Below, one piece after another: positions 1 to 64,000 of a DNA stretch of 64,000 bases. Numbering within the stretch: position 1 is the first letter of the stretch; the number at the start of each line of letters is the position of its first letter. The DNA comes from Oscillospiraceae bacterium (GTDB lineage Bacteria > Bacillota > Clostridia > Oscillospirales > Ruminococcaceae): NCBI GenBank assembly GCA_017828975.1, contig JAGAJN010000010.1, positions 1-64,000 on the forward strand. Direction: 5' to 3'. A program made the translations under genes and the position numbers. The notes beneath the pieces are model-generated. The model saw only the letters and a list, made by a program, of their open reading frames with translations. It was not told where the DNA came from and did not search any database.

Positions 1-149
1 GGGTTTTTACCTTTAAAAGGGCTTACCTCATCGAAAACGACCCGAGATTTCAGAAGAACTCTGATACATAAATTGTGTAAACCATGTGCTTGCACAAAGT
101 GTAAACTATCTTACTCTTGACAGAAACCCCGCCCCTACAATTTGCTAAT
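1..149. other. Left-edge intergenic stretch
   Basis: No coding region is supported here. The stretch holds two direct copies of GTGTAAAC around a short GTGCTTGCAC palindrome (about 81-110). Around 118-143 lies a sequence whose reverse complement (TTGTAGGGGCGGGGTTTC) resembles repeats at 7341 and 18659. It may be the downstream flank of a gene outside the window. Confidence 0.4.
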
Positions 150-196
150 AAAAAACGCCCGCAGCAGGCATTTAAAAACCTGCTGCGGGCTGTTTT
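150..196. terminator. Intrinsic terminator after dnaJ
   Basis: A perfect 12-bp stem GCCCGCAGCAGG / CCTGCTGCGGGC has an A-run on the left and a T-run on the right. It can therefore end transcription from either side, including the heat-shock operon arriving on the minus strand. Confidence 0.85.
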
Positions 197-216
197 TCTG
201 TTTATTGGGTCGCCCC

Positions 217-1407
217 TCATTTGCCGAATTTATTCTTCCAATCCTTAAAATCCGTTTCGCCGATGTCCTTCAGCTTTTCCCAGAAGGTCTTGCGCTTTTT
301 GTAGTTTTCCTCGCCTGTGGACGCTTCAAACTCCTTCAGCAGCTCCTTCTGCTTCTTGTTCAGATTTTTCGGAACTTCAATGGTGAGGTGAACATACTGG
401 TCGCCACGGTCGGGACGGTTCAGCTTCTGAACGCCCTTGCCCTTCAGCTTGAAGATAGTGCCCGGCTGCGTTCCCTCGGGAATGGGATATTTCACCTTTC
501 CGTCAATGCAGGGGACGATTATCTCATCTCCCAAAGCCGCCTGAGTAAAGCTTACGGGTATCTCAATGTGAATATCAAAGCCCTCTCTCTCGAATACGGG
601 GTCGGGCTTAACGGTGATGGCAACTCTCAGGTCGCCTGCGGGTCCGCCGTTCAAGCCGTGATGTCCCTGACCTCTTACGTTCATTGTCTGACCGTCTGCG
701 ATGCCGGGGATAACATTCACGGAAATTGTCTTTGATACGGTCGTTCTGCCCTGACCATGGCACTTGGGACAGGGATTTGTGATGACCTTGCCCTTACCGC
801 CGCACTTGGGGCAGACCTTCTGCGAGGAGATCATACCGAACGCCGTCCGCTGAGTTACCTTGACAGCACCCGAGCCGTGACAGTCGGGGCAGGTGTCCGC
901 AGATGAACCCGCAGCCGCACCTGTGCCGCCGCACTCGGTACATTTTTCCATTCGATTAATGGGAACGTCGATCTTTGCGCCCTTGCAAGCCTGTTCAAAG
1001 GTGATGGTAGCCTCCACGTTAATGTCCTGTCCCCGCCTGGGGGCGTTGGGATTTGCCGAACGTGTGGACGTTCCTCCGCCGAATCCGCCGAAGAAGCTTG
1101 AGAAAATATCGTTGATGTCGCCGAAGTCCCCGAAACCGCCCGAAAATCCGCCGCCGAAGCCGCCTCCGCCGTAGGAGGGGTCAACTCCCGCATGGCCGAA
1201 CTGGTCGTATCTCGACTTCTTATCGGGATCGGAAAGCACCTCGTAGGCTTCATTTACCTCTTTGAACTTTTCCTCGGCGGTCTTGTCGCCTGGGTTAAGG
1301 TCGGGGTGATATTTCTTTGCAAGCTGACGGTACGCTTTTTTTATCTCGTCCTCGGACGCTCCCTTTGCAACGCCGAGCACTTCATAGTAATCCCGTTTAT
1401 CAGCCAT
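217..1407 (-). CDS. dnaJ: Chaperone protein DnaJ
   Basis: Type I J-protein co-chaperone of 396 aa. It binds unfolded clients and stimulates the ATPase of DnaK in the cytoplasm. The J domain (residues 1-70) carries HPD at 34-36. It is followed by a Gly/Phe-rich linker (about 73-112) and a zinc domain with four CxxCxGxG motifs near residues 156, 173, 199 and 213. The C-terminal client-binding beta domains complete the protein. Length and domain order are typical of the family. It is the last gene of hrcA-grpE-dnaK-dnaJ, 79 bp after dnaK and directly before a terminator. The ATG has an AGGAG-type ribosome binding site in the gap after dnaK. Nothing is missing or odd. Confidence 0.98.
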
Positions 1408-1486
1408 AAATTTCTGCTCCTTTAATCAGCGTAAGCACTGCGGAGAGTATACGCCCTCCGCAATGCCGCCGTTTAGATATTAAATA

Positions 1487-3334
1487 TTAAACCTCTGTAT
1501 AGTCGGTATCTACAACGTCGCCGTCGAAGCTGCCGTCCTTGTTTTCGTTGAAATCAGCTGCGCCGCCTGCCGCTGCACCCTCTGCTGCGCCTGCCTGTGC
1601 GCCTGCTGCCTTGTAGACCTTCTCGGACAGAGCGTAGAATGCCTGCTGGAGAGCGTCGGTCTTAGCCTTGATGTCCTCGGTGTTGTCGGACTTGAGAGCT
1701 TCCTTGAGGTCATTCAGCTTAGCCTCGATGGGAGCCTTATCCTCGGCTGTTACCTTGTCGCCGAAGTCCTTGAGAGCCTTTTCGCACTGGAATACCATAT
1801 TGTCGGCACCGTTCTTGATGTCAACGGCTTCCTTGCGCTTCTTGTCCTCTTCTGCATACTTCTCGGCTTCCTCAACAGCCTTGTTGATGTCCTCCTTGGA
1901 CATATTTGTGGAGGCTGTGATGGAAATGTCCTGCATCTTGCCCGTGCCCATATCCTTAGCGGAAACGTGTACGATACCGTTTGCGTCAATATCAAATGTT
2001 ACTTCGATCTGAGGGATACCTCTGGGAGCGGGAGCAATGCCGTCCAGACGGAAGATACCAAGCTGCTTGTTGTCCTTAGCGAACTCTCTTTCGCCCTGGA
2101 GAATGTTAATATCAACAGCAGTCTGATTGTCTGCATAGGTGGAGAAGATCTGAGATTTCTTTGTAGGAATGGTTGTGTTTCTCTCGATCATCTTTGTGCA
2201 GACACCGCCTGCTGTTTCGATACCGAGGGAAAGGGGAGTAACGTCCAGAAGGAGAAGTCCTGTAACATCTCCGCCGAGAACACCGCCCTGAAGTGCAGCA
2301 CCGAGAGCAACGCACTCATCGGGGTTGATGCCCTTGAAGGGTTCCTTGCCAAGCTGTGTTCTTACAGCCTCCTGAACAGCGGGGATTCTTGAAGAACCGC
2401 CGACCATGAGAACCTTGTCTATCTGAGATGCGGACAGTCCGCTGTCGGACAGAGCCTGCTTAACGGGTCCCATTGTAGCCTGAACAAGGTCGGAGGTCAG
2501 CTCATTGAACTTAGCCTGTGTCAGGGTCATTTCAAGGTGCTTAGGACCTGTTGCATCTGCGGTGATATAGGGCAGATTGATAGAAGTTGTGGTGGAGGAG
2601 GACAGCTCGATCTTAGCCTTTTCAGCTGCTTCCTTCAGACGCTGCATAGCCATCTTGTCGTTAGAAAGGTCTATTCCGTCGGATTTCTTGAATTCGTCCA
2701 GCATCCAGCGGATAATTCTCTCGTCGAAATCGTCGCCGCCCAGACGGTTGTTGCCTGCTGTTGCGAGAACCTCGGTTACACCGTCGCCCATTTCGATAAT
2801 GGAAACGTCGAAGGTACCGCCGCCTAGGTCGTAAACCATGACCTTCTGGTCAGCTTCCTTGTCGATACCGTAGGAAAGAGCAGCAGCGGTAGGCTCGTTG
2901 ATGATCCTCTTAACGGTCAGACCTGCGATCTGTCCTGCGTCCTTTGTAGCCTGACGCTGAGCGTCGGTGAAGTATGCGGGAACGGTGATAACAGCCTCTG
3001 TTACCTTTTCGCCCAGATAAGCCTCTGCATCAGCCTTCAGCTTCTGGAGTATCATAGCGGAAATTTCCTGAGGAGTGTACTTCTTGCCGTCAATGTCCAC
3101 CTTGTAATCGGAGCCCATGTGACGCTTGATAGAAGAAACAGTCTTTTCGGCGTTTGTAACAGCCTGACGCTTTGCTGTGCTTCCGATAAGTCTTTCGCCT
3201 GTCTTGGTGAAGCCTACAACGGAAGGTGTTGTTCTTGCGCCCTCGGAGTTAGGGATAACGACAGCGTTGCCGCCCTCCATAACTGCTACACAAGAGTTTG
3301 TTGTACCTAAGTCAATACCGATGATTTTGCTCAT
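1487..3334 (-). CDS. dnaK: Chaperone protein DnaK (Hsp70)
   Basis: Hsp70 chaperone of 615 aa. It uses ATP cycles with DnaJ and GrpE to fold or hold proteins in the cytoplasm. The N-terminus shows the phosphate-binding loop [10 protein letters not shown], followed by the DLGGGTFD motif near residue 170 and the adenosine-binding VGGSSRIP near 315. A substrate-binding domain, a helical lid and an Ala/Gly-rich tail ending in an acidic DTDYTEV follow. The ATG is preceded by AAGGAAAGGAAG. It lies between grpE (38 bp away) and dnaJ in the heat-shock operon and is expected to be HrcA-controlled through the CIRCE site upstream of hrcA. I see no internal promoter in the short gap. Confidence 0.99.
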
Positions 3335-3372
3335 AAAAGATCTTCCTTTCCTTGTTTTGGTTTATTCAAATT

Positions 3373-3954
3373 TTACGGATTTGCTACTGCGACCATTGCG
3401 TGGCGGATAACCTTTCCGTTAAGGGTGTAGCCCTTCTGGAATACCTGACAAACCTCGTCCTCGCCGAAGTTTTCGTCAGAAACCTGAGTTACCGCATTGT
3501 GCATATTGGGGTCAAAGGGCTTGCCTAAGGCTTCTATCTCTTCAACGCCCTGCTTTTTGAGAATTTCGGCGTACTGATTGAATATCATCTGTATGCCCTT
3601 TTTGTAATTCTCATCGGCTGTTTCTGTGGCAAGCGCACGTTCAAAGTTGTCAATGACCGACAAAAACTCAACGATAACATCGCCCTGTGCCTTTGCCGCT
3701 GCGTCCTGCTTGTCTTTGAGGGAACGCCTGCGGAAGTTGTCATACTCCGCTGCCACCCGCAGATATTTGTCCTTTTCTGCGGCAAGCTGCTCGTTCAGCT
3801 CCTCTATCTGCTTATTTTTCTTAAAAATTTCGTCCTCACCTGCCGTATCGGGAGTATTTTCCTCGGTGGCTTCGGGTGCTTCTGCGGCTGTTTCTTCCTC
3901 TGCCGCTTCCGTTTCCTCGACCTCTTCGCAATTTTCCAGAATTTCTTCGCTCAT
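3373..3954 (-). CDS. grpE: Nucleotide exchange factor GrpE
   Basis: GrpE (193 aa from this start) exchanges ADP for ATP on DnaK. The first 45 residues are very acidic (runs of Glu and Ala) and likely disordered. A long coiled-coil helix follows, then the C-terminal beta wing with the typical NPNMHNAV-type and GYTLNGKVIRHAMVAV segments. I chose the ATG at 3954 because GAAAGGAGAG lies about 10 bases upstream. A longer frame to 3999 would overlap hrcA by 26 bases without a better site. The ribosome binding site overlaps the end of hrcA, so translation may be coupled. It is the second gene of the heat-shock operon. Confidence 0.96.
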   Translation of the reverse strand: MSEEILENCEEVEETEAAEEETAAEAPEATEENTPDTAGEDEIFKKNKQIEELNEQLAAEKDKYLRVAAEYDNFRRRSLKDKQDAAAKAQGDVIVEFLSVIDNFERALATETADENYKKGIQMIFNQYAEILKKQGVEEIEALGKPFDPNMHNAVTQVSDENFGEDEVCQVFQKGYTLNGKVIRHAMVAVANP

Positions 3955-3973
3955 TTCTATTTCAGCTCTCCTT

Positions 3974-5002
3974 TCAATCGTTTGTAATGTCTTCGTCATC
4001 TTCTTCCGTGATCATTCTCGAAATTTTCTCCGAGAAATATTCTATATAAGGTATTATCTTGGAATAGTTGATGCGCATGGGACCGATAACTCCCAGAGAA
4101 CCGGCGTTGCGCTTTCCCTTTTTAATGGGATATACCACCATGCTGGAGTTGTTCATAACAAAGCCGTCCTCGCCGAACATTACCTGAATTCCGCTGAAGC
4201 TTTCGTCCAAAAGCTTGGTGACTTCGTTTTTATTTTCCAGAAAACGGATAATTTCCTTCTGGTCGATCTCCTTGCAGGTCAGCAGATTTTTTTCACCGCT
4301 GACACGAACATCGTCCGCACCCAGACCCTTTGCCAAATCGTAAAAGCCTTTCATCAGGGGGGTAAGGGTCACCATATAAACGCCGAGTGCTTCGGTCAGT
4401 TTATCCAGCATCTCGTCTGAAAGCTCTTCAATGGAAAGCCCTTCAAGATTTTCCGCCATAAACTTTGAGAAGAAATCAAGCTGCTCGGAGGTAAGGTCAA
4501 ATTCAAGGCGGCAAATCTTGTTCTGGATATTTCCCGCCGACGTTACCATCAGCAGCACATACATGCGCTTTCCCGTGGGAATGACCTCGGTCTTTGTTAT
4601 AACCGAAAATTTTGGGGATATGTTCTGAACAACGGCGGCGCATTGGGTAAGCTCCGCAAGAGCCTTTGATGCGCTTTCGATAAGAGCGTCCTCCGTGGGA
4701 ATCTCAATGTCGTCCAGATAGCTGTCCAGTATACGTTTTTCCTCATCGGAGATGCTTCGTTCGGGCATCAGCTTTTCGATGTAGAGGCGAAATCCGCTGA
4801 AGGTAGGGATACGACCCGCCGAGGTATGGGGCTGTTCGAGATGTCCAAGCTGCTCAAGGACAGCCATATCATTTCTGATAGTAGCGGCTGAAACATTCAG
4901 ACCTGTCCTTTGCTGAACCGCCTTTGAGCCGACGGGTTCGCCTGTGAGGATATATTCATCAACGACAGCGGCAAGAATTTTCAGCTTTCTGTCATCAAGC
5001 AC
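3974..5002 (-). CDS. hrcA: Heat-inducible transcription repressor HrcA
   Basis: HrcA (342 aa) represses class I heat-shock genes by binding CIRCE. The N-terminal winged helix is clear (LDDRKLKILAAVVDEYI, then GEPVGSKAV and SAATIRNDMAVLEQLG), followed by the GAF-like dimerisation domain and the RMTEEDDED-type tail. The frame is open to an ATG at 5059, but that ATG lies inside the CIRCE operator. A GTG at 5002 has GGAGG 8 bases upstream and gives the standard family N-terminus, so GTG is preferred. It is the first gene of the operon and probably autoregulated. Confidence 0.95.
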   Translation of the reverse strand: MLDDRKLKILAAVVDEYILTGEPVGSKAVQQRTGLNVSAATIRNDMAVLEQLGHLEQPHTSAGRIPTFSGFRLYIEKLMPERSISDEEKRILDSYLDDIEIPTEDALIESASKALAELTQCAAVVQNISPKFSVITKTEVIPTGKRMYVLLMVTSAGNIQNKICRLEFDLTSEQLDFFSKFMAENLEGLSIEELSDEMLDKLTEALGVYMVTLTPLMKGFYDLAKGLGADDVRVSGEKNLLTCKEIDQKEIIRFLENKNEVTKLLDESFSGIQVMFGEDGFVMNNSSMVVYPIKKGKRNAGSLGVIGPMRINYSKIIPYIEYFSEKISRMITEEDDEDITND

Positions 5003-5048
5003 ATTGTTCACCTCCGTGGGGATCGTTATCACTCTTGTTAGTTGTGTG

Positions 5049-5075
5049 TTAGCACTCATTCTCTCTGAGTGCTAA
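5049..5075. promoter_or_regulatory. CIRCE operator
   Basis: A perfect TTAGCACTC - 9 bases - GAGTGCTAA inverted repeat, the consensus HrcA operator. It lies just downstream of the -10 box of the hrcA promoter and upstream of the GTG start, so HrcA bound here would block the whole hrcA-grpE-dnaK-dnaJ operon. Confidence 0.97.
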
Positions 5076-5080
5076 TTATA

Positions 5081-5108
5081 ATTATACACACTTATTCGGG
5101 AATGTCAA
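5081..5108 (-). promoter_or_regulatory. Sigma-A promoter of the heat-shock operon
   Basis: On the minus strand, TTGACA (5108-5103) and TATAAT (5086-5081) are separated by 16 bp, both perfect consensus. The CIRCE element follows 5 bases after the -10 box. Confidence 0.9.
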
Positions 5109-5158
5109 GGGGTTTTGAGGGGATTTTATTCGGCAAATTGCACAAAGTTTTGAATAAT

Positions 5159-5293
5159 GTTGAGTGTTGAGTGATGAAAGTTGAATTTAATGTGGAATGT
5201 GAAGAGTGGAAAGTGGAATTATTTAGCTGCAAAAAACTCCAATCTTCACTTTTCACATTAAACTCAACTCTCAACTTTCATCACTCAACACTA
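5159..5293. repeat. Inverted array of 7-bp-period repeats
   Basis: The left arm (5159-5217) and right arm (5239-5293) consist of variants of GTTGAGT/GTTGAAA and their complements AACTCTC/AACTTTC. They pair over most of 50 bases into one long hairpin. The array sits between the divergent promoters of hrcA and ddl. The same heptamers recur at seven other intergenic places in the window. Confidence 0.75.
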
Positions 5294-5302
5294 AAAAAAC
5301 AG

Positions 5303-5331
5303 TTGCTAAATCACAAAAAGTGTGGTATAAT
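5303..5331 (+). promoter_or_regulatory. Promoter of ddl-murI
   Basis: TTGCTA (5303-5308), 17 bp, TATAAT (5326-5331), about 75 bases before the ddl start. Confidence 0.7.
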
Positions 5332-5406
5332 TTTATTATTACTATTATATGATATAGTATCATGCACGAAAAGTGCGTTTGAAAATAGAAAGGAATGGTG
5401 GACATA

Positions 5407-6486
5407 ATGTCTAAAATTCGTGTAGCCGTGCTGTTCGGCGGCGTGTCAAGCGAGCACGAGATCTCTCTGAAATCCGCTGCAAATGTTATCCAGAATCTCC
5501 CGAAGGACAAGTACGAGGTTATCCCCATCGGTATCACCAAAAAGGGAAGATGGTTATTCTACCCCGGGGACGTGAAGAATATCCCCCTCGGTCAGTGGGA
5601 CGCTAACCCCGACTGCACCCCCGCCGTTATCCTCCCCGACCCCATGTATAAGGGCATTATGAAGATCGAGAACGACGAGTATTCTTTCACTAAGATAGAC
5701 GCAGTGTTCCCCGTCCTCCATGGCAAAAACGGCGAGGACGGTACCGTTCAGGGTCTGCTTGAACTGTCGGGGATACCCTATGTTGGCTGCGGAGTGCTTG
5801 CTTCTGCCGTTTGTATGGACAAGGAGTTTACACATATCGTCCTGAACAGCGCAGGCATCAACACCGCCCGCTATAAGACCGTTCTCCGCTCGGAATTGGG
5901 CGAGCTGGACAATATCTGCTCCGAAATAGGCGGCGAGCTTGGCTTCCCCGTTTACGTAAAGCCCGCAAACGGCGGTTCTTCCATCGGCGTGAACAGGGCA
6001 GAGGACGCCGATTCCCTCAAGGACGCTATCAAGCTGGCTTTCGCCCACGACAAAAAAGCGGTCATTGAGGAAACTATCGTCGGACGTGAGATAGAGTGCG
6101 CTGTTATGGGAAATGACAATCCCTTTGCATCGTCCGTCGGCGAGATAATGCCCGCAAATGACAAGTTCTATGACTACGAGGCTAAGTATATCCTCGGCTC
6201 TACCGTCCTCGGAATTCCCGCAGAGATCCCCGACGACGTTTCCCGCAGAATGAGAGAAATTGCCGTAAAGGCGTTCAAGGCGGTTAACGGTTCGGGTCTG
6301 GCAAGGGTGGATTTCTTCCTCCGTGACGACGGCGAGATTTACATAAACGAGATAAACACCCTCCCCGGCTTCACGGCTATCAGTATGTACCCGAAGCTGA
6401 TGGAGAACATCGGAATTTCCTATTCCGAGCTGCTGGACAGATTGGTAAAGCTATCTCTTGAAAAGGCGGACGTATCCTATGAATAA
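5407..6486 (+). CDS. ddl: D-alanine--D-alanine ligase
   Basis: ATP-grasp ligase (359 aa) that joins two D-Ala for peptidoglycan precursors. The N-terminus reads LFGGVSSEHEISLKSA, the ATP-grasp region has KPANGGSSIGV, and the C-terminal metal site has INEINTLPGFT. The omega-loop YEAKY keeps the Tyr expected for D-Ala-D-Ala rather than D-Ala-D-Lac synthesis (family knowledge). An upstream in-frame ATG at 5395 exists. I prefer 5407 because MSKIRVAVLFGG is the usual start and GGTGG lies just before it, but AAAGGA could serve either one. Its stop overlaps the start of murI, so the two form a wall-precursor operon. Confidence 0.96.
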   Translation: MSKIRVAVLFGGVSSEHEISLKSAANVIQNLPKDKYEVIPIGITKKGRWLFYPGDVKNIPLGQWDANPDCTPAVILPDPMYKGIMKIENDEYSFTKIDAVFPVLHGKNGEDGTVQGLLELSGIPYVGCGVLASAVCMDKEFTHIVLNSAGINTARYKTVLRSELGELDNICSEIGGELGFPVYVKPANGGSSIGVNRAEDADSLKDAIKLAFAHDKKAVIEETIVGREIECAVMGNDNPFASSVGEIMPANDKFYDYEAKYILGSTVLGIPAEIPDDVSRRMREIAVKAFKAVNGSGLARVDFFLRDDGEIYINEINTLPGFTAISMYPKLMENIGISYSELLDRLVKLSLEKADVSYE

Positions 6487-7303
6487 CGCTCCGATCGGGG
6501 TCTTTGATTCGGGAATAGGCGGGCTGACTGCCGTTGCCGAGTTCAACAGGCTTCTTCCTCATGAAAATATCGTTTATTTTGGGGACACCGCAAGGCTCCC
6601 CTACGGCACCCGAAGCAAGGAAACTATCCTCAAATACGCCGAGCAGGACATTCGCTTTATCAAGAAGCATAACGTGAAATTCATCGTTGCTGCCTGCGGT
6701 ACGGTAAGCTCGGCGGTGGGCGCAAATATGCAGACGGGGGACGGCGTTCCGTTCACGGGCGTGCTTATGCCTGCGGCTCAGGCTGCTTGTTCGGCGACAC
6801 GTTCGGGGAGAATAGGCGTTATCGGCACTCCCGCTACCATCAGAAGCGGCGCTTACGGCAAGGCGATACGGGCTATTCGTCCCGACCTGACTGTTGTGGG
6901 AAACGGCTGTCCGCTGTTTGTCCCGCTGGTGGAAAACGGATTTACCGCCCGTGACAACGAGATAACAAAGCTTGCTGCGGCGCAGTATCTAAAGCCTATC
7001 CGAGATGAAAATGTGGACGTTCTCATAATGGGCTGCACTCATTATCCCATTATTCGGGATATTATTTCCGACTATATGGGGGATAATGTTACCCTTATCT
7101 CCCCCGGCGAGGAGGCTGCAAAGCACGTCCTTGCGGTGCTGACGGAAACGGAAATGCTCTCCGACCGTGAGGAACAGGGCGAAAACCGCTATTTTGCGTC
7201 GGACAGCGTGGAGCTTTTTGCGGAAAATGCCAAGGCTTTTCTGGGACAGGAATTTCGGGGCAGGGTGGAGAAGGTCAGCATTGACGAGCTGACGGCGGTA
7301 TAA
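6479..7303 (+). CDS. murI: Glutamate racemase
   Basis: Makes D-glutamate for peptidoglycan from L-glutamate without a cofactor (275 aa). The first motif is GVFDSGIGG (Asp10), and the second catalytic Cys is in MGCTHYP (Cys186). The first catalytic Cys is Cys73 in AACGTVSS, where most racemases have ACNT; the Asn-to-Gly change is noted as a finding. The ATG at 6479 lies inside the last codons of ddl (ATGAATAA), giving an 8-base overlap and likely coupled translation. A longer reading to 6458 lies wholly within ddl and is not needed. Confidence 0.95.
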   Translation: MNNAPIGVFDSGIGGLTAVAEFNRLLPHENIVYFGDTARLPYGTRSKETILKYAEQDIRFIKKHNVKFIVAACGTVSSAVGANMQTGDGVPFTGVLMPAAQAACSATRSGRIGVIGTPATIRSGAYGKAIRAIRPDLTVVGNGCPLFVPLVENGFTARDNEITKLAAAQYLKPIRDENVDVLIMGCTHYPIIRDIISDYMGDNVTLISPGEEAAKHVLAVLTETEMLSDREEQGENRYFASDSVELFAENAKAFLGQEFRGRVEKVSIDELTAV

Positions 7304-7342
7304 ATCAAAGTGAAATTTGGCAGTCTGTTTCACGATAGCTTT

Positions 7343-7410
7343 GTAGGGGACGGGTTTCCCGTCCCGTTTTACCCACTACATCGTATGGCGGGACGGGATG
7401 CGTCCCCTAC
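7343..7410. repeat. Palindromic GTAGGGGACGGG repeat
   Basis: Left arm 7343-7366 and right arm 7389-7410 are near-perfect inverted copies (GTAGGGGACG ... CGTCCCCTAC) around a 22-base centre. Related partial copies occur near 118-143 and 18658-18678. It lies between murI and the next gene and could act as a transcript-end hairpin, though no T-run follows. Confidence 0.7.
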
Positions 7411-7465
7411 GATAATGTACCGATATTATCCCAAAAATAAAGAACAAATCATATCGGAGAATAAA

Positions 7466-7888
7466 ATGATAAGGAAAAAATACAACCTTAAAATAACCAC
7501 CAATCAAAGGATATTGAACGAAGAACCCGAACAGTTTGAGCTTCTTACCGAGGCGGAATTTGCAAGGCTCAAAGACGGCAGCTTCGCCATTACCTATGAT
7601 GACTCCGTTGCAACGGGGCTGAAGGGGAAGTCTACCATCACCTGTTTCGGCTGCGAAAGTGCGACCGTTACAAGAGAGGGAGATGCGCCCTCCGAGCTTA
7701 TCCTTGAAGCGGGGAAAACTCACCATTGTCAGTATGCGACGCCCTACGGAAGCGTTATCATCTCCGTAACGACGTCGCTTATCGAAAATATGCTTACCGA
7801 GGACGGGGGAAGTCTGCGTTTCAAATACGCCATTGACGCAAACGCAGGCGGACTTATGGAAACGGAAGTACACGCCGAACTTTACTGA
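7466..7888 (+). CDS. DUF1934 (YwiB-like) beta-barrel protein
   Basis: Small protein of 140 aa that matches the DUF1934/YwiB calycin-like family. It has a LTEAEFARLKDGSFAITYDDS-like segment, a central charged strand and a C-terminal MLTEDGGSLRFKYAIDANAG segment typical of that family. The function of the family is unknown. No signal peptide or membrane segment is present. I place the start at ATG 7466 behind CGGAGA. The open frame continues upstream to 7310 but would run through the palindromic repeat and is probably not coding there. It follows murI by 160 bp on the same strand. Confidence 0.8.
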   Translation: MIRKKYNLKITTNQRILNEEPEQFELLTEAEFARLKDGSFAITYDDSVATGLKGKSTITCFGCESATVTREGDAPSELILEAGKTHHCQYATPYGSVIISVTTSLIENMLTEDGGSLRFKYAIDANAGGLMETEVHAELY

Positions 7889-7901
7889 AAGGAATGTAAT
7901 T

Positions 7902-9092
7902 ATGAAATACCGATTGCCTATGCTCCTTGACGGAGCTTCTCAGAATGAACAGAGCGAGGCTGCGGAGCCTCCGAGTACAAGGCTTGCCGAGGTTTTCAGA
8001 CAGGATATAAGAAGCGGTGCAAGAGTGCTTTTCCTGCGTATCCCCACGGAGTATTATCCCCTTGACGAGGAAAGCGGGGAGAATTTCAGGAAAATCGCCG
8101 CAGAATATGCCGAGGCTGCCCGAAAAGCAATTGCCGAGGAAAATGCCGAATGTCCCATAGCGGGGGTAATATCTCCCGTAACTGCCGACGACGAGGACGA
8201 GCTGTCCTTTATGAAGCTGGTGGACATTTACACCGATGCCGCCGCCGCTTTCGCAGAGGTGGGGTGCGACATTATTTCCGCCGAGGAAATGGGCTATATG
8301 GAGGAATGCCGTGCCGCTGTTATCGGCGGACGGAAAACTGCTCTGCCCGTTTGGGTGACGGTCACCTCCGACAGCGAGGGAATGACCATGCCAGACTGTG
8401 CGGATACTTCCGTGTTTGCCTGTCTGCTGGTATTGCAGGAGCTGGGTGCGGAGGCGTTCGGAATTCAGGACGTGCCCTGCTGCGCCGATGCTGCGGAGGT
8501 TTTGGGCGAATTAAAGGAGTTTGCCAAGATACCGCTAATTGCCCGACCCAACGCTCTTGCGGATTTTGATTCGGAGCGGGTGCTGTCCCCCGATGAATTT
8601 GCGGAAAATCTCAGGCTGTTTACGGACAGCGGTGCGGAGATCTTGGGCGGACATAATTTGTCCTGCGAATACATAGAAAAGGCTGAAAAAATAGTCGGGG
8701 AGAAGGGCATTATCCGCTTCGGACGTGAGCGTGCGGAGGGTGATGAACTGCTGCTGGCAAACCGCCGTCAGGTGTTTTTCCTGTCCCCCGACAGTATCGA
8801 GAGCAGCCCTTATCTGGAGTGCAGCCTGGATATGTCCGACGAGCTGCTGGAGCTGGAGGACACCAACTTCGATGTTATTGCGGTGGAGCTGTATTCCTCC
8901 GACGACGCTTACCATTTTGCGAGAAATGCGTCTATGGCAAATCTGCCCGTGATGTTCCGTTCCGACGACGAAATGGCGCTTAAAGCGGCGCTGCTCTGCT
9001 ATCAGGGACGGGCTATGATAGACAGAAACTGCTCCGTTGACGAGGACAGGCTGCATAGGATAGCAGGAAAGTACGGTGCTGTCGTTTACTGA
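7902..9092 (+). CDS. Divergent MetH-like protein (HMT plus pterin-binding-like half)
   Basis: 396 aa. The N-terminal half follows the homocysteine S-methyltransferase barrel: MLLDGA start, GCDIISAEEMG, PVWVTVT, FGIQDVPCC, PLIARPNA and GAEILGGHNLSCEYI. The last ~60 residues (PVMFRSDDEMALKAALLCYQG, IAGKYGAVV) resemble the end of the MetH folate-binding barrel. No cobalamin domain is present. The GGCC pair that normally binds zinc reads GGHN, so the metal site looks altered, and half of the second barrel appears compressed. ATG 7902 has AAAGGA upstream, and an earlier frame start lies inside the preceding gene. It may be inactive or act on another substrate. Domain assignment is inference from motif order. 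Confidence 0.7.
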   Translation: MKYRLPMLLDGASQNEQSEAAEPPSTRLAEVFRQDIRSGARVLFLRIPTEYYPLDEESGENFRKIAAEYAEAARKAIAEENAECPIAGVISPVTADDEDELSFMKLVDIYTDAAAAFAEVGCDIISAEEMGYMEECRAAVIGGRKTALPVWVTVTSDSEGMTMPDCADTSVFACLLVLQELGAEAFGIQDVPCCADAAEVLGELKEFAKIPLIARPNALADFDSERVLSPDEFAENLRLFTDSGAEILGGHNLSCEYIEKAEKIVGEKGIIRFGRERAEGDELLLANRRQVFFLSPDSIESSPYLECSLDMSDELLELEDTNFDVIAVELYSSDDAYHFARNASMANLPVMFRSDDEMALKAALLCYQGRAMIDRNCSVDEDRLHRIAGKYGAVVY

Positions 9093-9125
9093 CGAATGTT
9101 GAATTAATAGATGCCGATAAAAATT

Positions 9126-9151
9126 ATTCCCCCGCAAAAAAACGGGGGAAT
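9126..9151. terminator. Hairpin between convergent genes
   Basis: ATTCCCCCG / CGGGGGAAT stem with an A-rich loop between the ends of the MetH-like gene (+) and the 9158-10426 gene (-). There is only a weak T-rich tail, so termination is plausible but not certain. Confidence 0.55.
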
Positions 9152-9157
9152 ATATTG

Positions 9158-10426
9158 TTACTGTTCGTTTATGTATTCTTCCAAATACGAAGAAACTGAG
9201 GTAAGCATATTATCTTCCGAAAATTTTCGGATGTTTGATATGTTATCCTTGTTTATAACACCGTTTTTTATCAGCAGGCGGGTCAGGCTGCCGTCGTCGT
9301 CTAGTTGCAGTACCTGTTCGACAAACCGAGAACACTCCGCCGACTGTTCAACTATCAGCTTGTGGGAAATAAATTCGGTCAATTTCTCGGTTTTAAACAG
9401 GAAATCGCCTAAAACATCATCGTAGTGCCGCACGTCAAAGGTAATATCCCGACCTTCCGTAAGACTGTTGTTAAGGGCAAAGTAAGTATAATTGTCGTCG
9501 ATAACTACTGTAAGCTCATCGTCCAAAAGCGCCTTGACGGATTCTTTTAAGCCGCATGGGTAATCTGACTGAGTTTCCAGAAATCGTATATCCGAGGAAA
9601 GAATGGCGGTCATCTTTTCGGGGAGAGAGTATTTCCGAAGCAGGCAGGATACCGTTTCTCTGCCGTTTAACAGCGCAGTACAGAGGACAAAATTCAGCTG
9701 ATATTCGGGGGAAAGAGCGGTCCTTACAAACTCCGAAGGCTCTCCCGATCTTCCCGAATATGCAAAGTAGGTGTTTGCCAGAAAGTCAAAGGCATCGGGA
9801 CGGTTTGTCAAAAATGCTATTGCAAGAACAGACAGCTTATAGCCGCACCCGAACAGCTCTGTGAGAAATTCCGAATCCCTGTGGACGGCGGCAGAGGCAA
9901 TAACATATGCAAGCTCATCTTCAAACGGACGTCTGTGTAAAATGTCGTTAAAGGACGATTCGAGATCGCGGTTCATAAATTCCAGACAGTCGGGTATAAG
10001 GCTGTAACACTTTGTGAGCATTATATAATACATGGGCACTGCGGACACAAAGGTATTGCTGCGGTCATTCAGAAGCTGCCTTGCGGTTTCGTGGTCTTCT
10101 CTGACAATGGAGATCATCATAGCGTCGGTTATCGGGCGGGCATAGTCATTCCTGTTGGTTTCGCCGAATGCGTAGCTGAAGGGTGTATGTATGTAGTCTA
10201 TAAATGCAGAAAGCTTTTCGGCGGAGTCTGTCAGGCTCAGGATAGTCAGAAATCTTTTTATCATGCTGTTGCTTGAGATCCCTCTTTCGCTTCTTTTCAG
10301 GCTTTCTGTCAGTTCGCGGAACTCTTCTGTATTGTCCTGTTCCAGGGCGGCTCTCATAAGCTCGTCAATGTATATTATTTCCGAATAGTTCGGGAAGCTG
10401 AGTTTGTTATCTGTTGTAAGCTCCAT
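9158..10426 (-). CDS. Uncharacterised helical-repeat protein, family member 1
   Basis: 422 aa, predicted mostly alpha-helical, with no signal peptide or membrane segment. I do not recognise a named domain. It is homologous over its length to the proteins at 13634-14929 and 29081-30418 and more distantly to 11983-13326. Shared landmarks are PMYYIMLTKCY, an ankyrin-like block (AYVIASAAVHRDSEFLTELF, then GCGYKL), a DDNYTYF...ITFDVRHYDD segment, and a conserved end RLLIKNGVINKDN followed by a short helix. The ATG has GGAAGGAGA upstream. It is divergent from the WYL regulator at 10527. The spacing of the landmarks suggests a solenoid, perhaps for protein binding, which is inference. Confidence 0.85.
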   Translation of the reverse strand: MELTTDNKLSFPNYSEIIYIDELMRAALEQDNTEEFRELTESLKRSERGISSNSMIKRFLTILSLTDSAEKLSAFIDYIHTPFSYAFGETNRNDYARPITDAMMISIVREDHETARQLLNDRSNTFVSAVPMYYIMLTKCYSLIPDCLEFMNRDLESSFNDILHRRPFEDELAYVIASAAVHRDSEFLTELFGCGYKLSVLAIAFLTNRPDAFDFLANTYFAYSGRSGEPSEFVRTALSPEYQLNFVLCTALLNGRETVSCLLRKYSLPEKMTAILSSDIRFLETQSDYPCGLKESVKALLDDELTVVIDDNYTYFALNNSLTEGRDITFDVRHYDDVLGDFLFKTEKLTEFISHKLIVEQSAECSRFVEQVLQLDDDGSLTRLLIKNGVINKDNISNIRKFSEDNMLTSVSSYLEEYINEQ

Positions 10427-10526
10427 GACGATCTCCTTCCTTCAGATCATTTTATATAAATTATATCATTAATATTCAGACCATCGGCTTCAATTTTGAA
10501 GTGTTTTTCAGAAAGGGGTAATTATT

Positions 10527-11798
10527 TTGAGTAACGAAAACAAGACCGGTAATGCGAAAAAGAAAAAAGATGAAGAAGATAAAAAGGAAAAGAAGATACA
10601 GCAGACGCTTTATCTGCTGGATTATATGCTCAAACATTCATCGGTAAATCACAAGATCTCCGCTGCCGAGCTTATGACTGCACTGCTGGACAGAGAGTTC
10701 CCGGAGGATACGAGCGGTAAGGTATATGACCCCCAAATGTTCAATGATAAGAAGTATGAGTCCAAAGTAAAAAGGTTTTTGGACGATCTTATCTATGGCG
10801 GTGTGAATATGCTGGGTATCAGGCTGATCGACTGCAAGTACGATGACCCTAAGGCATCATTTGAACGCAAGGATAAAAGATATTACGCCGAGGGACCTCT
10901 GACCGAGGAACAGGTAGCTATCCTCAGAGATGCTGTCTGCGTTTACCCGTATGCGGAGATGGGCAAGACACAGGAAATAGTTGATGCGCTGAATAAGCTG
11001 ACCACCGAATATAATCAGATGACGTATAACGCCGATCTTGTGGGGGCAAATAAGTATCCGGGCACATATTACGAGAATCTTCAAGAGATATATAAGGCGC
11101 TTTCTGCCACAGAATATGATGACCCAAAGGAAACTTCCCGCATTTCCATTCAGGAAGCACGAATGTCACGGGAGAAGTATCTCGCAGGCAGGTCAAAGAA
11201 GATAAGCAGAGTGAGCTTTGAATATTATGAGTATGCTTTCAACGAAAGTACACGTAAGATCGAGCTTTCCCCTAAGCTGCTCAAAAACGGCGGGATCGTC
11301 CGAACGGTAAATCCCCTGAAGCTGCTCTGGTCCAACGGATATTACTATCTTGTCACATATTACAAGGATAAAAACGGTAATTACAGATACCTGAATTACC
11401 GTGTTGACAGAATGAAAAATGTCAAGTGTACCTCCGAGCCTGCGGAGGAACTGACAGAGTCCAAGTATGTAAACGAATCGGGATTTAAGGTGTCGAAATA
11501 CAAGGGTGAAAATCCCGTTATGTATTCCTCCGATGAGGGCAGGACAGATGTTGTTCTGCGGTGCAAAAAGTATCTGCTCAACAATGTTCTGGACACCTTC
11601 GGATTTGAGGTCAAGATCACTGCTGCTCCGCCCGATGAGCTGGTGGTGAAGGTCAACCGTGCATCGCCCAAGGGCGTCATAATGTGGGCGCTGGAATACG
11701 GCGACGGCGCTGAGATAGTCGAGCCTGCTTCGCTGAGGGAAGAAATGAAGTCCGCCGCCGAAAAGCTTTTGAAAAGGTATAATACCAATAACCAATAA
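10527..11798 (+). CDS. WYL-domain transcriptional regulator
   Basis: 423 aa. A Lys/Glu-rich N-terminus of ~25 residues is followed by a probable winged helix (QQTLYLLDYMLKHSSVNHKISAAEL), then a WYL domain (NPLKLLWSNGYYYLVTYYK, then RYLNYRVDRMKNV) and a WCX-like C-terminus (EVKITAAPPDELVVKV to MWALEYGDGAEI). WYL proteins sense ligands or nucleic acid and often control defence or stress genes (family knowledge). The start is TTG at 10527 behind AAAGGGGT; no ATG fits. The final codons (RYNTNNQ, stop) are encoded by the terminal inverted repeat of a 100-bp element. It may regulate the flanking repeat-protein genes, which is inference. Confidence 0.88.
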   Translation: MSNENKTGNAKKKKDEEDKKEKKIQQTLYLLDYMLKHSSVNHKISAAELMTALLDREFPEDTSGKVYDPQMFNDKKYESKVKRFLDDLIYGGVNMLGIRLIDCKYDDPKASFERKDKRYYAEGPLTEEQVAILRDAVCVYPYAEMGKTQEIVDALNKLTTEYNQMTYNADLVGANKYPGTYYENLQEIYKALSATEYDDPKETSRISIQEARMSREKYLAGRSKKISRVSFEYYEYAFNESTRKIELSPKLLKNGGIVRTVNPLKLLWSNGYYYLVTYYKDKNGNYRYLNYRVDRMKNVKCTSEPAEELTESKYVNESGFKVSKYKGENPVMYSSDEGRTDVVLRCKKYLLNNVLDTFGFEVKITAAPPDELVVKVNRASPKGVIMWALEYGDGAEIVEPASLREEMKSAAEKLLKRYNTNNQ

Positions 11799-11884
11799 AA
11801 GTGCAGATAAAAGATCTGCGCAAAAACCATATACGCAAGTTTTTGCTTGATTTTTTATTCACTTTTTAATTGGTTCTTAGTATA
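11778..11884. repeat. ~100-bp element with terminal inverted repeats, copy A
   Basis: Left end TAATACCAATAACCAATAAA (continuing AGTG) and right end CACTTTTTAATTGGTTCTTA form inverted ends. The core holds GCAAAAAC / GTTTTTGC pairing. The same sequence recurs in the opposite orientation at 30475-30574, and a diverged copy lies at 54510-54619. It has no coding capacity, so it is MITE-like, or a dispersed 3'-end hairpin. It supplies the last codons and stop of the WYL gene. Confidence 0.8.
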
Positions 11885-11982
11885 AATAAAATTTTACAGC
11901 ACTTCAAAAATGAAGCAAAAAATTTCCCTGTCTGTGGTATTATTCTATTACTGAATAATATGCGAAAGGCAGGGATTTTTTT

Positions 11983-13326
11983 ATGACTGATTTTCTTAAG
12001 GCGGTCATCGATATAAAGAAATATACCGAATCGGGGGATAAGGAGGGGCTTTGCAGAAGTATTTCAATGAGCAGCGACAATTTTTACAGTGATATCGACA
12101 GTGTTCTGCACGTTCTGCTTATGAATATTATGACAGAACGCCCCGGGCTTCTGGAGGATAGTAATGTTTACAGGAACTGGACAGCTGCAATTCGTATGTC
12201 AGACAATTGCTTTTTCTCTGCGGGCAATGGTATGTCAATGATAAGAAGTGCGGCTCTGCGGGCTGTCATCTTCAAAGAAAAGAACTCAATGGATATACTG
12301 AAAAGGGCAGAGGAATGTTTTTTCGGCACATCGGGCAATCTGACTGCGAATACCATTTCCGAGGACAACGAAAAGGAGGTTTTCTGTAAGTCGGTCATAC
12401 TGGCTGCCGATTTGTTCGATAACTGTGAGGTGCTTGAATATGAGGCGTGTCATTATGCCGATGAGCCGAAAAAATTCTGCAATTACGATTCTGTGTGGCT
12501 GCTGGTAAGATGCTTGACGGACAGGGAGATGTATCCGCAGCTGGACAGGCTTTATAAGGACCTCTTTGATTCCGATTTCGGAAAGCTGATAGGCAGCTGC
12601 TATGTCTTTGAGCACTGGGATAAGGACAACGTCGGCTATATAAAAAGGCTGTATCGGAGATATGTTTCGGACGGCAGGATACTTGACGATGAAAATGAGC
12701 GTATATGCAGGCTTATTGAGGAGTACGGCACGGACTACATCAGATCATGCCTGATATTCAAAGGTATATGGAACAGTATGCTCAGCTCGATGTATCAGGC
12801 AAATATCCGTGAATTAAAGGTACTTACGGATATTGGATACAGGCTAAACGACCTGTCGGCAGTCATTCATTTTATTGATGAGGACGATGAGCTGTGTCGG
12901 GTCGTATTGGAAATGATAGGAGATTCACCCTTTGTTTATATTGAGGAAATGTTCAAGCTTCAATGCACAAACAAATGCTGCGACAGGATTCTTGACATAA
13001 AAAATATTTCTGTCAGCCTTGATAATCACAACGGCAGCAGGGACTCTGTCGAGCTTTTCTCGGATTACTTTACCGAAAGCAGAATGAAGAAGTTCCCGAA
13101 GAGTATGCCGCTTCGTCTGACCGATGATGTACGTGAAAATGACTGTCTTGATCGGGTCATCAAGGACAAAGCAACGGGCTTTGAATTTATCCTTAAAAGG
13201 ATAGATCTCACCGCAGAGCAGCTGACGGGGCTTGTGGATATGTGCATAAAATACAATAACCTAAAAGCCCTGAATATGGTCCGCAGAAAGCTGGACGAAA
13301 AGACACGGGAAAGGAGCGGAAAATAA
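11983..13326 (+). CDS. Uncharacterised helical-repeat protein, divergent family member
   Basis: 447 aa, acidic and rich in Asp/Glu, Leu, Tyr and Cys. No signal peptide is evident. I do not recognise a named domain. The architecture parallels the 9158, 13634 and 29081 proteins: a helical body, an ISVSLDNHNGSRDSV strand segment where the others have TVTLDDHNFLDF-like segments, then FILKRIDLTAEQLTGLVDMC, which matches the conserved C-terminal LLIxxGxIxxxN block. Identity is low, so membership is tentative. ATG 11983 has AAAGGCAGGGA upstream. The stop overlaps the ATG of the broken gene at 13326 (TAATG). Confidence 0.75.
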   Translation: MTDFLKAVIDIKKYTESGDKEGLCRSISMSSDNFYSDIDSVLHVLLMNIMTERPGLLEDSNVYRNWTAAIRMSDNCFFSAGNGMSMIRSAALRAVIFKEKNSMDILKRAEECFFGTSGNLTANTISEDNEKEVFCKSVILAADLFDNCEVLEYEACHYADEPKKFCNYDSVWLLVRCLTDREMYPQLDRLYKDLFDSDFGKLIGSCYVFEHWDKDNVGYIKRLYRRYVSDGRILDDENERICRLIEEYGTDYIRSCLIFKGIWNSMLSSMYQANIRELKVLTDIGYRLNDLSAVIHFIDEDDELCRVVLEMIGDSPFVYIEEMFKLQCTNKCCDRILDIKNISVSLDNHNGSRDSVELFSDYFTESRMKKFPKSMPLRLTDDVRENDCLDRVIKDKATGFEFILKRIDLTAEQLTGLVDMCIKYNNLKALNMVRRKLDEKTRERSGK

Positions 13327-13593
13327 TGCAGATAAGAGATGAATACCTGAGAGCTGTCCCGTCGGAAACTATGCGCAGCTTGGACGGCTTATTTCCTTCT
13401 CAGAATTTATCGGGGATTGCGTTTAGAACAAGTCCCTGAGATACGCCTTTGTCTGTGAGGATTTTTCCGCCGAGCCGGAAAGGAAATATGTCGTTTACAG
13501 CTTCCGCAAGGCGGCAAAGTATCTCAGGAAAACGGGCATGAGCATGAGCATTTCCATCTTTTTTATACGGAGCTTGTGTCTGATGTGGAATAA
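13326..13593 (+). pseudogene. Broken small gene behind the repeat-protein gene
   Basis: An ATG overlapping the previous stop opens 37 codons (MQIRDEYLRAVPSETMRSLD...) and stops at 13437. The reading then continues in another frame (SLRYAFVCEDFSAEPERKYV, then VYSFRKAAKYLRKTG) and, after a second shift, ends as HEHEHFHLFYTELVSDVE and stop at 13591. The three pieces join smoothly, suggesting an ancestral ~90-aa protein with two frameshifts. I cannot name the family. Alternatively only the first 37-aa peptide is made. Confidence 0.5.
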
Positions 13594-13633
13594 TCAAAGT
13601 GAAATTATGCCAAAAAGAAAGGAATGATACGAT

Positions 13634-14929
13634 ATGATCGGTTTGCCTATCGGTAACAGCGGAAAAACTCATTTCTGTGAATTTATCTGTCAGGACAGGG
13701 CGATAAGGGCGGCAATAGGCAGCTGTTCAGCCGATGAATTCAGGACGGCTCTGACCGATATGTATAATGAAGAGAAGGCTTTGAAGCAATATTGGGAAAC
13801 CTGTATCAGCGGCTGCGAATTGGAAGTCAGTCTGATACTGTCGATGCTATGCCGACACGACAAATTAAAGGCGTTTTATGAGGTGCAGAGAAGCTTCAAT
13901 ATTCCATCGGATACGCCTGTGCCTGCAAAGTATTCTCTGCTGGTGAGCTGTCTGAATAATGACGATGAATCGGCTGAATATGTTATCGGAAATGAACTTG
14001 ATCGCTCGGATTTTGATGAGGAGCAGTATCTTCTGAATCCCTTGTATTTTCTTATGATAACAGGGAAATACCGTCTGCTGGCTGCTGCTCTGGACAGGTG
14101 CCGTGAGATCTTCGGAAAAGGGCTGCATTTTGATACGGACGAATCGGATATGTTTATGAACAGGAAATTCCCCGAAAATAGTTTGTCATTTATCGCTGCA
14201 TCTGCGGCTTATTTCGGGGACGTGGATTTTCTGACCGTGCTGTTTGACAAAGGCTATCGCATAGACGAGGAGATCATAATTCAGCTTTATCCCGAGCCTG
14301 CGGCAATGGATCTTATTATGGGGAATTTTTACGATAAGATCGGTATGGATAAGCCTGTGGGCATCTATGAATTTATCAGAGAAAAATTCAGCACTAAGAA
14401 AAAACTGAGAATGGCATTGCAGATACGTCAGCTCTATGACAATAAAGCCTTTGAGCGTTTTCTCGAAGAAGTCAGTCCCATGAAAAAGATAAATGTTCTG
14501 GACGACTATACTATCATGATGTACAGCTCGTTTACCGATGAGGAAAGTTTTTTTCTGAATGATCTGGCGGAAAAGGAGCTTACCGTAACTTTGGACGATC
14601 ATAATTTTTTGGATTTCTACCAAATTGAGCGGATATTTACAGGTCACAGCATTACCTTTGATCTGTCATACTGCAATACCTACATTTTTAAAACGCTCAG
14701 CATTAAGCAGCTGAAGGATATCCTCATGAGAAATATTATTTTCAGTCAGTCGGACATCTGCGACATCATGCAGTCTATCCTTGACCGAAACAGCAAGCAG
14801 CTTACAAAGCTTCTTATCGGGCAAGGAATGATAAACAAGGATAACTGTGAGGAGGTGCTGGACTATGTGATCTCCAATAAGTGTCTAAATGCGCTTGCTG
14901 TGCTCAATAATTCAGAATTCTTTAAATAA
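13634..14929 (+). CDS. Uncharacterised helical-repeat protein, family member 2
   Basis: 431 aa, no signal peptide or membrane span. It is clearly related to the proteins at 9158 and 29081: NPLYFLMITGKYRLLAAALD, SLSFIAASAAYFGDVDFLTV (then LFDKGY), LTVTLDDHNFLDFYQIERIF, GHSITFDLSYCNTYIF and the terminal TKLLIGQGMINKDNCEEVLD. The middle block has ankyrin-like spacing (AAxxGDxxFLxxLFxxGY). ATG 13634 has AAAGGA 10 bases upstream. It is the third gene of the WYL-linked block on the plus strand, 40 bp after the pseudogene. No function is known to me; a scaffold or binding role is only an inference from the solenoid-like pattern. Confidence 0.85.
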   Translation: MIGLPIGNSGKTHFCEFICQDRAIRAAIGSCSADEFRTALTDMYNEEKALKQYWETCISGCELEVSLILSMLCRHDKLKAFYEVQRSFNIPSDTPVPAKYSLLVSCLNNDDESAEYVIGNELDRSDFDEEQYLLNPLYFLMITGKYRLLAAALDRCREIFGKGLHFDTDESDMFMNRKFPENSLSFIAASAAYFGDVDFLTVLFDKGYRIDEEIIIQLYPEPAAMDLIMGNFYDKIGMDKPVGIYEFIREKFSTKKKLRMALQIRQLYDNKAFERFLEEVSPMKKINVLDDYTIMMYSSFTDEESFFLNDLAEKELTVTLDDHNFLDFYQIERIFTGHSITFDLSYCNTYIFKTLSIKQLKDILMRNIIFSQSDICDIMQSILDRNSKQLTKLLIGQGMINKDNCEEVLDYVISNKCLNALAVLNNSEFFK

Positions 14930-14933
14930 CGGC

Positions 14934-14962
14934 TTGCGGCAGAATGAATTTTTTGGTATAAT
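14934..14962 (+). promoter_or_regulatory. Promoter of the 15009 gene
   Basis: TTGCGG (14934-14939), 17 bp, TATAAT (14957-14962), directly behind the stop of the repeat-protein gene. Confidence 0.65.
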
Positions 14963-15008
14963 AAAATCAGGAACAACGGGAAATTTTTTTATAAGGAGAA
15001 TGATATTT

Positions 15009-15704
15009 ATGTCAGTATTTTTTGATCCAATGGCAAACGGAAGATTTGGCAAGCCTGCACAGCCCGTGTTTTCGTCGGGCAGGGAAACGGAGGAGTATCA
15101 GGAGGGCTTCCTTCTGGGCTATCTCCACAATATCCGCCGCTATGACCTAAGTGCAATATTTGGCATGGGAACATTTGGGATAGGCACTCTGACCGTAACC
15201 GCAGCCAGCTCCGCAGTAGAGCCGGGTGTCAGCCCCGATTTTGACGAGCCGGCTATCCGCACGGGCATAACAAACGTTGTTGAGCTTCACAAAAAAACGC
15301 TCTGGACGGGCAGCGGAAAGATCACGGAGAGATCGGGCAATTTGTTTGGCAGTCTGAAACAAATGGGAATGGAGTTCACCGGAAGAAATTCGGAATACAG
15401 TAAGATCACGTCCATCAGCTGTACTCGGTATGTGGAGCAGCTTATAACCTTTTGGGGCTTTTCCGTTTTCAAAAGACCTGAGGAGTCAAGTCTTTTGATA
15501 ATACCGCTTTTTGTGGGCTATGACAATATCATTGGCGACTGCGCTTGGGACAGCGATGAAGCTTCCGATGGCGTCAACAGCGCAGGGGAAACCTCTGCCG
15601 ATGAGCTCTGGAATCGTCAGATAGCCGAAAAGCCCACCCTTCCCGACAGCGGCAGGCTGAATGAATTCAAAAGAGGCTTCTTCGACGGCTACAATTTCAA
15701 ATAA
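15009..15704 (+). CDS. Hypothetical protein with duplicated GF-GY motif
   Basis: 231 aa, no recognised domain. The N-terminal EEYQEGFLLGYLHN and the C-terminal NEFKRGFFDGYNFK are similar, so the protein may have two related end motifs framing a Gly/Thr-rich core (GMGTFGIGTLTVTAA). No signal peptide is present. ATG 15009 has AAGGAG 9 bases upstream; an ATG at 15000 is out of range of that site. It has its own promoter just upstream and a GGGTGT..ACACCC hairpin downstream. The cargo or role is unknown. Confidence 0.7.
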   Translation: MSVFFDPMANGRFGKPAQPVFSSGRETEEYQEGFLLGYLHNIRRYDLSAIFGMGTFGIGTLTVTAASSAVEPGVSPDFDEPAIRTGITNVVELHKKTLWTGSGKITERSGNLFGSLKQMGMEFTGRNSEYSKITSISCTRYVEQLITFWGFSVFKRPEESSLLIIPLFVGYDNIIGDCAWDSDEASDGVNSAGETSADELWNRQIAEKPTLPDSGRLNEFKRGFFDGYNFK

Positions 15705-15720
15705 AGAAAATACCGACAAA

Positions 15721-15755
15721 TGGGTGTCCCCCCGTCAAAATCGGGGGAACACCCA
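15721..15755 (+). terminator. GGGTGT hairpin
   Basis: Stem TGGGTGTCCCCCCG / CGGGGGAACACCCA after the 15009 gene. It belongs to a recurring hairpin type in this window and has only a weak T tail. Confidence 0.6.
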
Positions 15756-15777
15756 TTAAACAATATTCTCAAAAAGC

Positions 15778-15817
15778 TCACCCCCTATGAACATTTTTAT
15801 CTGTTCATAGGGGGTGA
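15778..15817. terminator. Hairpin between convergent genes
   Basis: Perfect stem TCACCCCCTATGAAC / GTTCATAGGGGGTGA around an 11-base loop (ATTTTTATCTG), directly downstream of the VWA gene on the minus strand. Confidence 0.6.
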
Positions 15818-15826
15818 TCGTGCTTA

Positions 15827-17233
15827 TCAGTCCTTGTACTTTACCAGCTCGACCCAGTCGGGGACGAAGCAGTAATTGTCATAGCAGAACATGGGGTCAT
15901 TATCAACGGGAACGAAGAAGGTGGTGCGGTACTTGGGCTTTTGCTCGGGGAAGCTGCCCATTGCGTCGGAGAAGAAGAACAGCCCCTTCAGCTTTTTGCC
16001 GCGATTGCTTTTGGAGAATTCATCGGCGTATTTAAATACACACTCGAAGCTTGTGCCGCCCCAGCCCACACCCTTGTAATCACGGATAAATCTTTCGGCG
16101 TCCTTGCGGGAGCGTATGATCTTTTCGCTTGTTATCTGAGTGTCAAAGGTAACGACATGGATATTTACCGAGCTGCGGATATTCAGCTGCTCAAACAGCG
16201 TGTATATCTGCCGCAGAAAATTCACGGCAATATCGCCGCTGCATGAGCCTGACATATCTATGGCAATGATTATGTCTGATACGCTGCACTGCTCCCTTGT
16301 TTCGCTGAATTCGATGATAGGAGTGTCGTCCAGATTGTCCATGCCCCAGGTGTACATTATGATGTCAAAGGTGTCGGGGTCCTCGGACATTATCTCCTGA
16401 ACAGTAAACCGTTTCATATATTCAAGGTAGGACATTCTGCTGAATCTGTCGGGCTTTTTGATCTCGTCGAACATATTTCCGTGCGCTGAGCCGTACTGTG
16501 TGCTGCGGGCGGTTGCTTTCGCCTGAACGAGCATATTACTCCACATTTCCTCGTATTTGTCCTGCTGTGAACCGCCTGATACGGCATTTGCGTTCTGAGA
16601 ATTGCCGTCCTGTTGTGTGGCATTGCCGTTTTGGGACTCGCCGGAAACAGTGATTTCCATGTGTTCACCTGCCTGCTGACCTTGCTGAGGGACGTCCTTT
16701 CGCTTGGTGTACCACAAATTGTGGTCGTCCTCCTTCAGCTTTGAAACGATGGAGAACATTTTGTTGAACACTGCGGGGTCCGCCTCGGCTGCCTTAAACA
16801 GCTCGGAGGTGGAGGTCCCGCTGCAAAGCTTGAGAAAAGCGTCAAACTCCTTTTCGATAGCAGAGTTTGTCCGCAGAGCGTCGGCATTTTTCATCATACA
16901 GAATACGGACATATCCGCCGCAGCTTCAAATACCTTGTCATTTTCGGTAGTCATGGACGGGTGAAGATAGAGATTGTGCAGAACGGTGTGAATGATAGTG
17001 TTCTCCATCTTCTTCCCGTTTTTTGTGTACTTATCTATGAGCCACTTGGGGTTGTAATAGATATATTCATAGTCGGAGCAGATGCTTTCTATCTCGTCGG
17101 CAGGCTTGGTTTTCAGGGAATATATGGGCTTTGCCAGAAAGGGAAAGGAGACCGCAGCAGTCCTCATAGTGTGCCTGATGATCTGCTCGGAAAGCTCCTT
17201 TTCCTCGGCGGTCAATATCGTTTTTTCGTCCAT
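15827..17233 (-). CDS. VWA-domain protein with inactive metallopeptidase-like N-terminus
   Basis: 468 aa, partner of the MoxR ATPase. The N-terminal region (residues 1-180) matches the DUF2201 putative metallopeptidase type, but its expected HExxH reads HTVLH (82-86), so the catalytic Glu is absent. A Gln/Asn/Gly-rich linker (about 182-225) leads to a von Willebrand A domain (about 320-468) with an intact MIDAS start DMSGS (326-330), a WGGTSF segment and a LFFFSDAMG end. MoxR-VWA pairs act as metal-dependent chaperones that load cofactors or remodel complexes (family knowledge). The gene starts 20 bp behind moxR with CGGAGGTG as ribosome binding site, so they form an operon. Confidence 0.88.
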   Translation of the reverse strand: MDEKTILTAEEKELSEQIIRHTMRTAAVSFPFLAKPIYSLKTKPADEIESICSDYEYIYYNPKWLIDKYTKNGKKMENTIIHTVLHNLYLHPSMTTENDKVFEAAADMSVFCMMKNADALRTNSAIEKEFDAFLKLCSGTSTSELFKAAEADPAVFNKMFSIVSKLKEDDHNLWYTKRKDVPQQGQQAGEHMEITVSGESQNGNATQQDGNSQNANAVSGGSQQDKYEEMWSNMLVQAKATARSTQYGSAHGNMFDEIKKPDRFSRMSYLEYMKRFTVQEIMSEDPDTFDIIMYTWGMDNLDDTPIIEFSETREQCSVSDIIIAIDMSGSCSGDIAVNFLRQIYTLFEQLNIRSSVNIHVVTFDTQITSEKIIRSRKDAERFIRDYKGVGWGGTSFECVFKYADEFSKSNRGKKLKGLFFFSDAMGSFPEQKPKYRTTFFVPVDNDPMFCYDNYCFVPDWVELVKYKD

Positions 17234-17253
17234 AGGAACACCTCCGTTTTGGT

Positions 17254-18498
17254 TTATGAGGACTTGCGGGCAGCGGTTTTCTTGATCTTCTTTTTAATGG
17301 CAGATTCGGCTGTTGTAACGTCATCAAGGTATTTTCCGAAATGCTCGTTGTGGGTGATGATGGCAGCCTTTACAATGTCGCTGTCGGTGAGAATACTGCT
17401 CATGAACATTTCAATCTCGCCGTTGCTGCCGTACACTTTTTTGACGAAATCCGCAATGTTGTTCATCATTTCATTTACGGCGTTCAAATCTCCCGAAATA
17501 GCGCACTTGCGGAGTTTTCTCTTCATGCACTCGATAAGCATAAAGCGGATATTCACGCTGATGTTCGACAGCTTTTTGATAAGCTCCTTGTCCGCCTTGC
17601 CCCTTACGATAAGCTCTATTTCCTCCTCGGTAATGGTTTCCTTTACGAGGATATAGTAGTTGTAGAACTCATTTGCCGCGGCGGGGATACCAATAAACTG
17701 CGCAACAAGGTCGGCGGTCACGGGGAAATTGTTTCTCTCGTAGGCGTCGATGGTGATGCAAAGCTCCTCCCAGCCTCTCGGGGAAACGATACCGATGTTG
17801 TCCTCGTCAAAGGCGTAGATCTTGGAGGGGTCGGAAGTGATAAATGCGGTAACGATGGGGTTCAGCCCACGCTTTGCGGCATAGTCCAGCCACGCAACTC
17901 CGTCGGGGATAACGTTGATTATTCTCAGACGGTCACGGGTAACGGCGTCGAACTCCTTAACGCTCTTGTTGTACTCGGGGGGATTTCCCGCCATTACAAG
18001 TATCCAGCCGTCGGGTATCTTGCTCTGACCGAGAGTCTTGTTCTGGAAAAGCTGGAGCATAGGCGCTGCCAGAGTTTCCGATGCACAGTTCACCTCGTCG
18101 ATAAAGAGAATACCGTTTGCCTTGCCCGACTTTTCGATCTCGTCCCTTACCGAGGTAACGATTTCGCTGGCGGTGTATTCGGTGGTGGCTACCTCATTTC
18201 CGTTGTAGGTGCGGGTAACTATCTTGGGAAGTCCCAGGGCACTCTGTCTGGTGTGGTGGGTGATGGAGTAGGAAACGTAGCCTATGTCCAGCTTTTCGGC
18301 GGTCTGCTTGGGAATATCGGTCTTGCCGATGCCCGCAGGACCGATAAGCATTACGGGACGCTGTCTGTTTACGGGGATAGCGTAGTTTCCGCTGCTGTCC
18401 TTTTCAAGATATGTACGGCAGATGTTCTCCAGCCTTTCCGCTGCCTGTGCGATGGTGATAGAGTAGCTGTCCGTTTTGATTGCGATTGTTTTTTCCAT
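17254..18498 (-). CDS. MoxR-family AAA ATPase
   Basis: 414 aa. Walker A is GPAGIGKT, Walker B is ILFIDEVNCA and sensor I is VMAGNPPEYN; a C-terminal helical extension ends in a Lys-rich tail (KKKIKKTAARKSS). MoxR ATPases work with VWA proteins to mature or disassemble other complexes in the cytoplasm. ATG 18498 has GGAGGT 8 bases upstream. The frame is open 51 codons further, but that stretch lacks a ribosome binding site and lies in the promoter region. It is first in a two-gene operon with the VWA protein. The client is not evident; no enzyme gene is attached. Confidence 0.9.
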   Translation of the reverse strand: MEKTIAIKTDSYSITIAQAAERLENICRTYLEKDSSGNYAIPVNRQRPVMLIGPAGIGKTDIPKQTAEKLDIGYVSYSITHHTRQSALGLPKIVTRTYNGNEVATTEYTASEIVTSVRDEIEKSGKANGILFIDEVNCASETLAAPMLQLFQNKTLGQSKIPDGWILVMAGNPPEYNKSVKEFDAVTRDRLRIINVIPDGVAWLDYAAKRGLNPIVTAFITSDPSKIYAFDEDNIGIVSPRGWEELCITIDAYERNNFPVTADLVAQFIGIPAAANEFYNYYILVKETITEEEIELIVRGKADKELIKKLSNISVNIRFMLIECMKRKLRKCAISGDLNAVNEMMNNIADFVKKVYGSNGEIEMFMSSILTDSDIVKAAIITHNEHFGKYLDDVTTAESAIKKKIKKTAARKSS

Positions 18499-18603
18499 AG
18501 TGGATACCTCCGTTATTTTGTTTTGTATTTCCTTTACTGATGTTATTATAGCATGGGGGGGCGGAAAAAGTACTGCATTTTTGACGGGGAAAGAGGTTTT
18601 TTG

Positions 18604-18637
18604 TAATGTGGAAAGTGGAATTTTTAGTGTTGAATTA
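18604..18637. repeat. Heptamer repeat, left outer arm
   Basis: TAATGTGGAAAGTGGA (18604-18619) is a perfect inverted match to 19255-19270. GTGTTGAATTA follows. Both belong to the AACTTTC/CACTTTC 7-bp repeat family. Confidence 0.65.
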
Positions 18638-18729
18638 TCGGTATTTTGCAAACGAAATATTGTAGGGGCGTGGTTTCCCCAGCCGCAGTTGCGCTGAATT
18701 TTTTGGTTTTTTGCTTCCTCAGCAACATT
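18638..18729. other. Gene-free stretch with TTGTAGGGG repeat fragment
   Basis: This holds TTGTAGGGGCGTGGTTTCCC (18659-18678), a partial copy of the palindromic repeat at 7343. Nothing coding is supported. Confidence 0.5.
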
Positions 18730-19216
18730 TCAAACTTACGAAAATCACAAACAAATAGTAAAACAGCAATCAAGGCACAAACCGACCTCACCACAGCAAC
18801 TCAAAAATCAGTGAAATACAGCTTGACCGCAGACCGAGATTTTATTTATTACTCGTTCAGCTTTATTTTTGCGACACTTCTTTTTTAACCTCTACACTTT
18901 TGCGCAACTCCAGCAGATGTGGGAATTTTGCTTCTTACCCGTTCCGCTTTCTTTAGGCGACACTTCTTTTGTGACATCTCTAATTTTGCGCAACTCCAGC
19001 AAAGGGGGAACCTATATGGGAGGGCGACACAACAAACCCTAACGCAAAGCAGGGCGTTTCTCCCTCCCCTATCGGTTCCCCCTTTGCAAACCCCTTCCCT
19101 TTCACCTCTCCCTCTTTACCCTGCTTTACATTTTGGCTTATTTATATATAGTGTTCTTGGGGGAGTTTGTGTTTGTTTGCTGTTTTACTATTTGTTTGTG
19201 ATTTTTGTGAGTTTGA
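18730..19216. other. Noncoding element bounded by 40-bp inverted repeats
   Basis: Arms 18730-18769 and 19177-19216 match inverted in 38 of 40 positions by eye (GTTTGTTTGTG... type sequence). Inside are two tandem copies of a ~88-bp unit (about 18847-18925 and 18935-19008), each ending GCGCAACTCCAGCA. They are followed by a 26-bp imperfect hairpin (19000-19025 with 19065-19090) whose stem begins GCAAAGGGGGAACC. No convincing gene is present. It could be a non-autonomous mobile element or a structured RNA; orientation is unknown. Confidence 0.7.
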
Positions 19217-19239
19217 TATTTTTCTGATGAAGCCGGAAA

Positions 19240-19270
19240 TTTCACTTTCCACTCTCCACTTTCCACATTA
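19240..19270. repeat. Heptamer repeat, right outer arm
   Basis: CACTTTC-CACTCTC-CACTTTC-CACATTA, an exact 7-bp period. Its last 16 bases pair with 18604-18619, enclosing the inner inverted-repeat element. Confidence 0.75.
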
Positions 19271-19284
19271 TAATTCCATGGTTA

Positions 19285-19313
19285 TTGCAAAATAAAGAAG
19301 AATATGGTATAAT
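19285..19313 (+). promoter_or_regulatory. Promoter of the addB-addA-like operon
   Basis: TTGCAA (19285-19290), 17 bp, TATAAT (19308-19313). The transcript leader can form ACTAAGG / CCTTAGT (about 19322-19374) before the next hairpin. Confidence 0.65.
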
Positions 19314-19384
19314 TGGATATAACTAAGGAACTGCTGATTAAATCGACAATTGTATATTTCTTGTTACCTTAGTGATGTATCTAG

Positions 19385-19420
19385 GTGGGTGTTCCCCCGC
19401 CTTCGGCGGGGGAACACCTA
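19385..19420 (+). promoter_or_regulatory. Stable hairpin in the addB-like leader
   Basis: GGTGTTCCCCCGCC / GGCGGGGGAACACC with a TTCG loop, between promoter and ribosome binding site and without a T-run. It may protect the transcript or hinder read-through. It belongs to the recurring GGTGTTCCCC hairpin type. Confidence 0.55.
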
Positions 19421-19454
19421 TTAATCAGTATTTCCCTAATTTTGGAGGTATGCT

Positions 19455-22064
19455 ATGAAATTCAATGACTGGCTAAAAAATGACGACCTCTCCGCCAAGA
19501 TACTTATTTGTTCAGATGTGAAAAACGGCAGCCGTCTTATAAGAAAATGCAACAGTAACGGCATTTCCAGAGTAAACACCGAATGTAAGCAAATATCGGA
19601 TATTGCCCGTGAGATAATTATCGGCAATGCAGCCAAAAACGGCAAGCTTATTCCCTTTAAGCTGCTTGACAACAGCAGCTGTGCGGTAATTATCGACAGG
19701 CTTATACGGAACAATTCCGAAAAGCTGCCGTTTCTCAAAAAGGAAAGCATGTGTGCCGCAGCGTCCGCCGAGATAATGAGAATTATAAATGTTATCCGAA
19801 TGAACAGGGTCACCGAGCAGCTTATGAGCAGCGAGGAGGAAAACATTGCCTGCCTGAGAACGCTTATAACAATGTACCACAGCGAGCTTGCGTCAATGGG
19901 CGCATACGACTGCTACACCCTTATAAGGACAGCTTTGGACATTGCAGAGCCGTTTGCGGGCGTAAGCTTCGGGCTTGCGGAGGGAACGCAGCTTACCGAT
20001 ATTGAGCTGGTGCTTCTTGAAAAAATATCAGGCGAAGGCTATGAGATGATCGAGCTTTACCGTAAGGAGAGCCTTATAAAGCCGACATTTTTTGCGGGCA
20101 GAGGATATACAAACGAGATAAGATATATCTCAGAAAGCATTAAGGACAAGCCCTTCGGAGAGGTCAATATTTTCTTCACCTCCGAGGCTTACGGCAGCTT
20201 TATCAAGGCGGGGCTGGGCAGCATGAAGATACCTTACACGCTTTCGTCCTCCTATCCCGCTTCGGAAACGGACATTGTCAGCTTTATGATATGTCTGCTC
20301 AAATGGGCGGAAAACGGTTTCCTCCACTCCGAGCTGGAGAATGCTTTCATCAACCCGAAAATGACTGTACCCGCAAAGCTTTATTATAACAGCGCATCGG
20401 ATATTATGTGGGGCATCGGCGGCTATGACTTTTACTGCAAAAGGTTCAGAGCAGAGCACCCCGACGACGCCGAGAACGACGAAAAATATCCGCTGATACT
20501 TTTCTATGAAGCCCTTGTAAAGACGTTCTCAGAGCGTTCTCCCGTAAAGCTTTTTGAACAGCTTACAAAGATCGCAGGCGAATTTACCTACAAGAAAAAT
20601 CCCGAAAGAAAGCTTGTCATGCCTGCTTTGAAGGACGAGGCTGAACAGCTTTCCTTTATGGGCGATGATGTCGTTCCCGAAAACGAGGTGCTGCGTTTCC
20701 TGATCGACAGGCTGGAGCATATGACCGTCAGTGAAGCTGCCAAGACCGATGCTGTAAATGTAAGCATAATCGGCAGCGGCGTTGTAAGCGAAAGAAAGTA
20801 TAACTACATCTGCGGACTTTCCGTCAGCGACCTTTCGCCCAAGGTGACCGAGTCCCCCGTAATGTCCGACGAACAGCTGCTTAAATATGTCAAAAACAAG
20901 GCTAACAGCGAAACCTCCGAAAACAGGAGCAAAAAGATATACAGTGACCTTGAATTCCTTATCCGCTCCATTCTTGCGGATAAGGACAGCGAGCTTTATC
21001 TCGGTTACAGCAGCTATGACCTGTCAAGGCTGACCGAATGTCCGCCTTCCGTATTCTACAAAAAGCTGTGTGCGGAGTTCGGCGTCGCAGATGTGGCTTC
21101 TCTCGGCTATGACAATATCATTCTCGGGAACATCAGGCTGCCGTACGGCAAAAAGTGGGTGTCCCTTCCAAAGCCGTCTGCGGACACTGCCGATAAAACG
21201 CAGTCCGCAATAAAATGCAGTCCCACAATGATAGATACGGCAATGGGCTGCCCCAGGAAGTTTTTCTTCCGTTATAAGCTTCAAATGTGGAATCCCGAGT
21301 TTGCGGAGTTCAGCGGCAGCAGGTGGCTTACTCCCGTTGAAAAAGGAAATCTTTTCCATACTGCTGCCTGCGAATATGCGGAGCGTGTCTTAAAGGACAC
21401 CGCCCCCGCCGATGTTTCCGTTACAGCGGACGAAAAGATTCTTACCGAGATATTTGAAAGGGTAGTAAACGGTTACCAAAAGCCTTGTGAGAATCCCGAG
21501 ATACTCAGGCTTGAAACGGAGGAACTGAAAACTGCGCTTTTCGGCTATTTCAATGACCTCCACAAAAATCTGCACGACGGCAATAAGTGGATAGTCAGCG
21601 AGTGCGAAGGGGAATTTTCCGACGGCGTATATACGCTGCATTATGTTGACCCCGCCGATACCCAAAATCCCAACAAGACCCTTGACCTTACCTTTGAAGG
21701 CAGAGTTGACAGAATAGACCGATACACTGACACGGCTTCGGGTGAAGAGCATATCAGAGTGATAGACTACAAGACCACTTCAAGCTTCTTTGACGAAAAG
21801 GAACACAGCCAGCACGTCCTGTACACGGCTGCACTGAACAAGGGAAACGGTACGGTAGATGAATTTACTTACGAAACGCCTTTCCTTGAAGAAAAAAGCA
21901 CAGAATGTAAGGGCGCCGGCATTGCCGATTTCAGCGGCGAGGTGAAGGAGAAAATTACCGATGTCCTTGTCAGAAACAATTACAAATACAGCGGAAAAGC
22001 TTCGTCCTGCGATTATTGCGGATATGCAGACATCTGTTTCAGAAAAACAAGGGAGGATATGTGA
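19455..22064 (+). CDS. AddB-like PD-(D/E)XK nuclease subunit
   Basis: 869 aa. The C-terminal nuclease domain shows GRVDRID, VIDYKTT and a YTAAL segment. Cys residues at GCPRKFFFRY and CDYCGYADIC fit the four-Cys iron-sulfur staple of AddB. AddB proteins trim DNA ends with AddA in double-strand break repair. Here the N-terminus lacks the GRAGSGKS P-loop of classical AddB, and the protein is ~280 aa shorter. ATG 19455 has TTTGGAGG upstream. Its stop directly abuts the ATG of the helicase gene. Either a reduced AddB or a related accessory exonuclease fits. Confidence 0.8.
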   Translation: MKFNDWLKNDDLSAKILICSDVKNGSRLIRKCNSNGISRVNTECKQISDIAREIIIGNAAKNGKLIPFKLLDNSSCAVIIDRLIRNNSEKLPFLKKESMCAAASAEIMRIINVIRMNRVTEQLMSSEEENIACLRTLITMYHSELASMGAYDCYTLIRTALDIAEPFAGVSFGLAEGTQLTDIELVLLEKISGEGYEMIELYRKESLIKPTFFAGRGYTNEIRYISESIKDKPFGEVNIFFTSEAYGSFIKAGLGSMKIPYTLSSSYPASETDIVSFMICLLKWAENGFLHSELENAFINPKMTVPAKLYYNSASDIMWGIGGYDFYCKRFRAEHPDDAENDEKYPLILFYEALVKTFSERSPVKLFEQLTKIAGEFTYKKNPERKLVMPALKDEAEQLSFMGDDVVPENEVLRFLIDRLEHMTVSEAAKTDAVNVSIIGSGVVSERKYNYICGLSVSDLSPKVTESPVMSDEQLLKYVKNKANSETSENRSKKIYSDLEFLIRSILADKDSELYLGYSSYDLSRLTECPPSVFYKKLCAEFGVADVASLGYDNIILGNIRLPYGKKWVSLPKPSADTADKTQSAIKCSPTMIDTAMGCPRKFFFRYKLQMWNPEFAEFSGSRWLTPVEKGNLFHTAACEYAERVLKDTAPADVSVTADEKILTEIFERVVNGYQKPCENPEILRLETEELKTALFGYFNDLHKNLHDGNKWIVSECEGEFSDGVYTLHYVDPADTQNPNKTLDLTFEGRVDRIDRYTDTASGEEHIRVIDYKTTSSFFDEKEHSQHVLYTAALNKGNGTVDEFTYETPFLEEKSTECKGAGIADFSGEVKEKITDVLVRNNYKYSGKASSCDYCGYADICFRKTREDM

Positions 22065-25000
22065 ATGGCTGCAATGACCGAAAAAGAGAAGAGAGATCAT
22101 ATTATCACAAGCATAAAGGAGAATATGTTTGTCGAGGCGGGCGCAGGTGCGGGAAAAACCACGCTTATAGTCAACCGTATCGTTGAGCAGATAAGCCACG
22201 GTATCCGTCCTAAGGAGATAGCTGCCATTACCTATACCAATAAGGCAGCCGAGGAGCTGAGGACCCGTATACAGACAAGCCTTATCAAAGAAGCAAAGGG
22301 CAATAAGGAAATATCCGCCGTGCTTGACGAGGTGGATTCCATGCCTATTTCCACCATACATTCCTTCTGCCTGAATATCCTCAGAGAGCACGCTTTTGAG
22401 GCGGGTATCCGTCCCGATGCGGAGGTGTATGAGGAGGGGCGGCTGAAAGCGGAAATGCAGATGTTCTTCCGCAGATATTTCAAAAACATTTCCCCCAAGC
22501 AGATAGCCCTGATGAAATATTACAAAATAGCCGCCGAGCCGAGTTATCATAACAATGATAATCCGCTGTACAAATTGTTCCATGATATATGCGAGCTGCC
22601 GCCCAATGCTGCGGTGCCTTATGACAAGACAGCTGCGGATAATCTGACCGAGGACTCGGCTGAGATCAAAAAGCAGTTTGATGCTGCCGCCGCCGAGATA
22701 ATTTCGCTCTACAACCGTGAGTTTAATAAGAGTATCAGCCGGCTTTCGGATATCAAGGATATATTGTATTCAAAATTAACCGATAACTCTGTCGAATTGT
22801 TAATGAAGCTCAAAGAAATTGCAGACAGAAAAGGCGTTTTTACCCAAAGACCGCCCAAGGGCAGCCTGACCAATAAGGCTAAGGCTTTGGAGCTGAACGA
22901 TAAATACATGAAATGGTTTGAGAAAAATGCAGGGAAATTTCTCGCAGAAAGAGAACTGCGCATAAGCAATTTTATGACTTCTGTTGCATATCCCGCAAGC
23001 TCGGAATTCCGCAGACGTGAGCGGAGCAATCTTATCACAAACAATGAGCTTATCAGGATAACAGAGGAGCTTATCCGCACAAATAAGACGGTAAGAGAGC
23101 ATTATGCCGCAAAACTCAAGTGCATTTACGTTGACGAATTTCAGGACACCGACTATTTCCAGGCAAGCCTTATCTGGCAGCTTGCCTATGACGATGAAAA
23201 AAAGGCTCTCCGTGACGGCGCACTGTTTATTGTGGGCGACCCCAAGCAGTCCATTTACAGATTTACAGGCGCAGACCCGCAGGTGTATCACGATATAAAG
23301 AGCAAGCCCGAGCTTAAAGGTCATATCTATGTCCTTGACAGCAATTTCCGTTCAAGCCCCAAGATAATTGATTGGGTAAATTCCAAGTTCAGCGACAACG
23401 GGACATTCAGAAAGAACGGCTTTGCATACAGCAATATGGCGGTGGGAGTGCCGCTGCTGACCGCTTCAAAGGACACCGTTTTAGAGGGCGTTTATTACTG
23501 CAAGACCTATTCAAAAGGCAAGGTTTCCAAGACCGCTGAGCTTACCATCGCCGCCGAGGACACAGCTAAGCTTATTGACGAGCTTGTCAATAAGCAGATA
23601 AAGATACCGAACAGACGCAAGACCGAGAATTGCAGGGACGACTACCGTCTCGTGGAATACGGCGATTTCCTTATCCTGTTTTCAAAAAACAAGCATATCC
23701 CCGTCTATGCAGACGCACTCAGAAGCCGCAATATCCCCGTAAGCATTGCGGGACAGGTGCCGCTTAACAGCTCTGCGGCGGTAAAGAGATTTTTGCTGCT
23801 CTATAATTACTGCGTAAGGGCGTCCAAGCAGCCCCTGGACAAGGGTGCGGTCCAGCTGACGTTTGAAAATGCCGACAATATCACCGACGAAATGACAGCC
23901 TTTGGCATGGAAACCATCAAGGCTGTCAGAGAACGCACAAAGGGCATGAAGGACGGCTTTGCTGTCGCCCTTTTCCTCATAAGGAATATACAATACTATC
24001 TCCCCGCAGACACCGATCTTACCGCCGACACAACGCTCCGTATCGCTGAAAGCCTGGAGCAGCTTCTTTCGGATATGCTTTTAAAATGCAGAGGAAATCG
24101 TATTGAAGCGGCGGATATGTTTGCGCAGACTATCAAAAAGGGCTTTGAAAAAAATATGCCCCTTGTTAGGGACAACAGCTCTGTGCGGCTTATGACCGCT
24201 CATAAGGCAAAGGGGCTGGAGGGCAGCATAGTTATCTGGGCAAACAGGTCCACCGATGTCCGCGAGGATAAGAGCTACCGCAAATACGGCAATCCCGTTA
24301 CATATTATGCCAATGTAAACATTAACAGCACCTTGAAGGACGAACGGGAAAAGCTTGATATTGCCGAAAGGACACGTCTTGAATATGTTATTGCTACCCG
24401 TGCAAAGGAAGCCTTCATAGTTATGGACAGGCTGGTCGATGATAATGGGCTGCTGAACGATTACGGCATAGACAAATGTCCCGACGTAAAGGATGTTATC
24501 TCGAAGGTGACAGCCTCCGCTCCCGCAAATACGGTGACCTTCCCCGAATACACCCCCGACATCAGCGAGCAGACCTATTCCGACGAACAGCTTGACACAA
24601 GCTTTGTAACTCTCAATCCCAGCGGATTTGACAACTACAATGCCGTTATCTCCGACGATGCCGACGAACCCGATGAGCCTGAGATAATCTCCGCACAGGC
24701 AGATGCAGAACGTCCCAAGGGAGCCGTTTTCGGAACTGCGCTGCACAGGTGCTATGAGCTTCTGGTAAATGAATGGAAGCTGAATTTTGATATGACGGGC
24801 GATGAAATGAAGGAGCTTATCCGCAAATGCGTTTACACGGCAATCATGGAGGCAGGCATGACCGTCAGCTTTGATGAAGCGTCGGGGTTTGACGAGGAGC
24901 TTACAAGGGTAATGAACTGGTTTGTAAATGAGAAGTCCTTTACGGAGATACTCAGGGATTCCGCCGAAATATTTACGGAGCTTCCCTTCTCATATTTTAT

Positions 25001-25337
25001 CGGCGCAGAGGAAGCCGCCGAAATGCTTGAAGAGCTTTCAAAGTACAAGCAGAACCTTAACGTCAGCGGAAAGAAGATCTGGGTAAACGGCGTTTCCGAT
25101 CTGGTCGTAAAGGGAAAGGACGGCAGCATTACCGTTATTGACTATAAATCCGACATTGACAAGCAGAGAAAGCCCGAAAAATTCTATGACCGTCTAAAGG
25201 CAAGATATGAGGGACAGCTTACCCTTTACCGCTATGCTATGGGAAAAATATTCGGTGTCAGCCCCGATTCGGTCAAAACCTTGCTCTGCAATATTGACGC
25301 AGGCTCTCCTTTGGTAAATGTGGAGAGCGGAAAGTGA
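22065..25337 (+). CDS. AddA-like UvrD-family helicase-nuclease
   Basis: 1090 aa superfamily 1A helicase fused to a C-terminal nuclease. Motif I is EAGAGAGKTTL (about 24-34), then ITYTNKAAEEL, VDEFQDTD, VGDPKQSIYRFTGA, RLMTAHKAKGLE and YVIATRAKEA. The C-terminal PD-(D/E)XK domain has GTALHRCYELL, GVSDLVV and VIDYKSD and ends with YEGQLTLYRYA. All key helicase and nuclease residues appear present. It would unwind and degrade DNA ends and hand the product to RecA, or degrade foreign DNA. ATG 22065 follows the AddB-like stop with no gap. It is smaller than Bacillus AddA (~1230 aa). Confidence 0.9.
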   Translation: MAAMTEKEKRDHIITSIKENMFVEAGAGAGKTTLIVNRIVEQISHGIRPKEIAAITYTNKAAEELRTRIQTSLIKEAKGNKEISAVLDEVDSMPISTIHSFCLNILREHAFEAGIRPDAEVYEEGRLKAEMQMFFRRYFKNISPKQIALMKYYKIAAEPSYHNNDNPLYKLFHDICELPPNAAVPYDKTAADNLTEDSAEIKKQFDAAAAEIISLYNREFNKSISRLSDIKDILYSKLTDNSVELLMKLKEIADRKGVFTQRPPKGSLTNKAKALELNDKYMKWFEKNAGKFLAERELRISNFMTSVAYPASSEFRRRERSNLITNNELIRITEELIRTNKTVREHYAAKLKCIYVDEFQDTDYFQASLIWQLAYDDEKKALRDGALFIVGDPKQSIYRFTGADPQVYHDIKSKPELKGHIYVLDSNFRSSPKIIDWVNSKFSDNGTFRKNGFAYSNMAVGVPLLTASKDTVLEGVYYCKTYSKGKVSKTAELTIAAEDTAKLIDELVNKQIKIPNRRKTENCRDDYRLVEYGDFLILFSKNKHIPVYADALRSRNIPVSIAGQVPLNSSAAVKRFLLLYNYCVRASKQPLDKGAVQLTFENADNITDEMTAFGMETIKAVRERTKGMKDGFAVALFLIRNIQYYLPADTDLTADTTLRIAESLEQLLSDMLLKCRGNRIEAADMFAQTIKKGFEKNMPLVRDNSSVRLMTAHKAKGLEGSIVIWANRSTDVREDKSYRKYGNPVTYYANVNINSTLKDEREKLDIAERTRLEYVIATRAKEAFIVMDRLVDDNGLLNDYGIDKCPDVKDVISKVTASAPANTVTFPEYTPDISEQTYSDEQLDTSFVTLNPSGFDNYNAVISDDADEPDEPEIISAQADAERPKGAVFGTALHRCYELLVNEWKLNFDMTGDEMKELIRKCVYTAIMEAGMTVSFDEASGFDEELTRVMNWFVNEKSFTEILRDSAEIFTELPFSYFIGAEEAAEMLEELSKYKQNLNVSGKKIWVNGVSDLVVKGKDGSITVIDYKSDIDKQRKPEKFYDRLKARYEGQLTLYRYAMGKIFGVSPDSVKTLLCNIDAGSPLVNVESGK

Positions 25338-25400
25338 AAAGCGGGGTTTTTGTCGGGATAATTTTGTTCCGCAGTCTGCCTTAGAAAAGGAAGTGAAGAA

Positions 25401-26120
25401 ATGATATTTATTACGGGAGATACTCACGGCAGCATTGATATACATAAGCTGTCAACCGCCAATTTTCCCATTCAGAACACACTGACACGTTCGGATTATC
25501 TCATTATCTGCGGCGATTTCGGGCTGGTATGGAACAATTCCAAGGAGGACAGATACTGGCAGAAATGGCTGGACGGCAAGCCCTGGACAACTCTCTGGAT
25601 AGACGGAAATCACGAAAACTTCGACCTTTTAAAGGAATATCCCGTGGAGGAATGGAAGGGCGGACGTGTGCAGAGGATAACCGAAAATATTATCCATCTG
25701 TGCAGGGGCAGCGTTTTTGAGATAGACGGAATGAAGTTCTTTTCATTCGGCGGAGCGGAAAGTCATGACAAGCAGTACCGAAAGCTCGGCGTTTCCTACT
25801 GGGAAGAGGAACTGCCCTCGGAGGAGGAAATGGAGTACGGCAGACAGTCCCTTGAGGCGGCAGGCAGGAAGGTCGATATAGTCCTGACCCACACTCTGCC
25901 GCAGTCTATACAGGACAAGATGTTTTCGGGTCTTAGCTATACCTCAAACAGGCTTACAAAATATTTTGAGGAGATAAACTCTCAGCTTGATTTCAGGCTG
26001 TGGTTTTCGGGGCATTACCACATTTCCATGCCCTATGACGACAAGCATTATGTCATTTACGATAATATAGTAAGGCTCACCGACACCGGCTTTGAACGTG
26101 TCAGCGAGGGCGTTTGGTAA
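25401..26120 (+). CDS. Calcineurin-like metallophosphoesterase
   Basis: 239 aa. Metal-site motifs run in order: GDTHG (6-10), CGDFG, DGNHENF, LTHTLP and SGHYH, the full set for a di-metal phosphoesterase. No signal peptide, so cytoplasmic. The substrate is not deducible; relatives hydrolyse phosphodiesters, nucleotides or phosphoproteins. It starts 63 bp after the AddA-like helicase on the same strand with AAAAGGAAGTG as ribosome binding site and probably shares its transcript. The link to DNA repair (compare SbcD) is only suggested by position. A terminator follows. Confidence 0.9.
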   Translation: MIFITGDTHGSIDIHKLSTANFPIQNTLTRSDYLIICGDFGLVWNNSKEDRYWQKWLDGKPWTTLWIDGNHENFDLLKEYPVEEWKGGRVQRITENIIHLCRGSVFEIDGMKFFSFGGAESHDKQYRKLGVSYWEEELPSEEEMEYGRQSLEAAGRKVDIVLTHTLPQSIQDKMFSGLSYTSNRLTKYFEEINSQLDFRLWFSGHYHISMPYDDKHYVIYDNIVRLTDTGFERVSEGVW

Positions 26121-26127
26121 AAATGAT

Positions 26128-26164
26128 CGGTGTTCCCCGACAGCGTTGGGGAGCACCGTTTTTT
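26128..26164. terminator. Intrinsic terminator
   Basis: CGGTGTTCCCC / GGGGAGCACCG stem and a run of six T, between the converging metallophosphoesterase and zinc-ribbon genes. Confidence 0.8.
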
Positions 26165-26180
26165 GTTTGGGTGAAATTGG

Positions 26181-26540
26181 TCAGAAGGGAAGCTCGTAAT
26201 CGTCCGACTGTGAAAGATCGATCTCAAATTCTTCAAATTCTTCAACATATTCTTCGTCGGGGTATTCTTCGATAATTTTCTCCTCGGGGTCATCGCCGAG
26301 ATCCTCTTCGACATAATCGGAATCGTCGTCCTCGTCAACATATTCTATGTCATCTTCATCGAAATCATCTTCGTCCGTATAAATGCCTAAATCGTCCTCG
26401 TCGTTATCGGAATTTTCACTGAGAATTTCATCAACGCCTTTATAAAAACCATCTTCCGAATCGCATAGCTCCTCTCCGCACTTGTAACAGATCTCGCTGC
26501 TCTCGGAATTTACTGCGCCGCATACCTTGCAATCTTTCAT
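26181..26540 (-). CDS. Acidic zinc-ribbon protein in the clpP operon
   Basis: 119 aa. The N-terminus is a zinc ribbon (CKVCGAVNSESSEICYKCG, residues 4-22). The remainder is an extremely acidic, low-complexity tail of Asp, Glu, Tyr and Ser with almost no basic residue, ending SQSDDYELPF. It is probably disordered. It is last in a minus-strand operon, 22 bp behind the AAA ATPase gene, with AGGAGG upstream. The layout suggests an adaptor or regulator for that ATPase. That is inference; no family is recognised beyond the ribbon. Confidence 0.75.
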   Translation of the reverse strand: MKDCKVCGAVNSESSEICYKCGEELCDSEDGFYKGVDEILSENSDNDEDDLGIYTDEDDFDEDDIEYVDEDDDSDYVEEDLGDDPEEKIIEEYPDEEYVEEFEEFEIDLSQSDDYELPF

Positions 26541-26562
26541 TGTTTTGTCCTCCTAAATTTAC

Positions 26563-28248
26563 TTAAAATCCTATACAGCCCATGCTTTGGCTGCTTTTCA
26601 GCTCGGAGCTGAGAATATCCTCTGCCGCTGCGGAGATGTCCTCTGAGTCAAGCTGAGTGAGCATCTTTTTGGTCTTGGTCTTGAAACCGCCTATTCTCAG
26701 GGCGTGATGCTGCTTGGCGTTGATGTAGAGATTGCGTGCTTCTCTGCCGTTTCCGAACTGCTCACCTCTTTTCTCCCGGAGCCTTTTGAAAAAGCTTATG
26801 ACCGACGCTTCCGAATCGGCAGGTATCTTGTAATTATCCGCCTCGGCAATGCGGGAGAAAATGTCGCAGAGGACATCGTCCGAATATCCGCTGAATCTTA
26901 CAATAAAGCTGATACGTGACCTCAGACCCGGATTTGAGCCGAGAAAATCGTTCATCTTGTCCTCATAGCCCGCAAATATGCAGAATACGCAGCTGCGGTA
27001 ATTCTCCATATTCTGGACGATACAGGTGACCGCCTCCTTGTCGAAAATGGTAGCGTTGTCCTCGGCAATTGTGTATATCTCGTCAAAGAAGAGAACTCCG
27101 CCGCCCTTCTCGGACATTTCGGCAAACATCTCATCTATCTTTGCAGCGGTGTGACCTACATACTGTCCCACATAATCGGACTTGCAGCACTCCTTGAAGC
27201 AGGAGGGGTCCTTGATTATCCGCAGCTCTGCAAGCTCCTCGGCAAAGCGTCTGGCAAGGGTGGTCTTGGCTGTGCCGGGAGGTCCCGCAAAAACCATACT
27301 GCACCCCGAAAAGCTGTCCGAAAGCCGCTTTTCATATCTCAGCTTGTCAATGCTTATGGAGCGGATAATGCCGTTTATCTTCTCTGTTTCCTTTTCCAGC
27401 CCCACCAGAGCCGCCTTTTTTGATAACTGCTTCACGGGACGGAGAGAAAACAGCTCTGCGATACCTCTGAAATCCTCGGGTAAAAGCTGCCTGTCGTCGG
27501 GGTCGTTGAAAAGGTGATTGCTGATAATCTGTCGTGCTGCGGCGGTGACTGCATACTCGTCACGTCCCTTCAGCTGCTTTACAAGGAGGGCGATCTCCCT
27601 TTGGGTGTTGTCGCACTCGAAATCTCTTTCCCAGAAATAGGAGCAGACGATGTTTTCAACGTCAACAGCCTTTGAATTCTCAATGACCATGCAGCGCAGG
27701 CAGCTGCCCAGCATTCCGATAATATCGTCCGATGCGCCGCTTGACAGTCTTCCGTCGGGGGCATAGTAGATGAAAAACTCTACCCTGTTGTTAAGAAGCA
27801 TTTCGCTGTCTGCAATAGCGGGGGACAGGGCCGGAACAATATGTATAACGGGATTGTTGTCGTTGGAGATAAGGGCGTTCAGGTCGGGGTCATTCATTCC
27901 CGCAGTAAGGTTTATGGCAACTGCGGTGTTGCTCTCGGGTCTGTCCGAATCGGCGTCCTCGAAAAGAATTGCCTCTCCCGTTTCCTCGGTCTTGGAGGCA
28001 ATGCTGTAATAAAGGGCAAGGACGGCTATGTAGGCGTCGTTGATATTGTCTGCTGCGATGAAATACTTGTTGGTGCTGTTTGAAAAATCGTCGCAGTCTA
28101 TTCTGTCAAGCTTTCTCAGAAGCTCTGTTACCTTGATAAAGCGTTCAAGGGAATAGACGGCTTCGCAGATAACATCTTCGCTGAAATCGGAGGGCATAAG
28201 GTAATGCTTCCTTCCGAAGCTGTGCTTTTCGATTATTGGGATACTCAT
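26563..28248 (-). CDS. CbxX/SpoVK-type AAA ATPase ending in Ile-Gly-Phe
   Basis: 561 aa. Residues 1-270 form an unrecognised alpha/beta domain. The AAA domain (about 275-530) has Walker A GPPGTAKTT (322-330; Ala replaces the usual Gly before Lys), DYVGQYVGHTAAKIDEMF, Walker B GVLFFDEIYTI and NPGLRSRI, the pattern of CbxX/SpoVK/EccA ATPases. The protein ends SQSMGCIGF. Ile-Gly-Phe is the signature with which ClpX and ClpA loops dock on ClpP, and clpP is the gene just upstream (47 bp). ATG 28248 has AAAGGAGG upstream; a longer frame would run into clpP. It is predicted to unfold substrates for this ClpP, which is inference. Confidence 0.85.
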   Translation of the reverse strand: MSIPIIEKHSFGRKHYLMPSDFSEDVICEAVYSLERFIKVTELLRKLDRIDCDDFSNSTNKYFIAADNINDAYIAVLALYYSIASKTEETGEAILFEDADSDRPESNTAVAINLTAGMNDPDLNALISNDNNPVIHIVPALSPAIADSEMLLNNRVEFFIYYAPDGRLSSGASDDIIGMLGSCLRCMVIENSKAVDVENIVCSYFWERDFECDNTQREIALLVKQLKGRDEYAVTAAARQIISNHLFNDPDDRQLLPEDFRGIAELFSLRPVKQLSKKAALVGLEKETEKINGIIRSISIDKLRYEKRLSDSFSGCSMVFAGPPGTAKTTLARRFAEELAELRIIKDPSCFKECCKSDYVGQYVGHTAAKIDEMFAEMSEKGGGVLFFDEIYTIAEDNATIFDKEAVTCIVQNMENYRSCVFCIFAGYEDKMNDFLGSNPGLRSRISFIVRFSGYSDDVLCDIFSRIAEADNYKIPADSEASVISFFKRLREKRGEQFGNGREARNLYINAKQHHALRIGGFKTKTKKMLTQLDSEDISAAAEDILSSELKSSQSMGCIGF

Positions 28249-28295
28249 GATTTGTTCCTCCTTTGATATACTGTGCTTTTCCTTTGCCGCTCGGC

Positions 28296-28889
28296 TTACT
28301 TGACCTCTGCGCTGCTGATTATCCTGTCGCAGAGTCCGTATGCAACCGATTCTTCTGCGGTGAGATAATGGTCTCTTTCGCAGTCGCTGTGGACCTTTTC
28401 TATGGGCTGTCCCGAGGCTTCCGAGAGAATACCCTCCAGCAGCTCTCTTGTTCTGAGCATGTGGTCGGAATGTATCCTTATGTCTGAGCACTGTCCGTCA
28501 AGTCCGCCCGATATAAGGGGCTGATGGATAAGCACCTCGGAGTGGGGGAGTATCAGCCTTTTTCCCTTTGTCCCCGATGCAAGGAGAACCGAACCCATAG
28601 ATGCCGCCATACCGACGCAGATGGTCGAGATGTCGCAGGGAATGTACTTCATGGTGTCCACAATAGCAAGACCGTCCGTGACCGAGCCGCCGGGGCTGTT
28701 GATATACAGCGAAATATCTCTGCGGGGGTCCTTGGCGGCGAGGAAAAGCAGCTGCGCCGTAATTATTCCCGCCGAACCGTTTTCAAGAGGTCCGTTCACA
28801 AAGATTATCCTGTCGTCCAGAAGACGTGAGTAAATGTCCATGCAGCGTTCGCCGTGTCCTGTTTGTTCGATAACATAAGGTATCATCAT
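28296..28889 (-). CDS. clpP: ClpP-type serine protease
   Basis: 197 aa, the usual size. The catalytic triad is intact: Ser97 in GMAASMG, His122 in IHQP and Asp173 in CERDHYL. The fold motifs YINSPGGSV and ISTICVGMAASMGS are present. ClpP forms double heptamer rings and degrades proteins fed by AAA ATPases. ClpX is not adjacent. Instead a CbxX/SpoVK-like AAA gene follows after 47 bp and then a zinc-ribbon gene, so this may be a second, specialised ClpP. The ATG pair at 28889 has AAGGAA upstream. It is more divergent than housekeeping ClpP near the C-terminus (AYGLCDRIISSAEVK). Confidence 0.93.
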   Translation of the reverse strand: MMIPYVIEQTGHGERCMDIYSRLLDDRIIFVNGPLENGSAGIITAQLLFLAAKDPRRDISLYINSPGGSVTDGLAIVDTMKYIPCDISTICVGMAASMGSVLLASGTKGKRLILPHSEVLIHQPLISGGLDGQCSDIRIHSDHMLRTRELLEGILSEASGQPIEKVHSDCERDHYLTAEESVAYGLCDRIISSAEVK

Positions 28890-29034
28890 ATTTTTTCCTT
28901 CTTTCGTTTGATGTGAGCCGTTGTTTACATCATAACATACCTTACGGAAAAAAATACTGCAAAAATACAGCGCTTTAAATTTTTTTCTCTGCTATAATAA
29001 AGATAGTTTCGGGAAACCGTTCCCTTACAATATG

Positions 29035-29065
29035 CACATTAAATTCAACTTTCAACATTCAATAA
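29035..29065. repeat. Heptamer repeats before the 29081 gene
   Basis: CACATTA-AATTC-AACTTTC-AACATTC, members of the 7-bp repeat family, lying 16 bp before the start codon and thus inside the 5' leader. Confidence 0.65.
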
Positions 29066-29080
29066 TACAGGTGATAAAAA

Positions 29081-30418
29081 ATGAAAAGAATAAAACCGAC
29101 AATGCAGCACGTATCGCAAAAGCGTGTCTATGCCGACTATGCAGATGCCGACAAATTGATGAGATATGCTTTTGACAGCAATATAAAAGCAAGCCGCTTC
29201 GGAAGACTGCTGGAGATCATGAGAAAAAGAGATTCCTTTGAACAGCCGAATTATCCTTTGCTTATAGGTGCGCTTACCGCTATGGGTGATACAGAAAAGC
29301 TTCGGGTGATTATGGATAATTACAATTACAGCGGGATACACCCATATTATTCATTCGTAAACCTCAGAGATATTACCCGTGAAGCCTTGGTCGTATCTAT
29401 GATATTGGGAAAAACGGCTGCTTGCGGACGGCTGCTCTCGGAATATTTGAATGATGGTTTTTCAATCGCTCCTGTCCATATGGGAGGTGATCGGTGTTCG
29501 CCGGAATTCAGACCGCTGTATTATACTATGCTGACAAAGCAGTATGACCTTGCTGCTGTCTATATGGACCTTCTGAGAAAGAAATTAAGCAATTGCTGGT
29601 GTGAAGAGGCAGCGGAAGAAGATATGCACGCTGATGTTGACCTTACCTTCATTTCCGCCTTGCTTTATGATGAGCGGGAGTTTGTCAAGGTCATGCTTGA
29701 CGGGGGCTATCGTCCCGGAAGTTATGTTTTTTCCGAGCTGGCAGCATATCCCGAAGCATTTGACGGCTATCGGAAAAAATACTTCTCCTATTATTTCCCG
29801 AAACGGAAACGCCCGCCTAAGCAGCAGGAATTTCTCAGCCGCCTTCTGACGGGAAATGAGCGATACAGATTTGCCTATCTGGTTTACGACAAATTCGGTA
29901 CGGAAAATGCCGACAGATTTTTTGAGAGTATAGATTTTCCGAAAATAACCGCTGTTTCTTCCTCAATGCTTCTGATAAACAGAATGCGCGGTTTCAATCT
30001 TTCAGGCGAACAGCCTTTAGATGAGAAATGCCTTATGAAGCATATGGACGATCGGCTGTATATTATCGGTGATATGACAAATGTGGTGGAAATGACAGAG
30101 GAGAATGCCTGCGTTTTTGAGGGGAAAGAGATAATTTACGATATAAGAGGCTATGAGGATCAGCTGGATCTCGTCTTTCCGAGCAATATCACAAACAAGA
30201 TGCTAAAGCAGTTTCTGAAGCAAAGGCTGCTGTTTGACACGGACGATAAATGCTCGTCATTCCTTCAGTCTGTCCTTGAGCGCAACGACAGGACGCTGAC
30301 CGTTCTTGCCGTGAAACAGGGTTTGATAACACGGGAAAATTTCCCCGACGTTATAGAATTTCTTTCGGAAAATCGCTTTCTTATTGCGCTTAACGAAATA
30401 TATAAGTCCGATATTTAG
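29081..30418 (+). CDS. Uncharacterised helical-repeat protein, family member 3
   Basis: 445 aa, basic N-terminus, no signal peptide. Related along its length to the proteins at 9158 and 13634: PLYYTMLTKQYDLAAVYMDL, LTFISALLYDEREFVKVMLD (then GGY), FEGKEIIYDIRGYEDQLDLV, then FLQSVLERNDRTLTVLAVKQ and GLITRENF near the end. It stands alone, 14 kb from the other copies, with a poor ribosome binding site (CAGGTGA) and heptamer repeats in its leader. No known domain can be named. The repeated family presence argues for a real, diversifying protein family. Confidence 0.83.
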   Translation: MKRIKPTMQHVSQKRVYADYADADKLMRYAFDSNIKASRFGRLLEIMRKRDSFEQPNYPLLIGALTAMGDTEKLRVIMDNYNYSGIHPYYSFVNLRDITREALVVSMILGKTAACGRLLSEYLNDGFSIAPVHMGGDRCSPEFRPLYYTMLTKQYDLAAVYMDLLRKKLSNCWCEEAAEEDMHADVDLTFISALLYDEREFVKVMLDGGYRPGSYVFSELAAYPEAFDGYRKKYFSYYFPKRKRPPKQQEFLSRLLTGNERYRFAYLVYDKFGTENADRFFESIDFPKITAVSSSMLLINRMRGFNLSGEQPLDEKCLMKHMDDRLYIIGDMTNVVEMTEENACVFEGKEIIYDIRGYEDQLDLVFPSNITNKMLKQFLKQRLLFDTDDKCSSFLQSVLERNDRTLTVLAVKQGLITRENFPDVIEFLSENRFLIALNEIYKSDI

Positions 30419-30430
30419 CTAAATGAAAAA

Positions 30431-30466
30431 ATGGGCGTTCCCCTCATATCACGGGGGAACACCCAT
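30431..30466. terminator. GGGCGTTCCCC hairpin
   Basis: ATGGGCGTTCCCC / GGGGGAACACCCAT stem 12 bp after the 29081 gene, with a short T-rich tail (GCTTTTA). Same hairpin type as at 15721 and 19385. Confidence 0.65.
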
Positions 30467-30474
30467 TGCTTTTA

Positions 30475-30574
30475 TACTAAGAACCAATTAAAAAGTGAAT
30501 AAAAAATCAAGCAAAAACTTGCGTATATGGTTTTTGCGCAGATTTTTTATCTACACTTTTATTGGTTATTAGTA
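30475..30574. repeat. ~100-bp element with terminal inverted repeats, copy B
   Basis: Ends TACTAAGAACCAATTAAAAA (continuing GTG) and CACTTTTATTGGTTATTAGT(A) are inverted to each other. The whole is nearly identical to copy A (11778) in reverse orientation. It abuts the stop codon (30575-30577) of the minus-strand membrane protein, so it lies immediately 3' of that gene. Confidence 0.82.
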
Positions 30575-31876
30575 TTATCTGCGCTTTGCCGCAGCTTTCT
30601 TGTTTTTCTGTTCGGAAAATCTCAGGTTGAACCAAACTATCCCGCATAACGCCAGCACCGACGCTGCCTGCGCTCTGTAAGTGAAAAATTCGTGGAGATA
30701 GGAGTGATTGTTCAGCACCATATACCGAAGATAGGGGAGCAGTCCCAATATCAGGCAGATAAGTGTGACAGGCTTGTTTGCCCGACGTCTGCGGAAGAGC
30801 AGATATATCCCGCCGAAAACAAGGGCGGTCAGCAGCAGCCCCAAAATAATTTTCCCGCCGTCAACACGTTCCTCTCCGCCGAACATGGTTGACAGATTTG
30901 CCAGCGGTGCGAAAAACAGCTGCTTGAAAAAGGGCAGCTCCTCCGCCGTCCCGACGAAGCGTTTTTCCGCCGATGTTATGGCGGCTTCAAACTTGTTTTC
31001 CCCCGTAACGGCAGTCGCCGCCGTCCATTTTACGAGAAATGTTCCGACGTAAGCCGCAGCCCAGCAGCCGCCGCATTTTACGGAAAGGAGCAGGTTTTCC
31101 CGAAGCTGTCCAAGACGGTTTTCCTGTTCACGGATAATGAAAACAAGCAGCAGCGGCAGAAGGATAGAAAGTGTTTCCGCTGTGAGGAAGTCAAAAAATG
31201 CGGTCATTGCCCCGAATATGACCGAAAGGACGGTCAGGGCGGTGTCCCCCTTTTTTTCAAGGCAGATAAAGAAAATGCAGGCTATCATGGAAATGTTCGC
31301 CATGGGCAGATATTCCAGCGAAAGTCTGACATTGTAAAACTGCACGCTCATAAGCGACAGGGCAAATGCCGACGCCGCAAAATACTGCTTTTTCCCGACA
31401 AGCAGTCCGCAGACGGCAAGGGCAAGCAGCACCGCCGCCGAAAAGCCGACAATTTTCACACCCTTAACATCGGTGACCGTCATAAGCGGGCGGATAAAGA
31501 TGACCGAGCCGTGCCAGTAGCGGGTGTAATCGGTGTTGGGCTGATAGCCGTTGAGTGAGGCGTAGTAGCCCCAGTTCACGCCGAACTCCTCGCCGTCGAA
31601 ATATTTCGTGTCCAGAGAGGAAACGAAGGGGTCGTCACTTTTGATGTTCCAGAGGATATTTTGCAGGATAACATCGGCGTAATTATCCGCAACGGCGTTG
31701 AATTTTTTCCCGTTTTCAAAGGAGAACGGGTCGGGGGTAACATAGCTTTCGGCACTTGTCAGCATATTGCCCTGTATCTTTTCGTTGGGGATAAGGGAGG
31801 TGAGTATCAAAGCCCCCCAAAGCAGGGCTATCACCGCCGCAAATGCGCCTATGTGAATGAGAATTTTCCTTGCCAT
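30575..31876 (-). CDS. Polytopic membrane protein, GT-C-like
   Basis: 433 aa. Residues 9-29 form a first membrane helix. A ~100-residue extracytoplasmic region with NWGYYASLNGYQPNTDYTRY and WHGSVIFIRPL follows, then about eight further hydrophobic spans, and a basic tail (KKAAAKRR). The RYWHG and RPL pattern after the first helix is seen in bacterial membrane proteins thought to have a GT-C glycosyltransferase fold; assignment is tentative. It is on the same strand as the FecR-domain gene upstream, behind a terminator. The start ATG at 31876 has AGAAAGGCAG upstream. The stop abuts a dispersed repeat. Confidence 0.7.
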   Translation of the reverse strand: MARKILIHIGAFAAVIALLWGALILTSLIPNEKIQGNMLTSAESYVTPDPFSFENGKKFNAVADNYADVILQNILWNIKSDDPFVSSLDTKYFDGEEFGVNWGYYASLNGYQPNTDYTRYWHGSVIFIRPLMTVTDVKGVKIVGFSAAVLLALAVCGLLVGKKQYFAASAFALSLMSVQFYNVRLSLEYLPMANISMIACIFFICLEKKGDTALTVLSVIFGAMTAFFDFLTAETLSILLPLLLVFIIREQENRLGQLRENLLLSVKCGGCWAAAYVGTFLVKWTAATAVTGENKFEAAITSAEKRFVGTAEELPFFKQLFFAPLANLSTMFGGEERVDGGKIILGLLLTALVFGGIYLLFRRRRANKPVTLICLILGLLPYLRYMVLNNHSYLHEFFTYRAQAASVLALCGIVWFNLRFSEQKNKKAAAKRR

Positions 31877-31898
31877 TTAGCTGCCTTTCTTTCTCGAA

Positions 31899-31935
31899 AA
31901 AATTGCCAAGGCACCAAAAGGCACCTTGACAATTT
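31899..31935 (-). terminator. Terminator of the FecR/InlB-repeat gene
   Basis: On the minus strand AAATTGTCAAGGTGCC pairs with GGTGCCTTGGCAATTT around a TTTT loop, and T-residues follow. Confidence 0.85.
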
Positions 31936-31952
31936 CTTGAAAATTTCGATGA

Positions 31953-34900
31953 TCAACTTGCTATTAACGTTATATTTTCAGTTGTGATGCTAATAACTCC
32001 GTCGTTAACAAGGCTCTGAACTGTTGTACCGGCAGTGACCGCTGTTGATGTTCCACTTATATACCATGTAGTGAATGAGGTTCCGTCCAGACTCGGAGCT
32101 TTTGTCAGAATGGCATCGTTTATACCTGCTGTTTCTGATGTGGGCGTGCCGCTAATACTAAAGGTCAGATTATAGACATCAGGCAGCTGATATGGATCAA
32201 GATCCATACTGGAGGTTATTGGAGTGTCGCCATCGACAAAGGTAATGTTGTAGCTGGCGTCGGAGTAAAACCATTTGTCTGCATGATAACCGCTGTTTGC
32301 ATTGGGCGCGGGCATTGAGCCGTACCTGCCGTTGAAGGTTTCGCCATCATTGAAGAAATAGTCGTAAGCGGTGCCGTCTGTGGGATCATGCAGCGTTACC
32401 TTGTACTGGTAGGCGGTAATTGTAGTGTCCGCACTTACCGTTGTGGTGGTTGTGAACTCTGTGACCTTTTCTCCGTTGTTGTATACGAAGCCCGTATAGC
32501 CGTTCAAAATGTCATCGAGGAATCCGCCGTAAATGTACAGGATAGATTCATTGTCGGCAAGATAGAACTGACCTGTGCTGCTGCCTGCGGTATAGGAGAT
32601 GGTGTGCTTCTTTTCCGACCAGACCTCAACCTCGTCCTGCTTGATAACGTAGTCGGTAACGGTCATACCGCTGTCAACCTTGTCTGCTTCGCTGTTTCCG
32701 TCTGCGGACCAGCTATTATTGTAGGTCAGCCATACATAGGGATTCATCAGGTCATTGGCGTAAGTTTCCTGCTGTATCTTGTTGGGGATAATGCTGGATT
32801 TCAGGTATTCGCCCGAATTACCCTGAACGGTACCCGTAGTGCCGTTGAAGTTGTAGTTGATGTTTACATAAGTCCTTGCGGTGTAAACGGCAGAAACCGT
32901 AATATCATCGTGGATAGGATAAGGCGATGTTATCTCGGTGGTGCCGTCTATCTTCCATACACCGTCATTTCCCGCCTGCTTGGGAACGGCAATGCTGCTG
33001 ACAAGGTCATACAGATCGTCGCCGTATTCCGCAGTTATAGGCTGGGGAACGGTAGTCTGATCGTCTGCTTCGTCGGCGGTAAAGGTGATGGTGTACTTGT
33101 ATTTGTCGTAAACGGCGGTAACGGTCACGTCCTCGCTGACGGAAACTGTGCTGTCAATAGCATACAAGCCATCTATCTTCCATTCGCCCGTGCTGCCTGT
33201 CTTTACGGGAACTTCGGCAGTTACGTACTCCTTTAACAATGCTCCGTACTCGACCTCAATGGGATCGGGAACATCTGTCGGGTCGTCTGCTTCGGGTGCG
33301 GTGAAGGTCACGGTGTACTTGTTGATGGTGTAAACGGCGGTGAGGGTAACATCTCCCGTTACCGTCATTTCATCGGTGACTGCGGTGGTTCCGTCTATCT
33401 TCCAAACGCCCGTGTGACCTGCCTTTGCGGGGATAGCTGCGAGTGCGGCGTCCTTCAGGAGAGAGCCGTATTCAGCTTCTGCGGGAGCGGGAACGGTCGT
33501 CTGATCGTCTGCCTGTGGAGCGGTGTAGGTGATGGTGTACTTCACAGGGTCATAGACCGCAGTAAGGGTAATATTCTTGTCAAGGATAGCATCAGCGGTT
33601 ATATCCGTTGTTCCGTCTATCTTCCATGTTCCCGTATGACCTGTCTTTGTGGGGACAGCAGCGGGAACTATCTTGGAAATAAGTGTTCCGTAATCGTACT
33701 CGGCAGCTGCGGGAATGACTGCACCGTCGTCTGCTCCGGGAGCGGTAAAGGTTACGGTGTACTTGTTGACTGTGTAAACGGCTGCGATCGTCATATTTCC
33801 CGTAACCGTCATATCGGCGGTGACGGCAGTTTTTCCGTCTATCTTCCAAACGCCCGTATTTCCTGCCTTTGCGGGGACTGCGCAGGCGGAAACAATGTCA
33901 TACAGACTGTCGCCGTAGAATGCTTCCACAGGCTGGGGAGCGGCTTCGTCCGCACCGTCTGCGGTAAATGTGATGGTGTAGGCATTAGCTGAGTAAACGG
34001 CGGTAAGGGTGATGTTTTTCTTAACCGTCATATCCGATGTAACAGCGGTCTTGCCGTCTATCTTCCAAACGCCCGTTTTTCCGTCCTTTGCGGGGACGGC
34101 AACGCTGCTTGCAATATCATAAAGGCTGTCGCCCGATTCTGCGGGAACGACATCGATTATCTTTCCGTCACATTCAAAGGACACAACAAAGCTTTCCTCC
34201 TCTTCCGTTGTGGCCTCTGTTTCGGAGGTTTCGGAAGGCTGCGTTTCCTCCTCGGGAGCGGTTGTGGCAGCGGTGGTTTGTGCAGGCTCGGTCACGGAGG
34301 GAACGGTGGTAGTGGGACTTTGTGTGGTTATCGGTGCGGTTGTGGTAGGCTTTTGTGTGGTTATCGGTGCGGTTGTGGTAGGCTTTTGTGTGGTAGTCGG
34401 TGCGGTGGTGGTGGGCTTTTGAGTAGTTGTAGGTGCAGTTGTGGTGGGTTTTTCCACAGTGGTGTTTGCGGTGGTAGTGGTATTTGCAGCTGTTGTAGTT
34501 GCTTCGGCAGTTGTGGTATTTTCGGCGGTTGTGGCAGCTGCAGCAGTTGTTGTGCCCGCAGTCGTTGTGGATTCCTCGGCAATTGTTGTGCTTGCAGTCG
34601 TTGCAGATTCCTCGGGCGGTGCCAGCTTGCTTGCTTCGGTGTCGGCGGGCAGTTCCTCTGCGGGGGGAGCAGCGGTGGTAAACACATTGTCCGTGTTATC
34701 GGAGTTTATAGGCTCTTCCGTAACCTCGCTGACGGTAGACTCGGGGACTGTGGTTTCCGCAGGCTCGGTCTGCGGGGGAGCTGTTGTGGCGATCGGCTCA
34801 GAGGCTGCGGCAGAAGCGGTGTTCTGTCCCTTTCCTCTCAGCTTCTTGACCACATTTTCGTCCAGCGTCATAAGATTGGTATCGTTGGAGCGCAGAGCGT

Positions 34901-35681
34901 ATTCCTTGACAATAGCGGAGATAAGCTCATAGTCGATCTCATGAGTGGGGTCCTCACCGTCGGGGACTATCTGCATCTCACCCGTTTCGGTATCGTAAAT
35001 AACGAATACGGAGGTGCCGTCTATCTCGGCGGGATTGCCTGTTTCCGAGTTGGGACTTGTGCAGATGGTGATGCTTCTGTCGGCATTGACAAGAGCTACC
35101 TTAGATGTCTTTGCACCCGTTTCGTCCAGAAGGGTAGCTTCGACCTTGCCCTGATAGGTGTTTTCGGTGATGATATATCTGCCCTCAGCGTCCTTGGTAA
35201 CGGTGACCGAGAAGCTTGTGCCGCGGACAGCCATGGTTGCCTTTGGCGTTGCGACCTCGTAAACCGAGTTTTCGGACAGGGGGTTTGTTATCTCATTTAA
35301 TATAGTACCTTCTTTAAGCTTGATAACAGTTCGGCTGTCGGTTTTTGTACCTGAGGCTTCCAGCTCCAGAACGGTCAGTTCGTCCAGCTGGATATACTTA
35401 TCTCCGTCCAGCGAAAGGCGGATAGTACTGCCCTCCCCGACGCTTATCAGGTCGCCGCTTTCCAAATTCATTCCGACGTATGCCGCCAGCTCGCCCGAAC
35501 CCTCACGGGTAACGGTAGTTTCGCCCGACATTTCAAATACCTTTAAAACACGGTAAGTGTCCTCCTTAGTCAGGGTAATACCGACAGCGGCGGCAGCACC
35601 GCCAACTACAACGACGGCAGCGCAGACTATCAGTACCTTTACTTTAATTGTCATAGCAGCAAATGCAGCTTTTAAACTCAT
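31953..35681 (-). CDS. Large surface protein: FecR domain, Thr/Pro linker, six InlB-type repeats
   Basis: 1242 aa. A signal-anchor helix (about 12-35, VKVLIVCAAVVVVGG) is followed by a FecR-like domain (to about 190; ends TPKATMAVRGTSFSV), a long Thr/Pro/Glu linker (about 300-510, PTTTQKPTTTAP repeats) and six ~70-residue repeats of Listeria/InlB B type (KYTVTFTAPxADD...GVWKIDGTTAVT...LTAVY). No LPXTG-type end is present, so it is probably held by the N-terminal helix. ATG 35681 has GGAGGG upstream; the frame open to 35750 lies inside the riboswitch. It is expected to be an adhesin-like surface protein controlled by c-di-GMP. Confidence 0.85.
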   Translation of the reverse strand: MSLKAAFAAMTIKVKVLIVCAAVVVVGGAAAAVGITLTKEDTYRVLKVFEMSGETTVTREGSGELAAYVGMNLESGDLISVGEGSTIRLSLDGDKYIQLDELTVLELEASGTKTDSRTVIKLKEGTILNEITNPLSENSVYEVATPKATMAVRGTSFSVTVTKDAEGRYIITENTYQGKVEATLLDETGAKTSKVALVNADRSITICTSPNSETGNPAEIDGTSVFVIYDTETGEMQIVPDGEDPTHEIDYELISAIVKEYALRSNDTNLMTLDENVVKKLRGKGQNTASAAASEPIATTAPPQTEPAETTVPESTVSEVTEEPINSDNTDNVFTTAAPPAEELPADTEASKLAPPEESATTASTTIAEESTTTAGTTTAAAATTAENTTTAEATTTAANTTTTANTTVEKPTTTAPTTTQKPTTTAPTTTQKPTTTAPITTQKPTTTAPITTQSPTTTVPSVTEPAQTTAATTAPEEETQPSETSETEATTEEEESFVVSFECDGKIIDVVPAESGDSLYDIASSVAVPAKDGKTGVWKIDGKTAVTSDMTVKKNITLTAVYSANAYTITFTADGADEAAPQPVEAFYGDSLYDIVSACAVPAKAGNTGVWKIDGKTAVTADMTVTGNMTIAAVYTVNKYTVTFTAPGADDGAVIPAAAEYDYGTLISKIVPAAVPTKTGHTGTWKIDGTTDITADAILDKNITLTAVYDPVKYTITYTAPQADDQTTVPAPAEAEYGSLLKDAALAAIPAKAGHTGVWKIDGTTAVTDEMTVTGDVTLTAVYTINKYTVTFTAPEADDPTDVPDPIEVEYGALLKEYVTAEVPVKTGSTGEWKIDGLYAIDSTVSVSEDVTVTAVYDKYKYTITFTADEADDQTTVPQPITAEYGDDLYDLVSSIAVPKQAGNDGVWKIDGTTEITSPYPIHDDITVSAVYTARTYVNINYNFNGTTGTVQGNSGEYLKSSIIPNKIQQETYANDLMNPYVWLTYNNSWSADGNSEADKVDSGMTVTDYVIKQDEVEVWSEKKHTISYTAGSSTGQFYLADNESILYIYGGFLDDILNGYTGFVYNNGEKVTEFTTTTTVSADTTITAYQYKVTLHDPTDGTAYDYFFNDGETFNGRYGSMPAPNANSGYHADKWFYSDASYNITFVDGDTPITSSMDLDPYQLPDVYNLTFSISGTPTSETAGINDAILTKAPSLDGTSFTTWYISGTSTAVTAGTTVQSLVNDGVISITTENITLIAS
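34317..34450. repeat. 33-bp tandem repeats in the Thr/Pro linker
   Basis: Four near-identical units encode TTTAP(T/I)TTQKP in the surface-protein gene. Such arrays commonly vary in copy number. Confidence 0.75.
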
Positions 35682-35708
35682 AAGATAGCCCTCCAATTCA
35701 TAAGGTGC

Positions 35709-35783
35709 AAAAATAAAAGGAGCATACAACCGAACTGCATAACGGAGCAAACCCCATCAAATGCAGCCCGACCGCCATACTCC
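35709..35783 (-). terminator. Riboswitch-controlled terminator
   Basis: Minus-strand bases 35783-35761 pair with 35740-35719 over 22 bp with G-U pairs and one bulge, then TTTTATTTTT. The 5' strand is the 3' part of the aptamer, so terminator and folded aptamer exclude each other. Confidence 0.8.
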
Positions 35784-35859
35784 TTAATAAGTCATATTCA
35801 TAAAGCTTAGGCTCGTGCTTTGCGACACCGATTTTCATCGGCTTTGCCTTTTATTTGAT
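35756..35859 (-). promoter_or_regulatory. c-di-GMP-I (GEMM) riboswitch aptamer
   Basis: The minus strand shows the GEMM-I signature: GGCAAAGCC, a GAAA tetraloop, GG-G-CGCAAAGC, then GCCTAAG, and later ATGGCGGTCGGGCTGC. ATCAAAT (35859-35853) pairs with ATTTGAT (35762-35756) as the closing stem. The downstream terminator shares the last aptamer strand, which predicts that ligand binding turns expression on. A cGAMP-binding variant cannot be excluded from the sequence. Confidence 0.85.
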
Positions 35860-35866
35860 TAACCAC

Positions 35867-35895
35867 ATTATATCATATGAATTTGGAAATTTCAA
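35867..35895 (-). promoter_or_regulatory. Promoter of the riboswitch-surface protein transcript
   Basis: Minus strand TTGAAA (35895-35890), 17 bp, TATAAT (35872-35867), placing the transcript start next to the aptamer's closing stem. Confidence 0.8.
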
Positions 35896-36004
35896 GCGTT
35901 TTTTGGAAATTTGTAAAAACTCACAAAAATTTATCTCATTGCTAGGATAAAATAGTTAAATATCTTGTTCATAATATATACGATTTTGGTGTACTGTGAA
36001 TAAT

Positions 36005-36029
36005 CACATTAAATTTAACACTCAACGCT
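36005..36029. repeat. Heptamer repeats at the end of the patatin gene
   Basis: CACATTA-AATTT-AACACTC-AACG, overlapping the last codons of the patatin gene on the other strand. Confidence 0.6.
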
Positions 36030-36866
36030 GCAAATGTACTCCGCCAATTTCCCCGCACATTTCATGCAGTCCTTGACACCAAGCTCGTAAACCGCCTGAA
36101 GCTTGCGGGGGTCCTTTTCCAGCCTGCCAATTTTTATCTCCTCCGACGGACGGATAACGAACGCCTTGACCTCACGTTCAAGCTCCAAAAGGCGTTCTGC
36201 GGAACGGTTGTAATTCTCGTGGCGGGACTTCATTCTTTCGGCTATTTTCGGGTATTTAGCGCCGCAGAGTCCCACAACGGCGGGTGAAGCGGGCTTTTTC
36301 CGATAATCAATGTGACGTGTCAGGACAACAACAAGCTTGTCGCAGCCCTGTGACAGCAGCCATTCATAGGGGATACTGTCGGAGATGCCGCCGTCAAGAT
36401 ACAGCCTTCCGCCTATCTCCACGGGCTTTGACACTATGGGCATTGAACCCGACGCACGGAGAGTATCCATCTGTTCAAAAACGCTGTCTATCCGCACATA
36501 TTCGGGCTGACCGCTGTCAACATCTGTCAGAACGGCGTAAAAAGGGACATTGCAGCTTTTGTATGTATCATCATCGAAAGGGTCAAGCCGTCGGGGAACG
36601 TCCTCATAGGCGTATTTCGTGCTGAAAATATTGCCCTCCTTTATCAGGGGGATAATGCCCATATAGTTTTTGTCTGCATTAAACCGCTTGTTATATCTTA
36701 TGACTCTCCCCTTCTGACGTGACAGAAAATTCACGCCGAACAGTGCCCCTGCGGACACTCCCACAATGCAGTCAAACTCTATTCCGTTATCCAGAAATGT
36801 ATCAAGGACGCCTGCGGTATACATTCCCCGCATTGCACCGCCTTCAAGTACCAAGCCTGTTTTCAT
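36015..36866 (-). CDS. Patatin-like phospholipase
   Basis: 283 aa. The oxyanion segment GLVLEGGAMRGMYTAGVLD, the nucleophile GVSAGA and the catalytic Asp in YLDGGISDSIPY form the Ser-Asp dyad of patatins. These enzymes hydrolyse acyl lipids at or near the membrane. No signal peptide is present. ATG 36866 has GGGAGA upstream; the frame open to 36944 runs through a hairpin and heptamer repeats and is unlikely to be translated. It follows metG on the same strand. The last codons lie in heptamer-repeat sequence. Confidence 0.92.
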   Translation of the reverse strand: MKTGLVLEGGAMRGMYTAGVLDTFLDNGIEFDCIVGVSAGALFGVNFLSRQKGRVIRYNKRFNADKNYMGIIPLIKEGNIFSTKYAYEDVPRRLDPFDDDTYKSCNVPFYAVLTDVDSGQPEYVRIDSVFEQMDTLRASGSMPIVSKPVEIGGRLYLDGGISDSIPYEWLLSQGCDKLVVVLTRHIDYRKKPASPAVVGLCGAKYPKIAERMKSRHENYNRSAERLLELEREVKAFVIRPSEEIKIGRLEKDPRKLQAVYELGVKDCMKCAGKLAEYICSVEC

Positions 36867-36887
36867 ATGATTTCTCCCGAATACAAG

Positions 36888-36913
36888 TGTTCCCCCGCCG
36901 AAGACGAGGGAAC
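36888..36913. terminator. TGTTCCC hairpin between metG and patatin
   Basis: TGTTCCC / GGGAACA stem with a GC-rich loop. Weak on its own, but it belongs to the recurrent hairpin type. Confidence 0.4.
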
Positions 36914-36930
36914 ATTCGCAAGTCAAAATA

Positions 36931-36963
36931 AATTCAACACTCAACTCTCAACACTTAACATTC
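36931..36963. repeat. Heptamer repeats at the end of metG
   Basis: AATTC-AACACTC-AACTCTC-AACACTT-AACATTC with exact 7-bp spacing, ending in the metG stop codon. Confidence 0.8.
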
Positions 36964-38908
36964 ATCTAAGCTTTGCGCCGTTGGGAATATCGCTGTCAAG
37001 GAAGATAACTCGTGCGTCCTCGCCCACATCTGCGGCAACTACCATACCGTTGGACTCAACTCCGCAAAGCTTTACGGGCTTGAGGTTTGCGACGATAATG
37101 ACCTTCTTTCCAACCAGGTCCTCGGGCTTGTACCATTTGGCGATCCCCGAAACTACCTGACGTCCGCCCATGCCGTCATCAAGCTGTAAGCAGAGAAGCT
37201 TGTTGGACTTCTTGACTTTTTCACAGGAAATAACGGTTGCGGCTCTCAGGTCTATCTTCTCGAATGTGTCAAACTCGATGGTTTCGGACACGGGAAGAAT
37301 ATTTGCCTTGTCCTCGGCGGGAGCGGGCTGTTCGTTGTTCTTGATAAGAGCGTTCAGCTCCTCTATCTCCTTGTTTACGTCAATTCTCGGGAAGATGATG
37401 TCGCCCTTTGTGACGGTGGTATCGGCAGGAAGAACGCCGAACTTGCAGGCATTTTCCCAAGTTACCATATCCTCGGAAACGCCTGTCTGCGCCCATACCT
37501 TGGGCATATCCGTAGGCATAAAGCAGGACAGGAGAGTGGTGGTTATTCTGATAGCTTCAAGGAGATTGTACATGACTGTCGCAAGACGTGCCTTCTTTGA
37601 CTCGTCCTTTGCAAGCACCCAGGGAGCGGTTTCGTCAATATACTTGTTTGCACGGGAGATCACGGTGAATATCTCCGCAAGAGCGTTGCTCAGCTGAGTT
37701 TCTTCCATAAATGCGTCAACCTTGCCCGCAAGAGCGGAAGCCATGGAGATAAGCTCGTCGTCAAGGGCGTCGGCTTCTCTGTCTTCGGGAAGCTTTCCGT
37801 CGAAATATTTGATGACCATGGCAACGGTTCTGGAAACCAGATTTCCAAGATCGTTTGCCAGGTCGGAATTGATGCGGTTTATCATTATTTCGTTGGAGAA
37901 TGAGCTGTCTGCGCCAAGAGCCATTTCACGGAGAATGTGATAACGGATAGCGTCCGTGCCGTAACGCTCGCTGAGAACAAGCGGGTCAACCACATTTCCC
38001 AGAGATTTGGACATTTTTGCGCCGTTAAAGGTTATCCAGCCGTGAACAGCAAGGTGCTTCGGCAGGGGCAGCTCCAGAGCCATCAGCATGGCGGGCCAGA
38101 TGATAGCGTGGAAACGCATAATATCCTTTGCCACCATATGAATGTCTGCGGGCCAGTACTTGCCGAAATCGTCATATGCGCTGTTTTCATAGCCAAGAGC
38201 GGTGATATAGTTGGAGAGAGCATCTATCCATACATAAACAACGTGCTTATCGTCAAAGCTGACGGGAATACCCCATTTAAAGGTAGTTCTCGAAACGCAG
38301 AGGTCCTCAAGTCCCGGCTTGATGAAGTTGTTTACAAGCTCAACGGCACGGGTCTTGGGGCGGAGATAGTCGGTTTCCAGCAGAAGCTTCTCAATTCTGT
38401 CTGCAAAGGGGGACATTTTGAAGAAGTAAGCCTCTTCCTTTGCCTCGACCACGTCACGTCCGCACTCGGGACACTTTCCGTCCACCAGCTGGGACTCTGT
38501 CCAGAAGCTTTCGCAGGGGGTGCAGTATTTGCCCGTATATTCGCCCTTATAGATATAGCCCTTGTCGTAGAGCGCCTTAAAGATCTTCTGAACGGCTTCA
38601 ACGTGGTAATCGTCGGTAGTTCTGATGTATCTGTCGTAGCTGATGTTCATGGTTTTCCAGAGATTTTTGAATATCTCAACTATCTCGTCAACGTACTGCT
38701 TGGGGGTGATGCCCTTTTCGGCAGCCTTCTGCTCGATCTTCAGACCATGCTCGTCGGTGCCTGTGAGGAACATAACGTCATAGCCCTGCATACGCTTATA
38801 TCTTGCGATAGAGTCGCAGGCGACGGTGGTATAGCAGTGTCCGATATGGGGATTTCCCGACGGATAATAGATAGGTGTGGTTATATAGAATGGTTTTTTC
38901 TCTGACAT
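36962..38908 (-). CDS. metG: Methionyl-tRNA synthetase
   Basis: 648 aa class Ia synthetase that charges tRNA-Met. The HIGH-type motif is NPHIGH (about residue 18), zinc cysteines lie at CTPC and CPECG, the signature GAKMSKSLGN lies near residue 300, and a C-terminal tRNA-binding (EMAP-like) domain (KIDLRAATVISCEKV to the end) is present. This is the Bacillus-type layout. The ATG has GGAGGAT upstream. A strong promoter lies 42 bp before it. No T-box or S-box leader is seen, although a small RNA with terminator is encoded just upstream on the same strand. The stop lies in heptamer-repeat DNA. Confidence 0.98.
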   Translation of the reverse strand: MSEKKPFYITTPIYYPSGNPHIGHCYTTVACDSIARYKRMQGYDVMFLTGTDEHGLKIEQKAAEKGITPKQYVDEIVEIFKNLWKTMNISYDRYIRTTDDYHVEAVQKIFKALYDKGYIYKGEYTGKYCTPCESFWTESQLVDGKCPECGRDVVEAKEEAYFFKMSPFADRIEKLLLETDYLRPKTRAVELVNNFIKPGLEDLCVSRTTFKWGIPVSFDDKHVVYVWIDALSNYITALGYENSAYDDFGKYWPADIHMVAKDIMRFHAIIWPAMLMALELPLPKHLAVHGWITFNGAKMSKSLGNVVDPLVLSERYGTDAIRYHILREMALGADSSFSNEIMINRINSDLANDLGNLVSRTVAMVIKYFDGKLPEDREADALDDELISMASALAGKVDAFMEETQLSNALAEIFTVISRANKYIDETAPWVLAKDESKKARLATVMYNLLEAIRITTTLLSCFMPTDMPKVWAQTGVSEDMVTWENACKFGVLPADTTVTKGDIIFPRIDVNKEIEELNALIKNNEQPAPAEDKANILPVSETIEFDTFEKIDLRAATVISCEKVKKSNKLLCLQLDDGMGGRQVVSGIAKWYKPEDLVGKKVIIVANLKPVKLCGVESNGMVVAADVGEDARVIFLDSDIPNGAKLR

Positions 38909-38949
38909 TTTTTTATCCTCCGAATCCTTTATTTTTCAGATATACAGTT

Positions 38950-38978
38950 ATTATACTCCAAAAATTTTGATTTGTCAA
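38950..38978 (-). promoter_or_regulatory. Promoter of metG
   Basis: Minus strand TTGACA (38978-38973), 17 bp, TATAAT (38955-38950), consensus in both boxes. Confidence 0.88.
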
Positions 38979-39070
38979 TTTCGGGAAGAAAAAATTCACG
39001 CTAATCGAACGAAATATAAAAGTTTCGCCAGCCTTTTCAAAAGCTGCGGTCATCACTTTTTAGTTAGGAC

Positions 39071-39151
39071 AAAAAAGCCCCCTTGGAGTTGCAGCTCCGA
39101 GGGGGTCGATTTTTGTGAATCTCGGTGAGTCATTGAGATTATATCATTTCC
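39071..39151 (-). ncRNA. Predicted small RNA upstream of metG
   Basis: About 81 nt. It begins a few bases after a consensus promoter and ends at a perfect terminator (CCCCCTCGGAGC / GCTCC..GGGGG type, 39105-39077, then TTTTTT). A first hairpin, ATCTC / GAGAT, precedes the terminator. A 26-codon frame (MTHRDSQKSTPSE...) spans it but lacks a ribosome binding site. It could be an independent sRNA or an attenuated upstream leader of metG. Confidence 0.6.
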
Positions 39152-39157
39152 GACTAT

Positions 39158-39186
39158 ATTATATCACACAAAAATATTATTGTCAA
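39158..39186 (-). promoter_or_regulatory. Promoter of the predicted small RNA
   Basis: Minus strand TTGACA (39186-39181), 17 bp, TATAAT (39163-39158). Confidence 0.8.
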
Positions 39187-39289
39187 GCATTTTTAAAATA
39201 TTCCGAAAAAATCAGGCTATCATAAAAATGTCAACGATTTATACGAAATTATTACTGCTATTTTGTTGAATTTGCAGACAGAAAACCTA

Positions 39290-39339
39290 TTGACCAATTC
39301 GGTCAACCGTGTTATAATAACATTGACCGAATCGGTCAA
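39290..39339. promoter_or_regulatory. tetR promoter with twin palindromic operators
   Basis: Two 17-bp palindromes, TTGACCAATTCGGTCAA (39290-39306) and TTGACCGAATCGGTCAA (39323-39339), have centres 33 bp (three helical turns) apart. The first supplies the -35 TTGACC; TATAAT lies at 39313-39318 after 17 bp. Autoregulation by the TetR protein is very likely. Confidence 0.88.
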
Positions 39340-39356
39340 CAGAAAGGAAATGCAAA

Positions 39357-39974
39357 TTGAACGAAAAATTTTTCACATTGCCAAAGGAGCGTAGGGACGC
39401 TATCATAAATGCCGCTATGCACATTTTCGCAAAATACGACTACAAAAAGGCGTCCACCGACGAAATAGCGTCCCTGGCGGGCATTTCAAAGGGGCTTATC
39501 TTCCACTATTTCGGCAGCAAAAAGGGGCTGTATCTGTTCCTGTATGATTATGCGGCGAATTTTATAATGGGCGAGATGCGGAAGTTCGGCGATACATCGG
39601 AAACGGATTTTTTCAAGATTATCGTAAATTCCCAGACCTGCAAGCTGTCAATGCTGGCAAAGCACCCCGACTGTATGACATTTATCATAAAGGCATTTTA
39701 CGAGGACAGCCCCGAGGTAAAAAGCGAGATAGACACCACCTTCGGGGATATTGAGAAAAGCACCGCTAAAAGCTTTCTTGCAAGGGCAGACCTAAGCAAG
39801 CTTAAAGAGGACGTTTCCCCCGAAAAGCTGCTGAACATTATCCTGTGGTTCGCCGAGGGCTTTATGCGGACGAGGACCCCCGAGGAACTGACGGACTTGG
39901 AGAAGCTCAACGACATCTATCTCGAATACGTGGAAATGCTGAGAAGGCTTGTTTATAAGCCCGAATACCTTTAA
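39357..39974 (+). CDS. TetR-family repressor
   Basis: 205 aa. The N-terminal helix-turn-helix reads ASTDEIASLAGISKGLIFHY, then FGSKKGLY; the C-terminal ligand domain is all helical. It very likely binds the twin palindromes just upstream and controls itself and the downstream ABC exporter. The start is TTG at 39357 with AAAGGA 8-9 bases upstream; the nearby ATG at 39350 is in another frame. It overlaps no gene, and the ABC ATPase starts 13 bp after its stop. The ligand is unknown. Confidence 0.93.
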   Translation: MNEKFFTLPKERRDAIINAAMHIFAKYDYKKASTDEIASLAGISKGLIFHYFGSKKGLYLFLYDYAANFIMGEMRKFGDTSETDFFKIIVNSQTCKLSMLAKHPDCMTFIIKAFYEDSPEVKSEIDTTFGDIEKSTAKSFLARADLSKLKEDVSPEKLLNIILWFAEGFMRTRTPEELTDLEKLNDIYLEYVEMLRRLVYKPEYL

Positions 39975-39987
39975 AGGAGGACGGAAA

Positions 39988-40863
39988 ATGACTGTTATCG
40001 AAACAAAAAAGCTTACAAAGACCTACGGCAGCGCAAGGGGCATTACCGAGCTTGACCTTGCGGTGAACGAGGGGGATTTCTTCGGATTTATCGGGCCTAA
40101 CGGTGCGGGGAAATCCACCACTATCCGTACCCTGCTGGGGCTTATTTTCCCAACATCGGGGACGGCGTCCATCTTCGGGAAGGACATTGTTTCCCAAAAG
40201 ACCGAAATTCTCCGTGATGTGGGCTATATGCCGTCCGAGGCGAATTTTTATAACGGTATGCGTGTTCGGGACATTATCTCCCTGTCTGCGGGAATGAGGA
40301 AAAAGGATTGTTCCGAGGAAGCAAAACGTCTTTGCGAACGGCTTGATCTGGACTGCTCAAAGCGCGTGGATGAACTTTCTCTTGGAAACCGCAAAAAGGC
40401 GTCCATCGTCTGCGCATTGCAGCATAAGCCGAAGCTGTGTATCCTTGACGAACCTACAAGCGGTCTTGACCCGCTTATGCAGAGGGAGTTTTTCGGGATT
40501 TTAAGGGAGCGTCACGAGGAGGGGGCGACCATTTTCCTGTCCTCACATATCCTGTCGGAGATACAGAAAAACTGCACCCGTGCGGCTATCATCAAGGAGG
40601 GCAGACTTATCGCCCTTGACAGCGTGGAAAATCTCTCGAAAACCAGTGCGAAGCGGGTGACTCTCCACGGCGTAACTGCCGTTCCCGAGGGAATTTCCGT
40701 GAAGTCTGCCGAGGTGTCGGAGGACGGTGTGACATTCCTTTACGGCGGCGAAATAAAGGCGCTTTTGTCCGCCGTCGATCAAATGCCCATTACCGATATG
40801 ACTATTACCGAACCGGGGCTTGATGAGATATTTATGCACTTCTATGAGAAAGGCGGCAAGTGA
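39988..40863 (+). CDS. ABC transporter ATP-binding protein
   Basis: 291 aa. Walker A GPNGAGKSTT, Q-loop region YMPSEANFY, signature LSLGNRKKASI (a variant of LSGGQ), Walker B LCILDEPTSGLD and the switch His in LSSHILSE are all present. C-terminal ~80 residues form an extra domain as in drug-efflux ATPases of the CcmA type. ATG 39988 has AAAGGAGG upstream. It is the second gene of a TetR-ATPase-permease operon, and the permease starts 1 bp after its stop. It probably powers export of a toxic compound or lipid. Confidence 0.94.
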   Translation: MTVIETKKLTKTYGSARGITELDLAVNEGDFFGFIGPNGAGKSTTIRTLLGLIFPTSGTASIFGKDIVSQKTEILRDVGYMPSEANFYNGMRVRDIISLSAGMRKKDCSEEAKRLCERLDLDCSKRVDELSLGNRKKASIVCALQHKPKLCILDEPTSGLDPLMQREFFGILRERHEEGATIFLSSHILSEIQKNCTRAAIIKEGRLIALDSVENLSKTSAKRVTLHGVTAVPEGISVKSAEVSEDGVTFLYGGEIKALLSAVDQMPITDMTITEPGLDEIFMHFYEKGGK

Positions 40864-40864
40864 T

Positions 40865-41653
40865 ATGACGATTTACATAAAAGAACTGAAGCAGTCTGCG
40901 AAGTCCTGGCTGATATGGACGCTTTCCATCGGGTTTATGATGCTTATCTGCGTGATGATGTTCCCCGAAATGGAGTCGCAGATGGACAGCGTGACGGACG
41001 TTTTCGCAAATATGGGCGGATTTACCGCAGCCTTTGGTATGGACAGACTCAGCTTCGGCGAGCTTATGGGCTTTTACGGCATTGAGTGCGGCAATATAAT
41101 GGGCATCGGCGGGGGATTTTTTGCGGCTCTGGCGGGAATTTCCGTGCTGGCAAACGAGGAAAAGGAGCGCACCGCCGAATTCCTGCTGACACACCCCGTA
41201 AGCAGAGACTCTGTGCTGTTTCAGAAGCTGATGTCGGTTTTCACGCAGATAATCCTGATGAATGCCGCTGTTGTGGGCATAAGCCTTTTATCTGCGGTGA
41301 TTATCGGAGAGGAATACAAGATGACGGAATTTGTCCTGCTTCACGCCGCCTATCTGATGATGCAGATAGAGATAGGCTGCATCTGCTTCGGCATTTCGGC
41401 GTTTATCAGACGGGGAAGCATAGGCATCGGCTTAGGGCTTGCGCTGGCTTTATATTTTATGAATATCATCTGCAATATCAGCGACAAGGCGGAATCTCTC
41501 AAATACATAACGCCCTACGCATACGCCGAGGCAAGCAACATCATTTCCGAGGCGGAGATAGATATGAAGCTTATGTGGGTCGGCATAGCTATTTCCGTTC
41601 TGGCTGTTATTATCGGGTTTATGAAATACCTTAAAAAGGATATTTCGGCATAA
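40865..41653 (+). CDS. ABC-2 type permease
   Basis: 262 aa. Six hydrophobic segments are seen, beginning SWLIWTLSIGFMMLICVMMF and ending VGIAISVLAVIIGFMKYL. The short loop EEKERTAEFLLTHPVSR between spans is typical of ABC-2 permeases. It partners with the ATPase directly upstream. ATG 40865 follows the ATPase TGA with one base between, so translation is coupled. The substrate is unknown. A GC-rich hairpin with a T-run follows the gene. Confidence 0.9.
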   Translation: MTIYIKELKQSAKSWLIWTLSIGFMMLICVMMFPEMESQMDSVTDVFANMGGFTAAFGMDRLSFGELMGFYGIECGNIMGIGGGFFAALAGISVLANEEKERTAEFLLTHPVSRDSVLFQKLMSVFTQIILMNAAVVGISLLSAVIIGEEYKMTEFVLLHAAYLMMQIEIGCICFGISAFIRRGSIGIGLGLALALYFMNIICNISDKAESLKYITPYAYAEASNIISEAEIDMKLMWVGIAISVLAVIIGFMKYLKKDISA

Positions 41654-41658
41654 AAATT

Positions 41659-41692
41659 GCCGCCGTAGCATTTGCGTTGCGGCGGTTTTTTA
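41659..41692. terminator. Terminator of the TetR-ABC operon
   Basis: CCGCCG / CGGCGG stem followed by TTTTTTATTTTATTT, between converging genes. Confidence 0.75.
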
Positions 41693-41694
41693 TT

Positions 41695-42495
41695 TTATTT
41701 CAGCACTTTTCCGTTGAGAATGTTCAAAGCCGTTTCCGAAAGGATAAGCTCATTTTCCCTGTCCGTCAGACCGAGGCTTAAAAAGCGTTCCTTCTCCTCG
41801 GAGGGCTTCCACAGGGGGAAATCCGAGCCGAAAACTATCCGTTCTGCGCCGTATTTCCTGACATATTCAACGCTTTTTTCCTTGCCGAGGAACATTATTG
41901 AGCTGGAAATATCGAAAAAGCAGTTTTCGTGACAAAGCAGCTCTACCGCTTCATCAAAGATGGAATATCCGCCCATATGCGCCGCTATGACCGTCAGGCG
42001 GGGGAACTCCTTCAGCACCCGTTTCAGCCTTGACGGGTGGGAATAGTCAAACCGCTTGTCCCCGCAGTGGAAAAGGACGGGCAGTCTGCCTTGTATTGCA
42101 TCATAGACGGGAAAAAGCCGTTCGTCGTCAATGGGGAACTGCTGTGTGTCCGGGTGGAATTTTATGCCCCTGACCTTACCGAAGATGCGTTCTATCTCGG
42201 CTAGCGGGTCGTCCATGGCGGCGTGGAGAGTGCCGAAGGGATAGAATTCCTTATGCTCCTTCGCTTCTCCGATGGCAAAGTCGTTTATGTGGGAAACGTG
42301 CTCGGGCTTTATGGCGACGGGCAGGATAACAAAGCTGTCGATACCGCCTTTTCTGCCCTCTTCAAGAAGTGTTTCGGCGGTGGCTGTTTTGTTTTTGTGT
42401 TCTTCTTCGTACAGTCCGTAGAAATCGCAGACACTCTTTGTTGCTTTGTCGGCAATGTCTGCGGGATAGATATGTGTGTGAAAATCAATTACCAT
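41695..42495 (-). CDS. Amidohydrolase-family protein
   Basis: 266 aa TIM-barrel hydrolase of the amidohydrolase_2 type. Metal ligands are DFHTH at the start, HCGDK in the middle (strand 5-6), AAHMGG and the final Asp in VFGSDFPLW. Relatives decarboxylate or hydrolyse cyclic and aromatic substrates, which cannot be told here. It is cytoplasmic and a single gene, converging with the ABC operon. The ATG at 42495 has only a weak AAGAAG upstream. No cofactor or transport partner is adjacent. Confidence 0.88.
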   Translation of the reverse strand: MVIDFHTHIYPADIADKATKSVCDFYGLYEEEHKNKTATAETLLEEGRKGGIDSFVILPVAIKPEHVSHINDFAIGEAKEHKEFYPFGTLHAAMDDPLAEIERIFGKVRGIKFHPDTQQFPIDDERLFPVYDAIQGRLPVLFHCGDKRFDYSHPSRLKRVLKEFPRLTVIAAHMGGYSIFDEAVELLCHENCFFDISSSIMFLGKEKSVEYVRKYGAERIVFGSDFPLWKPSEEKERFLSLGLTDRENELILSETALNILNGKVLK

Positions 42496-42640
42496 TATTA
42501 TTCGCTTCTTTTCGTAGAATTTACCCCAATATAATTATACTGCGGAAGTCCATATTCTGCAATAGTCAAAACTGACGAATAGTCATTTTCTTGGGCGGCT
42601 TTTTATGGGAAAATTGTTATGTTTGGGGCAATATCCATTC

Positions 42641-42669
42641 TTGACAACTCTGTTATTATGTTGTATAAT
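42641..42669 (+). promoter_or_regulatory. Promoter of the GGDEF gene
   Basis: TTGACA (42641-42646), 17 bp, TATAAT (42664-42669), consensus. Confidence 0.82.
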
Positions 42670-42708
42670 ATTTGTGAATGATTTGACTGAAAATAATGAT
42701 AGGGGTTG

Positions 42709-43866
42709 ATGGGTTTGTCGGTGATATTGACTGTAAGAGAGGAAGCCGTTTGTCTGCTTGTTCTCATTTTCCTTATATGCTACCATTCTATATATAAAAG
42801 CAGTGACGAGAACAACGACGGAAAATCCTTTCTGAAAATATCATTCTATGCTCTGGGACACGTGATCCTTGATATTATTACAGTGGTGACGGTAAACAAT
42901 CTCGATGTTGTTCCCAAAGCGGTGAATAAGGTGCTTCACATTGCTTTCTATTGTTTCGGATTATTGTTCATAATGGAATTTCTGGATTATGTCATAAATC
43001 TCACAATGTCTTATAAGCTTTTGAAGGAATACCGACGTATCAAGTTTTTTCCCGTTTTGCTGATAATACTGCTGTCATTCGTTCTGCCCATAGAATATGT
43101 AGAGGGCAGAGGGACAAATTACAGCTACGGTCAGCTTATTTTTGTGTGCTACGGCATATTTGCTTTATATTGCTTATTGGCAATGGTGCTTGCTTTGGTG
43201 AATTACAAAAATCTTGACAGGAAAATGCGGCTTGCCGTCCTGCCGACCATTTCGCTTATGGTGATGATGATCTCTTTGCAGGCGGCTATTCCCGAACTGC
43301 TTATGACGGGTGCGGCTGTAACATTTGTCTGCATAGGTCTGTTCGTTACGGTGGATAACCCCGTTTCCGCATATCTGGAGCAGGCGCTTTGGGACAATGC
43401 CACGGGTGTCCGCAACAAAAACAGCTTTGAAAAGCAGATGTCCTCGCTTGAAAAGAAGTATAAGAGCAAGCAGCTGAACATCGGCTTCGTTATCTGCGAC
43501 ATGAACGGGTTGAAGCTTATCAACGATAATTACGGTCACGCCGAGGGTGATAAGCTTATCAAAGCTGCCGCTGAGGTGCTTCTGGAAAATCTGAAAAACG
43601 CACACAACGTTTACAGAATAGGCGGAGATGAATTTGCGGTGATATATCTTTCCCCGAATGACGAGGAGGTCGTGTCGGAAATAGAAAATGTCCGCACCGC
43701 TTGTGATAACTACAAGGACAGTCCCATAAAGCTCAGCATTGCCATGGGATATGCTTCGGGAACAAGCGATTCATCGGGGTTTATGGAAATATACGGTAAG
43801 GCAGATGCTCTTATGTATGAAAACAAGGCGGAAATAAAGCGGAAAAATCCCGAATTTTGCAGATAA
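42709..43866 (+). CDS. Membrane diguanylate cyclase (GGDEF)
   Basis: 385 aa. Five to seven hydrophobic spans fill residues 5-215. The catalytic domain follows (about 220-385): DNATGVRNKNSF, CDMNGLKLINDNYGH and the active loop IGGDEFAV, intact. It is expected to make c-di-GMP from two GTP. No I-site RxxD is obvious five residues before the GGDEF loop (the sequence there is AHNVYR). ATG 42709 is preceded by AGGGG at close range; TTG 42706 is an alternative. It stands 7 kb from a c-di-GMP riboswitch. The DUF3592 genes follow on the same strand. Confidence 0.92.
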   Translation: MGLSVILTVREEAVCLLVLIFLICYHSIYKSSDENNDGKSFLKISFYALGHVILDIITVVTVNNLDVVPKAVNKVLHIAFYCFGLLFIMEFLDYVINLTMSYKLLKEYRRIKFFPVLLIILLSFVLPIEYVEGRGTNYSYGQLIFVCYGIFALYCLLAMVLALVNYKNLDRKMRLAVLPTISLMVMMISLQAAIPELLMTGAAVTFVCIGLFVTVDNPVSAYLEQALWDNATGVRNKNSFEKQMSSLEKKYKSKQLNIGFVICDMNGLKLINDNYGHAEGDKLIKAAAEVLLENLKNAHNVYRIGGDEFAVIYLSPNDEEVVSEIENVRTACDNYKDSPIKLSIAMGYASGTSDSSGFMEIYGKADALMYENKAEIKRKNPEFCR

Positions 43867-43884
43867 AATATTGAGGTAATAACT

Positions 43885-44601
43885 ATGGAAAAATACAAAT
43901 ACAATCTCGTTTTTATGATAATCGGAGGAGTTTTTTCTCTTGTGGCTGTGGTAATGATACTTGTTTCTGTGGGGACAAGGATAAGCTGGAACAATTTCAG
44001 GAAAACGGCAGTCAGCGTGACCGCCGAGATAACCGACATTCAGGTTAGGCGTGAACGCAGACACAGCAGCACAGGCAGAAATACGACAACGACCTATCAC
44101 GACGTTTACGTTGAATACGATTATAACGGTCAGCACTATTCGGAAAAGCTGGACTATTATTATTCGTCAATGGCTAAGGGCGATGAAATAACCATTCTTA
44201 TCGACCCGAATAACCCGAGAAAGAGTATGTCAGACCCGGGAGTGGCAACGGCGGTGTGCCTGATACTTTTCTTTGTGTTCGGCAGTATCGGAGCGGCTTT
44301 TCTTATTGTTGAGCTGAGCAAGGGTGCTTACATAAACAGGCTTATCCGAGATGACAAGTACGTCTATGCGGAATACACGGGAGAAGAGCCCTCGGGACTT
44401 ACCGTGAATAAGGTTCGGTATAATCAGTCGGTTTTCACCTATGACAACGGCTTCGGCATCACAATGACATTCCACAGTCACCCCCATCACCCTATGGAAA
44501 GCCCCTATCAAGAGGGCGACACGGTAAAGGTCTATGTGGATATGCAGAAGAACGCAAACAAGCACTATGTTTCATCGGGCAATGGGAAGATAGGCTTCTG
44601 A
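43885..44601 (+). CDS. DUF3592 membrane protein 1
   Basis: 238 aa. An N-terminal membrane helix (about 8-31), a DUF3592-like beta domain (VSVTAEITDIQVRRERRHSS, then DVYVEYDYNGQHYSEKL and ILIDPNNPRKS), a second helix (about 112-135) and a C-terminal beta region ending in VKVYVDMQKNANKHY. Function of the family is unknown. It is paralogous to the next gene along its length, a tandem duplication 20 bp apart. It follows the GGDEF gene by 18 bp and probably shares its transcript. The ribosome binding site TTGAGG is moderate. Confidence 0.85.
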   Translation: MEKYKYNLVFMIIGGVFSLVAVVMILVSVGTRISWNNFRKTAVSVTAEITDIQVRRERRHSSTGRNTTTTYHDVYVEYDYNGQHYSEKLDYYYSSMAKGDEITILIDPNNPRKSMSDPGVATAVCLILFFVFGSIGAAFLIVELSKGAYINRLIRDDKYVYAEYTGEEPSGLTVNKVRYNQSVFTYDNGFGITMTFHSHPHHPMESPYQEGDTVKVYVDMQKNANKHYVSSGNGKIGF

Positions 44602-44621
44602 GAAAAAGGCGGTGTTCGGTT

Positions 44622-45314
44622 ATGGAAAAATACAAGTTTGAGCGTTTTCATTTGATATTCGGGGCGGTATTCTGCGCTCTGGCGGTGCTGCTTTTGTATG
44701 CGGGCATTGCAAATGTTTTCAAGTGGAACAGGTTCAAGGAAACGGCAGTCCCCGTAAATGCCCAGATAGCCGAGATACATAAGAGAGTGAGCCGTTCGGG
44801 GGGCAAGCAGAGAAAAAGGACCTATGATGTTGATGTTGTCTATGAATATGACGGCAGGGAGTATTCGGGCGAGGTAAATTACTACATTCAGGGAATGGAC
44901 GTGGGCGATATTCTCACCATATATGTTGACCCCGCAGACCCCGGATATACTATGTCCGAGCCGTGGAACGGGCTTGTTATGAGCATTATAATGGCAATTG
45001 TCACGGGCGGCGTGGGAACGGCGTTTTTCGTATATGAACTCCGCATGAAAAAATACATAAACGGTCTTATCGAAGCGGATAAATGCGTTTTTGCGGTATG
45101 CACCCGTGAAAAGCCGTCGGGCACTAAGGTAAACGGCGTTTCATATAACTGTGCGGAATTTATTTATACGGACAGTTCGGACAAAAAGACCTATTTTTAC
45201 AGCTATCCCTATCCTCCCGATACACAGCCTTATTCCCCCGGCGAATCGGTAAAGGTCTATGTGGATATTGACATTAAGCCGAGAAGGTATTACGTTTCAC
45301 AGGGAAAACAATGA
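44622..45314 (+). CDS. DUF3592 membrane protein 2
   Basis: 230 aa, paralogue of the preceding protein. The same order holds: helix (about 9-27), FKETAVPVNAQIAEIHKRVS, VVYEYDGREYSGEV, IYVDPADPGYTMS, second helix and the ending VKVYVDIDIKPRRYYVS. The loop rich in basic residues (RSGGKQRKRT) replaces the Ser/Thr-rich loop of the first copy. It is third in the GGDEF-DUF3592 transcript. A terminator lies just downstream between converging genes. No function is assigned; envelope sensing is possible but unproven. Confidence 0.85.
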   Translation: MEKYKFERFHLIFGAVFCALAVLLLYAGIANVFKWNRFKETAVPVNAQIAEIHKRVSRSGGKQRKRTYDVDVVYEYDGREYSGEVNYYIQGMDVGDILTIYVDPADPGYTMSEPWNGLVMSIIMAIVTGGVGTAFFVYELRMKKYINGLIEADKCVFAVCTREKPSGTKVNGVSYNCAEFIYTDSSDKKTYFYSYPYPPDTQPYSPGESVKVYVDIDIKPRRYYVSQGKQ

Positions 45315-45317
45315 CAA

Positions 45318-45353
45318 AGGGCGTTCCTCCGAACTTAGAGGAACGCCTTTTTT
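45318..45353. terminator. Bidirectional terminator
   Basis: GGCGTTCCTC / GAGGAACGCC with T-run TTTTTT between the DUF3592 and EamA genes. Confidence 0.8.
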
Positions 45354-46221
45354 AGTCGGTACTTGTTTTTTCCCGATTATTGTAGAAAAACATTATGACC
45401 GCCATCAGGCAGATGATGATATATCCGAGAAAGCTGTAAACATCGGGCAATTGGTCAAAAACTATCATACCGATAATTGCGGAGAATATCACCTGAGAAT
45501 AGTCGAAAACGGAAATTTCCTTTGCGGGGGCGTTGAAGTATGCCGCCGTTATGGAAAACTGCGCAGCCGCCGCCGAACCTCCCGCCAGAAGCAGCATTGC
45601 CAGCTGATATATGGTCATAGGGTGATAGTCGAAAATAAGAGCGGGTGCTGTCATTATGCAGGAAAACGCCGAGAAGAAAAACACCACATACGGTCCCTTC
45701 ACGCCCTTGCCCGACAGCCAGCGGACTGCCGTGTATGCCGCTCCCGCACCCATTCCGCCGAACAGTCCGATAAGGGCGGGGAAGAAGTCGGTGTTGGTCA
45801 TGGAGGGCTTGATTATCAGCAGACTTCCCGCAAATGCGCCCATTGCCAGAAGCCACTGAACGATAGTTACCCGTTCACCGAGAAAAATCAGCGAAAAAAG
45901 TATGGCGAAAAAGGGGGACAGCTTGTTCAACATGGAAGCGTCCGCAATGGGGATATGGTCAACGGCGTAGAAGTTGCAGAGTATCCCCGCAAGACCGAAG
46001 GAGGAACGCATCAGCAGACCCTTCAGGGAACCCTCTTTCCATTTCGGGCTGATATGCTGCTTTTTCATAACTGCGGCGGCACAGAAGAATGCGATAAGGT
46101 TTCGGAAAAAGCTTTTCTGGATAAACGGCAGGTCGCCCGCCAGCCGCACGAAGGTGTTCATCAGGGAGAAAAACAGTGCGGCGCTGAGTATATATAGTAT
46201 GGCTTTGTGTTTGCTTTTCAT
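45352..46221 (-). CDS. EamA/DMT-family transporter
   Basis: 289 aa with ten hydrophobic segments in two repeated halves (ILYILSAALFFSLMNTFVRL at the start, the second copy beginning at GVKGPYVVFFFSAFSCIMT). The motif ADASMLNKLSPFFAILFSLI and the following FLGERVTIVQW is typical of EamA. Such carriers export metabolites; the substrate is unknown. ATG 46221 has AAAGGA upstream at long spacing. It is a single gene converging with the DUF3592 pair. Confidence 0.9.
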   Translation of the reverse strand: MKSKHKAILYILSAALFFSLMNTFVRLAGDLPFIQKSFFRNLIAFFCAAAVMKKQHISPKWKEGSLKGLLMRSSFGLAGILCNFYAVDHIPIADASMLNKLSPFFAILFSLIFLGERVTIVQWLLAMGAFAGSLLIIKPSMTNTDFFPALIGLFGGMGAGAAYTAVRWLSGKGVKGPYVVFFFSAFSCIMTAPALIFDYHPMTIYQLAMLLLAGGSAAAAQFSITAAYFNAPAKEISVFDYSQVIFSAIIGMIVFDQLPDVYSFLGYIIICLMAVIMFFYNNREKTSTD

Positions 46222-46311
46222 TCGGCAGCGTCCTTTCGGAAATTTCAGAAGATATTATATCACACAAAAATGTCCGAAATGTTTTTAAACGGTAAATTTC
46301 ACATTTCGCAT

Positions 46312-46380
46312 AAATTCAACACTCAGCACTCCACTTTCCACATTAAACTCAACACTCAGCTTTCAACACTAAACACTAAA
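46312..46380. repeat. Long array of heptamer repeats
   Basis: AATTC-AACACTC-AGCACTC-CACTTTC-CACATTA then AACTC-AACACTC-AGCTTTC-AACACTA-AACACTA, about nine units of the 7-bp family in one orientation, between divergent genes. Confidence 0.82.
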
Positions 46381-46416
46381 AAAAGCGGTTTTCACCAAGT
46401 TTTCATCTTACCCCAC

Positions 46417-46445
46417 TTGACATTTAAAAATAATAGTGTTATCCT
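46417..46445 (+). promoter_or_regulatory. Promoter of the ABC exporter operon
   Basis: TTGACA (46417-46422), 17 bp, TATCCT (46440-46445). Confidence 0.65.
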
Positions 46446-46493
46446 AGTATATGGTACAAATAGTTATTATATTGCCCGGGAATAAGGCTTTCA

Positions 46494-46682
46494 ATGTTCT
46501 TGCGTAATCCATCAGGATTACGTTTTTTTAGTCGGGCGAAATATCTTCGGGAGGGAGATAGGAAAAATGATAAAAACTCTGGCAAAATCAATCAGAGAGT
46601 ACAAGAAGGCGTCCATACTGACCCCGATCTTCGTTTCGGGCGAGGTCGTGCTGGAATGTATTATCCCCTTCATCATCGCTAA
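46494..46682 (+). CDS. Putative leader peptide of the ABC exporter
   Basis: A start codon behind AATAAGG opens MFLRNPSGLRFFSRAKYLRE, running on into the exporter gene in another frame (62 codons). The first 12 codons cover a complete intrinsic terminator: the RNPSGLR codons form the stem and the FF codons the T-run. This arrangement suggests a translated leader that controls read-through. The peptide beyond the terminator may have no role. Whether it is translated is not proven. Confidence 0.4.
   Translation: MFLRNPSGLRFFSRAKYLREGDRKNDKNSGKINQRVQEGVHTDPDLRFGRGRAGMYYPLHHR
46503..46529 (+). terminator. Attenuator hairpin before the ABC exporter
   Basis: CGTAATCC / GGATTACG stem with ATCA loop and TTTTTTT, located after the promoter and before the first exporter gene, within the leader peptide frame. 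Confidence 0.8.
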
Positions 46683-48312
46683 CCTTGTCAACGAGATAAA
46701 GGCGGGCTGCGATATGAAAACCATTGCGGGCTACGGCGCTGTGCTGGTGCTGATGGCGTTCGGTTCTCTGGCGTGCGGCGTTGCGTCGGGCAGTCAGTGT
46801 GCGACCGCTTCCTGCGGATTTGCGAAAAATCTCAGAAAGGATATGTTCTACAAAATACAGGGCTTTTCCTTCGAGAATATCGACAAATTCTCCACCTCGT
46901 CGCTGGTGACACGCCTTACCACGGACGTTATGAACATTCAGATGGCGTATATGATGATAATCAGAATTGCGGTAAGATGTCCGCTGATGCTGATATTCTC
47001 GTTCGTTATGGCGTTTATCATGGGCGGAAAAACGGCTATGGTGTTCCTGTTTGTGGTGCCCGTTCTCGGTATCGGTCTGGCGCTGATAATCAAGACGGTA
47101 ATGCCCCTTTTCCGGCGTGTTTTCAAGAAGTATGACAATATCAACAACTCCGTTCAGGAGAATATCAAGGGAATGAGAGTTGTAAAATCCTATGTAAGAG
47201 AGGACTACGAAAAGGCAAAATTCAAGAAGGCTGCCGATGAGGTCTGCGCAGATTTTACAAAGGCAGAGCGTATCATTGCGCTGAACAATCCTCTGATGCA
47301 GTTCTGTATGTACACCGTTATGATATGCGTTATGGTGTTCGGTTCGCAGGCAGTCGTTACCTCGCTGGGCGTTGACCTTGATGTGGGACAGCTTTCTTCT
47401 CTGCTGACATACAGCTTCCAGATACTTATGAGCCTGATGATGGTTTCCATGATATTTGTTATGATGACAATGTCCGCAGAATCCGCACATCGTATCGCAG
47501 AAGTTCTGACCGAGGAAAGCACTCTGCATAACCCCGAAAAACCCGAATTTGACGTAAAGGACGGTTCCGTGGATTTTGACGGCGTTTCCTTCCGCTATTC
47601 GGAAAAGGCTGAGAGATTTGCTCTGGAAAACATTGACCTGCATATAAAATCGGGCGAAACGGTGGGCATCATCGGCGGAACAGGTTCGTCGAAATCCTCG
47701 CTGATACAGCTTATCTCCCGTCTTTACGACGTTTCCGCAGGTTCGGTAAAGGTCGGCGGACGTGACGTAAGGGAGTATGACATTGAAACGCTCCGAAATC
47801 AGGTGGCAGTCGTTCTCCAGAAAAACGTGCTGTTTTCGGGAACTATCAAGGATAATCTCCGCTGGGGCAACAAGGATGCAACCGACGAGCAGATGATCGA
47901 AGCCTGCCGTCTTGCCTGTGCGGACGAGTTCATCGAGAAATTCCCCGATAAATATGACACCTACATCGAACAGGGTGGCGCAAACGTTTCGGGCGGACAG
48001 AAGCAGAGGCTTTGTATCGCAAGAGCGCTGCTGAAGCGTCCCAAGATACTCATTCTGGACGACTCCACCAGTGCTGTCGATACCAAGACAGATGCGCTTA
48101 TCAGAAAGGCGTTCAAGGAATTTATCCCCGAAACTACCAAGATAATCATTGCTCAGCGTATCTCCTCCGTGCAGGACGCAGACAAGATAGTTGTTCTGGA
48201 CGGCGGTAAGATAAACGGCGTCGGCACTCACGAGGAGCTTATGAAGTCCAACGAAATTTACAGAGAAGTATACTTCTCACAGAATAAGGGAGGTGACGCA
48301 GATGAAGCATAA
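46567..48312 (+). CDS. ABC exporter half, degenerate ATP site
   Basis: 581 aa: six membrane spans (1-310) and one nucleotide-binding domain. Walker A reads GIIGGTGSSKSSL, with Ser where Gly normally precedes Lys. The signature VSGGQKQR is intact, and Walker B ILILDDSTSAVD has Asp in place of the catalytic Glu. Such changes mark the degenerate-site half of heterodimeric exporters. The partner gene overlaps its end. ATG 46567 has GGGAGGGAGATAGG upstream. Drug or peptide export is likely. Expression is probably set by the attenuator hairpin before it. Confidence 0.93.
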   Translation: MIKTLAKSIREYKKASILTPIFVSGEVVLECIIPFIIANLVNEIKAGCDMKTIAGYGAVLVLMAFGSLACGVASGSQCATASCGFAKNLRKDMFYKIQGFSFENIDKFSTSSLVTRLTTDVMNIQMAYMMIIRIAVRCPLMLIFSFVMAFIMGGKTAMVFLFVVPVLGIGLALIIKTVMPLFRRVFKKYDNINNSVQENIKGMRVVKSYVREDYEKAKFKKAADEVCADFTKAERIIALNNPLMQFCMYTVMICVMVFGSQAVVTSLGVDLDVGQLSSLLTYSFQILMSLMMVSMIFVMMTMSAESAHRIAEVLTEESTLHNPEKPEFDVKDGSVDFDGVSFRYSEKAERFALENIDLHIKSGETVGIIGGTGSSKSSLIQLISRLYDVSAGSVKVGGRDVREYDIETLRNQVAVVLQKNVLFSGTIKDNLRWGNKDATDEQMIEACRLACADEFIEKFPDKYDTYIEQGGANVSGGQKQRLCIARALLKRPKILILDDSTSAVDTKTDALIRKAFKEFIPETTKIIIAQRISSVQDADKIVVLDGGKINGVGTHEELMKSNEIYREVYFSQNKGGDADEA

Positions 48313-50230
48313 TATGCGTCCCCCAAAAGGCGGTCCCGGCGGCAGACCTATGGCGAAAAAGGGAACGATGAAAAGGCTTGTTAAAATGCTCTTTTCCTTC
48401 TATCCCGTAATGCTGCCTGTTGCTCTTTTCTGCGTTATCTTTAATGCGGTGGTATCCTCGGTGCCTTCGCTGTTTATGCAGAATGTTATCTCCGTTATCG
48501 AGAAGTACTGGAAGGTGGGCGACTGGGCGTCCGCTAAGCCCGAGATACTTTCAATAGTCGGCGTGCTGGTGATATTCTATATCCTTTCGCTGGCTTCGGG
48601 CGTTATTTACAATCAGCTGATGGCGATAATCACTCAGGGAACACTGCAAAAGCTCCGCTGCAAGATGTTCGACAAGATGCAGGACCTTCCCATCAAGTAT
48701 TTTGACACACACAATCACGGCGACATTATGAGTCATTACACTAACGATATTGACACTTTGCGTCAGCTTGTTTCACAGAGCGTTCCGCAGCTTATCATTT
48801 CGGCTATTACAATTATCACGGTGTTCTCAATTATGCTGTATTTCAGCGTCTGGATGGCACTTGTGGTAGTTATCGGAATTGTCGCTATGACAATGGTCAC
48901 AAAGAAGGTCGGCGGAAATTCCTCCAAATACTTCATCAGACAGCAGCAGGCAGTCGGTAAGACCGAGGGCTTCATCGAGGAAATGATGAACGGTCAGAAG
49001 GTCGTTAAGGTGTTCTGCCGTGAGGAGGAGTGCAAGAACGAGTTCGACCTTGTAAACGACCAACTCTTCGAGGACGCAGAAAAGGCTAACAAGTACGCAA
49101 ATATCCTTATGCCTATCCTCGGAAATATCGGTAATGTGCTTTACGTTATCGTTGCGCTGGCGGGCGGTGCGCTGATGACCTTTAATGTCCCCAACCTGAG
49201 CATTTCGGGAATTGCAATGGGTATCAGCATCGTTGTTCCGTTCCTGAATATGACAAAGCAGTTCTGCGGAAATATCGGACAGGTTTCCAATCAGATAAAC
49301 TCCATTGTTATGGGTCTTGCGGGTGCGGACAGAATTTTCGAGCTTATCGACGAGCAGCCCGAAACCGACGAGGGCTATGTTACCCTTGTAAATGCCCGTG
49401 AAAACGCTGACGGCACTCTCACCGAATGTTCCGAGAGAACCAACGTCTGGGCTTGGAAGCACCCTCACGGCGACGGCACGACTACCTATACAAGGCTTAT
49501 GGGAGATGTCCGCCTTAATCAGGTGGATTTCGGATATACCGATGAAAAGATAGTCCTCCACGACATTACCATTTTCGCAGAACCCGGACAGAAGGTAGCA
49601 TTTGTCGGCGCAACGGGTGCGGGAAAAACTACCATTACCAACCTGATAAACCGTTTCTACGACATTGCCGACGGTAAAATTCGCTATGACGGCATCAACA
49701 TCAACAAGATAAAGAAGGCAGACCTCCGCCGTTCTCTCGGCATAGTTTTGCAGGACACTAACCTGTTTACGGGAACGGTCATGGATAATATCCGCTACGG
49801 CCGTCTGGACGCTTCCGACGAGGAATGTAAGGCAGCCGCAAAGCTGGCAGGCGCACACGACTTCATAACAAGGCTTCCCGACGGCTATAACACCGAGCTT
49901 TCGGGCAACGGCGCAAACCTTTCCCAGGGACAGCGTCAGCTGCTTGCGATCGCAAGAGCGGCTGTGGCAGACCCGCCTGTTATGATACTTGACGAAGCGA
50001 CCTCCTCCATCGACACAAGAACGGAGGCTATCGTTCAGAAGGGCATGGACGCTCTTATGCACGGCAGGACGGTTTTCGTTATTGCACACCGTCTGTCCAC
50101 CGTTAAAAATTCCGACGTGATAATGGTGCTGGAAAACGGCAGAATTATCGAAAAGGGCAGCCACGAAAAGCTTATTGCCGACAAGGGCAAGTATTATCAG
50201 CTTTATACGGGTGCGTTTGAGTTGGAATAA
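48302..50230 (+). CDS. ABC exporter half, catalytic ATP site
   Basis: 642 aa. A basic, Gly/Pro-rich N-terminus (MRPPKGGPGGRPMAKKG) precedes six membrane spans and a nucleotide-binding domain with Walker A VGATGAGKTT, signature LSQGQRQL and Walker B VMILDEATSSID with the catalytic Glu. A ~35-residue insert (VNARENADGTLTECSERTN...) lies between the spans and the ATPase core, as in many clostridial exporters. It pairs with the preceding half. ATG 48302 has GGAGGTGACGCAG upstream and overlaps the first gene by 11 bases; a GTG at 48293 would also be in frame. Confidence 0.94.
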   Translation: MKHNMRPPKGGPGGRPMAKKGTMKRLVKMLFSFYPVMLPVALFCVIFNAVVSSVPSLFMQNVISVIEKYWKVGDWASAKPEILSIVGVLVIFYILSLASGVIYNQLMAIITQGTLQKLRCKMFDKMQDLPIKYFDTHNHGDIMSHYTNDIDTLRQLVSQSVPQLIISAITIITVFSIMLYFSVWMALVVVIGIVAMTMVTKKVGGNSSKYFIRQQQAVGKTEGFIEEMMNGQKVVKVFCREEECKNEFDLVNDQLFEDAEKANKYANILMPILGNIGNVLYVIVALAGGALMTFNVPNLSISGIAMGISIVVPFLNMTKQFCGNIGQVSNQINSIVMGLAGADRIFELIDEQPETDEGYVTLVNARENADGTLTECSERTNVWAWKHPHGDGTTTYTRLMGDVRLNQVDFGYTDEKIVLHDITIFAEPGQKVAFVGATGAGKTTITNLINRFYDIADGKIRYDGININKIKKADLRRSLGIVLQDTNLFTGTVMDNIRYGRLDASDEECKAAAKLAGAHDFITRLPDGYNTELSGNGANLSQGQRQLLAIARAAVADPPVMILDEATSSIDTRTEAIVQKGMDALMHGRTVFVIAHRLSTVKNSDVIMVLENGRIIEKGSHEKLIADKGKYYQLYTGAFELE

Positions 50231-50243
50231 TAGGCAAAGCAAT

Positions 50244-50280
50244 GGGCTGTTGCAGTGTTCGCTGCAGCAGCCCTGTTTTT
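50244..50280. terminator. Terminator of the ABC exporter operon
   Basis: GGGCTGTTGCAG / CTGCAGCAGCCC stem followed by TGTTTTTG, between converging genes. Confidence 0.82.
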
Positions 50281-50296
50281 GTGAGGAAAAATTTGA

Positions 50297-52570
50297 TTAA
50301 TCAAGCAGATAAGCATCATCGGGACGAATAGCGTTTTCGCCTATTTTCAGCACCCAATCTGCGGGGGCATAATCCTCTCCGTCATACGGCAAAACCTCGT
50401 CGCCCTCGGAGATGAAGCTGCCTTCCTCGTCAGCCTTTGCGGTTATTTTTCCGTCGGGAGATTTCTCGAATATACACCATATGTACTCGTAATTATCCTC
50501 GTCCTCGGGGTCGATAACAAGCACCCAAGCCGCCGCCTGTTCCGCCTTTTCGATGTTGTCAAGGAAATAGTCAAACCGTTCTCTTGCCAGCAGGGCGGTG
50601 TTTTTGAAATCGTCACGGAGCGAACCGAAGCCGTAGTTTTTCAGGAACTCAATGTCGTATTCATCGGGAGATCTCGGCTCTTCCGTTTCGGGGTCGATAT
50701 AGCAAAGCAGGGGAAGGGGCTTTTCCTCTTCATCATCGGTTTTTTCGCCGGGGACGCATATGCCGCAGAACTCGTTCTCGTCATTGTCATATGCAAACGG
50801 CACGGGGTTTTCGGGATTTTCGCCGTAAAACAGCTCGCTTGCATATTTCTGCAATGCCCTTGCGTCAAAGCCGTAACGCACCTTGTCCGAACCCACAAGG
50901 CGGATATTGGAAATGCCAAACCGTTCCAGACCCATAGCGGATATTTCCACAGAGTCGCTTTCATCATCTGTAAACGGGAGAAGCTTCACATAATATTCAA
51001 AGGACGGGTCAACGGAAGATTTCACCGCAAGCCTTGCCCATTTTGCGGATAACGTCTGAATTGCGCTCATATCCACAATAACAGGCGTTTCGGGGACAGC
51101 CGCAAGTACCGTTTCAAGCTGCTTTCTGAAACAAGCAGGACCGTTTCCCGTGTACATAGCAACTGCCGCAAGCATACTGTCGGCTTCCTTGAGGGCTGCC
51201 ATTTCGTCCTCGGGTATCATGTGGACAGGCTCTGCCATTGCTATCATCTGCGGGATAAAGGGGGAGAGCTTGAACTGTATCTCCATTCTGCCGTTTGAGC
51301 AGGGGATATTTGCATAAAGCCTGTCGTCTGCGATCATAACGCCCTCTGCCTGCAAATCCTCGGCATTTTCCAGAGCGGTCTTTGCGGCTTCAAGGGTCAG
51401 ACCCTTGCCAACAGCCGTCATTATGGACGGTGCGGGGGAAACGTACATTGAGAAGAAGCCTTCCTTTTCGCCCGTATATTCGGGGAATTTGAAGTCTATC
51501 AGGCTGCGGAAGCTGTCGGTATTATTGCGTTCGTCAAACTTATCCGCAAGGGCTTCGGCTGCCTTTTTGAACATATCCGCAAGGACGTCTGAATCGTAAA
51601 TGTTGTTATCGGGCTGTTCGGGGAGATTATCCCTAAGCTCCGCAGGCAGACCGTTTCTCGGGAGAATAATGCGTATTCTGCCCTCGTCCTCCTCGGCGAT
51701 CGAAGCGGTGACACGGTATGCGCCTATCCAGAATTTCATTCGCATATACGGATTTTTCGACACAACAGCCTGCTTGATATGCTGACGCAGAGTAATGGCA
51801 CCCCGTGCATTATCCGTTACCGAAAGCAGCTCCATAAACTGTCCCACCTGAACAAGGAAAGAGGGATTATCGGAGATAAGACGGTACATCTTCTCGGCAT
51901 ATGCCATAGCCTTGTCATATTCTCCCTGCCTTGCGTAATAGTCCATAAATGCGCCGTATGTAACGTGGGGGACCTCGGCGCAGGTGCGTTTTCCGCTGAA
52001 AATAGGCTCGGCGGTTCTCAGGGCAGCATTAAGGCCGCCGCCGTTCAGCTCGGTTTCCGCCTTGAAATTCAGTTCGCAGGCGTAGCAGTCGCTGAATTTG
52101 TCACGGCGTGTCTTGCAGTATTCGGCAAATGCCGCTTTTGAAATTTCCGTGTCGATAAGCTCGTAGAATTTGGATTTTTTCATATAATATGCGCCATAGC
52201 CCGCACCGCAGCGGTCACAGCGTTTCTTGAATTCGTCAAAATATTTCTCCGCCTGTTCAAGGGAGATCTGATAAAAATCACGGGAATTTTCCAGCACCCA
52301 CTTGAAAGCCCACATTATGTCGGCTGAAAATTCCTCCTCAAATTCGGGGTGAGCGTCGAAAAGTGCCAGATATTCGGGGAACATTATTATCGCCTGAAAT
52401 GCGTCGTCCCCGAAGATGGACTCCTTTATGTAAAGGTATCTCAGCGCCAGCCCCGACCAATAGTCGTTCTCCTGATCCGCCGAAGAAATAGCGGTTTTCA
52501 GGGCAGCCATTCGGGGCGCACCCTCGTCAAGCAGCATTATTTTTTGGTATTCGCTTTGAAAATCAAACAT
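50297..52570 (-). CDS. Large TPR-like protein with C-terminal unknown domain
   Basis: 757 aa, cytoplasmic. The first ~290 residues are helical repeats and homologous to the gene upstream (ALRYLYIKESIFGDD, MFPEYLALFDAHPE, FYQISLEQAEKYFDEF, YDKAMAYAEKMYRLISDNP). The rest (about 300-757) is an alpha/beta region without a name I can give, with EFCGICVPGEKTDDEEEK and a repeatedly acidic end. The start ATG overlaps the upstream stop (ATGTTTGA), so the pair is translationally coupled. It seems to be a fusion of the upstream repeat module to an extra domain. Confidence 0.82.
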   Translation of the reverse strand: MFDFQSEYQKIMLLDEGAPRMAALKTAISSADQENDYWSGLALRYLYIKESIFGDDAFQAIIMFPEYLALFDAHPEFEEEFSADIMWAFKWVLENSRDFYQISLEQAEKYFDEFKKRCDRCGAGYGAYYMKKSKFYELIDTEISKAAFAEYCKTRRDKFSDCYACELNFKAETELNGGGLNAALRTAEPIFSGKRTCAEVPHVTYGAFMDYYARQGEYDKAMAYAEKMYRLISDNPSFLVQVGQFMELLSVTDNARGAITLRQHIKQAVVSKNPYMRMKFWIGAYRVTASIAEEDEGRIRIILPRNGLPAELRDNLPEQPDNNIYDSDVLADMFKKAAEALADKFDERNNTDSFRSLIDFKFPEYTGEKEGFFSMYVSPAPSIMTAVGKGLTLEAAKTALENAEDLQAEGVMIADDRLYANIPCSNGRMEIQFKLSPFIPQMIAMAEPVHMIPEDEMAALKEADSMLAAVAMYTGNGPACFRKQLETVLAAVPETPVIVDMSAIQTLSAKWARLAVKSSVDPSFEYYVKLLPFTDDESDSVEISAMGLERFGISNIRLVGSDKVRYGFDARALQKYASELFYGENPENPVPFAYDNDENEFCGICVPGEKTDDEEEKPLPLLCYIDPETEEPRSPDEYDIEFLKNYGFGSLRDDFKNTALLARERFDYFLDNIEKAEQAAAWVLVIDPEDEDNYEYIWCIFEKSPDGKITAKADEEGSFISEGDEVLPYDGEDYAPADWVLKIGENAIRPDDAYLLD

Positions 52571-53579
52571 AGTAGTCCTCCGTTCTTCCGTTTAATCTGT
52601 CGTTGAAATAGGACGTGCCGTTGCGGGCATCAAACTTGTCCGCCAAATCCTTTGCAATGCCGTAAAAGCTGCCGTCAAGCCCCTTGGGAAGGTTTCCTTT
52701 AGGCGACATTCTGTTGAACAGCTTTGCCGCCGCCGATGCAAAATAGTATCTGAGAAACGGGTTTTTCGACTTCTCAAAATTCGGAAATTCCGTCGAAAAC
52801 ATCTCCGCCGCACGCTTTAGATCGTACTCCGTCACCGCTTCCAGTGCGATGGAGCTGCTTTTCAGGAAAAACGGGTCGCCCTTGGTGGTGGGATAAAGCT
52901 TGTCCGCCATATCAAGCGCCTTGTCATATTCCCCGAAGGCAAGGTAAAAATCCGCAAAATCAGCCATGGTCTGATGTGGGAGATTGAAATTGGGCAGCTT
53001 CCCCTCGAAAATGGGCTTTGCCGTTTTCATCGCACCCGCTTCGTCGCCCTGATAAAGCTTCATCAGAACAATGTGGTCGGTGTTCAGCGCAAGACCGTCG
53101 GAATTGCCGTCCTCGGGGGCTTTCAGAAACAGCTTGAAGTCGGAAAGGGCACGCTTGCGGTCTATGTGGCGGTAGTAAAGGGAGCTTTTCATATACACAA
53201 TTTTGCGGCTGATTCCCTGCTCGTCAAGCCGCCTTGCATATTCCGAAAACCAGCCGTCCGCCTGTGAAACGCTTACCTGATAAAACTCTCCCGCCGCCTC
53301 GATGACCCAGCGGAAGGCATAGGAAACTTCCTCGTCGATTCGGGGATCGTCAAGCTCCGGGTGGGCGTCGTACATCGCCAGAAATTCGGGGAAAACCAGC
53401 AGCGCACCCAGCCTGTCCCCCGAAAAGATAGACTCCTGTATGTACATATATCTGATATGAAGGCTCAAGGGAAGGTTTTTCTCGTTGTCCGCTATGGCGT
53501 AGGCGGTCTGCAAAGCACGCATTTTAGGCTGTCCGTCCTCGGCATTGCGGGCGTCGTTCATTGCCTGCTGCAAGTCCAT
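52563..53579 (-). CDS. TPR-like helical-repeat protein
   Basis: 338 aa, helical, no signal peptide. TPR-like repeats include LHIRYMYIQESIFSGD, VFPEFLAMYDAHPEL, FYQVSVSQADGWFSEYARRL and GEYDKALDMADKLYPTTKGD. It matches the N-terminal half of the downstream 757-aa protein, so the two arose by duplication. ATG 53579 has GGGAGATG upstream; the frame open to 53720 lacks a site. It probably forms a complex with its coupled neighbour. The function is unknown. Confidence 0.82.
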   Translation of the reverse strand: MDLQQAMNDARNAEDGQPKMRALQTAYAIADNEKNLPLSLHIRYMYIQESIFSGDRLGALLVFPEFLAMYDAHPELDDPRIDEEVSYAFRWVIEAAGEFYQVSVSQADGWFSEYARRLDEQGISRKIVYMKSSLYYRHIDRKRALSDFKLFLKAPEDGNSDGLALNTDHIVLMKLYQGDEAGAMKTAKPIFEGKLPNFNLPHQTMADFADFYLAFGEYDKALDMADKLYPTTKGDPFFLKSSSIALEAVTEYDLKRAAEMFSTEFPNFEKSKNPFLRYYFASAAAKLFNRMSPKGNLPKGLDGSFYGIAKDLADKFDARNGTSYFNDRLNGRTEDYYV

Positions 53580-53645
53580 ATTCTCATCTCCCAATAATTT
53601 TTTAATCATTATATCACAAAATATCGAAAAATGCAACCTTTTATT

Positions 53646-53745
53646 AGTGATGAATGTTGAAAGTTGAATTTTAGCAGTCATTTTCAAATAGCGGTGAACA
53701 AAAAATTCAACACTCATCACTTAACACTCAACACTCAACATTGAT
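53646..53745. repeat. Inverted heptamer-repeat arrays
   Basis: GATGAATGTTGAAAGTTGAA (53649-53668) and, inverted, AATTC-AACACTC-ATCACTT-AACACTC-AACACTC-AACATTG (53704-53743). The two can pair. They lie in the 370-bp gap between divergent genes. Confidence 0.78.
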
Positions 53746-53850
53746 ACGGAATTGTAACCAAATTTTCAGAATTGACTGAAAAAAATTGCGATTTTGACAA
53801 ATATGTTAAAATCAGCACGGTAAATTCTCTAAAATTGTTTATTTGAACGG

Positions 53851-53880
53851 TTGCATTAAAAGCGATTGTTGTGTTATAAT
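53851..53880 (+). promoter_or_regulatory. Promoter of the first secreted protein gene
   Basis: TTGCAT (53851-53856), 18 bp, TATAAT (53875-53880). Confidence 0.68.
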
Positions 53881-53950
53881 GATAACATAGTTAAATAGCC
53901 CATAATTCGCTATTGCTATTATAAACCAAAAACAAATGGAGGAAATAACA

Positions 53951-54244
53951 ATGAAAATGAAGAAGATTCTTACTGCTTGCGCAGCATCCGTAACTGCTCT
54001 TTCTATGATGGCTTTCTCTGCTTCCGCTCAGGGCGCAGATGACGATTCCACAGTTATCGACGATACTCCCGTAACAGAGGCTACCGAGGTTATCACAGAG
54101 GCTCCCGTTACCGAGGCTACAACAGAGGCAGCTCCCGTTGCTCCCGTTACCAACCCTACAACAGGTAACGCTCCCGTTGCTCTGGCTGTTATCCCCGTTG
54201 CTCTGGCTGCAGCTGCTGTTGTTGCTAAGAAGGCTAACAAGTAA
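53951..54244 (+). CDS. Small secreted Thr/Glu-rich protein with PTTGN end
   Basis: 97 aa. A signal peptide (MKMKKILTACAASVTALSMM, cleavage near ASAQG) is followed by a Val/Thr/Glu-rich stretch with TEATTEAAP and the end NPTTGNAPVALAVIPVALAA, a hydrophobic helix and KKANK. The TGN-helix-basic layout resembles a sortase signal, although the usual LPXTG is not present. ATG 53951 has GGAGG 8 bases upstream. It is the first of six such genes; almost the entire mature part is linker. Confidence 0.8.
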   Translation: MKMKKILTACAASVTALSMMAFSASAQGADDDSTVIDDTPVTEATEVITEAPVTEATTEAAPVAPVTNPTTGNAPVALAVIPVALAAAAVVAKKANK

Positions 54245-54272
54245 TTTTTTTGCTCAACATTTAGATAACTTT

Positions 54273-54309
54273 GCCGTCCCCTGCGCTGCTTAACGCGGGG
54301 GCGGTTTTC
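54273..54309 (+). terminator. Terminator between small secreted genes
   Basis: GCCGTCCCCTGCG / CGCGGGGGCGG stem with TTTTCTGTTT. Confidence 0.7.
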
Positions 54310-54326
54310 TGTTTGGAGGACATTCT

Positions 54327-54503
54327 ATGAAAAAGGTATTCACTGCGGCATATACGGCGGCTGCGGCATTAGGGGCATTTACCGTGAACGCGTCCGCAGC
54401 GGCGGCAGTTTCGCCCGATACGGGAAATGCGGGACCCGCAAGCTACATAGTTCCCGCAGTTCTGGCGGCTGCTGCCATTATCCTGAAAAAGAAAAATCGC
54501 TGA
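54327..54503 (+). CDS. 58-aa secreted mini-protein with PDTGN end
   Basis: Only 58 residues: signal peptide (MKKVFTAAYTAAAALGAFTV, then NASA), five residues, then SPDTGNAGPASYIVPAVLAA (about 29-48), hydrophobic to IIL and KKKNR. The mature part would be almost nothing but the sorting-like end. TTTGGAGG lies 7 bases before the ATG, and the layout matches its neighbours, so I regard it as real although very short. It could be a decoy, a membrane peptide or a degraded relative. Confidence 0.7.
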   Translation: MKKVFTAAYTAAAALGAFTVNASAAAAVSPDTGNAGPASYIVPAVLAAAAIILKKKNR

Positions 54504-54509
54504 ACCGTT

Positions 54510-54619
54510 TTATACTGATTCCCGAATATAAAGCGGACAAAAAATCAAGCAAAAGCTTGCGTTTATGGGTTTTGCGCAGATTTTTTTTTGCGGACACTTT
54601 AATGAGGGATCGGTATTAT
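54510..54619. repeat. ~110-bp element with terminal inverted repeats, copy C
   Basis: The core AAAATCAAGCAAAAGCTTGC ... GGTTTTGCGCAGATTTTTTT matches copies A and B. The ends TATACTGATTCCCG and CGGTATTATA form diverged inverted repeats. It starts 6 bp after the stop of the 58-aa gene, so it again lies directly 3' of a gene. Confidence 0.75.
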
Positions 54620-54712
54620 ATCGTATTGCTAAAATGCACAATATTTTTTGCTCAGATTAATGCAAAATGAATATAGATTTTTTTGGATAAATAGGGTATA
54701 ATTATATCAGTT

Positions 54713-54757
54713 ATCGGGTAACCGATTACATACAATAAATTGCCGTCTTACGGCGCA
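54713..54757 (+). other. Two small leader hairpins
   Basis: ATCGG-GTAA-CCGAT (54713-54726) and TTGCCG-TCTTA-CGGCGCAA precede the ribosome binding site of the 54779 gene; a TATAAT lies at 54697-54702 without a good -35. Confidence 0.4.
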
Positions 54758-54778
54758 ATATGAAAGGAAGTCATTATT

Positions 54779-55432
54779 ATGAAGATGAATAAGGCTATTG
54801 CTGCTCTCGTAAGCGGCGCAGTTGCAGTTTCCGGCATGGCAGTTTCCGCTTTTGCTCTGGATACACCCGTTGTTGCAAAGCTCGGCTTTACCGACAGCAC
54901 ATGGGAGCACCAGGACTGGGAAACCTCCGTTGAGGTAACAGGCGACGGTACATACACCCTCACATCTACAACAGTTGCAGGTGCTGCTGATTTCGGTGTA
55001 TTTGTAATTGACTTTGACCAGATGTTTGCTAACTATCCCGACGCTGTTGCAACTCTCGACAAGATCGAGGTTGACGGCTCCGAGATCAGCGTTTCCGCTG
55101 ACAAGATCCTCTACGGCGACATTGAGGAAAAGGGCAACTTCAGAATCGATGTTTACAATATGTATTCCGATACAAAGGACAACCCCGGTGTAAATCAGGC
55201 TACTGCTGTTTCCGAATCCCTGTCCGTAACATTCACAGTTTCCGGTCTTGAGGCTGCTGCTCCCGCAGAAACAGAAGCTGCTCCCGCTGAAACCGAGGCT
55301 GCTCCTGCTGAAACAACAGCTTCCGCAGAAACAACTACCGCTCCCGCAACAGGCAATGCTTCCGCTGCTGCTATCGTTGCTGTAATGGCGGTTGCAGGCG
55401 CTGCTGCTGTTATCTCCAAGAAGAGAGGTTAA
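54779..55432 (+). CDS. Secreted beta-sandwich protein with PATGN end, 1
   Basis: 217 aa. A signal peptide (to about ASAFA) is followed by a compact domain of about 130 residues with strands such as VEVTGDGTYTLTS and VSESLSVTFTVSG, a linker of EAAPAET repeats, and APATGNASAAAIVAVMAVAG plus AAAVISKKRG at the end. The TGDGTYT motif also occurs in the next protein, so their domains are related. Carbohydrate or surface binding is possible but not shown. ATG 54779 has GAAAGGAAG upstream. Confidence 0.82.
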   Translation: MKMNKAIAALVSGAVAVSGMAVSAFALDTPVVAKLGFTDSTWEHQDWETSVEVTGDGTYTLTSTTVAGAADFGVFVIDFDQMFANYPDAVATLDKIEVDGSEISVSADKILYGDIEEKGNFRIDVYNMYSDTKDNPGVNQATAVSESLSVTFTVSGLEAAAPAETEAAPAETEAAPAETTASAETTTAPATGNASAAAIVAVMAVAGAAAVISKKRG

Positions 55433-55506
55433 TCCCATAGAATACGGTTTTGTCGGATTTGTGCATTATCCTGATTTTTGGACGTCAAAATTGTAGGAAG
55501 TGTATC

Positions 55507-55535
55507 TTGAAAATGATGCCGTATGATGATATAAT
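55507..55535 (+). promoter_or_regulatory. Promoter of secreted protein 2
   Basis: TTGAAA (55507-55512), 17 bp, TATAAT (55530-55535). Confidence 0.7.
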
Positions 55536-55589
55536 TATCATAAAAATTGAGGTATTATCTAAAATACCCGACAAAAAGGAGAAATTGCT

Positions 55590-56351
55590 ATGAAAATGTC
55601 TAAGATTCTCGCAGCAGCTGCTGCCGGCGCAATGGCTGTATCTATGATGGCTGCAATGCCCGCTTCCGCAGAGGGTACATATCACGCTTATCTCGGTATC
55701 CAGTCCGCAAGCTTCACATTCAGAAACGCTTGGTACGAGCCTAGCTATGGTCAGGGCGTTGCTGCTGATGACGGCACAAACTACTTCGACCACCTGACAG
55801 GCTGGGACGGACCTACTGCTACAAATAACGGCGGTACATTCACAGACGCTGAGATCACAGGCGACGGCACATATTCCGTAAGCCTTACTGGTGATTTCAA
55901 TTTCGGTTCCGATGAAACTCTGAACCTGCTGTTCGTTTCCACCGATATTCCTCTTGACTCGGGCGTTACTATTTCCGATGTTAAGGTAAAGATCGACGGC
56001 TCCACAAAGTACACCTTTGATGAAGCTTACCTGAGCCCCGATGCTACTGAGTATCTTGAGCCCATGGCTATCAACATCTGGAATGACGATCTTGGCAAGG
56101 CTGACGGTCTGTTCGGCTACACAATGCCTACATCTTCCGTAGAGGTTGAGTTTACAGTTTCCGGTATGGCTGCTGCTGCTCCCGCTGAGGAAACAACTGA
56201 AGCTGCTCCCGCTGAGGACGCAACTGAGGCTCCCGCTGCTGACACTACCGAAACAACCGCTCCCGCAACAGGCAACGCTTCCGCTGCTGCTATCGCTGCT
56301 GTAATGGCTGTTGCAGGTGCTGCTGCTGTTATCTCCAAGAAGAGAAGATAA
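55590..56351 (+). CDS. Secreted beta-sandwich protein with PATGN end, 2
   Basis: 253 aa. Signal peptide (MKMSKILAAAAAGAMAVSMM, cleavage near ASAEG), a beta-rich domain (about 28-195) with ITGDGTYSVSLTGDFNF and VEVEFTVSGM as in the preceding protein, an Ala/Glu/Thr linker and APATGNASAAAIAAVMAVAG with SKKRR. It has its own promoter and terminator. ATG 55590 has AAAGGAG upstream. A related but longer copy of protein 1; ligand unknown. Confidence 0.82.
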   Translation: MKMSKILAAAAAGAMAVSMMAAMPASAEGTYHAYLGIQSASFTFRNAWYEPSYGQGVAADDGTNYFDHLTGWDGPTATNNGGTFTDAEITGDGTYSVSLTGDFNFGSDETLNLLFVSTDIPLDSGVTISDVKVKIDGSTKYTFDEAYLSPDATEYLEPMAINIWNDDLGKADGLFGYTMPTSSVEVEFTVSGMAAAAPAEETTEAAPAEDATEAPAADTTETTAPATGNASAAAIAAVMAVAGAAAVISKKRR

Positions 56352-56390
56352 TTTTCGGAATGCCCGAAAATCGGTTTGAATGAAAACCTT

Positions 56391-56420
56391 CGCTCCCCGA
56401 TTCAGGTCGGGGAGCGTTTT
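56391..56420 (+). terminator. Terminator after secreted protein 2
   Basis: CGCTCCCCGA / TCGGGGAGCG stem followed by TTTTG. Confidence 0.8.
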
Positions 56421-56470
56421 GTTTATAAAAAATGCCGAATGAGGGAGATGTAATTTGTGCAAAATTTCAC

Positions 56471-56500
56471 TTGTACAAATACGCATAAATGTGATATAAT
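56471..56500 (+). promoter_or_regulatory. Promoter of secreted protein 3
   Basis: TTGTAC (56471-56476), 18 bp, TATAAT (56495-56500). Confidence 0.65.
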
Positions 56501-56544
56501 ACTATCAATAAGCGGTAAAAACCGCAGAATGGAGGAAAAATAAA

Positions 56545-57327
56545 ATGAAACTCAAGAAGATTTTCGCAGCAGTAGTTGCTGCAGCAGCTTCCGCAACAAT
56601 GATGGCAGTATCTGCTTTCGCAGCAACTGTTCAGATGAACGCTGATTATGCAGGCGACTGGGGCGCTTCCGCTCCTATCCCCAAGGCTGAATTTGAGGCT
56701 ATCGGCGGCGACGTTAAGGTAGTTCTCACCGTAGAAACCAAGAAGCCCCCCATCGGTGCTCCCAACTACCTGGCTAAGCCTATGAATATGTGCGTTTCCT
56801 GGGACGCTATCACTGATTCTCTCCTGAGTGACACAGCTATCGCTAAGAACGACGGTTTCTTTGTATTTGCTGAGGGTCAGACTTCTCTCGAATTCGTAGT
56901 TCCCGAGTCTGTATGGTCCGAATTCAAGGGCTATGTTGACGCTGCAACAGGCGAAGAGGACGGAAGTGCTTGCCTCGCATTCCAGACTAAGGACGTTATC
57001 ATTAAGTCTGCTGAGCTTTCTGCTGCTGACGGAACACAGGGCGCTATCAGACGTGTAGACGAAGAGCAGTCCGCTTACATCATGGAAGGCAAGTCCTACG
57101 AAGAGGCAACAGGCGCTGCTGAAGCTGCTCCCGCAGAAACAGAAGCTGCTCCTGCTGAAACAGAGGCTGCTCCCGCTGAAACAGAAGCTGCTCCCGCAGA
57201 AACAGAGGCTGCTCCTGCTGACACTACAACAACTGCTCCCACAACAGGCAATGCTTCCGCTGCTGCAATCGTAACAGTTATGGCTGTTGCAGGTGCTGCT
57301 GCACTTATCTCCAAGAAGAGAAAGTAA
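56545..57327 (+). CDS. Secreted protein with EAAPAET linker and PTTGN end, 3
   Basis: 260 aa. Signal peptide (MKLKKIFAAVVAAAASATMM, cleavage near SAFAA), a mature domain of about 155 residues beginning TVQMNADYAGDWGASAPIPK, then five EAAPAET-type units and APTTGNASAAAIVTVMAVAG with SKKRK. The mature domain differs from proteins 1 and 2, although a beta fold is likely. ATG 56545 has ATGGAGG upstream. The linker is coded by 21-bp tandem repeats. Confidence 0.82.
   Translation: MKLKKIFAAVVAAAASATMMAVSAFAATVQMNADYAGDWGASAPIPKAEFEAIGGDVKVVLTVETKKPPIGAPNYLAKPMNMCVSWDAITDSLLSDTAIAKNDGFFVFAEGQTSLEFVVPESVWSEFKGYVDAATGEEDGSACLAFQTKDVIIKSAELSAADGTQGAIRRVDEEQSAYIMEGKSYEEATGAAEAAPAETEAAPAETEAAPAETEAAPAETEAAPADTTTTAPTTGNASAAAIVTVMAVAGAAALISKKRK
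57117..57222. repeat. 21-bp tandem repeats in the linker of secreted protein 3
   Basis: About five units of GCTGCTCC(C/T)GC(A/T)GAAACAGA(A/G) coding for EAAPAET; similar units occur at 55253-55320. They are candidates for copy-number change. Confidence 0.8.
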
Positions 57328-57368
57328 TTTACCGTTTTACATAGCGGATTTTACGTTCATGAAAATTG

Positions 57369-57398
57369 CGCCCCCGAAGTGATTTGGGGGCGTTTTTC
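57369..57398 (+). terminator. Terminator after secreted protein 3
   Basis: CGCCCCC / GGGGGCG stem followed by TTTTTC. Confidence 0.78.
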
Positions 57399-57455
57399 TT
57401 GTGATTTTTATGCGAAATGTTTAAAAATCGGGCGAAATATTATCTAAAATTGATG

Positions 57456-57484
57456 TTGTGTTTTCAATTACAATATGGTATAAT
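57456..57484 (+). promoter_or_regulatory. Promoter of secreted protein 4
   Basis: TTGTGT (57456-57461), 17 bp, TATAAT (57479-57484). Confidence 0.6.
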
Positions 57485-57536
57485 GTTTCTATACTAAAAA
57501 TGCGGCAATAAGCCGAAAATTATGGAGGAGATAAAA

Positions 57537-58553
57537 ATGAAACTCAAAAAGATTCTTGCGGGCGTTTCCGCTGCTGCTCTTGCAGCTTCCATGTCTTGCG
57601 CATTCAGCGCTTCCGCTATCACACTCGGTGCTGATAAGATCGATTTCGAGGACGGCGACTATTCTTTCGTTTACATCAACAATGATGACCCCGGCAAGGA
57701 CTCCGGCGGATCCGATGATTCCAAGCTCTCCGTTGAGGAGTACGAGGGCTCTAAGCAGCTGAAGGTTGACGTTCAGAAGTGCGGCAACGTTCCTAAGGTT
57801 TGGTTCGATATGGACAAGATCATGCCCAGAGCTTCTTCTATCACAGTTAAGCAGATCGACTTCGACGTAACATTCGTTCCTAAGGATTCCACCAAGCAGC
57901 TCGGCTGGATGGGCGGTTCCGTAGGCGTTGCAGGCGGCTTCGATGTTAACCTCCCCGGTAAGGGTCAGAAGAACCCCTCTTGGTCTGACGGTTCTTGGGA
58001 CTGCGCTGATGAAAACCTCTATGTAGACGGCGGTGTAGCTAAGGCTCACATCACAAGAAAGATGCTTCTCCCCACTCAGCAGTGGTCCGAGAAGAGCGTT
58101 AATCCTTTCTTCGGCTTCATGACATGGGCTAACCAGAATGACTGCGAATATGTAATGTACATCGATAACATTACATTCTCCGATGGCAGCAAGACTGTCA
58201 CTGTTGGTCTCCCCGCTGTTGAGGAAACAACCGTAGAGGAAACTGCTGCTGAGACAGAGGCTGCTCCCGCTGAGGAAACAACTGCTGCTCCCGCTGAAAC
58301 AGAGGCTGCTCCCGTAGAGGAAACAACTGCTGCTCCTGCTGAAACAGAGGCTGCTCCCGTAGAGGAAACAACCGCTGCTCCTGCTGAAACAGAGGCTCCC
58401 GCTACCGAGGCTGCTCCCGTTGAAACAACTGCTGCTCCCGCTGCTGATACAACAACTACCGTTCCTGCTACCGGTAACACCGCTGCTGCAACTATCGTTG
58501 CTGTAATGGCTGTTGCAGGCGCTGCTGCTGTAATCACCAAGAAGAGAGGCTAA
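57537..58553 (+). CDS. Secreted protein with long EAAP linker and PATGN end, 4
   Basis: 338 aa. Signal peptide (MKLKKILAGVSAAALAASMS, cleavage near ASAIT), a domain of ~200 residues starting DKIDFEDGDYSFVYINNDDP and ending YVMYIDNITFSDGSKTVTVG, which has the order of strands seen in carbohydrate-binding jelly rolls (FEDG start, DNITF end), then a ~75-residue linker of 45-bp DNA repeats (AAPAETEAAPVEETT) and VPATGNTAAATIVAVMAVAG with TKKRG. ATG 57537 has GGAGG upstream. Glycan binding is an inference. Confidence 0.82.
   Translation: MKLKKILAGVSAAALAASMSCAFSASAITLGADKIDFEDGDYSFVYINNDDPGKDSGGSDDSKLSVEEYEGSKQLKVDVQKCGNVPKVWFDMDKIMPRASSITVKQIDFDVTFVPKDSTKQLGWMGGSVGVAGGFDVNLPGKGQKNPSWSDGSWDCADENLYVDGGVAKAHITRKMLLPTQQWSEKSVNPFFGFMTWANQNDCEYVMYIDNITFSDGSKTVTVGLPAVEETTVEETAAETEAAPAEETTAAPAETEAAPVEETTAAPAETEAAPVEETTAAPAETEAPATEAAPVETTAAPAADTTTTVPATGNTAAATIVAVMAVAGAAAVITKKRG
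58250..58400. repeat. 45-bp tandem repeats in the linker of secreted protein 4
   Basis: Three near-identical units code EAAPVEETTAAPAET; they are in frame and unlike a CRISPR array. Confidence 0.78.
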
Positions 58554-58597
58554 TAACTGAACCTTAATGGTTTTGGTTACATAAAGTGACTTTTTGG

Positions 58598-58633
58598 CTG
58601 CGTTCCGTGCTTATGTGCGGGACGCAGTTTTTT
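58598..58633 (+). terminator. Terminator after secreted protein 4
   Basis: CTGCGTTCC / GGGACGCAG stem followed by TTTTTT. Confidence 0.82.
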
Positions 58634-58667
58634 ATATGGTAATTGTGAAATTATTTTTTGAAAATCA

Positions 58668-58696
58668 TTGCATTTTTTGAAAAACTGTGTTATAAT
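58668..58696 (+). promoter_or_regulatory. Promoter of the SPFH operon
   Basis: TTGCAT (58668-58673), 17 bp, TATAAT (58691-58696). Confidence 0.72.
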
Positions 58697-58758
58697 GTGA
58701 TTATGTAAGCTGAGTTTTCCTCGGCAAATCGTGGAATAATCAAACGGAGGTTTTTATA

Positions 58759-60024
58759 ATGGGTATTGTTAAGGCAATTATGTCATCTGTGGGCGGCGGT
58801 CTTGCCGATCAGTGGCTTGAAGTCATCGAGCCTGACGAAATGAGTGATACCACCGTCCTTGTCAGCGGTGTTCCCGTTCGCAGGGATAAGAGAAACGGCA
58901 ATGTTAAGGGAAACAGCAATATCATCTCAAACGGTTCCGTAGTTCACGTAGGACCTAATATGATGATGCTGCTGGTGGACGGCGGAAAGATCGTTGACTA
59001 TTCCGCACAGGAGGGCTATTACACCGTAAATAACAGCAGCTCTCCCTCAATGTTCAGCGGACAGCTGGGCGACGCCGTTGCGGACACCTTTAACAGAATC
59101 AAGTTCGGCGGCACTCCGTCCCAGAAGCAGCAGGTTTTCTACATAAATCTCCAGGAAATAAAGGGAATAAAGTTCGGCACGCAGTCACCTATCGGCTATT
59201 TCGATAATTTTTATAACGCCGAGCTTTTCCTCCGTGCGAGAGGAATATATTCCATCAAGATCACCGATCCTCTGAAATTCTATACAGAGGCTTGCCCCCG
59301 TTCCGCTTCAAGAGTGGACATCAAGGATATTAACGCACAGTATTATTCCGAGTTCATGGACGCTCTCAGAACTGCTATCAGCCAGATGTCCGTAGACGGC
59401 GTGCGCATCTCCAATATAGGCGCTAAGAGCCGTGAGCTTTCCAAGTATATGGCAACGACCCTTGACGACGACTGGACCGGTCTGAGAGGTATCGAGGTCT
59501 GCTCCGTTGGTATCGAAGCTATCACCTATGACGAGGAGTCCAAGAAGCTTATCAATATGCGCAATCAGGGCGCTATGATGAGCGATCCCACCGTTAGAGA
59601 GGGATTTGTCCAGACCTCCATTGCACAGGGCTTGCAGGCTGCGGGCTCCAACACAGCAGGCGCAGGTCAGGCGTATATGGCAATGGGCATGGGTATGCAG
59701 GGCGCAGGCGGATTTATGAACGCTGCATCTCAGACAAACGCTGCTCAGATGCAGGCTCAGCAGGCTGCTCAGGCACAGGCTCAGGCGGCAGGCGGCTGGG
59801 ATTGCTCCTGCGGTCACAAGGGCAACAACGGTAATTTCTGCGCAAACTGCGGAGCCAAAAAGCCCGCTCCCGCAGGCAGCTGGACCTGTTCCTGCGGTCA
59901 GGTAAATACAGGAAACTTCTGTCAGAACTGCGGCGGAAAAAATCCCGATGCCGCTTGGAAATGCTCCTGCGGTCAGGAAAACAAGGGCAAATTCTGCCAG
60001 AACTGCGGTGCAGCAAGACCGTAA
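58759..60024 (+). CDS. SPFH-domain protein with three zinc ribbons (YdjI-like)
   Basis: 421 aa. An SPFH/band-7-like core fills residues 1-285 (GIVKAIMSSVGGGLADQWLE start, FNRIKFGGTPSQKQQVFYIN). An Ala/Gln/Met-rich stretch follows, then three short zinc ribbons of the form CSCGxxNxGxFCxNCG (about 350, 377 and 403 to the end). It matches the Bacillus YdjI/virion-core-like type, which assembles on membranes and is linked to envelope stress (family knowledge). ATG 58759 has ACGGAGG upstream. It is first of three genes that mirror ydjI-ydjG-ydjH. Confidence 0.9.
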   Translation: MGIVKAIMSSVGGGLADQWLEVIEPDEMSDTTVLVSGVPVRRDKRNGNVKGNSNIISNGSVVHVGPNMMMLLVDGGKIVDYSAQEGYYTVNNSSSPSMFSGQLGDAVADTFNRIKFGGTPSQKQQVFYINLQEIKGIKFGTQSPIGYFDNFYNAELFLRARGIYSIKITDPLKFYTEACPRSASRVDIKDINAQYYSEFMDALRTAISQMSVDGVRISNIGAKSRELSKYMATTLDDDWTGLRGIEVCSVGIEAITYDEESKKLINMRNQGAMMSDPTVREGFVQTSIAQGLQAAGSNTAGAGQAYMAMGMGMQGAGGFMNAASQTNAAQMQAQQAAQAQAQAAGGWDCSCGHKGNNGNFCANCGAKKPAPAGSWTCSCGQVNTGNFCQNCGGKNPDAAWKCSCGQENKGKFCQNCGAARP

Positions 60025-60045
60025 TTTTTGGAATGAGGTTTTTAT

Positions 60046-61110
60046 ATGGATCTGGTACAATATCAATGTCCAAACTGCGGCGGCAGCCTTGAGTTTGACC
60101 CGCAGTCCCAGCAATTCGGTTGCGAATGGTGTATGTCCAAATTCACCGAGGAGGAGATAAAGTCGGTTTTCGCCGATAACGAAAATCACCCCCTTGACAA
60201 GGCAGACCCGCAGACAAAGGCGGCTGACGACGAGTTTGCGTCGGGCAATAATCTCTACGAATGTACCAACTGCGGTGCGGAGATAGTTTCCGACGAAAAT
60301 ACCGCCGCAACCTTCTGCTGCTACTGCCACAGCCCCGTTATGCTGGCGGGACGGCTTTCTGCGGAATATCGTCCGAGCAAGGTCATTCCCTTTAAATTCA
60401 CCAATGAACAGGCGAAAAAGACCTTCAAGGACTGGGCAGGGAAGAAGTGGTTCACTCCCGGCGATTTCACTTCGGCAACTCAGCTTGAAAAGATCACGGG
60501 GCTTTATGTCCCCTTCTGGCTGGCGGACTGCCGTGTGAATGCCACCTTTGACGGTGAGGGTCACATTATCCACACCCACCGCAGCGGCGATTACGAGGTG
60601 ACCGACACAAAGATATTCGCCGTAAGCAGGGCTGCATATATGGAGTATCACGGAATCCCCAACGACGGTGCGTCCAAAATAGAGGACGAACTTATGGAAG
60701 CCATCGAGCCGTTTGATTACAATGAGCTTAAGGATTTTTCAATGTCCTATCTTTCGGGCTTTTATGCGGATAAGTATGACGTTGACAAGGCGGCTGTCCT
60801 TCCGAGGATAAAGAAGCGTCTGGAGGAGGGTGCTGTATCCGCACTGCGAAATACCGTCACAGGCTATTCGGCAGTCACCGAGCGCTCCAAAAACGTCAAC
60901 ATCATCAAGACCGACTGGCAGTATATGCTGCTGCCCGTGTGGTTTATGAATTACAAGTACAACGGTCAGATTTACCAGTTCGTTATGAACGGTCAGACGG
61001 GCAAAATGGCAGGAAAGCTGCCCCTTTCAAAGCCGAAGCTTTTTGCGTTCGGCGTGGGAATTTTCGCCGTTGTCGTCCTTATCATGCTGCTGATAGGAGG
61101 GCTGTTATGA
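60046..61110 (+). CDS. Zinc-ribbon membrane protein (YdjG-like)
   Basis: 354 aa. Two Cys4 ribbons lie at the N-terminus (CPNCGGSLEF with CEWCMS, and CTNCGAEIV with CCYCH). A mixed alpha/beta middle and a single C-terminal membrane helix (about 332-352, LFAFGVGIFAVVVLIMLLIG) complete it. Such proteins are sometimes labelled PriA-like, but no helicase motif is present. ATG 60046 has GAGG upstream. The stop overlaps the next start (TTATGA). It is the partner of the SPFH protein in this operon. Confidence 0.87.
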   Translation: MDLVQYQCPNCGGSLEFDPQSQQFGCEWCMSKFTEEEIKSVFADNENHPLDKADPQTKAADDEFASGNNLYECTNCGAEIVSDENTAATFCCYCHSPVMLAGRLSAEYRPSKVIPFKFTNEQAKKTFKDWAGKKWFTPGDFTSATQLEKITGLYVPFWLADCRVNATFDGEGHIIHTHRSGDYEVTDTKIFAVSRAAYMEYHGIPNDGASKIEDELMEAIEPFDYNELKDFSMSYLSGFYADKYDVDKAAVLPRIKKRLEEGAVSALRNTVTGYSAVTERSKNVNIIKTDWQYMLLPVWFMNYKYNGQIYQFVMNGQTGKMAGKLPLSKPKLFAFGVGIFAVVVLIMLLIGGLL

Positions 61111-61880
61111 AAATTTTGAAAACAGCATTTTCCGTTATCTCGGGAATACTCCTTGCTGCGGCAATGACTGTTTCGGCGGCGGCTTACAACATTACCGTCC
61201 GTGACGATGCGGATTTTTTCACCGATGAAGAGGAAACTCAGATAATTGGAAAGGCAGAGTCCGTGTCCGAAAAGGGCGGCTGGAACGTGCTTATTCTCAC
61301 CGCTGAGGGCGATGTGGGAAAATCGGTTGTGCGTTTTGCAGACGACAGCTACGAAGCCGAAAACGGTGTTAATGCAAGCGGCGTTTGCATCGTGCTTAAT
61401 TCGGATAATCCCGACACATCGGAGCCAGACGTTTACCTCGGTACCTACGGCTCGGCAATTGAGCTTATCACCGATTCGAGGATAGAAAGCTTTCTGGACG
61501 ACTGTTTCCCCTATTACGACAATTACGAGGAAGCAAAGTGCGTTCTGACGGGGCTTGACAGTCTGGAACGGTTTATCGAAGAAGGTCCCGACAATTCCAT
61601 GTTTATCGGTTCGCTGGTGATGGGAGTGATTTTCGGTCTGGTCATCTCAGCAATAACCTGCGGCTGCATTGCATCGTCCTATAAATTCCACGGGACGGTC
61701 AGCGCAAACGCATATCTTGACAGCAGCAGCGTGAATATGTACCGCAAGACCGATATGTTTATGCGTGAAACTCACACAAGGCGCAAGATAGAAAGCAGCT
61801 CTGGCGGCGGTTCTTCGACACACAGCACCTCGGGCGGAGGAAGTGCGGGCGGCGGCGGACGCTCATCATCGCACAGATGA
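61107..61880 (+). CDS. TPM-domain membrane protein (YdjH-like)
   Basis: 257 aa. Signal peptide (to about SAAAY), a TPM domain (about 28-150: VRDDADFFTDEEETQI, GGWNVLILTAEG, GVCIVLNSDN), a membrane helix (about 172-196) and a Ser/Gly-rich tail (GGGSSTHSTSGGGSAGGGGR) ending SSSHR. TPM domains are often called phosphatases, but the activity is unproven in most. ATG 61107 overlaps the preceding stop by 4 bases; GGAGGG lies upstream. The Ser/Gly/His tail is common in this family. Confidence 0.87.
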   Translation: MKILKTAFSVISGILLAAAMTVSAAAYNITVRDDADFFTDEEETQIIGKAESVSEKGGWNVLILTAEGDVGKSVVRFADDSYEAENGVNASGVCIVLNSDNPDTSEPDVYLGTYGSAIELITDSRIESFLDDCFPYYDNYEEAKCVLTGLDSLERFIEEGPDNSMFIGSLVMGVIFGLVISAITCGCIASSYKFHGTVSANAYLDSSSVNMYRKTDMFMRETHTRRKIESSSGGGSSTHSTSGGGSAGGGGRSSSHR

Positions 61881-61907
61881 ATTAAATAAATTTAAGGAGG
61901 TAAAAAT

Positions 61908-62393
61908 ATGAGCAGCAATGCAGAGCTTATCAAGATCGCACAGGGTGTATATGAGAATATCTGTGCAATGCTGGACAGTGAGGATTATCACTATGCCAAG
62001 GACGACGATCGTATGAGAATAAACCTGACAATGCAGGGCGAAGGTATTCCCATAGACATCTATTTTAATGTTGACAGCGAAAGGCAGTTTGTGCAGGTAC
62101 TTTCTCCGCTGCCCTTTACTATCCCCGAAAACAAGCGTGTTGACCTGGCAGTTGCAATTTCTGTCGCAAATGACCACTTTGCTAACGGTTCCTTCGATTT
62201 TAACTTTTCGAGGGGCAAGATCGTTTTCCGCTTGACCTCAAGCTATATCGACAGTATTCTCGGCAGAGAGCTTTTCTACTATATGCTTAGGATCACCATA
62301 ACAACCGTTGACAGATACAGCGACAAGTTTATGATGCTGGGCAAGGGTCTGATGACACTTGATCAGTTCATGGAAGCAGACGCTAACAGATAA
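61908..62393 (+). CDS. YbjN-like small protein
   Basis: 161 aa, cytoplasmic, alpha/beta. VYENICAMLDSEDYHY at the start, a central INLTMQGEGIPIDIYFNVDS and KRVDLAVAISVANDHFANGS, then FDFNFSRGKIVFRLTSS. The strand-helix order and the LAVAISVAND segment resemble the YbjN/type III chaperone-like fold. No activity is known. ATG 61908 has AAGGAGG upstream, 27 bp behind the TPM gene, so it is probably the fourth gene of the operon. Confidence 0.75.
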   Translation: MSSNAELIKIAQGVYENICAMLDSEDYHYAKDDDRMRINLTMQGEGIPIDIYFNVDSERQFVQVLSPLPFTIPENKRVDLAVAISVANDHFANGSFDFNFSRGKIVFRLTSSYIDSILGRELFYYMLRITITTVDRYSDKFMMLGKGLMTLDQFMEADANR

Positions 62394-62432
62394 CAAATCA
62401 TTGTCAGCAGCTTTTGATGCTGAATAATAAAA

Positions 62433-62470
62433 GCCCCCGAAGTTTTTTAGGCTTCGGGGGTTGATTTTTT
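62433..62470 (+). terminator. Terminator of the SPFH operon
   Basis: CCCCCGAAG / CTTCGGGGG stem with a T-rich loop, then TTGATTTTTTT. Confidence 0.83.
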
Positions 62471-62543
62471 TGGTGAATAAGCTTTGTATGAGAATTTTAT
62501 GACTGCGTGTGTGGGGTGGAGAAGTGTTGTTTTAAAATTCCTC

Positions 62544-62573
62544 TTGACATTTTTCAAATTTGGGATGTATAAT
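62544..62573 (+). promoter_or_regulatory. Promoter of the XRE regulator
   Basis: TTGACA (62544-62549), 18 bp, TATAAT (62568-62573). Confidence 0.78.
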
Positions 62574-62575
62574 AT

Positions 62576-62595
62576 ATATGGGATATATACCATAT
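62576..62595. promoter_or_regulatory. Candidate operator of the XRE regulator
   Basis: ATATGG-GATATATA-CCATAT inverted repeat, immediately behind the -10 box and before the ribosome binding site; it fits autorepression. Confidence 0.6.
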
Positions 62596-62612
62596 TACAA
62601 GGAGTGATTATT

Positions 62613-62909
62613 ATGGGTAAAAATTTTCGAGAAACCTTAAAACGACAGCTTGAAAATGACGCCGATCTCCGTAAAGAATACGAAGCACTTTATCCCGAAT
62701 ACGAGCTTGCAAAAATGCTCATTTCCTGCCGCAGCCGCGGAAATCTCACACAAAAACAGCTTTCCGAGCTTACGGGCATAGATCAAGCTGACATTAGCAA
62801 GATCGAAAACGGAAATGCCAATCCCTCTATAAAAACGCTTACTCGTATAGCTTCCGCAATGAATATGACTTTAAAGATAGAATTTGTTCCCAATGCTCAT
62901 AATGTTTGA
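62613..62909 (+). CDS. XRE-family (HigA-like) regulator
   Basis: 98 aa. The helix-turn-helix is NLTQKQLSELTGIDQADISK, then IENGNANPSIKTL (about 48-80), with a final strand MTLKIEFVP as in HigA antitoxins. The N-terminal 40 residues are charged helices. No toxin gene lies upstream or downstream, so it is solitary here. ATG 62613 has AAGGAG upstream; a longer frame to 62484 covers the promoter and is rejected. Autoregulation through the palindrome is likely. Confidence 0.88.
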   Translation: MGKNFRETLKRQLENDADLRKEYEALYPEYELAKMLISCRSRGNLTQKQLSELTGIDQADISKIENGNANPSIKTLTRIASAMNMTLKIEFVPNAHNV

Positions 62910-62947
62910 ATTTTCTGATGAAAAAACCGCCGCTATTTGGTGAATAG

Positions 62948-62996
62948 AACGTTCCGGCTGCAAGGGGGTTACTCTCGCAGTCGGGACGTTTTTTAT
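62948..62996. terminator. Terminator between converging genes
   Basis: AACGTTCCGGCTGC / GCAGTCGGGACGTT stem with G-U pairs and a T-run (TTTTTTATTTTT). Confidence 0.75.
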
Positions 62997-62998
62997 TT

Positions 62999-64000
62999 TT
63001 AAAATCTTACTGTTCCCGAAAATATCTCCCAGCCGTAGTCATTTTCAAAAATGCGCACTTCAATCTCGTTTGTTGAATAATCAATGAGAAAAGGGTAATT
63101 GATAGTGATCGATTCACCCCTATAAATATCCGTATAGGGATTTTCAAAAATAGTTTTGATATACGCTTCTTCTTTCGGCAGAGTGATCTGATACGCCTTG
63201 ACGGTATAGGCTTTTTTGGGGTCTACCCATGTAACGGTAGTATTTGTATAGGTTATGGGAATAATTACACAGGGCTTGTTCGTATTGGTTTCAAAGCTAA
63301 GTTCGGGTGTTCCGAGGGTTATTTGGCAGTAATCGGTATAGCTTGGCTGTTCAGAATAGCTGTCATCATAATAATCATCACTGTAATATGTGTCGTAATC
63401 CTGATATTCGGGCTGATAGTCCGAGATAACGCTTGCATCATAGAACCTGAGATATATGCTGCTTATACCGGCGGAATCCCTTGGGTCAGCCAGATACAGG
63501 TTTGTATAGATATGGGTATCGGAATAATTATCGGAGGTGCAGCCCCACATTGTTTTATTGTAGGTTTTTTCCTCGTTATTCTCTTCATCGTAAGGGTCGC
63601 CTATTTCGGCAATAAGGGTATTAACTATGCCGTCATATACCTCTGCAGCTTTTTCTGTGGAATATTCGGAAATAGGAAGAGAAATATCATAGTTTATTCC
63701 CGTCAGGAAACCATATCCGTAGGTAAAGCTGGCAGTTGCGGGGAGTCCGAAGTAATATGAGGGGCTGTCTGAATAGTAGATATAGTGAGATGGGTCATCA
63801 CCGAGAGAGCCGTTCACATAAAAATCTCCGCCATACTGTTCCTTTGCTGCTGTTTCTTCCATTCCGCAAAACAGTCCGTCCTTTTGAAGCTCTGCGCTTA
63901 TTCTTTCGGGAATTGTGTAGTGCTTTATCGGAGCAGCAGTCGTTTCGGAAACCGTTTGTGTGGTGCTTTCGATTGTATCTATATCCGAAACGGCATTGGT
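62999..64000 (-). CDS. Partial hypothetical extracellular-type protein
   Basis: The frame stays open from the stop at 62999 to the window edge, so the N-terminus is missing (333 codons seen). The visible start is Thr/Ser-rich (STTQTVSETTAAP), like linkers of lipoproteins. A Tyr/Asp/Ser-rich stretch (QDYDTYYSDDYYDDSYSEQP) lies in the middle, and beta strands follow (TLGTPELSFETNTNKPCVII, TVKAYQITLPKEEAYIKTIF). No named domain is recognised. An internal ATG at 63862 exists but is unlikely to be the true start. Confidence 0.75.
   Translation of the reverse strand, partial: TNAVSDIDTIESTTQTVSETTAAPIKHYTIPERISAELQKDGLFCGMEETAAKEQYGGDFYVNGSLGDDPSHYIYYSDSPSYYFGLPATASFTYGYGFLTGINYDISLPISEYSTEKAAEVYDGIVNTLIAEIGDPYDEENNEEKTYNKTMWGCTSDNYSDTHIYTNLYLADPRDSAGISSIYLRFYDASVISDYQPEYQDYDTYYSDDYYDDSYSEQPSYTDYCQITLGTPELSFETNTNKPCVIIPITYTNTTVTWVDPKKAYTVKAYQITLPKEEAYIKTIFENPYTDIYRGESITINYPFLIDYSTNEIEVRIFENDYGWEIFSGTVRF

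Follow-up and report, generated by a model that had tools for sequence, protein, structure and literature searches.

ClpP is usually viewed as the partner of Hsp100 unfoldases, and proteasomal ATPases dock to their peptidase by C-terminal tails. The unfoldases ClpX, ClpA, and ClpC dock to ClpP via flexible loops, in which an (L/I/V)-G-(F/L) tripeptide enters hydrophobic pockets that an acyldepsipeptide can also fill (excerpts of PMC8745299), and LGF loops of unfoldases are also treated in excerpts of PMC10149685. The ATPase encoded in our window (the whole 64,000-nucleotide stretch of an Oscillospiraceae contig analyzed here) resembles these three in its putative AAA+ ring, its pore-loop aromatic, its hydrophobic-Gly-Phe tripeptide, and the ClpP partner that we propose for it, but belongs to another AAA family and carries the motif at its C-terminus rather than in an internal loop. 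The tail docking to a peptidase proposed here is a likeness to the proteasomal ATPases Rpt, PAN, and Mpa, although in our case the peptidase would be ClpP, the motif is xGF, and the AAA family is again different. With CbbX, SpoVK, and EccA, the window ATPase shares an AAA plus AAA_lid_6 module, from which it is set apart by ~277 extra N-terminal residues; the SpoVK-like proteins in the loci that we read lack the tail.

Two further systems invite comparison. As excerpted, the work on ClpI unfoldases of Actinomycetota (PMC10149685) is likewise a bioinformatic proposal of additional unfoldases with and without the LGF motif; ClpI, however, is an Hsp100 protein with an internal loop and not of the CbxX type. 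The MoxR-vWA conflict systems (eLife 2020, PMC7159879, in excerpt) combine MoxR and vWA neighbors, as does one of the tailed clades described below, and a term search of that survey's text gave no SpoVK, CbbX, EccA, or DUF2201. Among the matches listed from literature that was mostly non-subscription and without preprints, no title or abstract describes a tailed CbxX-ClpP machine, and no paper treating ClpP together with CbxX was found in searches of the same scope (without bioRxiv preprints), which points to a protein-degrading machine of this kind being apparently undescribed in the searched literature.

The clpP operon and its ATPase

The operon comprises three co-directional genes, all on the minus strand, whose coordinates agree with the preliminary description, including gaps of 47 bp (clpP-ATPase) and 22 bp (ATPase-zinc-ribbon):

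28296..28889, minus strand: clpP paralogue, 197 aa (Pfam CLP_protease, 236 bits; Ser-His-Asp triad)
26563..28248, minus strand: CbxX-type AAA+ ATPase, 561 aa (AAA+ module at ~residues 278-554)
26566..26574, minus strand: Ile-Gly-Phe, the last three codons of the ATPase (residues 559-561), proposed ClpP-docking tail (read in the sequence)
26181..26540, minus strand: acidic zinc-ribbon protein, 119 aa, with C-terminal YELPF (read in the sequence)
28932..28947, minus strand: upstream sequence common to the sister species (sequence comparison)

With its CLP_protease domain and catalytic triad, the ClpP is intact, as had been noted. The longest listed frame for the ATPase measures 642 aa and starts at an upstream GTG within clpP; given the ribosome site AAAGGAGGA preceding the ATG at 28248, and the same MSIP start in the relatives at loci L035 and L036, we took this ATG as the start (stop at 26563-26565). 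The ATPase ends in MGCIGF and has the Walker A sequence GPPGTAKT, both as first read. The alanine in the latter, once taken as a special mark, turned out to be common, occurring in 31/63 of the tailed ATPases described below. Zinc-ribbon Pfam models scored below cut-off on the 119-aa protein, which may possibly serve as an adaptor.

The window ATPase is a member of the CbxX-type AAA+ superfamily, with Pfam matches to AAA (58.6 bits) and AAA_lid_6 (45.4 bits) and a CbbX-like fold, the best four structure matches in the PDB all being CbbX chains. The NCBIfam models spore_V_K (179 bits; cut-off 422.95), CbbX (162; 459.25), and EccA (146; 466.65) all scored below cut-off, and we reject orthology to any of the three. 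The early view that this ATPase is neither ClpX nor ClpA was borne out by scores far below the curated cut-offs (clpX 14 bits, cut-off 370.75; ClpA 18.1 bits, cut-off 993.15), and no ClpC model appeared among the listed NCBIfam matches. In an AlphaFold model built from 25 alignment rows, the AAA+ module (residues 278-554) was predicted with high confidence, residues 1-277 fell below pLDDT 50 save one, and residues 555-561, comprising the tail, were disordered (below pLDDT 50); a model from three rows had a mean pLDDT of 33. The profile that we denote A5 aligned with CbbX over positions 348-616 of 637 only, stopping short of the tail, indicating that a CbbX core has been extended by the N-terminal region and the tail. 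The hydrophobic-Gly-Phe/Leu docking motif of ClpP partners is present as the C-terminal IGF (559), and the only other docking-type tripeptide is VGL at 282; there is no internal xGF, and the internal-loop docking motif of Hsp100 unfoldases is absent from the AAA+ module.

The tail among near and distant relatives

Across 100 genomes, own included, a full-length ATPase match was found only in the window's genome and in G001. A search of genome contigs gave two loci, L035 (uncultured Ruminococcus, the sister species) and L036 (uncultured Clostridia bacterium). The L035 ATPase is 90% identical to that of the window and ends in SIGF; the locus also retains a zinc-ribbon protein of 68 aa ending in NELPF (L035:11709-11915) and the sequence upstream of the operon. 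No clpP is present there, the best matches of a tblastn search for a remnant being at chance level (E ≥ 2), and the upstream sequence lies 232 bp from the ATPase start versus 699 bp in the window. The L036 ATPase (63% identity) ends in TIGF, and neither clpP nor the zinc-ribbon gene adjoins it. In the three ATPases the residues preceding the tail differ and the IGF is constant. The zinc-ribbon protein occurs in the window and L035, with no other match among the scanned loci. These two relatives rule out the trio as a conserved module, as which it had been put forward; the unit is instead the tailed CbxX ATPase, mostly alone and sometimes with an extra ClpP.

To survey the family more widely, we ran profile searches over 394 genomes of the order (profile A4), 391 of the class, and 398 of the phylum (both A5), sets that partly overlap; both profiles were built from tailed proteins and are biased toward finding such proteins. 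Tails were read in fetched loci only, rather than in every row of the profile searches. After excluding frames cut by contig ends or shorter than 150 aa, 191 frames yielded 134 complete ATPases once duplicates over the last 200 residues had been removed; of these, 63 have the motif [ILVMFY]-G-[FL] within five residues of the C-terminus and 71 do not. The same motif ended 26 of 1793 other frames in the same DNA (≥150 aa, spurious frames included), and 0.6% would be expected for xGF from its internal rate. IGF is the prevailing form (49 of 63), followed by VGF (5), LGF (3), FGF (2), YGF (2), MGF (1), and FGL (1), so that 62/63 are xGF and the exception is L067, with FGL. The motif is exactly terminal in 31/63 and followed by 1 to 4 residues in 32/63, and Lys and Arg are frequent directly before it. 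Among relatives from the first search, those at ~30% identity end in KKRIGF or KARIGF, and two with the Walker A sequence GNPGTAKT end in IGF plus two residues. In a 19-row alignment (17 rows 20-29% identical to the window protein, L036 at 63%), the Gly is invariant and the Phe is present in 18/19, and the preceding residues cannot be aligned. Given its persistence at 90% and 63% identity amid changing residues and its recurrence in 63/134 ATPases, the tail is more than chance, and the conservation of the terminal IGF, which had been named as a check, holds. The pore-loop motif [YF][VI]G is found in 58/63 tailed ATPases.

In a tree of the AAA+ domain, which omits the tail except for 1 to 4 residues in 3/63 tailed proteins, 33 tailed ATPases form clade 1 (support 0.93) together with the untailed L101, ending in CGFIL, and 28 form clade 2 (support 0.80). 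The tailed L221 and L220 fall outside both clades, L221 within a group of 64 untailed SpoVK- or EccA-like proteins. Since clade 1 joins the untailed set (support 0.82), the tail would be either an ancestral trait since lost or one acquired more than once. Homologues with neither clpP nor IGF, which the preliminary description had regarded as counter-evidence, do exist as the 71 untailed SpoVK/EccA-like proteins; relatives within the tailed clades, on the other hand, keep the tail without clpP.

Linkage to clpP and the ClpP paralogues

A clpP gene lies within 8 kb of 7/63 tailed versus 0/71 untailed ATPases (541 versus 240 kb of flank read). The linked ATPases occur in both tailed clades; besides the window, they are:

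L067 (G032): clpP directly upstream of the tailed ATPase
L126 (G179): clpP near the ATPase, one YbjN-type gene between
L133 (G198): clpP 6.6 kb from the ATPase
L134 (G385): clpP 0.26 kb from the ATPase, on the opposite strand
L209 (G756) and L210 (G542): clpP directly downstream of the ATPase, same strand

Six of the seven linked ClpPs went into the clpP profile behind this count. The window was the starting point, and L067 was chosen for its adjacent ATPase and clpP matches; the other five loci were fetched for their ATPase. Fisher's test gave P 0.004 for 7/63 versus 0/71 and P 0.019 for 5/61 versus 0/71. Under a simple density model 0.49 linked clpP genes were expected and five were observed (P 0.00016), with 0.91 ClpP per Mb counted by hand in 12 genomes, linked copies excluded. 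These statistics weaken when related loci are merged, the five blind linkages collapsing into two lineages (P 0.09). Two or more ClpPs were found in 3/10 genomes with tailed ATPases versus 8/281 others (P 0.004; P 0.03 without the window's own genome), a weak test with ten hand-picked genomes, hand-sorted counts, and 281 genomes not read for tails. Further clpP genes in L072, L073, and L074 stand in a conjugation-gene context, beside T4SS coupling-type genes (by Pfam for L072 and L074, by eye for L073), and were left uncounted. Overall, the core of the earlier idea was of the right kind, with a wider reach than supposed: the pairing of ATPase and clpP recurs in other lineages and the IGF is supported by comparison as a docking-like tail, the family's tail types being near the published tripeptide, while the conserved trio did not stand.

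The window's genome (G000, 2.57 Mb) has four ClpP-family loci, and the best-scoring (G000:C4) exceeds the second-placed window copy, which is therefore not the housekeeping ClpP. The window ClpP scores 262 bits against TIGR00493 (clpP), under the equivalog cut-off of 308.6, and meets the broader PRK00277 subfamily (284.7 bits versus a cut-off of 249). A better-scoring ClpP likewise exists elsewhere in G032, G198, and G385; the linked copy is the sole strong match in G179 (77% complete), and G542 has three matches at E below 1e-60. A class-wide ClpP profile scan gave mostly single ClpPs, and an L126-type ClpP (L302) occurs in G580, unlinked to that genome's tailed ATPase. The alignment shows Ser, His, and Asp in place in all seven linked ClpPs. 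At eight positions that we take to form the pocket, the window ClpP reads SYYIVLLI versus SYYIMMLI in its genome's housekeeping copy; the third is His, Arg, or Gln in the other six linked ClpPs versus mostly Tyr or Phe in housekeeping copies.

In a ClpP tree, 39 housekeeping-type copies and that of E. coli fall together at a node with support 0.0, and the copies of the window, L067, L133, and L134 lie outside this group (support 0.81-0.82). The tree does not separate the L126, L209, and L210 copies from housekeeping ClpP (support 0.0); these three are 85-89% identical though found in three families, which hints at transfer. A stop inside the L133 ClpP match is the gene's own end.

Proposed docking on ClpP and the wider neighborhood

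We consider it likely, reasoning from sequence comparison, that CbxX-type ATPases with an xGF tail partner ClpP, either a linked or a housekeeping copy, by docking through that tail. The ATPase would form a hexamer that takes up substrate through the divergent N-terminal part of the protein or with the help of an adaptor, e.g., the zinc-ribbon protein, and the YVG-type pore loop would pull the substrate through the ATPase pore into ClpP for degradation. Six flexible C-terminal tails would dock the ATPase, their hydrophobic-Gly-Phe ends inserting into hydrophobic pockets on the ClpP ring and thereby doing what the internal loop does in ClpX, ClpA, and ClpC. In the window, the partner is likely the operon's own ClpP; in relatives without linked clpP, a housekeeping or unlinked ClpP would take its place. 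Linear IGF peptides were earlier found to bind ClpP poorly (excerpts of PMC8745299), against which a hexamer would offer six tails. Counting against docking on ClpP, clpP is linked in only 7/63 cases and absent beside the closest relative; the His, Arg, or Gln at one pocket position in six linked ClpPs, and the lack of separation of the L126, L209, and L210 copies from housekeeping ClpP in the tree, also weigh on this side.

Several other genes recur around the tailed ATPases, and those of the window are:

29081..30418, plus strand: 445-aa protein with no Pfam match, adjoining the ATPase also in L035 and L036 (467 aa)
15827..17233, minus strand: DUF2201/VWA-type protein (Pfam)
17254..18651, minus strand: MoxR-like AAA protein (AAA_5, Pfam)
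10527..11798, plus strand: WYL/WCX-domain regulator, ~15 kb from the ATPase (Pfam)
19455..25337, plus strand: AddB-like and AddA-like genes, as we presume from PDDEXK_1 and from UvrD with PDDEXK_1, respectively (Pfam)

The MoxR and VWA pair is ~8 kb from the operon, with the AddB/AddA-like genes in between. In the scanned loci, WYL proteins lie near 13 tailed ATPases (window, L036, L128, L130, L133, L134, L137, L141, L142, L206, L216, L217, and L225), MoxR and VWA near eight (window, L035, L036, L131, L133, L134, L215, and L217), and AddAB-type genes near five (window, L035, L067 (weak), L133, and L225). Much of the window set is repeated at L133, from another family (WYL, ATPase, AddB, AddA, clpP, VWA, and MoxR). 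None of the WYL, MoxR/VWA, or AddAB genes was found beside second-clade ATPases in the scanned loci (L259 neighborhood excluded). PADLOC shows no known defense system, its matches being IetA/TRIP13 (AAA), WYL, a weak Cas3c, and a weak DolB.

These neighbors lend some weight to a rival reading in which the tail binds another partner such as MoxR/VWA and the ATPase is a CbbX-like remodeler without a protease, its likeness to the ClpP motif being convergent and the linkage incidental. MoxR and VWA genes near several tailed ATPases, CbbX as the best structural match, and the 56/63 tailed ATPases with no clpP in the flank read out to 8 kb all fit it. We nevertheless judge it unlikely, given the second clade, which lacks MoxR/VWA in the scanned loci but shares this tail and includes three ATPases linked to clpP (L126, L209, and L210), and given that no clpP is near any of the 71 untailed ATPases. 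More doubtful still is the view that the window ClpP serves mainly in mixed rings with housekeeping ClpP for ClpX or ClpC, its place beside the ATPase being chance: the sister-species operon, which lacks clpP and keeps the rest, is compatible with this, but ATPase and clpP are neighbors also in L067, L126, L134, L209, and L210 (and 6.6 kb apart in L133), and mixed rings would still permit the ATPase to dock. That the tail, being short, hydrophobic, and terminal, is a degron marking the ATPase for removal by ClpXP or another protease seems highly improbable, since C-terminal degrons depend on the exact end, and here hydrophobic-Gly-Phe is kept at a distance from the end that varies from 0 to 4 residues, which fits a docking motif better.

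Docking of the tail on ClpP is the most likely reading. If true, an AAA+ family widespread in Clostridia would form a class of regulated proteases that has been overlooked, compounds mimicking IGF would act on more than ClpX and ClpC, and ClpP partners in other AAA+ families could be sought by a one-line sequence test based on the tail. A broader and more tentative possibility is that ClpP with CbxX-type unfoldases, joined via C-terminal xGF tails, constitutes a further AAA+ protease architecture with proteasome-style docking, the tail having been kept or gained in two clades, repeatedly with an extra ClpP, and one clade being wired into a cluster of WYL, MoxR-vWA, and AddAB-type genes with a possible role in stress or phage defense.

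The window ATPase protein had no match in viral contigs; the A5 profile found at least 37 loci there, with no clpP match among those listed, and one of 34 profile-matching frames (L265) is tailed. A plasmid search (198 records) led to one Virgibacillus relative (L330), without a tail, and phage records gave 11 matches, of which the one that we read (L331) is tailed.

Tailed ATPases on contigs classed as viral

Two CbxX-type ATPases with the putative ClpP-docking tail lie on contigs classed as viral:

L265:3413-5938, tailed CbxX ATPase ending VIGFAK (IMGVR_UViG_3300021431_000076, 332 kb)
L331:2225-4408, tailed CbxX ATPase ending HIGFNR (MT838628.1, 'Bacteriophage sp.', human faecal)

If these contigs are truly of phage origin, the phages may borrow the ClpP of the host. 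Chance alone can yield such a tail, as seen in 26 of 1793 other frames and in an unrelated window protein:

43885-44601, 238-aa protein ending KIGF

ClpP-like and AAA genes at comparison loci

L077 (G078:C9), start 4613, ClpP-like frame
L131:4463-5788, second AAA protein (PADLOC IetA-like match, 64 bits)
L072:5266-7674, L073:3287-5463 and L074:1383-5230, divergent clpP adjoining conjugation coupling-type genes

In the ClpP-like protein, Gly-Asn-Lys replaces Ser-His-Asp at the aligned catalytic places, and it is perhaps an inactive copy. A tailed ATPase immediately precedes the second AAA gene, and VWA and MoxR lie at the same locus. The conjugation coupling-type genes represent a further context for additional ClpP.

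Proteins of 422-447 aa in the window cluster

9158-10426, 11983-13326, 13634-14929 and 29081-30418, four proteins of 422-447 aa

No Pfam family was matched in these four proteins, which share 16-25% identity by alignment and are possibly one repeat-protein family dispersed across the cluster.
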